DNA from: Gamarada debralockiae
Lineage: Eukaryota > Ascomycota > Leotiomycetes > Helotiales > Hyphodiscaceae
Length of the DNA: 64,000 bases
Direction of reading: 5' to 3'
NCBI GenBank assembly: GCA_002803225.1
Contig: NXFV01001258.1
Span: forward strand, 1-64,000
Of the stretch, positions 1 through 64,000 are shown piece after piece (the stretch's first letter is position 1; every line of letters starts with the position of its first letter). The translations under genes and the position numbers were made by a program. The notes beneath the pieces were generated by a model. The model was not told where the DNA came from, did no database searches, and saw only the letters and a program-made list of their open reading frames with translations.

Positions 1-1292
1 TATTCCATGGTCTCTGTCAATAGTACAAACAGTTTGAGCGATTCAGAGCAGGCTCTATCCCTCCATCTCTTCAACCGTTCAAACACTTTGAACGATCCAG
101 AGCCATCTTCCACCAAGAAACATCACACTCTCTACCTCCCCTTGTCCCCCCATCCTTTCAAACGCTTAATTTATTCCAACGGTTCAAGACGACAAAACCC
201 ACCAAAACCTCTCCTTTACGCCCTCCCCTCATCTTCTTCGATGCCTCACGCACTCTCAACGATTCATATCCAAAACCCCATCACCAACCCACCTCATTTG
301 CTCACGCACTCTCAACCATGCAATTCAGGACACAGGTACCATTGTCTCAATCATCCAACCGCTTCAACAGTTCAAAGGAATAATGGCTACTAAAAATATC
401 TACTATACTCTCCCTATTCCCCTTCAATCTCTCAATCTCTTGAACGATTAGAGAACTAAACGCCCACCAAGATGTCTATGAACTATCGTCTCCTTATCCT
501 TAACGAACCTCACTGCATCTTTCATTCAAAAGCTCTCAACTTTCCCAAATCAGTATGTCATTTCCCTTTAATCCTATTCGTAGGATCTCAACGATTCAGA
601 AATCTCACACTCTCTCTTTCAAGATTTCCAACTCTCCATTTATCAAATCTCGGCTAGAGCAGTTGCCATATATCCCAGTCACTCCATCTCTCAAGACATC
701 GCAATCCGCCTAGTGGATGACGGACAATCATTGAAAGGACTGCAAAGACTGGCTTTGATCTCTGACCGCCCATCCACGCTCAACAAACCCGCTGTACTAG
801 TCTGGCCTCCCTACCCATAGGAACAGCTTCGTCGATGCTCCACCACCCACTCAATCCACTAGAGCACTCAGCCGTCCACTCGCGACGCGCTCGCCTCCCC
901 AAAAATCAACGATTCAACTCTGCAAGCTATCTTTCTCCTCAAGCTCTACAAGCATCCGGCTCCTGCAATTCCGTTGCTCAATAGTTGAATTACGTAGCTC
1001 TTTCAAGCACCGGGATCATAGTTGTAAGGCTTTCATTACTGATATTTAATCTTTCCTCTATGATAGCTCAACAAATACCATTCTTGTATTACGACCCAGA
1101 TGAAGGGAAGAGGCCGTTCCGTAGCTTACAAATGCAACGCTAAAGAACCCAGCAATGCAATCTCTCAATTCTCAAACTCTCATCTCCCCACCCCCCGAAC
1201 ATCACTCAGCAAAACTCCAGCCAATTCACTCGCATTTTGATCTAGTAAGTTCCCCGTTTTCTTTATTTCTCCAAAGGAAGTACAACCACCCT
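1..1292. other. Gene-free pyrimidine-rich stretch with a dispersed short motif
   Basis: I see no gene with conserved features here. The plus strand is rich in C and T and poor in G. A degenerate 10-12 base motif close to CTCAACGATTCA recurs in both orientations, for example near 256-266, 588-598 and 904-914, with inverted or weaker forms such as TTTGAACGATCC near 88 and CTTGAACGATTAG near 439. The open frames (7-393, 472-657, 1155-1517) are simple-composition translations that match nothing I recognise. The stretch may be 3' flank of the elongase gene or an old repeat. Confidence 0.5.
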
Positions 1293-2783
1293 CTAGTGAG
1301 CCTTCCCATTGGCAGCCTTTCCATTCGCATGACCATTTGTATATCCGTTCACGTGCCCATTGCCGTTCATTGTTGCACCGTTGGCCTTCCCATTCATCCT
1401 CTCAACACCCTTCACCGCATCCTTGGAAGCTTTCTCGACTTTCCCTGCCTTCTTCGCGTTCCCAGACGCCATGCGGATATAACTCCTAATGAAGAATCGT
1501 ACGAAGAGCACGGTTAAGGGCGCAAGGTACAGGACGTTTAGCCAGATGGCGAATGTTTGCCCAGAGGTGTCGATGCATGGTACTGTCTGATACTCCGTCC
1601 TAAATTCAGTGCTTGCAGCCTTGACCTGCGCTTGGATGGAAGAGTCCGCGGCGATGTTCTCGGCAAGACCTTCTTCGCCTGCTGCGCGGAAAAGGTATTT
1701 CTTGACTAGGTCTGTGACGCCAGCGGAAGTTGCGGATGCTACAGCTGAGGAGACTGTTGAAGTGGCAGAGGAGAGAGAGGAGATGGGGACCTGGACCGGG
1801 ATAGTGAAGGATATGAAAGAGTGGATTGCAGCGTAGGAGCCGCCAACGAGGAATTGGATTATTTGCATTGTTGTTAGGGAGCGTTTGAGGGCTTGGGGGA
1901 TGGGGATTGAGAAGGCTGTTAGGGTGTAGTATGTGTACTGTAAATCGTCAGCCTTAGCTCAGGTAGAAGCAGTGATGGGAGAGGGGAAATGTGAATGAGG
2001 AAAATGGAGGGGTCATACCATCAAAGCGTGAATTCCCGAATTGACGAAAACAAACATCCAGATCGGAGGACTCATGAACCGGATTCCAGCCCACATGCAC
2101 ATCATAGCACCAGCATGATGATACGTCTGCAACGTGGAGCTCTTCTTTCCCTTCGCCAGAATAATAACCGTGTCCAGGACTTCGTAGAATTTGCTTAGGT
2201 AGAAGAACCATCCGTAAAATGCAAGTCCCTCATTCCACAATCGTCCCAAATGCGTAGGATCTGGCGTCCCAGCAGGACTCAGCAAGACAGAACTCGATTG
2301 TGAAACCCAAGCTGAAGATTCCGGGGAATACGCAATAGCGTTTCCTAACCCATCAATCCCATGCACCTTACACAAACTATCCACCGTCCCCGCCAACCCC
2401 ATTTCCCCCAACGGGTTCTGCACCGTTCTCCGCAACGCACTCAGCATGCCCACGAATGTCCATCCCGAATAAACGGCCAAGAAAACATTATGTGCTACCA
2501 CGAACCAGAAGAAGGATTTCCACTTGCTGATTCCCCATGGCTTGTTGCCTGTTGATCGATTGTAGGAGTTCAGGGCTGTGACGGTGGCTGCGTAGATGCA
2601 GGCAATTGTGATGGGGACTTTGACGTCGAGAGCATCGCTGAAGAGGGGCGTAGGTATCGAGATTGGAGGGGCGTAGAAGGAGGAGCCGACGGGTGGTGGT
2701 GGGAGGGTTGAGGGGTCGCTGTTTGGTGGGAATTTGAAGAGGGTGGAGGAGGGGAGGGTGAAGAGGACTTGTGAGAAGCCCAT
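1293..2783 (-). CDS. ELO/GNS1-SUR4 family fatty-acid elongase
   Basis: The product is predicted to be the condensing enzyme of very-long-chain fatty-acid elongation (malonyl-CoA plus acyl-CoA), a multi-pass ER membrane protein. There are two exons, complement(1293..1937, 2019..2783), giving 469 residues. The intron 1938-2018 starts GTATGA and ends TTTACAG, and the frame runs straight across it. The family histidine box is visible at the exon 1 end as QTYHHAG, so the first His of the usual HxxHH is Gln here. It is followed by aromatic, hydrophobic segments and the exon 2 start YTYYTLTAF, which fits the family's C-terminal half. The tail (about 45 residues) is low-complexity and rich in Gly, Asn, Lys and His. 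The start ATG at 2783 gives a normal fungal N-terminus (MGFSQVLF). It could be any of the fungal ELO paralogues; chain-length specificity cannot be read from the sequence. Confidence 0.88.
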
Positions 2784-4182
2784 CTTGCTGTCGAGGTAGA
2801 TCTTCTGTTGTTGAACTTGTTGAAGTCTTCAAACTGGTGTTCAATATTTTTCAGACGAAAAAGATCTGAGCACACCGAGAGGTTTGAAGAGAAGGCCCTG
2901 CTCTTAGCCGTCAACGACCAAAAAAGGGGGTCTTGAGATTAATATTAAGGAATGTGGTTGGTGAAAGAAAGGTTCAAATTCCTGGAGTAATCGAGGCTTT
3001 TGATGGAAGGTATGCAGAATGTGAGGGACCTTCCACTGTGATCCTAGTCCGTAGCTTCACGGCAGCCTTGCCTCACACGTCCTTGAGAAAGAAGAAGCTG
3101 AAGTAGGAAGCTGGCCGAGGTTTGAGAGCTTGACATGTGCTGAAACTGATACGGGTGAGTGAGAAAGAGAGAGAGAAAGGTGTTGAGGGTGCTGTGTGAT
3201 TTGGCACACGACAACCTGCCTTCAGCGGCATTTCCTCTGGCCGTCTTGGATTCTGTGCAGCAAAAATGCGAAATTGTTGAGAAGAGCGTCATAATGTCCG
3301 CTAGCTCGCCCCTCCTTGCATTAGCGTGAGCCCTACTGGAAAAGGCCCTGAATTTCAGCCTCGTCGTCCCCGAATTCTAGAAATACATGTTGAGAAAAGG
3401 AAACGGGCAAGATTTTAGCAGCCGTCTAGAGTACTTATTATCATATGTTCCCTTTCTTATATCCTCATGAAATGGCCCTGTTGATTCTGGAAATTCAAGC
3501 TCTTGTGCAGTGGGGTTCCTCAAAAAAAAAGTCCCAACAAAATCCGGCCGCTTTCCCCATTCAGACCTCTCCGCGTAGGGACCCCTCCAAGAAGCGAAGC
3601 ATCGTGAATTGAACGGTACCGAGGCTCACCCAAAACGTCCCGGCTTTCTTTCCTTAACCTTGATGTCAACCTGTGGATACATGTGAAGTATCCATGTGAA
3701 GTATCCATGTGAAGTATCCTGTGAAGTATCCATGTGAAGTATCCACAAGCACATGAGGTATGCAAGTCACATACAATACAGAGCTCTCTCTTTCCAATCA
3801 GCGTCTGAATCAAAATGTCGTCACTGCTGCCCTTCATTCGTTCGAGCGTCTCTCTCATGAGCTTTAGATCGGTCACGTGATACACACTTCGACTGCTGGA
3901 TTATGGTGATCTCCCCGAGCGTTGAAGCGTCTCTTTCAAAAAGAAGGCTGCCATCTGATCCTTCTTTGATGTTTCCAGGAAGCGAAATGAGAGGATCACA
4001 TCTGAAATCGTCCTGTAGGAAGTTAGAATAGGCTAAGGAAATCGATGCGAAGTCTCTCTCTCCATTCCGGAGGGAGGTTCGCAGAGGTTACTTGCTGTGG
4101 AAGATAATTTTGGATGTTCATCAAATTGAACTGGATTCCAAGATAAGTAGAAATGGTACATAAAAAGCCTGACTCGTCGTAA
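2784..4182. other. Intergenic stretch upstream of the elongase gene
   Basis: This holds the elongase 5' flank and about 1 kb with no recognisable gene. The only clear structure is a short tandem repeat at 3681-3744. The minus-strand frame at 3520-3885 simply translates that repeat and has no family resemblance. Confidence 0.5.
3681..3744. repeat. Tandem repeat, 13-base unit, five copies
   Basis: Five consecutive copies of ATGTGAAGTATCC lie at 3681-3693, 3694-3706, 3707-3719, 3720-3731 (first A missing) and 3732-3744. The copies are otherwise identical, which suggests recent slippage expansion. Confidence 0.95.
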
Positions 4183-6221
4183 CTAGCAAGAATAGTCCCG
4201 TAGAAGACCGACACGGCGATATGTGTCGTCGTTTATACTGGTACGTTCCAAGAGAAGGCTCTTGAACGTAAACCTTTGTTTTGTTATGAGTCGAAGCTCG
4301 AGCGGCATACAGAAAAGCTGGCTGCTGGGCCATGATATCCATTTATTCTTGTCATCCCGCACCAGCGAACCATGTATCTCTTTTCCGCGGCAAAGAATCT
4401 TCTCTTGAAGTTTAAGGTCCACAGTCTGGCCAAGCAGCTTCAGATGACCGCTTCAGACCTGGCCCATCTCATCGTCGCCAACCACATCGATGTGAGATTC
4501 AAGTATCTCCACGAGAGTGTAGTATTTATGCATCCACGAGGTGAATTAGATTCCCATCCGAGCTGCCTGACCAGTTGGGCGTCCTAATTTCCAGCCAATA
4601 TCGGCATCGCATCAAGGGCTTCACCTCCCTCGCCAAAGCCGAGATAGTGATGAGTTTATCCTCTTCCATTGTCAGGACGGAGTCTGTATATTTAGATACA
4701 GCAAGCTCCCACACTCGGAACGCCTCTTTCAGCCGAGAGGCGATGTTCCCTGGATTATCGTCGCCGTGATACAAGTTTTGGAATTTGAAAGGACTGTTGG
4801 ATTTGATGGCCAACCCAAGGCCATTTTTCATCCATGTCATAGAGTTGTGATTCTGAGGCTTGCAGCTCACTGCATTCCCAGAAAAGCCGATCGTATGTGA
4901 AATGGATTATCCTAGGACTAACGAGACGCAGGAAAGTCCTCTGATATTAGTACCCGATGTGCTTTTACGTTGGAAGAAAGAACACAGAAAAGGAATTGCT
5001 GCTTAAACAGGTGCAGTCAGACTTATGGAACAGCTATATTCTGCTTAATGACGAGAACTAAGAGTTCAATCATTGGATAATACTAGGCAACATATGACCC
5101 CATTATTTGTGCAGCTACCATACCATTGTCCAGTCTAAACCTTTCAGCAAGAGAATCGAGAAGCATGAAGATCGGACGGAGCGGACGGAACGACGAAACA
5201 TCCAGCCGTATCATCTACTGCTGCCGTGGCACTGATATTACAATATGAGTACTTGTAGACCGTACTCATAAGTGAGGCTTGATGTGACCGGTCCTCAGAC
5301 GAATTCTGGATGATGCAAAGAGAGTCAATCCAGATATAGCGAAGGCCCAGCGCTCTTGTGTTATAGACTGCATCTTGGAATGTTTTCATCTGGCCAAGGT
5401 CCGGTAACTCAGAGACCCAAGAAGAAATGTTTTCCGTTGTCAATATGATTCTGTCGGAGATCTTTCCCCAGCAATGAGAAAGTGTCGTGTACTTCACCTC
5501 CGGCAGGAATGTCCTCGCCAAAACACAAATGTAGAGGTGTTTCTTCGCCTCCAATACCAACCAGACGACTTGGCTTCCATTTTTCCAGAAGAAGCAGGCC
5601 GAGCACGCTCATAGCTGCTATGATTTTGGAGGTAGATTTGGAGCCATCGAGCAGCGATCGCAAGGCAAGCCCGGGAATTCGTGCCAGGCGTTATGCCAGG
5701 ATCCACAAATTGTAATCGATCTGTCAATTATTAGCAGCTCTCAAAATAGAAGGAAATCTACACTACCCTTCACTTCATCTACGGGTACTAGCTTCAATTC
5801 TCCGTAGGAAATCGCCCCTGCACAAGGAAGTTGGGAAAGACTGTCTCCCTCATTCCTACACTTTCCTGAGTCTTCCAATGACAATGAAGGTGGAACTCAG
5901 TTGACTGCCATTCTACCAAAACTCCTGCCCCAATATGCGTACATATAAGGCAGCCGGCCGCAACGGCTTCCTTATGCGCTGATAGGGTCGCATGGTTCTC
6001 GAACACCCCCAGTCTCGAACCCCGTTCAAAGCAGCATTCTCCATTACCTGAGCCGGCACAGAGCGCAAAAGTTCCGTACATTTGTTGCAGAATATAACTT
6101 GAAGAGCAAATCGAGGACTGGATTGTAAAGAATGTTCGAAGAGAAACTTCTTAGGAGTGCTTATCTCGGAGTCTGCCTCCATGCAATCACACTCGTTTGC
6201 CTGCCTATCAGCTGCAAGCAA
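4183..6221 (-). pseudogene. Decayed HET-domain gene (relic 1)
   Basis: Fragments of one HET (heterokaryon incompatibility) protein occur in the right order on the minus strand but in different frames. They are the Cys-containing N-terminal part (FCNKCTELL near 6095, then AAGCLICTHIG near 5950), PSRLVGIGGEETPLHLC near 5570, KYTTLSHCWGK near 5490 and LRYIWIDSLCIIQ near 5330. After these come DDLIT-type material (EEDKLITISALAREVK near 4640) and the C-terminal piece ESHIDVVGDDEMGQV near 4470, which runs into an in-frame TGA at 4453-4455. Frame changes fall near 6065, between 5570 and 5490, and again before 4870. Intact HET genes code for a cell-death-associated domain; this copy cannot make the full protein. 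The 3' limit at 4183 is the stop after the last recognisable segment. Confidence 0.85.
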
Positions 6222-6938
6222 ATGGAGCAGGCATCTTGAACTCCGCTCCCTCTACATCCTCATGCTCCCATTCACACTCTCCATATTTTTAGCAGCTTCT
6301 ACATCACGATGAATGATCCCGCGACAATACTTGCTGAGACGTTCAAAGCTTGTCAGCCAGACAAGACGAGACGACGACAACGAACATAGAACCGCATCCT
6401 CGCAAATTGGAACAGAATACCTTTGAGAATTCTTCCAGCTTGCAAGAGACGATGATCTCCAGTTCTCAGAAACGAACGAGCCGGAAAGAATATGTTCCTG
6501 CTGTCTTCTCCCTAAAACATCTTCCGAAATGAGAAGTTAGGACTGTACTCTGGTCGAGCTCGAACGCATTGGGCGGACGAGATATCAGCGGTTCTTGCTG
6601 TCACTGATGTCCTGACAATAGTGTTTGTAGGAATAAAATTGATAAACGAGGCTTTTGGATCTCAGGTTTGGGAATATTAGACTTCAAGGAAATCTTAAAG
6701 AGCAATATTATTGCGCTTGTTTGAGTCACTATGAAGGGTCGTTTCTTGTCTTCAGTCTTTGATCTGTAGCTTGTTTTACCTGGAGTACTCCATTTGCTTC
6801 TGGTTCTTTCCGAGCTGGCCGTTCCAGCTTTTTGCCGATGTCTTATAGAAGAATTTAGAGAGGAAAAATGCTGTCTTCACGGTCATTTAGTGGGGTAAAG
6901 GAAATACTTTGATCAGGACCACCACTGCAACATTTTGA
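6222..6938. other. Spacer between two head-to-head HET relics
   Basis: No gene is recognisable in this stretch. It lies between the 5' ends of a minus-strand and a plus-strand HET relic, so it probably contains the former promoters and the eroded N-terminus of the plus-strand copy. Confidence 0.4.
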
Positions 6939-8280
6939 ATTGTTCATGGAATCTATTACCTGAGACGCTTTGACAAAGACTTCCAAGACGCCATTGGCCT
7001 TTGCCGACATTTGAACATTCACTTTCTCTGGATTGACTCCTTGTGCATCAAGCAGGATGATGAGGGGGACTGGAAGAACGAAGCCATAAGATTGGCGGAC
7101 ATTTACGAAAACGCCTTCTTGACCATCGCTGCCACAAAGTCTACTGAAGGCAGGGGCGGCCTTTGCTCTAAGCCAGACCAGCACATACGTGTATGATGGA
7201 CTTTATATTTGAGAATCGCCTCCCTTATTGCCAGGAAGTGCAAGACTCCAGCTAGAAGGATGGCCTCTACTTGAGAGACGATGGGTATATCAAGAACGTA
7301 GGATCTCTCGCCGCATGTTGTACTTCGGTTCGCACGAACTCATTTGGGAATATGAAGCCTTAGGATGAGTGAGAGTGGGTACAATGATGAGCCCCGACCT
7401 TTAAGGGACATCGGGACCCCCCCCCCCCCCGGCATAGCTTTAACTGATGGGAACAAATCCTAACATGAACATTGTAAATCAGTCATCACGGCTTCAACTC
7501 ACTTTCGAGAAGGACAAGCTGGTAGCTATTTCGAGTGTGTCGAAAGGGATCGGAATCCTGAGACTGGACGATCGTTATGCTGCTGGACTTTGGAAGAAGA
7601 CTCCTCTGCATGATCTCCGAAGTGATGCCACATCTTGGACTATCCAAGCGAGGCCTTCGACATTCTGTGCTCTAACAAGGTCGTGAGTCTCGGTCAGGAA
7701 TGGTGTTGCTTGGCGTGCCTTGGCTCACGACTTGGATGCTAGACAGAGCGAAAATGCTGTATGTATCGTACCAAGCAAACAACACTAGTCAGGTTTTCTG
7801 TGAAGCCAAAATAACACCAAGGCTTAGTGTAGTTCTTCGTGGCAGATTAATAGCAGCAAGGCTTGTGGCGATCGAATACGAGAATGACTCCAATGGGTTG
7901 AGTGGATCTTAACTGGAAGGCAAGGACGTTGACGTTACATACTACGGTACTGTGAAGCTCTGCTTAAAAGATGTTGGGTTTGCTGGTAATGTACTGCCGG
8001 TGGATTTTCAACCAGACCATTTGCTTCACAAACCCGGAAAGCATTAAGTTGCACCAGACTCAGAGCTGTTTGTGCTACCTCTCTTGTCTGGTTGTGGTGG
8101 ACCTCATGCTCTCGTACTCCGGAAGCTAGAAGGATCCGCTTTTTCTAGCGGATTGGCTTTATCGAATTCACCGCACAATCGACCTTTAATGTGGGTGGCG
8201 ACGACCCTAGGGAATATCCATTTGCGGCTTTTGATGCCTACCAGCGAAGTCTACCTGTGTCCACTATCACCATCGTCTGA
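6939..8280 (+). pseudogene. Decayed HET-domain gene (relic 2)
   Basis: The plus strand shows HET segments in order but broken into several frames. They are KDFQDAIGLCRHL then HFLWIDSLCIKQDD (about 6975-7050), WVYQERRISRRMLYFG (about 7275-7320), SSRLQLTFEKDKLVAIS (about 7485-7535), DDRYAAGLW (about 7570), VVLRGRLIAARLV (about 7835), GPHALVLRKLEG (about 8098-8133) and a C-terminal stretch ending with a TGA at 8278-8280. The frame is closed upstream by a stop at 6936-6938, so the start and the N-terminal Cys region are gone. A run of 14 C at 7417-7430 sits at one frame change. It lies next to relic 1 in opposite orientation and is a separate copy, not its continuation. Confidence 0.85.
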
Positions 8281-8394
8281 TTGAACAGGTATTTGATAGA
8301 GGGTGCAGGTGAGAGTATATACAAGAAATGGAGTTCTGTGCGTTTATGGCGATATAGCTCCCAAAAAATGATCTTTCGTTCCAATCAAAAAAAT

Positions 8395-11163
8395 TCATGA
8401 GTAAGACTGCATCTGCCGCGGCGGGAGCTGAGCTGCTCTCTCGGATCCTCCAAATGCAGGGAGGTCGAAGCTTCCAGCCATTGCGACGTCCCATTCCATC
8501 CAATTAAACTGATCTGAGGACTCTAATTCGGTCAGATATTCCGTGTATTCTGAAGGCTCGTAACGTGTATCAGAAGGGAATCTAGTCTCGAGCGGTGATA
8601 TGGTGGTAAGAGAAGTCTCTCTCAATTCGGAGGTCTGGGAGGTCTCTTTTGAAGTCGCTAGTTGCTGCTCTAGGGTTGTTCTCTCATTCGGAGACGAAAG
8701 GCAATAATCCTCTGTCCAAAAAATATCAGGGTCGAGACCCATACTTTCCCAAGCTTTCCTTCGAAGTCGTCGGATTAGAGCCCAGGCTTCCCGTCCGCCT
8801 TCAGACAGATGTCGCTCGGAAAAGATGCCGTTCTCCTCGCTGACTACCCCATCATTCGGTGAGATGAGTGAGAACATTCTATCTATCAAGATTCGAGAGC
8901 GCTCTGCTTCAGAAGAGCCTGGAGTCTGGAGAAGATCGGAGAGAAGCACGACGGCTGCGTGGAGGGGCTGGTAGAGACCGGGGTACAGCCAGTGGTAGGG
9001 CCGGAAGGGAGCAGAGGTGCTCATTGAGAGGAAGGTCTCCATGAATGATTGGGAGTGTGATATGCAGCTGAGGACTGGCGTTAGTGGTGTGTGACGGGAT
9101 AAGGCGACTTGTGACGAGAGGCCTCTTGTGAGGGAGAGGGAGACTTACTCCGGACGAACCTCAGCCCACATTGCATGATCAGAGTCCCGCACTAGGGGCT
9201 GATATAGCACGCAGTATGTTTTGTGAACCATCAGCTTCAGCAGAAGCTGAGCCCATTCTATGAAGGCACAAGAATCGAAGCCCTCCTCGTATACGTTATT
9301 TGTAGGCTCCTGCTCTTGATTGCTAATCCTACAAAGTTGCCCAATTCGAGCGCTGATCCGAGAATCCAGCGCATTTACTTCTTCTTTTAGGCGTGAGAAA
9401 TCGTTCCTAGAGAGCGGTGTTGTATCAAATTGCCGGCGAAGGATCCGTCTCAACATCGATGTTATAGAGTACCTGTCCACGGCAACCATAAGGCGGACAT
9501 CAAGTGTGCTCGAATCCATGGATATCTGATAAATGGGCTGGACTCCCAGGGATGTAGATTCATGCAACGAGTCATATTCTTGACTCTTCTGTGTAATGAT
9601 CTGGCTGTCTTTGAGCTCGCAGATCATCTTGGCATCGTAAATCGTGTCTGACAAGCACGATGGCGGCAATGCGGATGGAATCGAGGTCATAACATCCGTG
9701 TGAATTATATGCCACCAAATGCGACGTCGGATCTCTGTCTCGATTGGCGGAAGACCAAAGTTGCTGCCATCTCGATGAAGGCCCATCGCTTGAGCTACGC
9801 GCAGTGCAACACTGATATATGAGCAAGACGCCAGTGGCTCCTCTTCACGAAGGAGAAGATTCTGCACTATGAGAAACGACATCAACGAGTAGATCGTTGG
9901 ATTGCGGGGAAAAGCGACAAGGCTTTGGGTGCGCATCGCCACCTCGGAAAGCCGAGACGAGATGACGCCACGCGATGTGTGCTTGAATTGAGCAGTTAGA
10001 ACTTCGTTTGGACAGCTGACGGAGCCTCCGAAGAGGACTGCAAAAAGCAGGGGTAAGAAACTCGGATTTTCTACCAAGAGACCAGTCAGTGGAATCTTTT
10101 CTCGGTTTTCAATCCAGGTCCAGAATCTTTGATAGTCCTGATCGAAGGAGCTAAGGTGTAACAATGGGACGATAGCATGAATGCTGACCACAAAGCTTCG
10201 GTAAAGTAGGTCGGAGGTTTCCTTCGACGGAAGATCCTCTAGGAGCTTGGGCAGGGAGTGTGCATATTGACTGGAAGTTTTTGGCCAATGTGGTTTCATC
10301 CGGTTTCTTGAGAGATCTTCTTGCCAGAGAGGCCTCTGTTGAGAAATCGGAGAATATTTGGACTCAGTTGGTGAGATGGGTGCAGTTTGATCTTTGCTCG
10401 AGTGGCAAGCAGGGCAGGTTGGTTGATATAACAGACTTTCCGTTTCTGGGCGACGATATCGGTCTTGGTCCTGGAGGAGCATTTCAAGCTCATTATTCTG
10501 CTTTGCTTAGCCCAATACTGAGTGATGAGATGGGTTGATCTTACATCTTGACCAACGTAGGCCCAAAAGGTTTGGCCAACATACCGCGAGCGCCCTCCTT
10601 TCTGAAGACTGAGATATCCTAATCCGGGAATCGAGTCTTGCTTAGCATCATGTAGATTGGATTTCGACGAACAGTCGCACGAGACATCTCCATGCTCGGG
10701 CTCACTTTCGAGTCTCTTGCGTGGGTTTTTATAGTCGTTCAAAAGAGATGAACGCGTCTTTTGGGGGGTTGAGGAAAATGTAGTACTAGAATTCGGACTT
10801 CTATCATACATACAAGTTGCGCCGTCTTTCGAGCAACGGCCGCATATCGGATGGACCTACCCAAGTCAGCTCTAAACTCTAGAGGTGAGTAATCTGTGCT
10901 TCCTGACTAGGGTCTGGGAAGCATATTCAGAAGAGTTCAAATAAAATGACGATCACTAACGAATCTTTACACTTACGAGGCAGCGGCTTGCTGGCTCTCA
11001 CGGGGTTCAAGTTCAAGCAGCGATCGAAAACTTAGAAGTCTGGAAATACCTTGTCACATTTGACCCTCCTTGCACGGCAACAGTGACAACTGTAGCTTGC
11101 TCTTGGTCTGGGCACGTGAGTATGACGTCGTCTCCTCGCTGGTGATGATGCTGTGCTGTTCAT
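8395..11163 (-). CDS. Zn2Cys6 fungal-specific transcription factor (TF1)
   Basis: Nuclear regulator of 815 residues in four exons, complement(8395..9067, 9149..10497, 10545..10856, 11050..11163). The first intron (10857-11049) divides the zinc cluster. Exon 1 gives CHCCRARRVKCDK and exon 2 gives ICGRCSKDGATC, together a perfect C-x2-C-x6-C-x6-C-x2-C-x6-C at residues 26-53. Short introns of 47 nt (GTAAGA...GCAG) and 81 nt (GTAAGT...CTCAG) preserve frame. The middle holds a fungal-specific TF domain (about residues 230-480) with the typical RRRIWWH block near 399-405. The start ATG at 11163 is the first in-frame Met before the basic arm. It is divergent from the 2-hydroxyacid oxidase gene (519 bp between starts), so control of that gene is a natural guess but is not shown. 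Confidence 0.88.
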
Positions 11164-11600
11164 TGGTATTGTTCTGTCTTATTAATCGTCAGTTACCATC
11201 CAGAACAGTTATTAACTGATAACAGGTAGAGCAGACACTGAAGGTCATGACTTGCCCTGGAGTGAAGGTAGGAGATGGACTTGTCGATTGAAATCGTTGA
11301 CTCGGCTCGAGCGGGTCGCTAGCGCCGATCGTCCCCTATCCGAATCACGTGTTATATTCCAGCCGAACCCCGCCTCCCTCCCTAAATAAGTGTTAATTCC
11401 CTGCTTGCGAGTCGGAGGCTGTAAAGGACTTGTTCTAAGTGGTGACAAGCCCTCTCAGCCTCAAAGTTCAGGACAAAATGTGTTCTTTGTAGCGGCCGGG
11501 GTATCGGACAGAGGCTTCGGTCGAAAATTTCACTCGCGCGGATAGCCTCCCTCCCTTCTTCCTCGCACGAAACATTTCCAGGACCTTCACTGCCCCTCAC

Positions 11601-11608
11601 ATATATAA
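11601..11608 (+). promoter_or_regulatory. TATA-like box upstream of the 2-hydroxyacid oxidase gene
   Basis: ATATATAA lies 74 bases before the ATG at 11682. The divergent intergenic region 11164-11681 also has several CGG/CCG triplets, for example the GC-rich stretch around 11493-11522, which is the kind of half-site bound by Zn2Cys6 proteins. Functional use is inferred. Confidence 0.45.
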
Positions 11609-11681
11609 CGAAGCTGCATTATCTTCGAGGTGAGGAGAAATACTAAAGACAAAGATCAAACCAATCCTCTACTTCCTCAAA

Positions 11682-13073
11682 ATGTCGGATCCAAAAAACC
11701 CAAATATCCAAAACCGAACCACTCCCCAGTGGGCGCTCTATCAGCGCGAAAGCTTCTGGAAGACCAATGATGGAGTCCAGCCTCTGTTCGATACCTGTGA
11801 GTTCGGCTTGGTAAGCAACCCAAATTGAAAAAGTTTCTAACCACACCAACCAGCTCCCGAGAATTTGGAACGCTTGGCCGAGGAGAAGCTCACTCAGGGT
11901 GGCTGGTACTACTCTTCATGCAACGCCGGTAACTCCTGGACGCACCTTGCCAATCGTCAAGCGTTTTATCGACACAGGATCATTCCCCGAATGTTGGTCG
12001 ACACAAACACCAGAGACACGGCAATGTCCATCTTTGGCCACAAGGTCGCTGCTCCCATCGGATTTGCCCCGATTGGTATCAACAGAATCTATCATCCAAC
12101 AGGAGAACTCTCCGTAGCAAAAGTCGCCAAGGAGCTCAATATCATCTACTCTCTGTCTTCGGCTGGTAGCTATTCCATCGAAGACGTCGCGAAGGCCAAC
12201 GGTGACTCGCCACGCTTCTTCCAACTCTACCAAAGCCATGATGATGAGCTCTGCATCTCAATGCTTGAGCGCGCATTCAAGAATGGCTATGATGTCTGTA
12301 TACTGACGACCGACACTTGGCAGCTGGCATGGCGCCATCACGATGTTGCTACCGGTAACTATGCCTTCTATCACGAACATGGAGCTGGTGACATCGGTCT
12401 TCAAGATCCGGTCTTCCAGAAGCGCCTCGAGGAGGCAGGTCTGAATCCCGCCAAGAATCCAAAAGAGGTCGGGGCCAAATGGATTGACGAAAATATCTGG
12501 CATGGCAAAGCTCATTCTTGGGTAAAGTTGCCTTGGCTGATGGAACAATGGAAGAGAATTTCTGGTGGCCGGCCTTTCTGTCTCAAAGGCATTCAAAGTG
12601 TTGCAGATGCTAAAAAAGCTGTGGCTATGGGTGTTGATGGCATTGTTGTTTCAAATCATGCTGGAAGGCAGGTAGACGGCGCGATTGCAAGTCTCGACGC
12701 ATTAGAGGAGATTGTCGACGCTGTGGGAGACCAAATTTATGTAAGTTGACTTGAAAGAATATCCGGTGACGGTGAAGTACCTTGACACTGACAATGATTT
12801 CAGATCATGTACGATACCGGCATTCGAGGAGCTTCTGACGTGTTCAAAGCTCTTGCCATCGGAGCTAAATTTGTCTTCATTGGTCGACTTTGGGTATGGG
12901 CGCTTTCAATTGGTGGAGAACATGGAGTTCGGCATGTCATGAAAAGTCTGCTGGCTGAGTTCGATATTCTTCTGAATGTTGCTGGGTTCAGGAACGTTTC
13001 CGAGATCGACCGTGATGCTATTCGCTCACTCCCAAACACGTCCAATCTCATCGCAGAAAAATCTCGAATTTAG
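11682..13073 (+). CDS. FMN-dependent 2-hydroxyacid oxidase (lactate 2-monooxygenase-like)
   Basis: Predicted flavoenzyme of 423 residues oxidising a 2-hydroxyacid such as lactate. Three exons: 11682..11796, 11854..12740 and 12804..13073, with introns GTGAGT...CCAG and GTAAGT...TTCAG. The whole TIM-barrel family fold is present: WYYSSCNAG near residues 56-64 (active-site Tyr region), PIGFAPIGI near 106-114, the Lys of CLKGI at 283, and the catalytic His and substrate Arg in SNHAGRQVDG (His307, Arg310). The C-terminal part contains GIRGASDVFKALAIGA and GRLWVWAL. The arrangement GGWYYSSCNAGNSW is closer to lactate 2-monooxygenase-type sequences than to glycolate oxidase, which sets the name; the substrate is inferred. 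Zn2Cys6 regulator genes flank it on both sides. No targeting sequence is evident. Confidence 0.9.
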
Positions 13074-13188
13074 GATCGAGGTCTCTGGTTAAGAGCTATT
13101 TCTGTAGAGCTATTTGCAAAGAATGAATGCTGATGAAGTTTTATATCCAGTACGAGGTGTGACACCGCGGATTTCCGTCCCAATGATT

Positions 13189-14233
13189 TCAAAGCAACAT
13201 GCTCGCATCGAGGAAATTAGAGTCCATCACGTTGTGGTGGGGAGGGGTTATATCAATATCCCGCTCCAACATATCCAGCTGGTTGAGGTTATCCAAAGCA
13301 CTAAGACGCCAGGACTCACTGCTAGATGCAGCAAGTGCCTGCTGGTGGTGCGAAGTCTCTTCAATAGGACTATCAGAGATTGTGGTCACATCCCTCACGT
13401 GGAAATCACGGTCCTGTGTTGTCTGTGCCAAAAGTTTCTTGAGGGTCGAAATAGCAGCCTGGAGAATGTTGGACGATGACCAGCTTTGCCCCTGCGTTCC
13501 GCTAAGATCCGTTTTCAAGCACTCTGCGGCCTGCATTTGCAGTAGTTGGATGGCAGAGTTGATGGTATCGTTCAGAGCAACGTCCGGTTGAGCTTTTTGC
13601 TCATTGATCATCAGCTCCGACTCTTCGTTGGCTTTCATATGCCAAGAGTCGTACAGACACATCAACGTAGATTGAAATATGAGACGAGCTCCGTTGGGTT
13701 GGAGGTAAAAGAGCCTACGCTCGTCCTGGTTCTTGGTAAATATATCCAAAATATTGCGACAAGCGTGGGCGCATGCGTTCAAACTGCGCGAGAATTGCGG
13801 GGTTTCTGGATCGAAGGTAAGTCCCGGGAGATGGATGAGGTGTTTACAGGCGTTGCTCATCAACTGCAAATATGGTATCGTAAAGTCCTCATCCTCGTGT
13901 GAATATTCCTGCGTATTTCTAGCACAATTGAAGGCGTCCTCCCAAACATGAAGTTCGCGGTCAAGCATCGCGATCTTATCGACTCCTCCCCTCCTTTCGG
14001 TTGTAGTGTAGAGCTGCTGAAGAGACGAAGAAGCAATACGAGTGAGCTGAACTTCCGACAAAAATATACCGAATCGTGTTGTCTCTCCTGGCAAAGGCAG
14101 CGGAAGCGAGGCCATGGTGATGTCATCAAAATCGCAATCAAGAGGTAGCTCAGTATCAACATCTACGTCTTTGATGAGCGTTGGTAGGCCATGTGAAAGG
14201 CTGACGATCCTGTAGATATAAGCTTATGACACC

Positions 14234-14267
<34 letters not shown>

Positions 14268-15732
14268 AAACATGTCTAGTCTGTACACAGCCCACCATAT
14301 TCGATTCCTCATTTCAACCTCTCCAGCACAGAACTTGAAGCGGCGCGTGTGTCGATGCAAGCCTAAAGATTGGGCCAAACGAATTGCCTCTCCGCTCACT
14401 TGTGTTAACCGAGAATGTTGACCTGAAAGCTGGAAAAACAAGGATGTAAGTAGAAGAGACTGAAGAGTTGACAGATCTCCTTGTTCGATCGAGCGTAGAT
14501 GAATCTGGCGAGCAAGCTTGAAATAGTATGGTGCATTGTCCGTCAAGAGGTCACTGTCAGATCCCGGGTCGTCCCAAGCATTGATACTCAGAATTAGATA
14601 AAGCTGGTGCAAGCTTGCGAAGTCTGCATTTGATATCTGCGCAATAGTCTCATGGGCATGGTCCAAAATTTGATGGACTCTATCATAGAACTGCTTCCGC
14701 GACAAGATGGGATAAGTTGAGCCCCACCGTCGGAAGAATCTCTCAATCTTAGGCAAATAGTAAGAGCTTGGTTCAGGAAGCCCAAGAGAAGGCAATGTAA
14801 TCTGTATTTCGCTGTCCAAAAACTGGGATCGGCTGTAAAGACTCATAGGTTGAGGGAGGGTGTGAAGTTTGTAGACGCTTTCATCAAATACTGTGGCTGT
14901 ATTGGAGATCTGCAAGTACTTTTGCTCTGCTGAGTGGATGAAATGAACGCCTGTGCTTGACCCTGCAAAATGATCGACGCCAGATGTTGTATGCACAAGT
15001 CGACCCATGTGCTTGAAAACATAATTAGGTTGCTGGGCACCTTGCGGAGTTGTCAAAGATTTTAGGCTGGATCCTGGTCTGTTTCCTGGGCGTGTAAAGG
15101 AATTTTGACCTGCTCCAGTATGTTCCGATCCTCTGGAGATCGACGTCACTGGCGAGCCTTGTGCATGGTATGTTGAAACTCTTGAATGGTTGATATCCCG
15201 GCTTTTGAGTTGGGTCCTCAGCGTCTGGACTTCTGCTTTCAACTTTCTGATGATGTCGTCTTTGGGCTCGATATATCTTAAACGAGTAAAATCTCAGCAA
15301 AAATATCCCGGGCCAAGAACAAGTACAAAACTGTCTACCTTCGTGGCTTGGTTCTTCGCCTCAAGTTCTGTGTCCTTAAACAAGGTGAATTAGCTGAGAC
15401 GCAGTTTCCGCACTTCACACCAACTCGTTAGCTCGTACACAAGGATAGATTCGAAGGCCATCTCACAGATGGAAGGACTGCATCGCAGCCTATCTTCTTC
15501 CTGAGCAAAGCCTCAACATCAGGTATTACAAAGCATAGCATGACATACTGACAATCTGCATCGATCACTGTTCGCAAGTCAATGATTGAACAAGGTGACT
15601 GAAATTTAGCAATTGCATATGACGGATGATACAGTACCAAACTTGACTCGAGGTGCCGGTAATCTCCCCAGCCTCAAACAATCCCGTACTGGATGATGCT
15701 GTACCGGCGGATTCTTGATCTCCTCTTGTCAT
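13189..15732 (-). CDS. Zn2Cys6-type transcription factor with an incomplete zinc cluster (TF2)
   Basis: Predicted regulator of 773 residues in five exons, complement(13189..14209, 14272..15276, 15339..15412, 15467..15598, 15643..15732). The last four cluster cysteines are canonical: Cys68-x6-Cys75-x2-Cys78-x6-Cys85 (GCDAVLPS joined to CGNCVSANSPC), followed by a basic arm and the coiled-coil start YIEPKDDIIRKLKAE. The first CxxC is absent; Val58 and Leu61 occupy those positions in front of RKKIGC. The fungal TF domain is clear (YLPKIERFFRRWG, then MRNRIWWAVYRLDM split by the 62-nt intron 14210-14271). That intron carries an AG/CT microsatellite. The 3' end converges on the oxidase gene with 115 bp between stops. 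The first two exon joins are the least certain, and a different splice might restore the missing cysteines. Confidence 0.75.
14237..14264. repeat. AG dinucleotide microsatellite inside a TF2 intron
   Basis: About 14 AG units run on the plus strand (CT on the coding strand), lying in the pyrimidine-rich part of the 62-nt intron, where length change would be tolerated. Confidence 0.9.
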
Positions 15733-16361
15733 TTTTGTGGTGTTGCGCGGACTTTGTGCTCGATATCAAACACGTCGTTTGGAAGTCAAGGCGTCAGATG
15801 AAACCTACGCTGTGGTCAGCATTTTCTTTTAGGCTTAGCATTCATTGGCCATATCTAGGGTGCTTGCAACCTTACGATTCTGACCTCTTTAGATATCAAA
15901 TATATTCCATGATTTTACCTTAATTTATCGTCTGATCTGACACAAGGATTCCCACCTCTGAAAACTAAGCCCAAAGGGAACTAGGCCTTATATCACATGA
16001 CTATGAATCACCCACTCCATCGCCATTGTCCATTTGCAAAATCCTTCAGATGATTAATTGGAGATACATTGATTTCTGTCTTTCATTCCTCTGGTCTTGT
16101 GGGTGCTTGATGTCTAACTCTTCTAGTAAGTCAGAGTTGGGTAGCAGAGGCGAAGCGAGAAGGCGGCTTTCAACCCGCCCATAGCTGGGCAGTAAACAGA
16201 AAACATCCTCTGATCCTAGAGCCTTGTGAGACAAGGAGTGACTCACTAACACCAGCTCTTCTACAACTGACTATCGTCGGCAAGTCCGAGATCATGCAGG
16301 AAACGGACTCGAAAATTTTGCATCAAGCAGTCGACTTAGTCTGCCTACAGGCTACCCCTGG
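15733..16361. other. Intergenic stretch without a recognised gene
   Basis: It holds the 5' flank of TF2 and the eroded 5' side of the next HET relic. I see no conserved coding segment. Confidence 0.4.
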
Positions 16362-18540
16362 ATGCTAGCGACTGTGAACCAGATAGTGGTAATGGAGCGA
16401 CCCATCGAAAAATCCCGGGTTCTGAAGACCATGTTGTGGAATTCCCTCCTTCTAAATTTGTGCGTGTTTTGTCGGAATATATTCGACCACTGGTCTGAAT
16501 TATCAGCGGCTGGTGAAGGGAAATTCCAACATTGCAAGAACCGGTTCGCTTTGAGAGAATTGGCTGATGGGGGCTGTGGGCTTTGCATCCAATTTGTCAA
16601 AAGCGCGTCGAAGGGGTTCTTTGAAAGAAGGAAAGCCGAATTTGCAGCCGAGTCGGGCGAAAGTACCGTAAGCTTGCGATATTTGGAGGTGAAGGCCCGT
16701 TGCTGGACCTTACTTTAGCTCTACATGATTCAGACATAGAGGGCTTCTGTTCAGTTGACATGGCTCCTACGACCACTTGAGGTAAGTATGACACTCTGTT
16801 GTTTGAGTACCCTGATACTGAGGTGCATATGGCGCTGGTCTTAAATAGACCCCAAAAACTTCAATTCAAAATCTCTCTCTCTCTCCTTTCCTACAGAGTT
16901 TTACCCTTCTCTTATATCTACAGCTTGGCTCTAGCTATTCGGTTAATCCTGATAACCAGCACCTGATATTCAGCACCTGATAATCGATCCCAGCGGTCAA
17001 TCCCGAACCCCGGATATCACTGTACCTTCTAGACCTGTCAACACTAACTACTTACCGACCTCAATTTCGGACACTCAGCTAACTATTAAATCTTAGCATG
17101 CATTAGGATCCTCATTCCACTTCGTCAAGAAACACTAGAGCTGCTTTGCTGTTGTGCAAAGCCTGGCTGACAGACTGTCTCAAATCACACCAATATCGCA
17201 GTATCATGCAAGAGCGTCAGACTCTAAGTCGACTGCTCTTTCTGAGTGATGAAGGAATTCGACTATGTCTTTCTAAAGAATTAGAGGCTTGCCCGGAATA
17301 TGCTACGTTGAGCCATTGCTGGGTTCCGCTTCATTTCTTACTTTAACGAAGAACAACCTCGAAGCATTTCGAAGACACATTGCTATCGAAGAACTCACAA
17401 ATACTTTCCAAGATACAATTCTTATTGCAAAGTTCCTCGGCATCCAATATCATTGGATCGACTCATTGTGCATCATCCAAGACGACCCAGCTGACTGGCG
17501 CAGAGAATCAGCACTTATGAAAAATGTTTACGGTGCTTCGATCATCAATATTGCAGCCTCTGGTGCCAGTGATGGCAGTTGTGCATGTTTTTTTTTTTTT
17601 TTTTGATCGAAATAGCTCTTGGAGGTGTCAGATCCCAGTGAGATCGAGTGATGGGAGGCGTTATATGATTGTATTCCCGTTTGCTTCAACCAATCTCTAG
17701 ACCGGGCCTCATTCGCATCTGGGGGTTGGGTAATGCAGGAATGTATCTTGCCTCTCCGTTCTCTGCATGTCACAGAGCATGAGGTTTTTGGGGAATGCAA
17801 GCGGAAGGTTGCCTGCGAAAGTTTCCCTGACAAAATGTCTTCAGTAATACCTTTTCCTGTTTCAATTCAACGGCCAGTGAATGTAGTTTGGTATGAAATG
17901 GTGGCGAGATTCTCTGGTTGCAAATTGACCTTGACCAGAGATAAGCTACCTGCGGTCTTGGGGCTTGCTCGACATCTGCAGTACGAAGCAAAGGACGTAT
18001 ATTTCGCTGGCCTATGGGAAAGGCAGTTAGAAGTCCAGCCCTGTTGGAATGTTGTAGTTCCAGGGCATATATTATCACCCTACACAGCACCCAGCTGGTG
18101 ATGGGCGTCGCTTGATTGCAGTGTAGTCCTGACGACATGTTTTCCAGGTGAAGGGAAGGTGAGGAACACCAGGTTTGTGAACATTGAAAGAGTGGAGATC
18201 ACCCATGCACCGGCAGATCCCTTTGGAGAGGTTTCGGCTGCACAGAATCGCTGTGTTGTAAGCATTTTTTTCGTACTCAACTTCTGCCAGACCATATGAT
18301 CCGTGGCATACGTTCGATGGTCTTCTGCGGATGGGCTATTAGTATGACTGCGCTTTTGGATACTTTGCCAACGCTTACATCGTACCTGTCATCTTCGACC
18401 ATTCGTATAGGTTTGTTAGGTGCTTAATACTTCAGCGGACAGACATTCCCGCTGGACAGTATCAGAGACTAGATATGGCCAGCTGCTTTCAACAGGGTAA
18501 AGAAATTTTATACGATACCGATTACTGTGTTAAAGGTCAA
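16362..18540 (+). pseudogene. Decayed HET-domain gene (relic 3)
   Basis: A nearly full-length HET gene, broken by small lesions. The N-terminal Cys pair region LCVFCRNIFD and CGLCIQFV lies at about 16455-16605. The segment YATLSHCW (near 17305) continues one frame over as GSASFLTLTKNNLEAF, as though one G was lost from the TGGG run near 17322. LGIQYHWIDSLCIIQDD follows near 17440-17490. A run of 17 T at 17588-17604 disrupts the usual CFFDRN segment, an in-frame TAG occurs at 17698-17700, and WVMQECILPLRSLHVTE resumes near 17725. CKLTLTRDKLPAVLGLA (about 17920-17970) and a C-terminal stretch ending near 18540 complete the family order. The gene is dead as it stands, and the damage is mostly slippage-type. 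Confidence 0.87.
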
Positions 18541-18864
18541 GAGTATGTCTAGACTTCTGCGGATAATAATGGATCGAGACGTTATTTTATTGATATTATA
18601 TGATTCCTTTGACCCAGCAACTGCCATCTACTCTTATTTGACGGGTTTACTTTACTGTAGCATTGAAGGATAAGGTCGAGGGTGGTGTTGTGTCGAACAG
18701 TTTTGAGATTGGACGTAGATTCGTGGTTCCCCAATTTGGAGGCTGCTTGATCATACCGTCTCCTATGTGATCAAAATTTAATTTTGGCTCCCAAGTATGA
18801 AGTGAGGGAAGTTTATGTTAGGAAGACACGAGGAGAAAATACAGCTCGGTCCAAATTTATCCAT
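18541..18864. other. Short gene-free stretch
   Basis: It lies downstream of HET relic 3 and downstream of the convergent lyase gene. I see no feature in it. Confidence 0.4.
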
Positions 18865-20339
18865 TCAATTTATGCTAGGCAAAGCACCTGTCACACTATC
18901 AACCATTTGCTGGCAACATCCCAAATACCTCAACGGATCACAAAGTTCCTTTAGCCTTTCCTCTTCCAGTTTCCCCATCACGTCTTCATTCTCCTTCAGA
19001 GCATCAAAAAGAGAAGTGTCCTTCTCAATCGACTCTGCACAAGCTCCATAAACAACGTCATGCGCCTTCCCCCTCCCAATCTTCTCCGCCAACCCCATCA
19101 TAACAGCCTCCGCAACAATCCTCCCTTTTGTCGAATCTAAATTCCTCGCCATAGAATCCTCATTAACAACAAGCCCACCCATCACAAAACATGCCTGATG
19201 CAGTGCACCACAACACACAACGAAACTCTCGGGAATACAAACCCATTCAAGATGCCACGGTCCACTCGCCCGCTCGAAATCCGACACCATGGCGTCCATT
19301 CCCAGCCCCGCATTCGCTCTCAATATCTTCGAAGCTGCTAATATCACTTCACTAGAAATGGGGTTCCGCTTCTGTGGCATGGTGCTTGATGCTCCTCTTC
19401 CTGGCATGAACGGTTCTGAAAGTTCGCCGACTTCGTTTGAAGACATGAGGATTACGTCTAGTGCAATCTTTCCTAGGGAACTACCGATTAGAGCGAGGAA
19501 GGAGGCGATTTCGGCGATGTTGTCACGGGCTACATGCCATGTTATGGATGGATCTTGAAGGCCAAGTTCAGCTGCCAGTTGCTTTCGTACATGCAGCCCC
19601 GTGTCGTCTGGGCCTAAGGAGGCAAGAGTCCCGGCTGCGCCGCCGAATTGGACGACCAGGCAGCGGGCTTTGAGTTCGTTAAGGTGTTGAAGGTGTCGTT
19701 GGAAGCTCGAGAGATACACAGCAAGTTTGTAACCAAAGGTTATGGGGAGTGCATGCTGTAGGTGGGTTCGTCCTGCCATTGGTCTGGAATATGGTGAGCA
19801 CTTCGGGAGTAAGTGTTTTTTTTTAGAAGAAATTGCTTACGTATCTCGATATTTAATAGCGAGACTTGTCAGTGACTCCATCAGTTTGAGCAAGAGTTTT
19901 CGAACAAGAAGGAGCCCATCTCGGATTTGCAGTATCGTTGCAGTATCCATGATATCTTGCGTCGTAGCACCCCAATGTACATACTTTGCATGCTTCTCTT
20001 CCACCTTTTCCGTGAGCTGTGTCACGAGTGGTAGCACAGGATATCCCACAACTTCAGTGTCTCTTCCCAGCCGCTCAAAGCTAAAACCGAATATCAGCAA
20101 CATATCAGCTAAACACTTTCAAAGGTATCTTCTTACTCGATTTTCTCAACTCTCGCTTGCGCTGTAATTGCTTCGCCTGCATCATGGGGAATGACACATT
20201 CTTTCGACTCGGCCCTTGCTAGAGCTCCTTCCACTTCTATCAGACGCTGCACATATGCCTGGTCTGAGAAAATTGCCCGAGCTTCTTCTGTTCCGAATAG
20301 ATTTCGGAAGACCCGAGAATCGATGGTGCTCACAGCCAT
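18865..20339 (-). CDS. Fumarase/aspartase-superfamily lyase, 3-carboxymuconate cycloisomerase (PcaB)-like
   Basis: Predicted 453-residue homotetrameric enzyme. Three exons: complement(18865..19783, 19841..20080, 20137..20339), with introns of 57 and 56 nt and clean frame. The superfamily signature SSTMPQKRNP is at residues 280-289. HWGATTQD lies in exon 2 and GRTHLQHALP in exon 3, the latter giving the conserved catalytic His region. The block SDFERASGPWHLEW is typical of the PcaB/adenylosuccinate-lyase branch, and the size matches bacterial PcaB (about 450). The likely reaction is cycloisomerisation of 3-carboxy-cis,cis-muconate or a related lyase step. Classical fungal carboxymuconate lactonising enzymes have an unrelated beta-propeller fold, so the exact substrate stays open. 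The start is the ATG at 20339 (MAVSTIDSRVF); no ATG precedes it in frame. Confidence 0.85.
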
Positions 20340-21003
20340 GGCTGAAGAGAATAGCAAGCCTTGGACAACGTGCGGTTAACACACGGATTTAGAGAGCTTC
20401 CCAGTGTAAAAATAACAGATACACCCAATAGGGCAGGGAATAAATGGGGCTGGCGGTGAGGTAGAGGAACACGTGCACGGCGGATGCATCTATTCCGAGT
20501 CACGTGATGACAGATGTTCGTCCCCGATTGACGAAAAGATAGAGGTAAGGTAGAATTGAGGAAGAGAGCGCGCCTAAGCAACCAAGAACCGGTATTTTTG
20601 CAACCTCTACAGTGGACTTGTTTAATGCAACAGGATAGAAGAGTTAGTTTTAGAGAGTCTGGAGATAATTTTTGGAGAGGGTTTGGAACGACGATCGCCA
20701 AGCCCCGTCTATTCCCCACTTTCGATGTCCCTCTCCTTTTCCGCCGGAATAAGCTTTTATTCCGAGTCAACCTGCGGAGATATCTCCAATACCCAGCGTG
20801 ACTTTGAAGCGTCGCGGTTTTAAGAAAAATTTTATATGGAGATGTGAAGTGATCATGGAGACAAAAATTGGCATAAAAGGACAACTCGTCCCTCCATTTC
20901 TTCCATCGCAAAACAACAAAGCAGATCTACTTCAACAGAGCTTTAACGAATACAAAGGAGTAAACTACATAAATTCTTCCTACAATCGCCCAATTCAGCA
21001 GAC

Positions 21004-21838
21004 ATGTCTTCTCAGAAGCCCAAGGTCCTTGTCGTCCTCACCTCCCACAATCCGGGGTGGTACCTTGTACGTCTTTATGTACTCGTTGAAGCCTTGCACC
21101 AATGACAGACCTTATCAAAGCTCTTCACTAACTTCTTGTAGCCTGAGTTGGCCCATCCCCTTCACGTCCTTGCACCTCACTGCGAGATCATAGTAGCTTC
21201 CCACTTGGGAGGCGAAGCTCCTCTTGACTCATCTTCCATCGAATCCTTCAAGGATGATGAGGTCTGCAGCAAGTTCGTCAAGGAGCAAGAGTCTCTTTGG
21301 AAGAACACAGTTAAATTAGGAGACTTCGTGGGCAAGGCCGATCAGTTCGATGCCATCTTCTACGTCGGCGGTTATGGGCGTATGTTGTCACAACCCTCCC
21401 TCATCGCGAAGACAGCTAATGAAGTCAGCAATGTTCGATCTAGTCGACTCCAAAGCTTCCGAGGCCGTCATACTCGACTTCCATGCCAAGAACAAACTCA
21501 TCACCGGCGTGTGCCACGGCCCGGCTACCTTCTCCCGCCTCACGCTACCCGGCACCAATACCAAGTTGCTCCAGGGTCATAAAGTGACTGGAGTCAGCAA
21601 CAAGGAATGCGAGATACTGTTTCCGATTTCAGGCATTGTCGAGCCTTTCAGTGTGGAGGACGAGTTGAACAAGGCCAGTGCTGGTCAGTATGAAAGGGCC
21701 GAACCTTTCAATTCCAGGGTTGTCGTCAGCAAAGGTCCCGATGGTAGGACCGTCATTACTGGGCAGAACCCAGCCAGTGGCATGGACTTGGGGAAGGCAA
21801 TTTATGAGGAATTGTTTGGGAAAGCCTACGCTGGTTGA
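21004..21838 (+). CDS. DJ-1/PfpI superfamily protein, Hsp31/glyoxalase III-like
   Basis: Predicted cytosolic 236-residue protein that may convert methylglyoxal to lactate without glutathione, or act as a stress chaperone/deglycase. Three exons: 21004..21066, 21142..21379 and 21429..21838. The introns (GTACGT...TTGTAG and GTATGT...GTCAG) restore VGGYGPMFDL across the second junction. The nucleophilic elbow is GVCHGP (Cys129-His130), with the conserved Glu probably Glu23 in the LPEL segment. Length and the C-terminal TGQNPASG block match the fungal Hsp31 class. The start is the first ATG, followed directly by the family's N-terminal beta strand (KVLVVLTS). A transposon begins 127 bp past its stop codon. 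Confidence 0.92.
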
Positions 21839-21967
21839 TATCCGCGATAAGCTACACCGGTTTTGACGGAACGAATTGATGGCTGAGGGGGGTTGCGAAC
21901 TTGTATTCGCTCGTTTCCAAATGTCGGGCTTTGCTTGCAGAGAACGCAGGACTACAATCGCTTAGTA

Positions 21968-22009
21968 CTCGAGTTCCCGGCTAAAATGCCACCCCACCAA
22001 AAATTCCAC
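21968..22009 (+). repeat. Left terminal inverted repeat of the Fot1/pogo element
   Basis: It carries two direct copies of an AAAATGCCAC-like box (21983-21992 exact; 21999-22009 with a T for G). These are candidate transposase-binding sites. Confidence 0.92.
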
Positions 22010-22048
22010 TTTTTACCCCCCCACACCACACACTAGATATCGAATAAA

Positions 22049-23979
22049 ATGCGCAACATTGATCGTATTCCTGAAGCAATTGCAGATTTGGAAAGCCAAG
22101 AAGCCCCCAATGTCAAAGCTACTGCCGAAAAGTATGATGTCACACGCAAAACGCTTGAAAATCGATGGAAGGGCAAATCGACCTCAATGGAGGAGTGTAT
22201 CTCTGTCCATCGCCAGTGCCTCACCAACTCCCAGGAGAGAGCTCTAGTACAGCTTATAAATGAGCTTACTGACCGCAGAATGCCTCCGACTACTGCAATT
22301 GTTAGGAACTTGGCAGAGGAGATCAGGGGATGCGCAGTAGGAAAGAACTGGACAGCCTCATTTGTGCATAGGCACAAGCATGAGCTAAAAAGTCTGTACT
22401 TGAAGAGTATTGACAATAAGCGTGTCAAGGGCGAATATACACCTGCTTATGAGTTATTTTATGACTTAGTTGAGTACCTTTTTATATTGCTTTAGTAGTT
22501 ATATCATTTTGGACTTTACTGACCGCTCTTTTACTATAGCTCCTCGAAGCAATAGAAGAACACCACATTACTGCGGATAATATATGGAATGTTGATGAGA
22601 AGGGATTCTTGATTGGAGTAGGGGCTAAGATGCGAAGAATTATGTCCCGGGAGGCATATGAGCAAGGCAGATGTCGCCAGTCCGCCCAGGATGGGAACCG
22701 CGAGTTCATTACCCTCATTGCATGCGTCTCAGCCCTTGGCAACTTGATCCCACCAGCTTTACTCTATAAAGGGAAGTCTAGGGACCTTCAAGATACATGG
22801 GTGAAGGAATTAGAGGACGAGGATGACCTATTCTTTGGAGCTACAGAAAATGGGTGGACAAATGATGCATATGGCCTGAAATGGCTCCAGGAGGTCTTTG
22901 AACCCAGAACTCGGCCTATAAGACAAACAACTAAGCGTCTCTTGATTGTTGATGGTCACTCCAGTCATGTCAATCTTCGGTTTATCAAATGGGCTAATGA
23001 TCATGGAATTATTATCCTGATTTTACCTCCTCACGCAACGCATCGACTTCAGCCTCTTGACGTCAACTGCTTCCAGCCCTTGGCTACAAAATACCAGGTA
23101 AAGCTCGACCAATGGCTCCACAAATCTCTTGGCCAGACAAGTATATCGAAACGTAATTTCTATGAGATTTTCAGGCCTGCTTGGCTTGAATCTTTTACTC
23201 CAGCCAACATCCAAGGAGGCTTTGCCAAAACGGGCATTTGGCCATTTTCACCACCAATTGTACTTAATGCAATCAAGCGCCGGCCCCAGACCCCTCCTGA
23301 AGCTCAAGATGAACCTTCGAAACCCCCTCCTACTCCTATGACCTCGAAATCAATTCGACGGGCTCAAAAAGCATACAAAGCCAACCCGACAAAAGAGAAC
23401 CTTGCTGTTATCTTTCGGTCACAAGAACGACTAGCTGCACAACATGAGGTCGATAAACACATGAAGACAGGGTTATTAGAGACACTTAAGAATAAAAAGA
23501 AGAGAAGGATGCGTGGGAAGAAGTTGAATTTGGTTGGTGAGGAAGATAATGGAGCCCAGCTGTACCATTCTTCTAGGGTACGTGCTGCTCTTGCCTACGA
23601 AGCAGAAAAAGAGGCAATAGCAGTAGCAGAGAAGGCTGATAAAGAGGCAAAGAAGGCACAGGCTACTAAAAATAAGAGAAGGAAGGCAGAGGAGGCTCAA
23701 GAAAGGGCTTTACAGCGTCAGGTAGCGAAGGACTTGAAGGCGAAAATAGTGGCTGAAAAATTGGCTGAAAAGGAGACTAAAAAAAGGCAGTCAAAGCTGC
23801 TAAAGAAGAATGAAAAGGAGTCCTTAATAGTAGTATTGCCATATAAGAAGACTTCTAGCACTTCTACGAAGGCAGTAATATTTGCTACGGAAGTTGAGGT
23901 AGTCACAGAGGGGGAGGGGTCCGAAATAACCCAAACACGGACCCGGAAGATTAATTTACCCACGCGCTTTAAAGAGTAA
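22049..23979 (+). CDS. Transposase of the Fot1/pogo element (HTH, CENP-B-type HTH, DDE_1)
   Basis: DNA-cutting and joining enzyme of 619 residues in two exons, 22049..22468 and 22540..23979. The 71-nt intron runs GTTGAG...CTATAG. The N-terminus has a helix-turn-helix region (about residues 1-60) and then a CENP-B-like second HTH (about 65-130, with WTASFVHRHKHELK). The catalytic triad reads as three Asp: IWNVDEKGF (Asp159), LIVDGHSSH (Asp278) and HRLQPLDVN (Asp314). The last spacing of 35 residues suits the Fot1 group. The C-terminus (about 440-619) is a Lys/Ala/Glu-rich coiled-coil-like tail. No stop or frameshift is present, so the protein could be active. Confidence 0.93.
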
Positions 23980-24101
23980 TAATATTAATATTTAATAATA
24001 TATACCTACTACTAATCTAGTTGTATTTCAATTTGTAGAGCAAAATAATTTGTGGTTATTTAATTATAATCGTTTTTATGTTGTTGTTCGCGCTTACAGA
24101 T

Positions 24102-24143
24102 GTGGCATTTTTGATGGGGTGGCATTTTCGTAGGGAACCCGAG
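24102..24143 (-). repeat. Right terminal inverted repeat of the Fot1/pogo element
   Basis: The mirror image of the left end. It holds two copies of GTGGCATTTT (24102-24111 and 24119-24128), the reverse complement of the left-end box. Confidence 0.92.
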
Positions 24144-24145
24144 TA

Positions 24146-24650
24146 TTGAATGAAAAGCTTTTTTTCAACTCTGGACAATTCCTTTGTCTTTTGAGTTATG
24201 TGCTTTCTTTGTAGAAATTTCCGCTGAAACCATAAATTGAGTTGACCCAATTCTGTGCCGAATTCATTCCGAAACACTACTGGTTCCTTTGAGTGATAGA
24301 GAAATTTCTGTTCATATTCTGACATATGTAGAGAATATTTCAAATTATTGAAGGAACAAAAGGATTCAGGAGAAGGATAAACACGAGCTGTGATTTTCCA
24401 CTGGCAACGTTCTGCGCTAGCCCAATTTTATGCCTACTGTAACATCCCTGTAACACCCCGCCAAATAGCGCCCAAGCTCCGGACGTCACTTCCTCCTAGC
24501 CACTCCTCCAACTTCAACATCTTCCTTCACTACCAACTACCAACCTCTCTCGTTCTCTCAATATTGATCGCCCTTGCAGTTTCGATACTTCAATGGCATC
24601 ATAATCCCTCACCCGGCACAACCCAGAGCTTCACGCTCTCTTCAATCAAC
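24146..24650. other. Intergenic stretch before the M28 protease
   Basis: This is probably the promoter and 5' leader of the downstream protease gene. The coding frame stays open back to 24390 but lacks an ATG and family similarity there. I see no other feature. Confidence 0.4.
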
Positions 24651-27600
24651 ATGGGAACCACGAAATGCGTTAATCCGTTCTCCTTCCTCCCCATGGCCGT
24701 CACCCTCATTACGGTCGTGGTCTATCTCGGAACCTTTGTCCCTCTTCTGGTCATCCACGAAACTGTACCGTCAGCTCCGACAAACCCCACTCTCTACCGC
24801 GGTCTCAACCTCTCTGAAGCTTGGCTTGACCTCGCAGAGCTCACTATTGCTTACCATCCTTTCAACAGTCGGCGGAACGACGAAGTCAGAGACTGGCTGC
24901 TAAGGAGAATTGAGGAGATATTGGGTGCAAATGGTGTTAAATATACGACAGAAGGTCTGGCGGTCACACACACGCAGACCCAAGAGCAGTCTGAAGTCTC
25001 AGCAACATCGAATGAAATCGAACCCTTCGCAACCGAGAGCCAAGAAGAACTCCGAGTCAGACTGGCATCTCCTCCAGCGACAATCTTCAATGATCTCGTT
25101 GCCAATTATACAAGCACAGCTCTTACCAGCATTGGGGTTAGTGGCAGACGGGCTGGCATCAGCACATACTTCGAAGGGAGCAACATAATTGTCTACATTC
25201 GTGGTTCTGAAGACGAGGATGGAGAATGGTGGGTTCCGACACCTTACACACCTATAACTCATGGCCAAGGTGGAGTTATGGTCAACGCGCACTTTGATAG
25301 TGTTTCTACGGGATATGGAGCTACAGATGACGGGGTGGGCGTGATCACTGCGCTGCAGTTGATCAAGTATTTCACAACACCAGGCAATACTCCGAAGAAA
25401 GGTGTGGTTGCACTCTTCAACAACGGTGAAGAGGATGGCCTCTATGGAGCCAAGGCATTCTTGTCCCACCCAATGGCGACCTTTGTCCATACATTCCTGA
25501 ATCTCGAAGGAGCTGGCGCAGGCGGAAGGGCTACACTCTTTCGGAGCACAGATACTGAAGTCACTCGAGCGTATGCGAGAGCAAGACATCCATTCGGCAC
25601 GGTCGTCAGTGCTGATGGATTTGCATTGGGCTTCGTGAGGAGCGAGACTGATTATGTGGTGTTCCGCGCAGAAGGATACCGTGGGCTTGACGTGGCTTTC
25701 TGGGAACCGAGAGCACGATACCATACAGATCAGGATGATGCGAAGCACACATCGAAGGACTCCCTCTGGCACATGCTTTCCGCGTCAGTGGAAACAATGA
25801 AATATTTGACCTCCGATACTGGTAGCCGATTCACCGGACCTCGCGGAGACAATGCCACCGACAAGGTCAGGAACGGTCAGGGTAGCGACGGAGTATGGTT
25901 TGATCTCTTCGGCGAGGTCTTTGCAGTTTTCTCTTTACGGACCCTCTTCGCCTGGTCATTGTCCCTCTTGATTGCCTCGCCCTTGATCTTAATTGTCATC
26001 ACTGTCCTACTTGTTCGATTCAAAAAGTACTACTTCTTCACCGGCGCAGTCAAGCCCGACGATGAAGAGGGCGAGTACATCCCTCTGGAAGGATGGCGGG
26101 GGGCTTTCCGATTTCCTGTCGTCCTGATCATTTCCTCGGCACTCACTATAGGAGCTGCATTCTTGATACGGAAGATCAACCCCTTCATTGTATACTCCTC
26201 TCAGTATGCAGTGTGGGCGATGTCATTCAGTCTATTTTTCGCCGCATTTTGGTTCATGATGGCTGGCTGCAACTTCATTAGACCATCGGCATTGCACAGA
26301 GGCTACACTCTCATATGGATGTTTGCATTCGGCTGGGTGCTCCTTGTAGCCGTGACTGTGGCTGAGGACCGCTTCAAAATCAGTGGTGGCTACATGTTTG
26401 TCATTTACGAATCGGCTATCTTCCTGGCCACCTTTATCAGTCTGTGTGAGCTTTTTGCACTTCCGTCAAAGTCGGATATCATTGATGAATATCAAGGTGA
26501 GCATGATATCAGACACGGACTCGATGCTGTTCCTCACTCGGAGGCTACTGTTGCGCAGCAGCTTGATGGAGAGGACGGACATTATGTTTCTGATGCGACT
26601 GAGACAACACCTCTTGTTAGAGCTGGCAATACTCGGGGTTCATTATTCGGTGCCACGTTCGCACGGTATGGCCAGGCAAGAGCGCTTGAAGCGACGGATC
26701 ATATGCACGATGATGTCCTCCACAGAGATCATGCATTCGGTCATGAGCAGAGGTGGTCGTGGGCTATGCCCACATGGACTTGGCTCCTCCAATTCCTTCT
26801 CATCGGTCCTTTCATTATCATCGTTCTCGGACAAGTCGGCCTTTTACTCGTCACTGCAACAGCTCAGACTGGCACCGACGGAAGTCCTCTTCTTCTGCCT
26901 TACCTGATCGTCGCTCTTTTCTCGATCCTACTACTCTTGCCTGTGGCACCCTTCATACACCGCATAACGGCTCAGCTTCCAACCTTCTTGTTTCTGGTTT
27001 TCATCGGCACATTGATCTACAACCTAGTCGCCTTCCCCTTCTCGGCAAACAACCGCTACAAGGCCTACTTCCAACAAACCGTCGATCTAGATTCCGGTAT
27101 CAACCACGTCACCCTTGTTGGAATCGAAGAATACATCCGCGACATCATAACATATATTCCAAGTGCTTCGGGCCAAACCATCAACTGCACGAAGAGACCA
27201 GCGATTCGTGACGGTTTAAGTTTCTGCTCATATGAAGGCATCACACCCAAAGTCGTCGACAATGTCAAGGACGGTATCCCTCCGGAGAATGGTATGGCAG
27301 ACTGGCTTACCTATAACGTTACACGCGCCAAGGGGGAAAACAAAGCCACCTTCCATATTTCCGGCCTCGAGACCAAAGCTTGCATCATCCGCTGGGACGA
27401 ACCCTTCACAGCTTTCCACGTCCACGGCGCAGCGAGCAACGATGGGAAGTGGGCAGACGTACCAGACACCGGAAGCGACCAGATCAAACTATGGCATAGA
27501 GATTGGAATCGCGAGTGGGTGGTCGATGTTGAATGGCCAGTCAGTCAAGGCAAGAAGGAGGGCGAGGAAGGAAGAAGTGGACGCGTAGTCTGCTTGTGGA

Positions 27601-27725
27601 GCGATCACAACATGCCTGGTACGATCCCAGCTCTGGACGAGGTACAGCAATTCGCGCCAGCTTGGACGAGTTTTGTGAAGTTGATGGATGGATTGGTTGA
27701 GGGTAGCAAGGCGTTTGTTGTTTAA
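24651..27725 (+). CDS. Vacuolar membrane protease, peptidase family M28 (Pff1-like)
   Basis: Predicted zinc aminopeptidase-type protein of the vacuole membrane, 1024 residues, in one exon. The sequence shows an N-terminal membrane anchor (VTLITVVVYLGTFVPLLV). The M28 metal-binding residues then follow in order: NAHFDSVSTG with DDGVGV (about residues 212-228), NNGEEDGLYG (about 257-266), LNLEGAGAGG (about 283-292) and YHTDQDDAKHT (about 356-366). The C-terminal half holds about eight further hydrophobic membrane segments and a luminal-type end domain, as in the family. The length agrees with fungal homologues (about 950-1050). I chose the ATG at 24651 because the family begins close to the NPFSF motif, and upstream codons have no Met. 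The Fot1/pogo element ends about 500 bp upstream, possibly within or near its promoter. Confidence 0.93.
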   Translation: MGTTKCVNPFSFLPMAVTLITVVVYLGTFVPLLVIHETVPSAPTNPTLYRGLNLSEAWLDLAELTIAYHPFNSRRNDEVRDWLLRRIEEILGANGVKYTTEGLAVTHTQTQEQSEVSATSNEIEPFATESQEELRVRLASPPATIFNDLVANYTSTALTSIGVSGRRAGISTYFEGSNIIVYIRGSEDEDGEWWVPTPYTPITHGQGGVMVNAHFDSVSTGYGATDDGVGVITALQLIKYFTTPGNTPKKGVVALFNNGEEDGLYGAKAFLSHPMATFVHTFLNLEGAGAGGRATLFRSTDTEVTRAYARARHPFGTVVSADGFALGFVRSETDYVVFRAEGYRGLDVAFWEPRARYHTDQDDAKHTSKDSLWHMLSASVETMKYLTSDTGSRFTGPRGDNATDKVRNGQGSDGVWFDLFGEVFAVFSLRTLFAWSLSLLIASPLILIVITVLLVRFKKYYFFTGAVKPDDEEGEYIPLEGWRGAFRFPVVLIISSALTIGAAFLIRKINPFIVYSSQYAVWAMSFSLFFAAFWFMMAGCNFIRPSALHRGYTLIWMFAFGWVLLVAVTVAEDRFKISGGYMFVIYESAIFLATFISLCELFALPSKSDIIDEYQGEHDIRHGLDAVPHSEATVAQQLDGEDGHYVSDATETTPLVRAGNTRGSLFGATFARYGQARALEATDHMHDDVLHRDHAFGHEQRWSWAMPTWTWLLQFLLIGPFIIIVLGQVGLLLVTATAQTGTDGSPLLLPYLIVALFSILLLLPVAPFIHRITAQLPTFLFLVFIGTLIYNLVAFPFSANNRYKAYFQQTVDLDSGINHVTLVGIEEYIRDIITYIPSASGQTINCTKRPAIRDGLSFCSYEGITPKVVDNVKDGIPPENGMADWLTYNVTRAKGENKATFHISGLETKACIIRWDEPFTAFHVHGAASNDGKWADVPDTGSDQIKLWHRDWNREWVVDVEWPVSQGKKEGEEGRSGRVVCLWSDHNMPGTIPALDEVQQFAPAWTSFVKLMDGLVEGSKAFVV

Positions 27726-27945
27726 GTTTGAGACATGGGCTACGAGGAATGGTTAATGAGCATTGATACGTAGATTGACGATACCACTCAAGTGGTTGAA
27801 TTGCTTGGTTTCTGTACTTGTACTAATGGCACATCATGGCACCAATCATTTGCCTTCTTTCTCTTTCCGCCATGATATTTATCTAGTGATCGCATCCTGG
27901 CCATCTTCCTTGTCATCCATCGTTCCTTTTGCTCACTGCACCAAG

Positions 27946-28569
27946 TCAATAATCCTCCATATTCGTTCCCCCACCAAAATCAGAACTGCGACCAATCGCA
28001 GTCCTCCGATCTTTCATCAAGGAAGCTGCAAATAAAATCCCCTCCACCCCCTCCCCCTCTCTCTCGCAATCCCCACACTTCCTCGAACCCCTCACATACC
28101 CATAAAAAGCCTCCTCTCCCATATTATCACAGAACATCGGCCCAGCTTTCGGCCTGGGCAGTTGATTCGATGCATGACTCGTATTGAAGAGGGACAAGTG
28201 ACGTGGTTGCATTTGTGCGCTATGGCTGTTACCCAGCAGTGGTTGCGCATTGGGTCGATGGAGAGGGGAAGTCGTGGGAGGGGTCGGAGAGGTTTCTCGG
28301 AGAGGGTTGATGGGATTCGTGGGAGCGGTTTTAGTGTGGTAGTTGGTGGGATGGTTGAGGAGGACGACAACATTTTGTGTTTGCGACGAAGATCGAGCGA
28401 CAGCTACGAGACTTAGTATGTCTGAGAGTTCTGTTAGTACAGGCGCAAAGAGGTGCGAAATGTGAATAAGAAGCATTGAGAGCAGGAAAGGGAGAAGCTT
28501 ACGGATTTGTGAATACGAATACAATGAAATGGATTGCGCGCTGGAGTTGATTCTGCAAGAATGATGTCA
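27946..28569 (-). other. Possible small Cys-containing gene or relic, frame unresolved
   Basis: The minus strand has two overlapping open frames with protein-like content. One holds GPMFCDNMGEEAFYGYV and SRKCGDCE (about 28040-28140). The other, slightly upstream, holds AIAHKCNHVTCPSS (about 28200-28240). A possible short first exon begins at the ATG at 28569 and ends at a GTAAGC donor (about 28503), with a CTAACAG acceptor about 70 bases on, but joining these gives a frame with an early stop. I cannot decide between a spliced small protein and a frameshifted relic, and I recognise no family. Confidence 0.25.
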
Positions 28570-28781
28570 TTGACTTCCAAACTCAAACCAGCAACTGAAG
28601 CCCAACAACAGTGGTGTTCATTTTATTTCCAGTCGCGGCTTTTGCACAAGTAAAGTAAAGCTGAGCGTAGGAAGTGAATTCAGGAGCTCTGAGCCCCTGA
28701 GGCTGGCCCACTAATTTACCGAGATTAAGCGAGCTCCTGAAGGTACTTTAAACATGAAAATAAGGAAATTTGCGGTAACAA

Positions 28782-28813
28782 GTTCAGTGGTTCAGTGGTT
28801 CAGTGGTCCAGCG
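28782..28813. repeat. Tandem repeat, 8-base unit
   Basis: Three exact copies of GTTCAGTG (28782-28805) are followed by a degenerate copy, GTCCAGCG (28806-28813). Confidence 0.85.
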
Positions 28814-30246
28814 GTCTCTGCTTGAAACATGTAACTAACGTCTCTCAGGCGCAACGACAACCAGGTACCATTAATTTGGCCCACTTGGATAACCCGACGC
28901 CGCGCCTTGTCGCTAAGCTCGTCGTCGCTGTGGCCATCGCTACGGCTCCCCGCCTCGTTATGACTTGGCTCTGGCGATGGATCGCGGGAGGGTAGGAGCC
29001 GCTGTCGCTCAGCCAGCCTTGGGGTTCCGTCCTCTTCGTCGGATGGATGGGTATCACCAACCCTCTCGGCGTTACTACCACTGCCATATCATTCACCTCC
29101 TGCTGCGGTCCGTCATTCTCATCATTGGCTTGGTCCTCCGCCTGCCTCACCTCCTGCTGCTGCCTCTCTCCCTCATCAATGGGATCAATATCGAGTACAA
29201 GGCCGACCACCTCCAGTTCGTCTTCAGCTTCTACGCTTCAACTGGTATAAGGATGATCCTCCTGACTGAGTTAGTTCTCTGGTGACGCCCTGGACTGGTG
29301 TGGAGGTGGGCTCCGAGTGCGAGCGGAATGAAAGGTAGTGGCCTCGGATCTAGCGCGACCCGTACCAAGAAAACATAGCATACAATTGCTAGGCAATTTT
29401 GGATAAGTTAGCAAATATAATGCCTTATTGAGTAGAAGCTGTAATTTAAGCAGATGGATGGTATATAAAATACTAAAAAGCTTTAAAATTCTTTCCTAAA
29501 AGCAGCATCATAACAATGGCTCAAATAGGGATGGGAAGAAGGTGGCTTGCAAAGAGGGCGGGGGCACCCAAGTGTAGGTTTTGTGTCAGCCTGGCCACCC
29601 CGATTTTCTTGATTTTTGCTGTATGGCCAATAAAATAGATAGAAATCAATATTACCATATTAAATATTTGCGGTATCCAATAGAAATGGCCATATATGCT
29701 AAATATGACCATAGCCGGAGGTTTTGGTCACAAAATCTGGAAAAACGGGGTGAAATCGGCGTATCGCGAAAACGATGCACCAGATCCATTCATTCACACC
29801 TGCTCATTAATGAGCTTGTATTTTTGATGCTGCGATGCTTCAGCGCGTTCGGACCTCAGAGTACTGTGCCTCAACTCCGCATCTAGGCAACAGCGTAATT
29901 GTGCCCAACCTGAGGAATACCGGATACAAAGTGGGATGCACGAGCCAGTAATCCGCACACTACCAAACGGCACAGATTCTTGACGGCAACTCTAAACGGA
30001 CTTTTAAATTAATAACGGCGTTGGCTCTTCATTGCTCCTCTCAAGTAGGTCTGCTTAACAAGCAGTTCTCGTATGAGACGCGTGGTTCTTTTGAAATGAC
30101 TTGTTTTTGGTTTGATGTGCAATTGCAGGTAGCCGTGAACAAGAGGTTACTCCTTAAGGGGGAGCAAGTCTGCTGGTTTGTTCTTTCCAGTCATTCTTCA
30201 CTTATTTCTATCTAGCAATTGCTTCTCCTTGGCTTCAAAACCCAAC
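28814..30246. other. Gene-free stretch with a possible repeat relic and the peroxidase promoter
   Basis: A minus-strand frame at about 28845-29240 codes for a Gln/Glu/Asp-rich stretch (VGLVLDIDPIDEGERQQQ and onward) without recognisable domains. It is shut by stops on both sides and looks like a fragment of a larger, perhaps transposon-derived, reading frame. 29400-29720 is AT-rich. From about 29900 on it is the 5' flank of the peroxidase gene. No RNA gene is visible. Confidence 0.35.
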
Positions 30247-32574
30247 ATGGCTCTCTCAAACTTCGCTACTCTCGTACTAGTCCTCTTTTGGGCTGTTTGT
30301 GGAGTTTCTGCGAACGGGCGTGGAATTGCGCTCAGCGAAAAAGTCGACGCCATGGATACTTTGATGATTTCCGAATCTGTTTTCTTCCAAGCAATCCGTC
30401 CCTGTAGCGTCTTTTTCGGTCCTGAAGGAACCGGCGAGCAGACCTCAGCAGAATGGGTCCGCATAGTGTTCCACGACTTTGTCACGGCAGATATCACAGC
30501 AGGGACAGGGTATGTTGATCTAGTTCTTAGAGCAGAAACTTAACTAAGTTTAATAGTGGTCTTGATGCTTCAATTGCATACGAATCTAATCGAGCTGAGA
30601 ACACTGGCTTACATTTTGTCAATGATACGCTTGATTTTGTAAGCTTCCAAACTTTGGCACTACTAGTATTGACGTACTAACATTTGAATAGTTTTTCGGG
30701 GTAAATTTTGAGGCCTAGAACTTTTTTACAAGCCGTATAGCTTAACCGTTTCTGTAGTTTGTCAGCCCGTATATCTCCATGGCCGATATGATTGTTATTG
30801 TAAGGTTGTTAGTTGCTTGGTTTGTGCTACATACTAAAATCCTTTAAAGGGCGCAATTATGTCCCTCAGTACTTGCAGCGGCTCGGATCCAGGCATTCCA
30901 ATGCGTGTTGGTAGAATGGATGCTACTGAAGCAGGACCAACAGGAGTGCCAGAGGCCTTCACTGTTCGTCATCTATATATTTCTCTGTTGATCATCTTCT
31001 AATATGTGTTCAGGATTTGGACACCACCTTAGAAACCTTTGCAAAGGCTGGATTCAACCAAAGCGAAGCGATTATGGCTGTGTGAGTTCTTCTAGTATGG
31101 GCGTAGAAAAAGACTAATAGTTTATAGTGCTTGCGGGCACTCACTTGGCGGCGTACATCAAGTGAACTTCCCTGACATAAGTATGTTATTTTGAACTTGT
31201 GACATTGAGAGATTACGACCCTCTAAATGCTGTGGTAAATTGTGACTGATTTGCCGAATAGTCAGTCAGAGTGTGATAAATGCAAACAAGTAGGACACCC
31301 CTAGCTTGAATGGAAACATGTCACTGACTTTCAAAGCACTGATGGTCGCGACCCGTTCGATTCAACTCCTGATGTGTTCGACCACACAGTTATTTCTGAG
31401 TACTTGGATGGTACTGGAAAATGTGGTGGTCCGTTGGTGATTGGGAATAACGAAACTACTCGCTCTGATCTTCGGCTTTTTACCTCGGACAACAATGCAA
31501 CAATGCAAAGGTGCGGGTCCGTTCTGATATTCCTTGTAGAGCTTGCTAATTCCATTAAGCCTTGCGACTCCCGAAGCCTTCAAAGAAAAGTGCGCCTATA
31601 TTTTCGAGCGCATGATGAACACCGTGCCGGCAAATGTAGTTCTCTCGGAGCCTTTCCAGACCAAGAAATGGAAAATTGATGACTATTCATACAATCTCTC
31701 GAGTGATGGGAATCTTTCAATCTTTGGAAACATCAGAGTACTCTATGTGGTGTCATATTTTCTTGCAAGTCGCTAACATACCTCAGTATCTTTGTGGAAA
31801 TGGCCAATCGTGTCCCCCAGCACCGGTGGCGCTCTCGTACACATACAGCATATCTGATGGGACTACGGACGAGCTTCTTACATCCACACTACCTACGTTA
31901 AACGCTCTCAATCGTAAGCACGATTCAGTCCTACCTCTTATCTTTTACTTGCATTCTGTAATGCTGACACACTACCAGAGACAGTTAGTGGTTGCGGATC
32001 AGATGCTACAACGGTGACAGAATTTCACGGAAATTTCACTAACTACTGCTTCGCGAATAACATCACTGCTGGAACGACAGCTATTACTGTAGCCGGTGAA
32101 TATACATTCGATCTTGAAACCGAAATCTTCATTCTTGATGACAGATCTACCTTTTACTTCAGCACGAACATCTCCCAAACAATCGTTTTCGTCGTCGCAG
32201 CCGTTAGTCGTTTCCTTTTCATCTACCCGCCTTTCTCTCCTCGATATCCACTTGCAACTAAAACTGACTTGCGTACCTAAAAGGCACTCACAAGCCTCGT
32301 CCAAGATAACTCACCAATGACAATCCTTCTCTGGGCACGGCCACTACGTAGTGCCGGTGTGACTGTGACGCGTAGCATCACCGAGATTGAGGGTCAAATT
32401 CCGCCTACTAGCACAGTGGGGGAGTATACCATCTTCTCGGGGAACATCAGCTTCGTTGGAATCCAGGAACCGGTCATGCAGGGCGGTATTAGAGATAAAT
32501 GGAGCGCAACTTTGAGTGGGTCTAGAATGCGCTTTGTGTTCAACAATTCAACAATTAGTGGGAGGAAGAAATAG
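30247..32574 (+). CDS. Secreted haem peroxidase (plant/fungal peroxidase superfamily)
   Basis: Predicted extracellular H2O2-dependent oxidase of 550 residues. A signal peptide covers about residues 1-22 (LVLVLFWAVCGVSA). The distal haem pocket is WVRIVFHDF (Arg72, His76). The proximal haem ligand is in ACGHSLGGVHQ (His197). DGRDPFDSTPDVFD follows in the normal place. Thirteen exons: 30247..30509, 30557..30638, 30692..30700, 30758..30799, 30850..30963, 31014..31081, 31128..31180, 31262..31289, 31337..31510, 31560..31737, 31787..31913, 31979..32202 and 32284..32574; all joins keep frame. Exon 3 is 9 nt. The C-terminal 200 residues beyond the peroxidase core are beta-rich and Thr/Ser-rich with many possible N-glycosylation sites, and carry no domain I recognise. 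Substrate is unknown. Confidence 0.87.
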
Positions 32575-34714
32575 GCCAATGGTACCATGCTATATTGCGA
32601 CTAATATCAATAATTGTGGGGTAAGTATGGGGCATCATGGAGGGCTGAGAATCAAAGATAAATGCACATCGTAATCCAGCACCATTCCCAATCTCTGACT
32701 CTTCAATCTCCAGTGTGTAAAAAAGTAGTACATTTTAACGTCACCAGCTTGCAAACTCCAGTAGACCAGTCTCATCCTCGAATTTATACGAGGCGACTCC
32801 AAGGCAGTCTACAGCTCATACAGGATAGAGAGGTACTGTACATACCTCCATGAGTGAATGATTCACGAATTGCCCTCCCCAAGCAATGATTGTGGTGATC
32901 TAGGTTTCTAGAAGTAAGACGTGATTAGTGAGTGGGATGAAGCATTGTCTTGCATAAAGATAAGACAGGGATACTGGCGGCAGAATTGCTCTATCTGAGA
33001 CAAGAAGTACTCATTATACTTGGCTAAATCAATGTTCCCCTACCTCTTCTCCTAAAACAAGATAGGCCCTTCCTCCCTCCTACAATTGACCCAATAAACA
33101 TCCATACAAGGGCCTTGGAGTGCTTGTGCTGTAGGTTTGCAGGCCAGTATCGATTAAGGCCATCCTTCCACACTATAACAATAAGAGGTCGTGCGTGCCC
33201 CTCCCATAGCCTAGACTTCGTCAGAGAAGTGTTGTGATTCTAGCCTAGCTCTTGACTATATATTATACCCTCCTGTGCAAATGCCAGCCTTTCTGCCATC
33301 ACTTCTAAGTCCTTTAAATACCCTTTCCTTTTCAATGTGCGGCGGCAGTAGCCAAGAAGGTCAAACGTAAAGTGAAGTGCTAGTTCTCTAACCCCTTGTA
33401 GGGCGAATGAAGGTCAAGGAAGCGTCACGGGATCTACTGCTATAGATTTAAGTATAAGGGGGTGACATATAGCTATTAAGATGTTAATATTCTGGCATTT
33501 AAAGGAGAGTATAGCTAGTTTAAGTATATTGGGAGTGACTTTGTGCCGGCGGGCGTATTTAGCTTAGTTCTTTAGTAATGCCTAAGGTCCTTTAGATTTC
33601 TAAGCTAGGAATATGGAATTAAAGAGCTGTATAAATTACAATTCTCTTGTCGCGTGTAGTAGAGTAGCTACGTCATTAGTGGAGGAGTAGTGATACGTCC
33701 ATTTTAGGTAAGGGTTGTAGTGTTTAAGGGCTTGTAAAAGTAAGAAGTATTACAAAGGAATGTGTAAAAAGAAAAACTCAGGTAATAATTGTAGGTCAAA
33801 AGGAGCTCTGTGTTTAGCTAGAAAATAGTGTGAGTTGTAGCAAAGCATCTAAGACATTATCCCTGTGGGTTGATAAAGCCGGGGGGCCCCCGCGGGGTGG
33901 GGGGGATTGCGTGTTGGATCAAGTGTTAGAGTTAAACACGTTCCCTCCCCGATCCGCTACCTTGTCGTAGACCAATTCTAAGGCAGTTTTTTCTGGGCAG
34001 CCATGTCCCGTCTCTCTCTGTCCAGTTCGCATCTTGATCCCTTCTGTTATATATGATATAGCAACATTGCCTTCTCTCCTAAGAGAATTTTCAACCCTAG
34101 AATGAATGACGCCAATTATGGCAACGACAGCGATAATGCAACAAGACTGATCTTGTCATCAATAGTGAGATTGACAACGACAGCAATGAAAAGAAACATT
34201 ACAACAATGGTCTAGATGCACCCCTCAACGTTCGCCTTGGTGCTGGGAAGCTCAATTACTTAAGAAAGATGTGACTCTCACTTGAGGCCTGGATTCTCTG
34301 TGGCGCAGGGAAGCACAATCACTCAATCCATCTCAACCCTAGTCAACATTTCACCCATGGAAAAACCTAGAACGGAAAGCGGAACGGCAATTATATTTCT
34401 CTTGCCTTCCTATCTGTAGCATCCTTTTGATGCCGCGCACGCCATGCCATAATGCAAAAACCAAAGAAAAGCCATCTCCATATCATACAATATACAAGTG
34501 TTGTTCCATCCCTACTGTCCCTTAATGAAATGAAATGCAAGTCCGCACCGGCCTGTGAAGGCAGACTGGTAGGCCAATGAGAAGAGTAATGCAAGAAATG
34601 CAAAACAAAACGCCGTGTTCGCACCACTGTGATGTGACGCTATGCAATATTCTCCCCTCTCCACCCCCCAAAACTCGGAGTAGGATGCTCGTAAGGATTG
34701 GGCCGAGTAGAAAC
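32575..34714. other. 2.1-kb stretch without a gene; probably a decayed repeat
   Basis: 33030-33870 is rich in TAG/TTA triplets and has no open frame of note; it resembles a mutated transposon in texture but matches no family I can name. 33879-33907 is a G/C block in this AT-rich setting. 34100-34350 has a short Asn/Asp-rich open stretch (near 34150-34270) with no context. 34380-34714 is probably the 3' untranslated part of mot1. Confidence 0.4.
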
Positions 34715-37700
34715 TTATTTCATGCTCTTCAAAAACCCATCCAAATCAAACTCCTCTTCATATTGCTTATCATCCCACAACTCCCCCAAATCATCCAACC
34801 ACCCCTTCTTTCCCTTCTCCCGTACCTCCCCGGTGGCATCAACCATATCCTCCTCTCTCTCTCCCTCCCCATTCAGCGTCGGTTTATCGATCCCTTCTGC
34901 GGTATCACCTAAATTGAAGAGGTCGAGAATTTGGTCGGTTTCCATGGTTCCTAGGCCCGCGTTTTGTTGGTTCACTACTGTAGATGCTACGTCGATCTTG
35001 AAGCGTTGGAGTCTGTTATTTTGTAGTTAGTGGGTGATATGGTTGGTTTGGGGAGGAAGGGAGAGGAATGGGAGGACATACGACATAATTTTCTCCTCCA
35101 AAGTCCCCCTAGTAATCAACCGATAAACATTAACAACTTTCTTCTGTCCAATTCTATGCGCCCGATCCATAGCCTGCAAATCCTTCTGCGGATTCCAATC
35201 ATGCTCGACGAAAATAACCGTATCAGCACCAGTCAAATTCAATCCCAAACCTCCCACACTGGTCGTCAGCAATAAACAATCATAAGACGGATCGGAATTG
35301 AATTTGTTAACGATGTCTTGGCGCTTCGATGCGTCGACTGAGCCATCCATGCGGAGATATTGAACTGAGGGAAGCATTTTCTTGAGGACGTCGTTTTGCA
35401 CCATGTCCAGCATCTCTTTCATTTGGCAGAAGATGAGAGCACGGTGGGGTGAGACGTAGGTGCTTTCGGTCGTGAGGTCATTTTCGGAGGAGGGCTCGAT
35501 ACCGATTCCGCAATCTACGAGCAAGTCGCGCAGCGCCGTAAGTTTCGGTGCATGAACGGGGTCGCGGAGACTGGTGCCTTGTTTGGCGAGGAGACGTTGG
35601 GTTTCTTCGTATTGCTTGTGGCCTTCCTTCATGACTAGTGCAGGTGAATTGCAGAGTTTGCGCATGTATTGCAAGGCTTGGAAGATATGTTGTTTGGATT
35701 CCTTGTCCCCGGCCGAAGCCTTCTCTGCGAGAGTCTTGCCCTCTTTCTTGGTGAAGTCTTCGAAGAGCTTCTTTTGGAGGTCACTGAGATCGCAGTAGTA
35801 GTTCTGCAGGATCTTGGGTGGTAGATCGTCCAGAACTTCTTCTTTCAGACGGCGAAGGAGGAAGGGGAGGACTTGTTTGTGCAAGGCTTCGATGGCGAGA
35901 GCACCGGCTTCTTGTTCTTTGGAGGACGATTTGCTAAATCTGCTGGCGGCGATGGGCTTTGCGAATCGATCGAGGAACACCTTTTCGGCGCCAAGGAAAC
36001 CGGGCATGAGGAAGTCGAAGAGTGACCAGAGTTCCAGGACATTGTTTTGGATAGGGGTACCGGAGAGGATGAGACGGTGGTTGCTAAGGAGCTTCTTCAC
36101 TGCGAGGGTGACCTTGGCTCTTGGATTCTTAATCAAGTGGCCCTCATCAAGAACCAGGTAGTTCCAGTTGAGTGGGGTAAGGACATCAGAATCGTTTCTG
36201 CAAATATCGTAGGAGGTGATGACGATATCAGTCTTGTCAAGTTGATCTCGCAAACGTTGGCGATCAGCAGGAGGACCAACATAAGCAGTGCAAGTAAGGA
36301 ATGGGGCGTAGGTATTGATCTCCTGCTGCCAATGTCCGGATAAGGTGGGAGGGCAAACGATGAGTGATGGAAGTCTTCGCACATCAGGTGCTCCAGTCTT
36401 CTTGAACTCCTCAGCCCGATTATGGTGATCACTAGCCACGATACACAACGTCTGTAATGTCTTGCCGAGACCCATGTCGTCGCAGAGAATGCCATGAAGA
36501 TGGTACTTGTTCAAGAAATTGAGCCAGTTGACACCTTCTTGTTGGTAGGACCTGAGCGTAGCCTTGATTGCGACTGGAATTGTGAATGGCTCGACTTTAT
36601 GAGGATCAAGCAACTGAGCGATGAAAGTTCGTTCTCGGTCTCTGCCTTTCAGGAGTTCTACCGACAATCCAGGAGGATCCGGAATTCCTGCCTCAAGTGG
36701 CACGAGCTTGACGAGAGTTGCAAAGGTCGTCGTCGCAATCAGTCGAACATCGTTGTCGGAATCGCTCATACGGCCAAGAACGGGCACAATGAGAAAGATG
36801 ACATATGGTAAGATATTGTCGCCCATAACATGGATGAGATGATAGACTGATTCTATGGCACCTTGTCGGAAATTGAGATCGACGGGGTTGTTGATAGAAG
36901 GCAAGACCTTCTCGACGAGCATAGTCATACCGTCCACCGTGATGACACTGCAAATTGTGGCAAGACACTTTGCGGCCATGTATCGGAAGACTGAAAGTTC
37001 GGAATGAAGAGCTTTGATGACCAATGGTAGCAAGTGCATCACAAAAGGATGAAGCCCTTTAGATAAGGTAGGTGTCAAAGCTCGGAGGACTGACATTCCA
37101 TCAATTGCAGCTTGGCCTGCCTCCTTTTCTGGGTCCTTGGCGTCTTCCGGCAGGTCTTCAGCGAAAGCATATTGCAATGGGTCCTCCATGAGAGACTTCA
37201 GCGTAGGGACCTTCTCGAGAAGCTCTGCACCGAAAATACTAGACAGTTGTTCCAATGCATCCTTTGCACCTCTCCGCATGATACGAGCTTCCTTTGTTTC
37301 TCGTGCAAACTTGGCGGCATCCGGATGATCTCGGCGATCCTCTTCCTTTCGGAGGGATAGAATGTTGCTTGTGAAAACCACATTTGGGGCGAACTCGGGC
37401 GTCTCTGAAGTGTCAACGCAGCTGAATTTGGCGAGGTTACCAACCACCTTCTGTGCAGGTCCAGATCGACCACCTTCAGCGAACAACTCGACCAATCTGG
37501 CCACAGCAGCAGCCGAGCGCTGTTGCAACTCAACGTTCTCTTCCTTCTTAATGCTGTCCATCATTCCCTTGATGATGTGCGAGGGCTTCTTTGGCGAGAC
37601 TTTCATAGATACCAAGGCACTGGCGGCAGCAGCCTTGATACGTATATCTCGTTGTTCCTTGATGTTCTTCGCATTATCGATGACTTCGACCACATTGTCA

Positions 37701-40575
37701 CGCGCTTCTGAAAGTGCTTGCGTTGCTATCAATCGCTGACCGGCTGGAAGTGCCTTCTTCAGCCTGTCGAAGTCCTCGTTGACGCACTTATCGGCAGTGA
37801 GTATTGAGAATGCATCTGGGCCAGCTTCAGGCTCGCCTTGGACGACTACCGCGAGCGCTGGTAGTCTACTTTGTGACACCTTGCCCACGTCTCGGAAGGT
37901 GTTAAGAAGTTGAGAGCATTGAGCACGAACAAGTTGTGTGTAGCTGACGAGATCGCGGTAATGTAATGGACGGTCGCTTTCGATGATCTTTTGGAGAAGA
38001 TTGACAAATCGTGATGATTGGTCTTTCGACGTGCAATTCTTTGCATACTCGTCGATCATGATGGCGGCTGCGAGCTGGGTAGATGAGAAGGTGGAAGTCA
38101 AGCCGGGGACTATGCTAGCGTCGTAGGCTTCAAGGGCGGTTGGAGGTACGAGAGCCATAATAAAGCCCATAGCCCGAGCTGCAGAGATTCGAGATCTGAT
38201 CAAGATGTCCATGCCGACCAAGTCGACATCGCCCTGCATCATGTGACCGTCAACATCATGTGATGAGGTTGAGGTCGTTGGCTCCACAACCTTGGTCGAC
38301 TTCCGTCGTTTCTTTGCAGGTGGTTCTGTTGTGGCATTTGGTGATACTGGTCGAGGATTGGCTGGTGCAATACCGCTCGACATGGAATATGTGCTTCCAG
38401 ACGGCTTCTGGAAGAGTGTTGCGTTCATAGGTAATGGATGTCGCGAGACACCGATGGGGTGAAGAGCAAGCTCCATGAGAGGATTCACATGTATCGAGAA
38501 CTCACTAGCCAACTCCTCGGGATCCTTGGAAAGGTATTTAACCAGTGCAGACCAGACTTGAAGAGAGAGATTCAAGGTATCTTGATTGCGCTCAACCAAA
38601 ATGTTCTGGAAGATCAGGCGCAAAATCTTGCCATTCAGCCAGTCACGAGTACCGTCGCCTTCAATATTGACGAATGTCAATAAAGCTCTCAAGACGGCGG
38701 ATCGAACGGATGTGATGGTGTGGCGGAGGAAAGGGTACAATCTGGGAACCAGCAAGGCAAATGACTGCTCTGAATCTCTGGCGGCATTCTTCTTCATCGC
38801 TTCCAAAACTTCGGGGAAACTGCAAAGTTTGGCAAGAAGATCCATGATTTGGCCAGTACTTGCACTGAGATCGTCGCCAAGATTTGACAGGCATTCCCAT
38901 ACAATGTTTATCAGGCCATCCAAGGCTGCCGGTCGCAAGTTGACGAATTCCTTCGCAATGGGGATGAGAGTAGCGGCACTGACTGATCGCACATCATCAT
39001 CCCAGTCTCCGAGACCTTTCATAACAGCAGCGATAACTCCGTCGATCAGATCGCTGTCGCTCAGGAGAAGATCATTTCGAACCGCCACCAAGTATCGGAG
39101 CCCAATCATGCCTCCGTGGCAAACGGCCCACGCAGGTCGGTCGAGACCGAGATCTTGTTGCATCACCATTCGGAATAAAATTCGGTGTACTGAATAAACA
39201 GCTGCAGGAGGGAGGTGGATAAGTAGAGCGCCCAGTGTTTGTCCGACGGTCTCTCGGATAGGAGCAACCACAGTATCAGAGACGTAGTCGCCGAATCGAT
39301 CAAGCATGAATACGCAGCACAGTCGACAGGCAAGATCATCGAGCCATCGTTGATTGAGGACAGTGTTCTCTGCACAAGTCTTGCCCCGCTCACGTCCCGC
39401 TCCTCCTCCGTGGACTCGAATGATTTCCCGAAGTCCCATCGCTGCACCATGTCGAGTTTCCCACTGTGGATCGAACAGATCGACCTTGAGGAAGTCGCAT
39501 AGTCGTTCATAAGGCCATTCACTTCCTTCTTCCTCCTCAGTCGTTTCCAGTTCCGATTTGATGGGTATGGCAGGGCCTTTGAATTCCGAGACAACCTTCG
39601 AATCCTCATCCACTTCTCCATTTCTCTCCAAAGTAAAGTAGTCCTTTACTTCTGCTCCTGAGGCATCATCGAGTCCAATGTCAGACATAGTCGTATCCCC
39701 TCCAATCTCAACGGTGCTCTGACGTCGAATCGACAAATCCACCAGTCTATTCTTTGCACCAGCATGCTGGGCTTCTCGTTTTCGCTTTCGCTTTAACTGA
39801 TTGAGTTGTCTCGCACTCAAGCCAACTTCTTCGGATGGTGTTGAAGGTGTGGGCATCTGTGGGATAGTAGCGTCGGTTCCATTTGCAGAGATCTGAGGCG
39901 TTGCTGCACCATTCTTCAAAATCGGGAAATCGATTTCCATATCCTCCTCAAAATACTCCCCAAGTAAACCAAGTCGGCCAGCGAGAGTCTTCTTTTGGTG
40001 AGCGAGGCGTTGTGCAGGATCGAGAGAGGCCAGGGTATAATCGATCTCCTTGCCTCCGCCTCGAAGTAACTCTTTTCCATACTTGAGGATTGATGGAAGG
40101 TCGAGAGTGTTGAGACTTAACTGGCCGTTGGCAAGAGGGGTGTCATCAACCACTTCTTCTTTCTTGATGTAGAATCCATTTTCTTCCTTCTTCGGCTCAT
40201 CCTTGACTGGCTCGTCGGCAGCATTCGGGTCGTACTTTTCGGCATTTTCGACAATTCCTCCTAACGCCTTCGATGCAGCGATTCGGGTGTCCCATGTTTT
40301 GTGACGGAGGTATGGCACAACTCTGGTGAGTAGATTGAATAGCTCTTCGGGATGAGCTTTCTGGACATCCGCTAATTGTGCGGCTGCGGTATTTCGAATC
40401 AGTTGCGTGGAGCCTGTCTCCAGTAGCCTATGAGGGTTGTCAGTTAGAGTCGGGTCGAGGGGTTGAGTGAAGGAAGAAATACTCACGTTACGAGGCGATC
40501 GAGTCTATTTGCACGTGATAATCAGCTGGGTATCCACAAAATGCGGCCGCATGAACAAACTCACCTTGAAGCCAT
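34715..40575 (-). CDS. mot1: Mot1/BTAF1, SNF2-family ATPase that removes TBP from DNA
   Basis: Nuclear TATA-binding-protein-associated ATPase of 1890 residues (yeast Mot1 is 1867). Four exons: complement(34715..35012, 35082..40427, 40487..40504, 40565..40575). The first two exons are only 11 and 18 nt but restore the conserved start MASRLDRLVTLLETGSTQ. Introns are GTGAGT...AATAG, GTGAGT...CATAG and GTATGT...AACAG. The N-terminal two thirds is HEAT-repeat material that grips TBP. The SNF2 core begins near residue 1290: DDMGLGKTLQTL at about 1325, LDEGHLIKNP at about 1435, LILSGTPIQNN, and the helicase C motif MDRAHRIGQKKVVNVYRL near the end of the large exon. The last exon gives TDQILDLFNLGDT and WLDDLGELWDD, the family's C-terminal bridge. 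It is divergent from the kinase gene, with 1.4 kb between starts. Confidence 0.96.
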
Positions 40576-41976
40576 TTTCTGGTCTCAACACGCGTTTCGC
40601 ATTATTGGAATGGAGGGTCGCGATGAATTAAAAACGCCATGAATTCCAAACTTAAAATTTTACGTTGCTGGAAGAAGTGAATAAACGGAAGTTGCGATCA
40701 AAGATGAAATATCATTTGATAGATATTATTTTTCCTTTGCACGTCAATCTTCTTGTGGGTGTACTTCCAGGTCCGCGATCTCGTGGTGTATGGTCGATGC
40801 GATTGGTGGTGGTGTTGGTAGTGGGATTTTATTGACAGTTTTGCATGGGTTTTGGGTCGCACGCGTCTGGTCGGTCCTTGGGGATCGTCTTTGCCTTTAT
40901 AAACATGAGGAGCCGGCGTAAAATCCGCTAGCGCGATGCACCCCTGTTCCAGTTGCCTCACTAAAAAGGAGATCTTTAAAGATCCCTCTTTTTGGAAAAG
41001 GGATGAGAGTCGGTCGTCATCGCGTTTAATGTGAATTACACGTTTATCAACTTTCATATTTTCACATTGTAAGAAGTAATATTCGATTCACTTCGAATCT
41101 ATCGGTTAATGACGCGCCGTTCTGTTTGAACTTGAGCAAACATCGGAACCAGCTCGCCTCGCAGTCCCTGTCCAATGGCAGACAGCAGCGCTTGTGCTAG
41201 GCAATGCGGAGAGTTGGATCTCCACAGACTTCAGGGCGACAAACGTTGGATATCAAGACAGCAGATCATGGGCTTGTACATACGCTCTCTATTTGGCCAT
41301 TTGATAGAGGGACTTCTGGGTCGAGAGCTTCAACAATGTCATTCCTGAGTGCAACGGCGTCCTCACCTTCCAAGTCCTGATAGATGACTCCGGAAACACT
41401 AATACATTATAGAATTCGCAGAAATGCTACCTGGCTCAGATCTATTCAGCTAACTGTTTCCAGTATCAAAGGGGTGCTTAGAGAGACCTCCCGTAGAAGT
41501 TCTTCGAATCCCTTTGATGGCAAGGCTGTGAGGGCAAGGCTACCGTCTGGACTCGGACGTGCAACCTTGGGGCAAACCATATCCAGGACGGCGAACCTTC
41601 ATCTGTAAGTTATTTTAATTCAATGGTACGATCCCAATCGTTCCCTCGAGTACAGGTAGTAAGATTTGATACAAGTCGAGAATTGTATTCAGCTGGCAAT
41701 GTGAATCCTTCAAAAAAAAAATGCCACCTGTTCCAAAGTCTCCCAATTAGGTTTAGCGGCCACTCACCCGCTGCCTTGGATTTCATGCTGGAGAAAGTCG
41801 TCTCAGACGTCAATCCATCAGGCTGCTGACTTTGATAACTCGAACACTTTCGCATACCAAACGTATCCATTCTACCCTGTTATTTATTCCATCCGCCTGA
41901 ACTTCATAATCCCCTCAATGCGGTAGCAATCAACTTTTTGCTCTAGCCCTCCTCCCTCCGCCGTCGCTTTGGCACC
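40576..41976. other. Divergent intergenic region between mot1 and the kinase gene
   Basis: 1.4 kb with no recognisable gene. The minus-strand frame 40698-41057 is uninterrupted for 119 codons but low in information (His/Lys/Arg/Thr-rich) and unlike any family. The region presumably holds both promoters; the kinase ATG sits in a good context (CACCATGGC). Confidence 0.4.
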
Positions 41977-44900
41977 ATGGCCTCCTACAATCCTGCGATG
42001 CCTGCGACGGCCCCTCGACCCGCCGTCTTTGGGGCTCCAGTCCCCGTTCATGACCCTGCCGCTCCAGTCGGTACATTTGCGCCAGGGACGAAGATACAAG
42101 TGGGAAATCATAAGGTCATAATCCAGAAGTACTTCTCGGAAGGAGGCTTCGCACATGTCTATCTCGTCAAGATGCCAAAGCCCATTGATGGCACCGATAT
42201 TGCGGTCTTAAAACGTGTCGCTGTACCCGATAAAGAGAACCTGGCGAATATGAGGACCGAGGTAGAAACAATGAAGAAGTTAAAGGGCCACCGACCCATT
42301 GTCACATACTACGATTCACATGCGTCACAACTGAAGGGTGGGGGATATGAGGTCTTCTTGCTCATGGAATTCTGCAATGGGGGTGGCCTAATTGATTTCA
42401 TGAACACGCGATTGCAGAATCGATTGACGGAGCCTGAAATCTTGAAGATTTTCTCGGACGTTGCGGAAGGAGTCGCTTGCATGCACTACCTCAAACCTCC
42501 GCTATTACATCGAGATTTGAAAGTCGAAAATGTTCTTATTACTACGACCGGTGCATCGCGACGATTCAAGCTCTGCGATTTTGGATCGACAGCTCCTCCT
42601 CGACCTGCTGCGACAACTGCTGCCGAGTGTAGGCTCATCGAAGACGATGTCCAGAAACATACCACACTTCAATACCGGAGTCCTGAAATGATCGATGTAT
42701 ACCGAAAACAGCCGATTGATGAGAAATCAGATATATGGGCGCTGGGGGTGCTTTTGTACAAGCTGTGCTATTACACGACACCATTTGAAGCGCAGGGACA
42801 ACTTGCTATTCTAAATGCAAGCTTCAAATTTCCTGGTCACCCGTACTTCTCTGACAGGTTGAAGAAGCTCATAGGTATGTTATGGAACTTGCCTAGGCAT
42901 CTGATAACTGATACTGATCTGCACAGCATCCATGCTGAAAGAGAATCCCAAATCTCGTCCAAATATTTACCAGGTCCTACGTGAAGCTTGTATGATGCAA
43001 GGGATTGAAGTCCCAATAAAAGATGTATGTCCTCGCCAAAAACAATTCATATCCAAAGCTTATAGTTGTAGATCTATGCCGGGAGAACTCAATCGGAATC
43101 AAGGCGGAATCAAGTATTACCTACCCCAGACAAACATGTTGCCTCACCTCCCATCGTCGGAGCCGTATTTTCCCCACCAGCTCAACAACAGCCAGTCATC
43201 CCAGATGTCGTACCTATGCGAAGAGGTAGACCTACCGCCGGTGCTTCTAGCCACGTCAGCAAACCAAGTCCATCTCCATTACGAGGAGTTGCCAGTGATC
43301 CATTTGCTGCGTTGGATTCCAAGGCACCTCCTGGGCCCGTGGACGAAATTTCAAGTCGATTTCCTAGTCTCGATCAATTCTCACTGCTTCATGATGGAGG
43401 GAAGTTCGATTTTGATAAAAGCTCACCTACCAAACCAACACACTCTCGCGACATCAGCCAACGTGTGACAGAAAAGCTGGCCGACGATGCATTTGCAATA
43501 CCAGCACAAAGCAAGGCACCCGTAGCCACTTCCACAATGAAGCCGCCAAGCACAACTGTATCTCGTGCCCAGAAGATAATTTCTAGCAACCCAGAGCTAC
43601 AATCCGTGGCATCTCCTCCCGCCATTGTGTACCAGCCAACGCCTACTAGACCAACAAATAGCAGTTATGTGTCGCAAGGAACTATGACTTCGCCTACTCC
43701 CCCACCTCCCGGCCAATTTCCTACAACAAAATACGTGCCCTCTACTGCTAATCGATTCCCAACAACCTCCGATCACCACCGATCATCTAGTCTTCCTAGA
43801 AATCAAGTGGCGCCTCTCACAAGCACCCAATTTTTGCGGCCCGAAGAGAAGTCACTTCAACCGGCCTCTATCCCTCGAAATGCCTCCTATGGGTCACAAT
43901 TGGGTCACGTACGACATGCATCTTCTTCTCGGCCTTCACTAGAAGGTGGCAGACCGAGCAACGATGTCCTAGAGCCCATAACAAGAACGAAGTCAAGCAA
44001 TTCTCGACCACGTCCTACCAGCACACATCTGGAGTCCAATATGGACTATCTCCGTGAGAGGGAATCCAGTGGCAGGCCGTCCTTGTCTTTGGACAAGCGT
44101 CCTCCGTACTCTAAAGACACCGCAGTCTTGGATCCAGAGTCCGATGATGAAACGAATATCGAGTCTAACGTTGATTTCCTTCGTACGATGGAAGATCATG
44201 ATGCAGCAAAGAAGGATAAACGTCGCAGTAGCGGAGCCGACAAGAAAGGGAAGCGCTCAAGCTTACCTTCCATGTCTTTGTCTGGCACAAAGAACCTGTT
44301 AGCTGGGAAGTTTGGCGACGCGTTCAAGAGATTCGAACACAGTGCGAGTACACCACCAGGACCACGGACACCAAGTCCCTTGCATGACCTCGAACGACGA
44401 GATCTCACACCGATAGCTGGATCGGAGGCAACCGACGGCCGGAGCGATGATGGAAATGTCCTCGAAGATATGGACAACATGGCCCCGGAACAACGACGCG
44501 AGCTTGAGCGGAGAAGACTCTCCATGGAAGAGAAGCGGGTTGCGAACGCCGCTGCGGAATACCGGAAACGACTCGCTGATCGAGGCTCTGGGCCAGCGCC
44601 AAGGAGTATTGGCGGTGTGTCACGTGCCGCGAGCATCCAAAATAAGGTCAAGAGTCTCCTCGACGAGAACGCCCAATCTTCACCAGTCAAGAAGACCGCA
44701 GAAGGCTATGGGAGATTCACCGAAAGTCCTGTGGAACCCCCGTCTCGTCAATTCGATCCACAATCCGCGAACCCATATGCCAAACCTATGATCGCCAGAA
44801 AGCCCATCGTCCCAGTTGTCCACACCCGAACAATCCCCTTACAGAACGAGATCGACTACTCCAAACCTCGCGCTCAACCACCAATATCCTCACCAGCCGC

Positions 44901-45195
44901 CGTCTCCAAAACTGGTGGACCAAGACCGAACGCGCCTCCCAAACCAATGCATCTCAACAGCATCAGCACCGGTCCTCGCTCCAACGAAATGCAGAACTCG
45001 CCACCGAATCCCTCATCGTTACCACCCCGACCTATGCAAGCTAGACCGGATATGACACCCCAGGAGAAAGAAGACTATATTGCAGATTTCAGCAAGAGGT
45101 TTCCTAGTCTTTCTGGGATAGAGATGGTGGAGCGTGAGATCGGCGGGACTGATGGCGTTAAATATGAGAAAGGGCTGCGGTCGAAAGAGGTGTAA
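41977..45195 (+). CDS. Ark1/Prk1 (NAK) family serine/threonine kinase of actin and endocytosis
   Basis: Predicted regulator of cortical actin patches and endocytic coat turnover, 1039 residues. Three exons: 41977..42874, 42927..43024 and 43072..45195; the introns (GTATGT...CACAG and GTATGT...TGTAG) keep frame. The kinase domain is at about residues 45-320: glycine loop SEGGFAHVY, catalytic Lys79, Glu95, HRDLKVENVL (178-187), DFGST (201-205) and YRSPEM. The DFGST form and the N-terminal Pro-rich lead are typical of the NAK family. The rest is disordered, rich in Ser, Pro and Thr, with a basic/acidic coiled stretch near ELERRRLSMEEKRVANAA. The C-terminus has the short conserved module KEDYIADFSKRFPSLSGIEM, and an earlier SSRFPSLDQF copy occurs near residue 400. 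Confidence 0.93.
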
Positions 45196-48100
45196 TTATA
45201 TTGCGAGACGCGGGATTCTTGGTGCCATGTGGGAATGAGTGCATAGGGTGGGATTGTATATCTAACGCATAGATTTGGAGCGAATATTAAGAGATGATTG
45301 TGGTTGTCATCTACCTATTCAACACGATCATGATATTGCAGCTCTTCCGTGAAACTTACGAAATGCATAAGATGCAGCCTTTCATTTGATAGTCGATTGC
45401 AGTTCTGTTCCTTTAAATACTTGGAACTTCGTAAGCAGAAATTAGAAACCCTTCTGAAGACGACGATTCCGACGATGCCATTGGCAGCGTCTCGGTGGTG
45501 AGCCAGCGCAAACCCAAGTACCTCACTACATTCACAAGATCATCAACTACACCTTCCACGACCCCAGCCCAAGTATCGAACCCACCCATAATGCCCGGAC
45601 ATCCTGTAGCCCCCACTATTAGGGACTCCAATAATGCCGTTGCTAGATACTTCTTGAACGGAATGGAGTATAATGGTACAGCCGTACTTTACGTCCCTTC
45701 ATTCGATAATGAGCAGTTCAAAGATTCACTAGAATCCCTACTACCGTAACCTGAAGTCTGCAGAAGCCTGCAGCATGATTCCGTCCCTGGTTGTGCATTT
45801 CACGCAAGACATATGCCCTTAACAACAACAGCTAACGTGACGGCGAGAATTCTCTCGGCGCCGAGAAACAAACAAATTATTTTCAGAGCTCATCCTGGGA
45901 AGAAACCGAAACACCTTTCAAAGTAGAAGATAATAGTCCGCAAGTTGCAACGGCTTGGTGAGAATAGAAATTACACATCCTGGAACATCTCGTTACGTGA
46001 CCTCGAGTCTACCCGCAGCGCGATCGGTTGCTTGCTATTATACATTACTCTCTAGCGACGAGGCAAGAGATTGCTCGGAGAGACTTGATAGCTCCGTGGA
46101 AAAGTTTCCCGCCAGATAACTTTGGAGAGAGCGGAGGCGCGTCAAATCCGAGGCTGTCAAGTTGCACACGGTCCGATCTCTCTGGCGAGTATGTTGAACT
46201 TGAGGCTCTTGTTGTAGCAACTGATCTCATCTTTTCATGCCAGAAGCAGCATGGCAGACCGATACGGAGCCCAAATCCAACACTAAGGAAGTCTTTATTC
46301 GTGGCCCCGATATTTCATTACTGCACAATCACAATTCAATGAGCTCAAAGTCTATAAATTAAACCTGCAGATCCAAGAACGTACTCTCATGCTCACGTAC
46401 GATTCCGATATCTTTTTCCTATTGGTGTCCGCGTGCGGACGTCAAAAGACAAATCTTCGTACAGTTCCATGGGCTCGTCCACCGCCGGCCTTGAGCCAGC
46501 AGAAGTCTGCGGAAGGGTTGCGCCTGAAATGGGCGGGTTCATTTAAGGAAGGGGGATTCAAGAACGACAATAGATACGATAGCGGTAGTGATGTCGACGA
46601 CGAGACATCAAGGTTAAGTTCGTCGATAGAGAGTGGAGTTCAACCCCTAATGAAAAACTGGATTGGTGAGAGGGTTTGCTGAGCTGAATGGGAGAGAATC
46701 AGCGGTGTGCCTCGTCTTCATCGACATCTCCATCAAAGCGACCTGCGTGAATGCCAGAACCGGGAACCCACAGCTTGATCAGCCTTGTTCAACTCTGTGG
46801 TCTTGTTATTTTATAGAAAACCCCATCATAATTTGCAGGCTGTATTATACCTGATGTGTCGGTTTGGTATCAGCATCCTAATTCCCAATGGCCATGTGGT
46901 ATTTGGAAGCTTTCGACTCCGGAGACGTCCTTAGTATTTTGGCATTGGGCACGGTGGTGTGTGGGTTTGATTCTGAGAAAGGAAACCTTCCTAGGAACTC
47001 GAAAATTTTTGGTTGCAACTTTCCTCCAAACACGCTCTCAAAAATCCATGATACTCTGAGGCAAAACTCCCTCCGCCGCACAATTACTAACGGAAATTCG
47101 TTCAGATACGAAAGCAACTCAAGGTTTTCAATGCAGACTTCTTCTTCCATCACAACTGGCGAATTTTTTGAAGAGTTCCCGTATGTGGGTCTCATAGCTC
47201 ATCGATTCCTTTCTGGTACTCAACCGGAAGTTGGGGAGATCTCCGTAATCAGAAACGTCGGTCTTCCGGTCTTGGTCTCGTCTCGGCGTGTTCCCATTTG
47301 CTTACCTTGGACTATTCGGAATCGACGATGGCATCGAAAACGACGATGAGAGAGACATCGACGACGAATATGGGGATGTCTCAGTTGGCAGATTCTCAAC
47401 TGTAAATCAGTAAGTTTTTTGACCATCACGGGGCGGAAATGCAGAAGTTGCCGTGCGCTTTGCAGGGGCGTAAGGAGAAGTTGCCGTTCCTTTTCCATCA
47501 TAGACTGAGACACGACATCTGCTTGAGCCTTTTTGGACGCAGAATCCTGGTTAATGTTGCTCAGTCCGATATTTGGACTAGAAGCAACGTTCTCTTAAGG
47601 GGTTTCCTGCTACTTCCCGAACGACTTCGTCCAATCTTTATTCAGTCGGAACATATTGATGTGGAACTTTTCTGGTGGTTCTAAGCTAGAGGAGATGCGT
47701 ATAGTCGTATGGAGATACCGGGAGAGTGTCCTTCTTTAAATGCAGTACTACCAGCGAGAATCTTCTAATACCGATACGCAGAAATTCTTCAAAAACTTTC
47801 ATGGAAGATCCAAGCCGACTATACTCGCCGTCTGAATAGCGCAGAAAACACTCTTGAAAACCTTCCACCGCAGCGTCGAGTATCGAAACGCCCATACCTA
47901 TCTCCAGTCAAGCAAAAGCAAAGTCCATTTCGAATCATAGACGACAAAGTTGGCGGCGACAACGAGATTGACCTTGACAACGAGAAATACTCAAGCAGGT
48001 AAATTACAAGATTCGATCGCTGGGTTTGAACTTGATTCGGGTTGGTCATCAAACATGGAGAAAAGTGTCGAGGCATCAAACAATCTCCCGCCTCGTGGGT

Positions 48101-49302
48101 CTCGGTAGGAGACTTGTCGGGTGAACAAATCTATGACAAGATGTTTCGAAGATATCATGATATTCAGGGGAAGATGGTCGGCTTTAATACTGCTCAGAAT
48201 TAAAGTATGGATATGACTGTACCAAGGACTTTGACAAGTGACATGAATTCTTCGAAAACAGATTTCAAAGGAAACCCTTCTCTAAGGACCGACGTCCAAC
48301 CATGATCTTCGAGCGACTCTACTTATCTTAGCATTCTCATATTCGATTGCGAGTTGGAATAGGTAGGGGTTTTGTGCCTCCATGTTAAGACGAACTCTAT
48401 TATCCCGGCATCTCAGGAACTGTCTCGGTTTCAGGCTGGTTACTAATACTGATGAAACCAGCTGCTAGCAGAATTTCGTTGATGTAGTAGGAAAGGCATT
48501 CAAGAACTTCGTTGGCCTACTTGATCTGGCTACGCAGAAATTAAATATTTTGTCAGAGGTGGGGCAGGTGCGGCTGACCTGAGTGAAGAGAAGGAGGTGA
48601 AATGCCAGCTGGAGAGCTGAGACCACTGGAGTTACGGCATCAATCAACTTGAGCCATCCCATTCATCACCATCAACATGAATAGTTGAAAGGACAGCGAC
48701 ATTGAAAACGATGGCAATAATGATTGAACTTTAACAAGATCCAGAATGGTCTACAATCCTTCTGACTGGGCAATGCAGATAATCTTGGTCAGAGAAAGAT
48801 TTCCAAGGTCAAACGCGAATCTTGAGGCGCATAGGTTCTTTCTCTCGGAAGGAAGTGTGGCTTAAGAGTAGCGAGATTGAGTGCTTCTAATGGAAAGGGA
48901 GTTCGATAAATAGAACAGCTTGCCCCCGACGGCTTCGAGGCCGAGAAGGAAGCCATGGCAGCTCCAAAATGCAACTTCATCATTTCCAGACTTTCTTGAA
49001 TTCATATGGTAGGGAGCTTCTTCCGTCACTTCATTCTTCTCAATCATAAATTTGCTCATAGAAAAAAAAAAATACATATACCACCAAAGCAATAGAACAT
49101 ACCCAATTCTCCAATACCCAGCCGACTATTGAGGTCAAGTTCCGGCACTCCATGCTGATATCAAATACCATGATAACTTCAAAAGGGTTGTTTCCAATTC
49201 GAGAGGTAGAAAATCTTCAGAGAGGTAATCGTACTAAACGGAACCACGAGACAAACTCCAAACCCTACTTCATATTAACGTTGTGAACCCCTTTTCACTG
49301 TC
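45196..49302. other. Gene-poor 4.1-kb stretch
   Basis: No intact gene is recognisable. Protein-like fragments occur: an 85-codon plus frame at about 45450-45749 (open on the minus strand as well), frames at 46389-46682 and 46888-47349, and Asp/Asn-rich pieces near 46560-46620, 47320-47405, 47925-48000 and 48690-48725. The last four share an acidic D-x-D-I/V-[DE]-style pattern, which suggests diverged copies of one element or gene. No family match is evident. Confidence 0.35.
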
Positions 49303-50000
49303 ACGTGATACCAACCATACTTATCTTTCGACGTTTGTCTTCACATTTCCCAGAGCAGAGTCTGAACGTATTACAGCAAGAGAGTCATACTCAGTGTGTA
49401 GACTAATCTCGACAAGGACACGACTGATACTTCAGGCTCACAGTGAGGAGCTGGCCTTCTCCCATATGCTGCGGATATTGATCGAATGTTTGCTCTTGCA
49501 AGTTGAGGGCGACAGAGAGGTTTTATATCAATATCAGGGCTTATATCAGCGTCGCAGGGCTTACGACAGTCGGAGATGCACCCTTCTCTGTTTCTAGAGC
49601 AGAGTCTGAATGAACTGTAGCAAGGGGCATCAGTCCGAGTGTTCCTCTCCCTCACCAGAGCAGAGTCTAGATGAATCATAGCAAATGTGTCCAAACCTTT
49701 CTTGCCTTCACATACTTCCTCTACAACAGGTTCTTCGAACCTAGACTTCTTTCTCTGATAGTAAGAATACTACTTATGAGCCAACCTCGACAATGATATG
49801 ACCAAGAGTTCTGCCATTCTTATTTATAGTGGGGAGCGGGCCACCAGCCATATATTAGGAATACCAGTACTATTACGTTGGTTGGACCGTGCAAGTTGAG
49901 GACTCACTATTATCAACAATAGCTTTCTCTATATCACGTGATGCCACACATTCTTTTATCCTTGTCGTTGGGCTCAAGTTTTTCCGGACCAGAGTCTGAG
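49303..50000. repeat. Diverged tandem repeat block upstream of the ATPase-HET gene
   Basis: The box AGAGCAGAGTCTGAA recurs at about 49352-49366, 49596-49610, 49656-49669 (one variant) and 49990-49999 (partial). TCACGTGAT occurs at 49302-49310 and 49937-49945, each about 50 bases before such a box. CTCGACAA occurs near 49408 and 49786, and GCAAGTTGAGG near 49498 and 49891. The spacings (about 380-394 bases for several pairs) indicate old tandem copies of a longer unit. Confidence 0.7.
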
Positions 50001-50955
50001 TGAAGCCAATTTCAGCCCTCATATGACTAACAGATTGGTTCATGGCTGGGGACTGCCGCCATGGTGCAGTGAACCAAAAATTTCACTTCCTAAACGATCT
50101 CCTACAAATTGCATCAACTTATTGCTCATGGTGTGCTTTCTATGGCGCTCTCACCAGGTGAATTGGATTTTAATGGCTCTCCACTGTGACAGTTCTGGCG
50201 GAATGTCACCTGACTTCACGTGACTGAATATTCACTTGCGAGGCTAGGGATTCACTTGACGCGTCGACGCGCAGGGGAGCGCACTGGCGCGCCTTTTGCA
50301 TATATTAGTTGTGTGCACTCGTATAATCTTTCCTTCTCTCCTTAGCTTAGGGTTCTCGGAAAATACAGCACTTCTACGAAGAGTCTTCATTGCGTGACAC
50401 TCCATGTCAGATGAAATATTGGCCTATTTTAGCCTCCCTATTTGGGCCTAGCTTAGCCCCTTTTCTACGCGTATATAGCCCCTTTCGCACCTTACTTTTA
50501 CTCTGCAATCGAGTCTATTTTCCCCATCCAATACTCCATTTCGCAGAGTTGTCACATTGCGCACCAAGGCGGCAATAGTGATTGATTGTGCCAGCCTCAT
50601 TTTTGCCCAGACAAAATTGTTCCAGGAAATGCATGGATTATGCGACTGCCTGATAGAGATTTTGAGGCGTCCTGTCATTTTTCTTTTCCAAAACGGGGCG
50701 CAGTCAAACTTTTAGCGCATGGTTGTAGCCGCCGGAAAGCAAGTATAAGTAGAACTCCTCTCGGAACGTCGCAGCCCCCATTTTGAAGAGCGACCAAGCA
50801 ACCATTGCGAACGGGACGTATACCCTCTGCGATATGATGAAAGGATCCTACGAAGATACTCTCTCATCACCAATCGGTTTGTAGCTAGCTGCTCTCAACC
50901 CGGGTACCATCGCGCCTGAGGCATCTTTCCCCCACGGGCTCTACAATATTGCATC
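50001..50955. other. 5' flank of the ATPase-HET fusion gene
   Basis: No gene is recognised here. A GC-rich patch with several GCGC and CGCG steps lies near 50260-50300. The stretch leads directly to the ATG at 50956. Confidence 0.4.
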
Positions 50956-53900
50956 ATGGACATACCTTCGACAGAAACAATTGCGCAAGAGCACATTGCA
51001 CAAATCAGAAAGTCCAAGGGTCTTGACGGGCCCGACACGAATACGTCTGACTTGGAGGCTGCTCTGATCATGTGAGTATTTACACGGGACTGGGACCATA
51101 TGCCCATATGCAACTCATATTCATTGATATTTTTCCAGACTCTCCGAACAACTTTACCAGAAGTCGACTCATTTCTTGCTAGAACTGATTCAAAATGCCG
51201 ACGACAATACGTACAAAGTTCAGGAGCCTACGCTCAACCTCACCTACTCTCGTCGGACTTTACGTCTTGACTGCAATGAGATCGGGTTTGGGAAGAGAAA
51301 CGTTGAGGCCATTTGCAAGATTGGTCGAAGCACCAAAGCTGGCATAGGGAATGCGACAAGATACATTGGAGAAAAAGGAATTGGATTCAAATCTGTTTTC
51401 AAGGTTTCCGACGTAGTGTGGATCACTTCTGGACATTACTCTTTCAAATTCGACAAAAAGGAAACATTGGGAATGATTGCTCCAATTTGGGAGAAGTTTC
51501 CCCTTCCTCTCTTGCCAGGATACACGTCGATCCTCTTGCAATTATCGCATGATTATGAACCCGGAGAACTCATTACTGAGATCACATCCTTGGATCCAAG
51601 GCTTTTGATCTTTCTTCGAAAACTCAGACAAGTCAATCTCAAGAGCTTGGATCAAGGTGGGAAAGTCTGGAGAAGTACCTTGCGACGACATGACGTATCT
51701 TTTGGGGCGAATGGGGACAATGCTATAGAATTATGGCACAATGTAGCGTCCTACTCACTCAAGACCACAAGTTACCAAGTCAGTGGACTTCCGCCTGAGC
51801 CAAAACGACCAGGTTGCACGCATTCCGAGATTCTTTTGGCCTTTCCAATAACAAGGAGCGGTGAACCTTGGATTCAGTCCCAAAATGTGTATGCATTTCT
51901 GCCAATCCGCGATTATGGATTCAAGGTAAGAATTCCTGTTACTCGTGTTGCCCAAAGTCTGTGGATAGTAAGTGAGAAAAGGACCACTTAGTAGCGCGTC
52001 AATCACTTTTCTATCGAGGACTTCTAGGCAGCACAAGTACTCTAAAGTCGTTTAGACATTCTACTGACGTCTCTAGTTTCTACTTCAAGCCGATTTTCTA
52101 CTTATTGCCAGTCGTGAAGATATCGATACTTCTTCGCCATGGAACCAGAAATTGCTTGATGCTATTCCACAAGCGTTCCTTAACGCCGTAGAAGAGTGCA
52201 ATAAAGGTGATTTACGTCATACCTGGATGCGTTATCTACCAAGCAGGGCGCTGCTATCGGATTTTTTCGAGGGTCTCGAATCTTCTATACTAGAACTCTT
52301 GGCCAGAGCACCAGTAGTAGAGAACTTCGCGGGAAACCTTACACCACCGTCGGAGCTCAGGGTTGTCCCGGAAGACTTCAGGGATGAAAATGGCGTGCCG
52401 CTGATCTGTACTGGCCGAACATTATCCACTTACGTGTCACAAAACTATTCTACCGAGGACATTCTCGACCTCAACCGGATTGGAGTCCAGAATGTTTCGG
52501 CGGAAGAGTTTCTGACGGATCTAAAGCTTTTTATTCTCAAGAGCCAGCGAGCCTTCCAGGAAATGCCCAACGTCTGGCATTCACGTCTTGCAAATGCCCT
52601 GTCACGAATGATTTACGATGAGAACATCAAAGCCACCCTTTCTGAACTGGAGATTGTCCATCTACGCGATGGCAGGTGGGTGTCTCCAAGTCGGGAAAAT
52701 GTCTGTTTCTCGAATCCTTCTGATTTGATAACAGTACCGGGAGGGTTGGAGATCCATGAGATCCATCCAGAGGTAGCAAATAATCATTTCCAACGGTACC
52801 TACTTACCCTTCTAGGAGCGAAGAGCATCAACAAAGACCTCGTGTGCGATATCATTATTAGCATGCATGGAGACCGGGAATTCAACTCCAACGATCCATC
52901 AGTCGAACACTTGATAGCACACATAGTTTTCCTCTACCGTACAAATTGGAAGAACACTTACAACCACGACCTGTGGTTTGTTACAGAGTTCGGTTCAGTT
53001 CGCCGTGGATCCGAGCTATACTTGGATTTGGAGGAGTCCCAACCTTATTCCGCAACGGCCCTATTCAGGGAAAACAGAGAGAAATTTTCATTCCTTCACA
53101 GTAGCTACTTTGAAGACTTCTCATCTTCAGACTCAGATTGGACTTCCTGGCTCGTTAGAAATCTCCACGTAGCAGAGTATCCTCGACTCGTGGCTCATGC
53201 CACTGATCCCGAGCCAATATTGTCCCAGAATTTTCAATTCCTTCTTGACGCAGGTTTACAGAAGCAGATCCTGCTACTATTTAGGGACAATTGGGGTCAC
53301 TACGCTAAATGGATCCGCCCCGAAAACGATTCGACTGAGGGAACAGACCTGATCGAAAAGCTGTCCTCGATGCGGGTGCCTTGTTGTGGTGGAGGCGACG
53401 CACCACTGAATCGAACAATCCTACCTCTGGGCGATATAGCTCAGGGAAGTATGGATTCTATGTCGTTTCTCGACATACCAGAGCCAGAAGATGCTCGATG
53501 GAGATACTTGCGTCACTTCGGAGTTGTCGTTGAAATGGGCCCAAGTCCATTCATCCAATGCCTTCGGCAGCTGAAACTGTCTGGAACCTCTTTAGAGGAA
53601 GTCTCAGAGTTGTACAAGCAGATTCAAGGCCAATCCAGTCGCCATGGTGAAATTATAAGGCATTATCCTTTTCTCAACTGTCTATGCCAGAAAGTTGGTC
53701 AATTTGTAAGAAATTGACGGCCGTACCCCTGTAGACTTTGTATCAAGCTTCTGTATGCTTACATAGAATGTATGCTTGTGGCTCAACGCTTAATGTCGCT
53801 AATTGTTTCTATCATTGGATGAGAAACGTGGACATTGCTGCTTCAATTCACAGTTTGGTGATGGGAACAAGGTGTGAGCTGACTGAGTAAATGTAGAAGC

Positions 53901-56900
53901 ACCTTTCGAACTGAGAACCTGGTGTTCGTTCCTATGGCCGAACTGGGAAGCCAAGAAAACTGGACCGACATAAACATATGCGTCTGGGACGGCCCAAAGT
54001 GTCTTAGAAAAACACCCTGCTTGAAGGATTTCTACTCCGGGCACCATCAGTTGATTGAGTTCTTCTATGTCACGCTTGGGATCCCTAACGCTTCCTGGAA
54101 GACATTGATAGAAGAAGCTCAACATATTGAAGCGTCTGACAGCATCGAGTACATTTCACAAGTATTTTTCGCTCTCAGCACCACCCTGCAGAAGGACGAC
54201 GATACCCCTAAGGTTACTTATGATGACGACATTATTAAGATGCTTACTCGAGCCCGTATCTTTCCTATTGAGACCCAAATTAGTGGAATTAGTCCTTCTA
54301 CCTTCCATCACCTCTCTAGTGCTCAACAACGCGAGATATGGTTCATTGCTGATCGATTTCACTTGAGGCAGAGTTTCGAAGGCTTAGTGCCTTTGTTAGC
54401 CTTGGGTGTGGAAGACATTGAGAAGATTCGCCCTTTGATTAAGAAACTGAACATGGAACACCGATTGTTGTCAGAGGTAGCACAAGGGTTGCCAAAAGCG
54501 CTGGGCGCAAGCAGAGCATGTCCGAAATATACCAGTTTGCTTCGCGCGAAGTCAAGGTTTATTGCAAGGTACGTCTTCCGCAGCAATTTATGACAGGAGA
54601 TGGCGCAACCAGTATCTTTTCCAACCGAGGAGAGATAGATCTTCATCTTCGAAGTTGCTAATCTAAAGTCTAGAATTCTGCCAGACACGTTGATCAACAA
54701 ACAGTTGATAATGGCGCAGCTACGGAAGATAGAAGTATATAGCGCGGAGAAGGTGACTGTGGAGTGGTCGATAAAGCCAAACAGTTCTCATCATATGATT
54801 ATGGGTCGTTCAGATTCTGGTCGCGTTAAACTGACACTTGTAGGGAACGTACTTAAGGTTATTCTCAGAGAGAACGATGTCGATGCATCCCGGCCACCCC
54901 TGGAACTCCAAGAAGCGATGACAAAGTTTTGCGGAATTACGGACCCAGTACATGTTGCGATGCTCTACTGGATCCTGGCAGAACAAGACCTTAAGGAAAT
55001 TGATGATGTTCTCCAACGACGGGGAGTCCCTAACAACGTCCCAGAGTTTGACAGCTTGATCCGCAATTCAGTTATTGGTGAGACGTTAACATTCTCTGGT
55101 CTGGATGGGATGTCTGATGACACTGATGCCGATAATGCCCATGGACGACGGTATACCGGTCGAAAAGGGAAATACGGCCCGGAGTCATCCTCAAGTAAAC
55201 AGGAATCTTCAGATGCTGTGCATTCCTTCGTCGAAAGGTTCAATCTTGCAAATTCCTTTAAGAACAGGATTGCTCAATCCTGGCAGGATGCCGAACCAGA
55301 AACTATATTGTCTCATATATGCAGGTTGGAAAACATGGACCCTTTCTTGCTCTTGCCCCAAAAGAATGATGTATGGAGCCAACACATAAGAAGAGGTGGT
55401 GGATACCCGGATGACTTTGTGGGAATACTTTTCGACAATGGACAAGACACAACCCATAATAGCTACATCCCAAGCTGTGCTCAGACATTTCCAGCGATAG
55501 TTGCAGTTTCAGGCAAGGGCCACATCCATGTTAAGGTGTCAACAGCGGGGAAAGTGATGACTGATGAAGAGACACTATTTGCGGGCGAATTATATGTATG
55601 CCACGAACCTGATCAATGACTCTGTTTCTGACTTTCATCTCAATATAGTTCTCGAAACTACTGGAGAAACGCATGGGTCATTCTTATATACCAGCGTTTC
55701 ATTGGACAAGCCGCCTACGGGGGAAAGCCGGGCTTACACCATACAGGAGTAATGACAAGGCACGATCAGCATTCACCATTGAAGACAAATTTGGAAGCTT
55801 CACACAACTATTGGTCCGAAATGGATACAGGAAAGCCAGCTCATGGCTGTCATATCCTACCTACCATATTGAAGTCAACACGTCGGAGGAGGGACTTCTT
55901 TCGGCATTTTCGCTGAGTCCTTACCAAGTTAATAAAGTCAGTCTCTTCCATTTTATAAGCCGAGGCATTAGTGTATTTAATCTTTTATCTTTTATCAAGC
56001 TTTAAGGCTAATCGTGATGCAGGCTTGGAAATTCAATATGCAGATGCGATCAAATATCAATCCCAATGATGTTTTCGTACTTATCCGAATCTGTAATATT
56101 CGGACAGAACCTGAACTCACTCTTCTGGTAGACCCATGGCAACTGCACGCGGAAGGTGTGTTGTCCTTGACAGCAGAATCTCATTACATAGCAGAGTTTA
56201 TCGAACTACCTCCTACTATTCGCCTAGACTCGGTAGAGTTAAACCAACCCGGAAAGCAAGCGACTGAGAGGCGTTTTGGGGGGATTCTTCCAAGAAGAAG
56301 AAAGGTTTCTCAGAATCAAATTGTTACAAGGGAAGTTGATCCGGCATACTCGTACAAGCCACTCAACTTTGACGATGTCCGTCTTCTCGAGCTATTTCCT
56401 GGAACTGGAGACATGCCGATAAAGGGAGCCTTACATCGTACACCTTTGGAATGGGCTGGGAAATATTTTGCTTTGTCTTATGTTTGGGGTCCCGCTCTGA
56501 GGCCATTCGATATCCAGACTACCGATGGAAACATTCCCCTCACAGGTGCTTTGCATTCAGCCTTGAAACGACTTCGAGACAAGGTTGTTCCTATTTTACT
56601 TTGGGTGGATGCAGTATGCATTAATCAGGCCGATGATCACGAAAAGATTGTCCAAATACGGCTTCTGGGGAATGTTTTTCGGAAGGCAGAAAAAGTATTT
56701 GCCTGGGCTGGTGATGAGAAAGACAACAGTAATCTTGCGGTGGAAGCTCTGGTGCAGATACGGACGCTTGCTGTCAAACCAGACGAATGGCCTAAGAACT
56801 TGCCGCCCAAGCCATCTACTTGGACTGGAAATACCCCCGCTCCTGACGACACTATTTGGGCCGATATTGGCAAGTTTTTTGAACGCGACTTGTTCCAGCG

Positions 56901-58104
56901 TGTTTGGGTGGTTCAGGAACTTGTACTCGCTAGTAATGTCAGAATCCTTTGTGGAGACTGGGACGTGAGCTGGGATGACATCTTCGCGGCTCTCGAAACC
57001 TGTCTAAACAGCTCCACTGCCATGGGACATTCGAAGCCGCAGTCACGAAAGTTTGTCTCTCAAGCAAAGCCTGCCTATGCTCTTGCTTTGACGAGAAAGG
57101 TGTTCAAAGATCCAAGATTGTCCCAAAGATTTAATCTGTTGTCCCTGCTTGATATGTTCGCTCATACCGATGCCACGATAGAGCGTGACAAGCTCTTCGC
57201 TTTACTCGGGCTTGCCTCAGACGCGGAGAATGAGATCTTCGACCCAGATTATTATTCCCCTATTGAAGTGGTTATCCGCAGATATGCGAGCGAGTTCGTG
57301 CAGAGGGGTAATGCTATAGATCTACTATACAGAGCAGGAACTTCGAAAGCGTACGAATTTTGTTCTTGGATCCCAAAATGGACTGGGAGGGAGCCTTGCC
57401 GGACGATCTCCACGTGGCGTGGCGCAAAAGGCACCTTCTCGGCTGGGGGCACATCCCGTACGAAGGCTAGGCTCGACAAACATAGGTTGCAAGTCTTAGG
57501 TGCGAAGGTTGACGTTATTGCTGAACTCTCACCAACTACTACAAAGGAGCAGGATATCATATCAGTGGTCAACCTCATCCATGCATCAATCGACAAAATC
57601 AATAACTACCCAACGGGTGAGTCATGCAGGGAACTGAAGCTGAAAGTCCCGATTGGCAATGCCATGACCCCATGCACAGACGACATCGGAACCTTGGGAG
57701 AGATTATAATACAAGCCAAGGAAGCCAACCAAGCCTTCAACTGGGCAGAAGTGTATTCCGCCATCGCCTCAGTCCAAGAAATGGTGAACTTCCTAAGAAC
57801 ACCACGAGATGCTCGCGAGAAGAGCTGGAAATATTGGACCACGGCGGCCGCATTTGCCAAACGATTATCGAACGGCAGGTTTTGTACTACAGAAAGGGGA
57901 TATATTGGATTTGTTCCTTATGATGCCGAGCTTGGCGATGAGATATGCGTGGTTTACGGAGGGGTGGTTCCGCTTGTGTTAAGGAAGATTGTGGCGTCTG
58001 GGGAGGCGTACAAATTGATTGGGGAGTCGTATATTCATGGTATTATGTATGGTGAGGCACTTTTGTCTGGTGAGATCCAAGAGAAGAATTTCATTCTCGT
58101 TTGA
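50956..58104 (+). CDS. Sacsin/NO VEIN-type ATPase - NOV_C (DUF3883-like) - HET fusion protein
   Basis: Predicted 2158-residue protein. Seven exons: 50956..51071, 51139..51925, 52077..53705, 53916..54568, 54674..55595, 55649..55936 and 56023..58104. The N-terminus is a GHKL (HSP90/sacsin-like) ATPase: N-box ELIQNADDN (54-62), Asp83 in DCNEIGF, and YIGEKGIGFKSVF (114-126). A long middle region follows (about 300-1370; GFKFLLQADFLLIASRED at its start). The NO VEIN C-terminal-like domain (about 1375-1525) shows TYHIEVNTS, SLSPYQVNK and NDVFVLIR...LLVDPWQLH. The last exon then continues without a stop into a full HET domain: YFALSYVWG (about 1613-1621), LLWVDAVCINQADD, FQRVWVVQELVLASN and ERDKLFALLGLASDA. 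No ATG lies between the two modules, so a separate HET gene is unlikely. I infer an ATPase-regulated cell-death or non-self-recognition protein. The 53706-53915 intron is the weakest join. Confidence 0.82.
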
Positions 58105-58860
58105 TTGGGTTAAATAAGCAGGGGCAACATGTAAAATAGCAACCGATTCGAGCGAAGCAAATCACTTGTATGCCTTGTACTACCTCAAGCTTCAGGCCTG
58201 CTGTTACACTATTTAGGGCAGCCACAGCAGGGCACAGCAGGGAGATTTATGTGAATCCTAGTAAGACAGAATCATATCGGCGGCACAGTTGCACAGGGCA
58301 AGATTCATGACCTTGCAATACCTTGCCTAACAGAATCATCGAAAGCCGTATTCCCGTTGCTTAGTGCTAAGAAGACTGTTCATTGACGTATATATATGAA
58401 TCATAGTATACAAAGAGGGAGCCTAAGCGTTGGCGGGCCCCCCGGATTCGTAGTGCCGCCTTCTGTGCCATCTTTGACAGTCATACATAATCATTTGTGA
58501 CTTGGTATAATGGAGTAGTTGTTTGTATAATTGAGTGTCAGCTCTTTTAGCTGAGAAGTTGATCAACCGCCAGCAAATTGGGGTCATACACTCGTATGAG
58601 ATGACGTTGAGTTGGTAGTGTTGGCTAAACTGTGAGGCTGAACTACCAGTCACGCCGGCTTGAAGCCGAGGAGTCGAAACAGGTCCCCTGGCTCAATCGT
58701 CTAGCCCTGTTCACCGTTTTCACCTGCTTTCCCCCTTCGCCTCACCATTGCCACCTTAACTCACCCAATATTGCCGATAAAACAGCCCTGGTCACCTTTC
58801 CGAACAGAAACAGATTTTTTTTCACGATAGGATTGACGTGGGTTAACCAGATGTTATTTC
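58105..58860. other. Gene-free stretch between convergent genes
   Basis: It holds the 3' flanks of the ATPase-HET gene and the F-box-like gene. Two short copies of CACAGCAGGG occur near 58224-58243. Nothing else is recognised. Confidence 0.4.
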
Positions 58861-59888
58861 TCATACCCGGCTCTCCACAACCGATTTGTACCAGCCTCCG
58901 ACACCACCCACGGGCGGGACGAGCCTCCAGTCTCGACCAGGCCTAGTACAGGAGCATTTCTCAGCAGTACAGCTGAAGAGGAAAGGACGCGGGTTAAGGC
59001 CCAAGAAGTGAAGATTTAGAGGTGCCCAGAAGCAAAGATTATGGAACAGCGTGAGGTTGATGTAAGAATGGCTAACGCTGCCCCACGGTATACTTCGCCA
59101 GTATTCTTTATCGGTCCAAGTAAGTGTTCGCCCCTTTCCGGCATCCCAAGTAACCCCCCCGCGAGTTTGTGAATGTTCAATCCCAATCAAAGAGTCGGTG
59201 GACATTATGAGCCACTTAATTCGCTCCTTCATCCGGCTGTCACTGCCACGGCGTTCATCTGCCCTCGGGCGTGGAACGACGAGCGCTAAGATCTGAAGTC
59301 GAGGAAGCTGGACAATAGTCTTCTTGACCAGATTTCGCAGGGTCGTTGGCCATTCATTTCCGGGAAGGGTCGTAGCGGTTGTAGTCAAACAAATTCGGCG
59401 GACATTGGTGCAGCGGAAGAGGAGATTGACAGGAAAGCAGGGCGCGAGTTCCAATTTCCAGGCTCGATTGCTGATCTTGAATCTGGATGTCATGTGTCAC
59501 TTAATGTCATCTGGCTGGAAGGGCCAACATACCCATACCAAACCTCCAGAGATTGTACTCTGTCTAGGGTTTGGCGAGTCATATATCGGAATCTTGTTTC
59601 GTTATTGGAGGAAATAGTAAATGTTGAAAGGTCGAAATAAACATCTAGAGCCTCTGTGTACATCTTTACGTCTGGCCGTAAAGCTTTGATCAACTCCGGG
59701 GTTTTTGATCCTTTATCCTTCTCATATCTCCTAGCAATGTCCGTATCGTGCTGAATCTTCCATTTCAGATATTCTGTGAAGATGAGGATTCGGATCTCCG
59801 GTGGGAGGTCGGCAAGACGAAAAGGAAACGAGAGGCGCAGAGTTTCGTCAGCAACAGCCTTCCAAGACTTGGACCTCGAAGACGGCAT
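58861..59888 (-). CDS. F-box-like (or 2EXR-like) domain protein, small, uncharacterised
   Basis: Predicted 325-residue protein in two exons, complement(58861..59482, 59533..59888). The 50-nt intron (GTATGT...TCCAG) is needed because both flanking frames stop there; it yields VWYGFKISNRAWKLE. Near the N-terminus the segment RLADLPPEIRILIFTEYL (about residues 28-45) has the pattern of fungal F-box-like or 2EXR domains, which commonly serve as SCF ubiquitin-ligase adaptors or are of unknown role. The rest resembles the usual fungal layout in which the domain is followed by a leucine-rich, distance-scoring-like region (TTLRNLVKKTIVQLPRLQIL). The last 90 residues are less convincing and may include unspliced or untranslated sequence. 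The start is the ATG at 59888. Confidence 0.65.
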
Positions 59889-60318
59889 TGTGATGCTAGA
59901 CAAAGTTTGGTTCTTGATCAAGATTGTTGACTTGCACAGAAGGATGTACTTTGGGCTCGTTGCCGCGTCGAAAGTCAAGCTAGGAAGCAGAATAAGAAAT
60001 GTCACGTTCAGGCTGCTGGCGGCTAAGTAATCTGCGTCGACGCGTTCACTACACGCTTGGTACTAACGTATAGCGTATTATCTTGATGAAAATGCTCATG
60101 TCGAACTTCAACGTTGGCACTCGTTAATAAATAGGCAGCAAAAAGCAAATGAAAAATGAAGAAGCAAGGGACAGTGAGAGAAGGTTGGCGTTGGCTCTCC
60201 ATGCTGTTGCAAGGATATACAGTATCGCACTGGCCACTAGCGACTTGGTAACCTCGACGACAATCAATCTCAAAACCCACCTCCACCAGGACAAAATGTG
60301 CTCTCAAACCTCATTCCC
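59889..60318. other. Divergent spacer between the F-box-like gene and the glycosyltransferase relic
   Basis: It presumably held both promoters. No further feature is seen. Confidence 0.35.
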
Positions 60319-61521
60319 ATGGCGGGCATCCGCTTCTACACACGTCGCATCCGCCGTCTCTTCTCCTCGCCCACCATCCAAATCGCCTCTCTGTGCCTCA
60401 TCGTCTTCCTGCTCATCCGTTTCGTGATCCAGCACAACCACGACCATGACTTGATCCCGCTTCCCCCCCGGCCAACACCTACCGCGAAGATAGACGCTGA
60501 GGGAATCAACTGGAGCAAGCTATATTATGTGCAATATGTGACGAGCCCGAAATATCTGTGCAATGCGCTCATGGTGTGGAGTCAGATCGAGGAGATTGGG
60601 AGTCGTGCTCAGGTCAAAACCCCTCTTCGCCTCTTTCAAACGCATTGAGCTGATACCAGCTTTAGAGAATGATGCTCTACCCTCACACTGGGTTCACAAC
60701 GAAATAGACGACTACGATGAAGCTCTCGGCCTAACACCCAATGCGCGCCTCCTCCAACAAGCCCAAAAGGACTACTACGTTAAACTCCGACCCGTTGAAG
60801 TCCTATACCAGAATAACTCCGCACAAGAGACATGGGCAGATTCATATACCAAGCTTCTAGCTTTCAACCTCACGGAATTCGACCGTCTGTTAGCAATCGA
60901 CTCTGATTCCGTGGTTCGGAAGAATCTCGATGAGTTATTCCTGCTCCCGGATGCTACTGTTGCTATGCCCTTCTTATATTGGGGAGAACCGGAGGGCTGG
61001 GCTTTTTCGTCTCAAATGATGCTCATAAAACCTTCAGCGGATGAATTCTCCAAGATCGAGACAGCCATTAAAACCGTCAAACCAGACGAATACGATATGG
61101 ACATCATTAACACCCTCTACAAGAACCAAATCCTACGCATCCCACACCGACCATTCAACTTCTCTCCGGCGAATTCCGCCGCACAAACCACCCAGCCTAC
61201 CTAGGTTCTCGCTCAGCAAAGTGGGACCCCGATGTTATTCTGCAAGAAGGGAAATTCATGCATTTCTCCGACTGGCCGATCCCAAACCATGGATGAGAGC
61301 CCTAATGATTTCCTGAATAAATATATGCCGGCCTGTTCGAGGAGTGAGTACATTGGGACGAGGGATTGTAGGGATCGCACGATTTGGCTGAAACTTTATT
61401 ATGATTTTGCGATGACAAGGAAGGCCGTTTGTGGAAGTGGGTTTGAGCTGCAGAGCCAGGAGTTGCCGGTGGACAGTGATTTTAGGCATGGGAAGTGGTT
61501 TCATCCTGATGAGGTTGGATA
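60319..61521 (+). pseudogene. Broken GT8-family glycosyltransferase (GNT1-like type II membrane protein)
   Basis: The start MAGIRFYTRRIRRLF is followed by a membrane anchor (IQIASLCLIVFLLIRFVI) and a luminal GT8-like domain: YVQYVTSPKYLCNALMV, WADSYTKLLAFNLTEFDRL, AIDSDSVV (metal/nucleotide-binding DxD) and FMHFSDWPI. An intron at 60613-60665 (GTCAAA...TTTAG) joins GSRAQ to RMMLYP. After it the frame shifts at least four times: at a CACAC run near 60684-60688, near 61158-61162 (one base short before the LLSGEFRR segment), near 61279-61283 and near 61296-61302. Each side of every break keeps family-like protein, so the gene is recently inactivated, or the assembly has errors. An intact member would add GlcNAc or a similar sugar in the Golgi. 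Confidence 0.75.
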
Positions 61522-61792
61522 GAGGAGAGAGGGAGTACATGTGTATAGTTGAAGGAAGGGGGTCGATAGGGGTGATTTGGATTATTGAGTAGCTACATAC
61601 CCCTGAAGCAAGCGCATCTATTAGTCTAGCAAGAAGGCAACGTATTACCATCCATAGTTCTGTTCCATGCCGTTTCCACCACCACAACCATGAAACCCTC
61701 CCATCATCACCGCCACCATTCATCCATCTCATCCCGTCACATACCACCTCACGCTCTAATCCCCTTTAAAAGCTCTAGTATCCCCTAACCAA

Positions 61793-62280
61793 CTAAGCAG
61801 CATATCCACTCAATCTAAGCAAAACGCTATTCGTACCGAAATACCCAAGCGGTCTTCCAAAACCACCTCCACCAAACCTACCCTGCAATCTCAGACCACC
61901 ATCCGCATGCGCAACTCGCAGCACAAGCAGAACGGCCATCATGTAGTTCAGAACTTTGCGATTTCCGCCGTTGAGCTCTGCAATGCCGAAGAAGGTGAAG
62001 GCTAGGAGGACATTCTCGAGGCTGTAGAAGATTGAGATGTCAGTGATCACCCACCCGTGTTTGGAAAAGATGGAGAGGGGGGAAATGAAACTCACAAGTC
62101 GCCATGGCAGCGCAATGCAATCTCAAGAGCATCATATTGAGGCTCAGAAGAGGTTGAAAGGGGTATGACTTAGGTTTGGGAGAAGGAGATCTTATCGTCG
62201 ATATAGACTCGCTCTTGAGGCGTTGGGAAACGATGCGGGAGGAGAGGAGGATGTAGTAAAGCGTGAATAGGGCTGCCCAT
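61793..62280 (-). pseudogene. Decayed MAPEG-family membrane protein gene
   Basis: The C-terminal exon (61793-62021) reads LENVLLAFTFFGIAELNGG, then VLRVAHADGGL and GFGRPLGYFGTNSVL. These are hallmarks of fungal MAPEG-type (membrane-associated eicosanoid/glutathione) proteins. An intron at 62022-62095 (GTGAGT...TACAG) joins it to YDALEIALRCHGDF. Upstream, TWAALFTLYYILLSSRIVS lies in another frame, and the connecting frame holds an in-frame TAA (about 62175-62177) after IDDKISFSQT. No ATG is usable for the first exon within 250 bp. The gene therefore appears broken by a one-base deletion plus a stop. Confidence 0.6.
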
Positions 62281-62828
62281 GTGTCGGTGATTGCTGTTGA
62301 GGGTAAGTCAGTATGATGGTGTGAACGGGAGCTTGGTGATCAGCTTCAGACCTGTGCAAAGATGTGAAGATGGTTGGAGACGTCAACTTACGTAACAGCT
62401 TGGAAACTGTGTGACCGACTTCAGACACCTTGAAGGATGATATCGTTGATCTAATTTGCAGGCTTGATGGATATGGAAACTAAGGTTTGGGTTGGAAAAT
62501 TTGATGCTTATGAAGTTGTTGACTTCTATTGAAATGGAGGATAGATAAAGGGAGTTGACTCAGTTATAAGAGGGGGCGAAGTGAATATCAAAAAAAATTG
62601 GCAGACACTATTTACCCCTCACCCAAAACAGAAGTAAAGCTCAACTTAGCTTCCTTCTCTCCGTACGACGTCGTGAGGTACGGGGTAGCACCAGTCGTTT
62701 GGTGGGTAGTGCAGATCAGCCTTGTGCCAAAACGACTCCAGGAGCTGCGCGGACACACATTAAAGAAAGGGCAAGAGAAACAGCCGAGACAGCGTAAATT
62801 AGGGGCCTCGATTCTACCGAATAACCGT
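62281..62828. other. Intergenic stretch without a recognised gene
   Basis: It contains the lost 5' part of the MAPEG relic and the 3' flank of the hydrolase gene. I see no supported feature. Confidence 0.35.
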
Positions 62829-63656
62829 CTATGAAACCTTACTCCAAAGCCTCTGAACAGCTTCCCAATATCTCTTCTCATCTATCATGAGATGTCCACA
62901 GTGGCCACTCTCAAGAAACTTCTCTCTATCGACCACATACCCCAACTTCTTCGCCTCTTCAATATGCTCTTCCACAAACTTCTGTTCAACCATATCATCC
63001 GCTTCGCTGTAAATATATAGTCTAGGTGTGTCTACATCCATCAAAGTCTTGGTATTAAGATCCAGTCTCACTTTCTCCACCAAATCCAATTCTCCTACAG
63101 CAAAATAGTACAGCCGATAAAGCCAGTAAAACATTCGCAGCACAAATATACCGATTGCTTTCACAACTGGATTCTTTGGTAATGCGACCGCGAATGCGCG
63201 GACCGTAGCTTCGTACGTTGCTCTGCCGGGTGTGCTGTCCAATATCACCGCGGTGGTGGGCAATGGCTTTCCCATTTTCTCCCGATATATCCTTGCGATC
63301 ATCAAACTCGTCCAGGATCCTCCATTGGAGAAGAAATGCAGTAGCAGCTTCGCCTTTGGAGGGAGAGTATAGAGGATGTTGAGGATAGGCGCGACGCGCT
63401 TGAGGCTCGCAGCATGGGTGGCGAAGGCAGCGTCGACGGAAGTCGTGGTGATCGCAAGAATGCGCGCTGAAGGATACAGCTTCTCGTAGCCCGCTGTGTA
63501 CTTGGAGATGTGTCGAGGAGAGGCGTCCATCCAGCCGCAGATTAGGATGAGGTCGGGATGCGATTCAGACGAGGATGTAGTAGCAGGCTCGTGGATGTAG
63601 ACTGAGCCATTGAGACGTGTGAAATGCTCAAGGCCGCTCACAGCTTTGGAGGGCAT
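62829..63656 (-). CDS. DUF829/TMEM53 (PaxU-like) alpha/beta-hydrolase-fold protein
   Basis: Single-exon protein of 275 residues. The family's opening GWMDASPRHISKY is at about 41-53. The nucleophile elbow is FFSNGG (Ser110). The acid is in SEADDMV (Asp221), and the His is in ESGHCGHLM (His252 or His255), so the catalytic set is complete. A hydrophobic stretch at about 166-190 could lie in or on a membrane. Fungal relatives include PaxU of indole-diterpene clusters and many stand-alone housekeeping copies; here no terpene-cluster genes are nearby, so the role is unknown. The start ATG at 63656 gives the typical N-terminus. Confidence 0.88.
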   Translation of the reverse strand: MPSKAVSGLEHFTRLNGSVYIHEPATTSSSESHPDLILICGWMDASPRHISKYTAGYEKLYPSARILAITTTSVDAAFATHAASLKRVAPILNILYTLPPKAKLLLHFFSNGGSWTSLMIARIYREKMGKPLPTTAVILDSTPGRATYEATVRAFAVALPKNPVVKAIGIFVLRMFYWLYRLYYFAVGELDLVEKVRLDLNTKTLMDVDTPRLYIYSEADDMVEQKFVEEHIEEAKKLGYVVDREKFLESGHCGHLMIDEKRYWEAVQRLWSKVS

Positions 63657-64000
63657 CTTGGGTGAGGTGCAGCTTCTCCTGGCCGAAAAAAAGGAAAAAG
63701 GAGGGAGATAGATACCTACCTCTTCATATTACTCTGAGACTTGACAGCTGGTTGCAGATGCGAGGTTGCCTCGAGGAAATACCACGCCGTCGGAACTGAA
63801 CAGATTCCCTATCCGTGCCTCGGCGTACAGACGGGGCATGATTTGAACCGACTGGGCTTCTTCTTACCTTGGAAGTACACGACGTTCTATCATATCACTG
63901 TATTTGATTTGTTTGATAGACTACGAAGTCGAGGAGGTCATTTAATAAATTTCAGAAGGAGCAAGGCACTTCGGTGGCTCTTCACACGCTAAAGATTTCA
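63657..64000. other. Window end, 5' flank of the DUF829 gene
   Basis: I see no gene. A short A-rich tract lies near 63685-63705. Confidence 0.35.

Follow-up and report, generated by a model that had tools for sequence, protein, structure and literature searches.

Background

In the literature consulted, the fused HET proteins that are described carry switches of the NACHT type. In the HET-NLRs of the HNWD family (HET-E, HET-D and HET-R), HET and an ATP-binding switch are parts of one protein, with HET at the N-terminus (PMC4986451). The HET domain is capable of causing cell death alone and is remotely TIR-like (PMC4986451, PMC10197012), and often it is the sole identifiable domain of its protein (PMC10197012). 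A 2025 review gives ND for its activity in a table, but elsewhere in the text mentions hydrolase activity for HET/TIR modules (PMC12881547). In animals, sacsin-type ATPases are joined to a cell-death domain, DEATH or TRADD-N, as reported from domain architecture, and the parts of these reports consulted name no NOV_C (PMC3710099, PMC8195603). For the defence system Tiamat, the mechanism is given as unknown in two papers (PMC12926258, PMC10482375). The NOV_C domain (DUF3883) is given as a novel REase domain in Table 1 of PMC3710099 and as a presumed Type II REase in PMC10609329.

How does the present locus compare with these systems? We analysed a window of 64,000 nucleotides from the fungus Gamarada debralockiae (contig NXFV01001258.1, positions 1 to 64,000), in which one predicted gene combines a GHKL ATPase, a NOV_C domain and a HET domain. 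Like the HET-NLRs, it has HET and an ATP-binding switch in one predicted protein, but the switch is GHKL and not NACHT or NB-ARC, and HET stands at the C-terminus. The full-length Pfam scan, listed at E<=10 with HMMER filters discarding most matches above 0.1, contained HET and SACS only: no NACHT or NB-ARC, no WD, ANK or TPR repeats and no DnaJ, HEPN or ubiquitin-like domain were found, and SACS was a single stretch. The window protein differs in this from sacsin, with its repeated SACS regions, DnaJ and HEPN. The animal proteins belong to another kingdom and use another death domain. Free-standing HET genes carry the same complete HET module as separate genes, the best-scoring paralog being 29% identical. 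Further likeness is found to TmtA, which we take to be the Tiamat anti-phage protein described by Millman et al. (2022); the two names did not occur together in any paper of the literature searched. Here the GHKL ATPase and the middle part are homologous over about 1,140 aa, and Pfam places NOV_C close to the C-terminal end in 26 of 59 TmtA relatives (from the best 80 of 235), whereas the window gene is fungal and intron-bearing, has lost nuclease residues and has HET added behind NOV_C.

A literature search that lacked most subscription papers and all bioRxiv preprints returned no published HET joined with NO VEIN, sacsin or DUF3883. The preliminary description had known of no system with such a layout. 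Within that search no such layout with HET was met either, but sacsin-type ATPases with death adaptors are reported in animals (PMC3710099, PMC8195603), so that the window gene is a parallel to these rather than a kind of its own.

Gene model and splicing

The gene model at 50956-58104 of the forward strand has seven exons and codes for 2,149 aa; it begins with the ATG at 50956, and its sole stop is the codon that ends at 58104 (Table 1). Along the predicted protein the order of parts is GHKL/sacsin ATPase, middle part, NOV_C and a whole HET protein. The motifs and coordinates quoted in the preliminary description were all found in place.

Table 1. Parts of the predicted ATPase-NOV_C-HET gene in the window; a slash marks an exon border
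Feature	Position	Strand	Content
Exon 1	50956..51071	+	start codon; phase-2 junction with exon 2
Exon 2	51139..51925	+	GHKL (Bergerat-fold) ATPase; ELIQNADDN, NEIGF, GEKGIGFKSVF; Pfam SACS, NCBIfam sacsin N-terminal, TmtA
Exon 3	52077..53659	+	TmtA-like middle part; 3' border taken from the intron seen in paralogs L025 and L026
Intron 3 (unsure)	53660..53896	+	AG/GC donor where L025 and L026 carry a phase-2 GT-AG intron
Exon 4	53897..54568	+	middle part
Exon 5	54674..55595	+	middle part, through the first NOV_C helix (LFAGELY)
Exon 6	55649..55936	+	first half of NOV_C (DUF3883); A for conserved D, N for conserved K (EVN vs EVK)
Exon 7, first part	56023..56178	+	second half of NOV_C (DVFVLIRI, LLVDPWQLH)
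Linker in exon 7	56179..56340	+	about 54 codons, open, without in-frame ATG; borders judged by eye
HET protein in exon 7	56341..58104	+	leader, HET domain (~56464-56919), conserved C-terminal part (GYIGFVP, LIGESYIHGIMYGE)

Is the ATPase part spliced to the HET part? Introns 1, 2, 4, 5 and 6 are GT-AG and keep the frame, that is, five of the six introns are canonical. For intron 3, which the preliminary description had not remarked on, no pairing of donor and acceptor is ideal. At its position, which is identical in place and phase in the two paralogs read (L025 and L026), the window copy reads AG/GCATTA. A GC-AG intron of 237 bases would restore the frame and give the junction HGEIIR/STFRTENLVF, compared with LVK/SEFETNPLVF and RVK/TDFETYRLVF in the paralogs. 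The frame is also kept by two weak GT donors, at 53612 and 53579, with the acceptor ending at 53896, and by a good donor, GTAAGA at 53706, with a poor GAG acceptor before 53916; each in-frame GT-AG option has one poor site. If the intron is left unspliced the reading frame stops at 53717, and ATPase and HET would not be one protein. Because intron 3 has no ideal pair, the ATPase-to-HET link is the weak point of the model; a link through the predicted splicing of this intron is likely. The observation of one gene running from the GHKL ATPase to HET holds: the join of NOV_C to HET is firm, while the splicing of the ATPase to HET hinges on intron 3.

One explanation for such a site is that the fusion is decaying. 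The gene would then be a young pseudogene or a splicing-defective allele with the ATPase severed from HET, leaving at most an internal-start HET fragment with half of NOV_C. The donor sequence at the conserved intron position speaks for this, as do the frame-keeping GT donors, which are weak and cost additional exon sequence, the good donor at 53706, which keeps frame solely with the GAG acceptor, and the NOV_C residues that have been lost; the shorter product could begin at an ATG at 56038 or 56044. However, the remaining exons all have open, in-frame sequence, exon 7 with its 707 codons included, and the other introns are canonical. The ATPase motif columns are kept, HET is complete, and for intron 3 itself there are several in-frame GT-AG options at the cost of one poor site each. 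We regard decay as unlikely.

The NOV_C-HET junction

The frame of exon 7 runs for 707 codons without a stop and takes in the second NOV_C half, a linker of about 54 codons and the entire HET protein. The continuous exon at 56023-58104, said earlier to pass from NOV_C-like sequence into a complete HET, is thus borne out as a single open exon. Since NOV_C ends in this one exon and the whole of HET lies there too, their join is firm, and we take it as real in the predicted protein.

Could the two parts instead be separate genes, or be joined by an assembly error, with no NOV_C-HET protein? Free NOV genes and free HET genes are both present in the genome. An in-frame Met also stands in the HET leader, 17 aa ahead of the HET core, and among the nine closest HET paralog loci that were read, three likewise show one at <=24 aa from the core, plus another farther upstream. 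Against this, a Met lies 43-76 aa upstream of the core in seven of the nine loci (L039 has no upstream Met in frame, and in L041 the nearest is at 88 aa), and at that distance the window copy has no HET start of its own; its ATGs at 56038 and 56044, 142 and 140 aa before the core, are both within NOV_C. The join is inside one exon, and an open linker of 54 codons leaves little space in which one gene could end and a promoter follow. The assembly has a single copy of the junction DNA (55900-56700), and this speaks against a misjoin caused by repeats. A misjoin at this border was the counter-case named in the preliminary description, and it did not hold up. Misassembly or two genes at the border were accordingly rejected, and this alternative is close to refuted.

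The HET part

The Pfam HET model (PF06985) is matched over its whole length (1-146 of 146) at 7e-27, with 95 bits against a curated cut-off of 22.5, in accordance with the complete domain first described. The HET paralogs align up to query residues 536-550 of 550, which is the conserved C-terminal end. Behind the core there are 394 aa here and 302-440 aa in eight of nine paralog loci, the ninth frame being broken by a stop. The paralogs read are separate genes. For the whole assembly (54.3 Mb, 1,112 contigs), the HET list covers 150 scored matches from 770 candidates. HET abundance of this order is as expected for a filamentous fungus. The HET exon had weak matches among PDB sequences (best E 0.43), which were taken as chance; a single-sequence structure model of HET (pLDDT 38) gave no fold support, and the search of exon 7 against viral contigs gave one pattern match, with no relative confirmed.

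The ATPase and the middle part

The ATPase exon matches Pfam SACS (PF25794) at 2e-12, the NCBIfam sacsin N-terminal model at 1.2e-16 and PADLOC TmtA at 1.1e-50. This agrees with the GHKL ATPase first seen at the start of the gene and puts an ATPase of the TmtA type at the N-terminus. The TmtA match is far stronger than the sacsin-like ones; residues 11-671 match TmtA at 1.7e-80 over 661 aa (eight models), and the full-length protein matches the SACS profile at 2e-9 over 101 aa. The middle part is homologous too, with exon 3 matching TmtA at 4.1e-19 and residues 33-1171 aligning in blastp with a proteobacterial relative. The ATPase motif columns of the window copy are common to five paralogs (alignment A1). 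In a tree of ATPase regions (66 rows, L120 and L121 omitted, with unspliced stretches in some fungal rows), the nine fungal copies form one group (100/98) and the window copy stands beside L025 and L026 (99/95). These results identify the front part of the predicted protein as a NO VEIN/Tiamat-type GHKL ATPase. Among PDB sequences the best match of the GHKL exon had E 0.013; the first five rows were pieces of Shank1, taken as chance, followed by weak Hsp90 and sacsin matches.

The ATPase is nevertheless of the sacsin/Hsp90 type, and sacsin-DEATH fusions have been proposed to act in a suicidal unfolded-protein stress response (PMC3710099). A sacsin-like folding or stress switch, of the sort proposed for animal sacsin, might silence HET and free it under proteotoxic stress, with no immune sensing. 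The closeness of TmtA, in score and in length, argues against it, and so does the Pfam scan, in which DnaJ, HEPN and a ubiquitin-like domain were not found. We hold such a chaperone role to be quite improbable.

The NOV_C domain

PF13020 is missing from the Pfam matches of the window copy at E<=10, and in the own genome it gave no match, probably because an intron splits the domain. NOV_C was recognised with a profile of relatives in which the catalytic columns were masked (2.4e-15, residues 1355-1514) and in tblastn with paralog L025 (2.5e-12 across both halves). It is not C-terminal here, as HET lies behind it. At the D, E and K positions the window copy has A, E and N, so that two of three conserved charged residues are lost and the D-ExK residues of the TmtA-type C-terminal nuclease are not found. 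All three are retained in 24 of 24 bacterial copies, of which just two (L087 and L099) lie outside the profile seed, itself picked by a D..ExK pattern so that its 22 of 22 is circular; Pfam counts 26 bacterial copies, and alignment A3 has 23 rows, one of the 24 being omitted. They are also retained in 7 of 7 fungal copies read; two of these (L029 and L030) were first spotted by the ExK pattern and later matched the masked profile, all seven being part of its seed, and the other five were found by tblastn, pattern-free.

A model of bacterial NOV_C resembles PD-(D/E)XK nucleases in a VIA second look at the Foldseek matches, while Foldseek alone gave nothing at E<=0.001 (best 7.8e-3). The VIA result, the D-ExK residues and the published assignment (PMC3710099) are the grounds for a nuclease-fold reading. 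The NOV_C end of the predicted protein is then a nuclease-fold domain minus two of its three conserved charged residues, and we infer that the fused copy is a dead nuclease that no longer cuts. The loss of D and K could also be plain decay of an old domain.

Prokaryotic and fungal relatives

What stands at the C-terminus in other members? The best 80 of 235 prokaryotic relatives (L043-L122) were taken, and 21 were removed as partial or shorter than 1,000 aa. In the last 500 aa of the remaining 59, Pfam found HNH_2 in four, Mrr_cat in three and NucS_C in one besides the 26 with NOV_C, and seven more families with one member each; these counts may overlap within one member. The differing nuclease domains suggest a modular ATPase-plus-nuclease family with the C-terminus as a nuclease slot. 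The occurrence of DUF3883 in bacterial defence genes, stated in the preliminary description, is met with in these prokaryotic defence proteins.

In the genome of G. debralockiae there are eight NOV-type ATPase paralogs, as expected from the earlier statement that NO VEIN/sacsin ATPases exist as separate fungal genes. Seven of the eight share the domain order through NOV_C with the window gene. They differ from it in that D-ExK is kept in the seven having NOV_C, and HET was found in none of the eight within the fetched stretches, which reach about 2.6-4.1 kb past NOV_C in seven loci (home-made HET profile of nine sequences; gene end of L031 not placed). In L031 (G000:C324:6200-16100) neither tblastn nor the profile found a NOV_C end; this copy may be truncated or have some other end. 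Further sacsin-type ATPase genes lie at G000:C669:47866-52802 and G000:C936:43423-43797, with a SACS score above that of the NOV type.

Possible function

The best explanation is that of one gene with a Tiamat/NO VEIN-type switch, a dead nuclease and HET as the output for a putative immune-type cell death, which we consider moderately probable. The layout fits an ATPase-switch plus HET-effector logic, and the role of the predicted protein is probably non-self or antiviral cell death. The preliminary description had proposed a chaperone-like ATPase in the role of the NLR switch and HET as the killer. Its fusion, separate NOV genes and DUF3883 in defence remain; the TmtA homology, the lost nuclease residues and the C-terminal position of HET had been missed.

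How might such a protein work? ATP binding would close the GHKL part, as in Hsp90-like proteins. The trigger, which the ATPase/middle part would read, may be nucleic acid or protein of foreign origin, or a partner that does not match once cells have fused. Instead of NOV_C cutting nucleic acid, HET domains would be brought together or freed and would then start cell death, with NOV_C staying as a binding or structural part. This would be an effector exchange, nuclease out and HET in. In a wider form, tentatively put and with somewhat less than an even chance of being right, Tiamat-type antiviral ATPases were kept in fungi and the nuclease slot was re-armed with HET, giving a GHKL-gated suicide protein, free of any NLR, for incompatibility or antiviral defence.

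If true, the gene would directly exemplify an effector exchange that links programmed cell death in fungi with an anti-phage system of bacteria, and a second kind of ATPase switch before HET would broaden the definition of fungal immune receptors. The comparison connects the NO VEIN proteins of fungi with Tiamat of bacteria and suggests, judging from the domains and residues, an old immune switch given a new way to kill. It also offers a testable rule: where the C-terminal nuclease is dead, look for a new effector.

Surroundings of the gene

The fusion lies in a gene-rich, normal-looking region. Among the 29 other window ORFs scanned with Pfam, three have HET; besides that of the fusion, HET domains are at 5147-5608 on the reverse strand (1.3e-24) and at 17277-17603 on the forward strand (7.5e-17), and the home-made HET profile matches 6939-7193 (+) at 6.4e-15. 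A DDE_1 transposase is found at 22540-23976 (+) with 1.4e-24, and a Tc5-type transposase DNA-binding domain in one of the 29 ORFs (among the matches listed, 25 of 28 families). Neighbours in the window are a PFF1-type vacuolar protease at 24381-27722 (+) and, at 35030-40504 (-), an SNF2 helicase with HEAT repeats and DUF3535, which is presumably Mot1-like.
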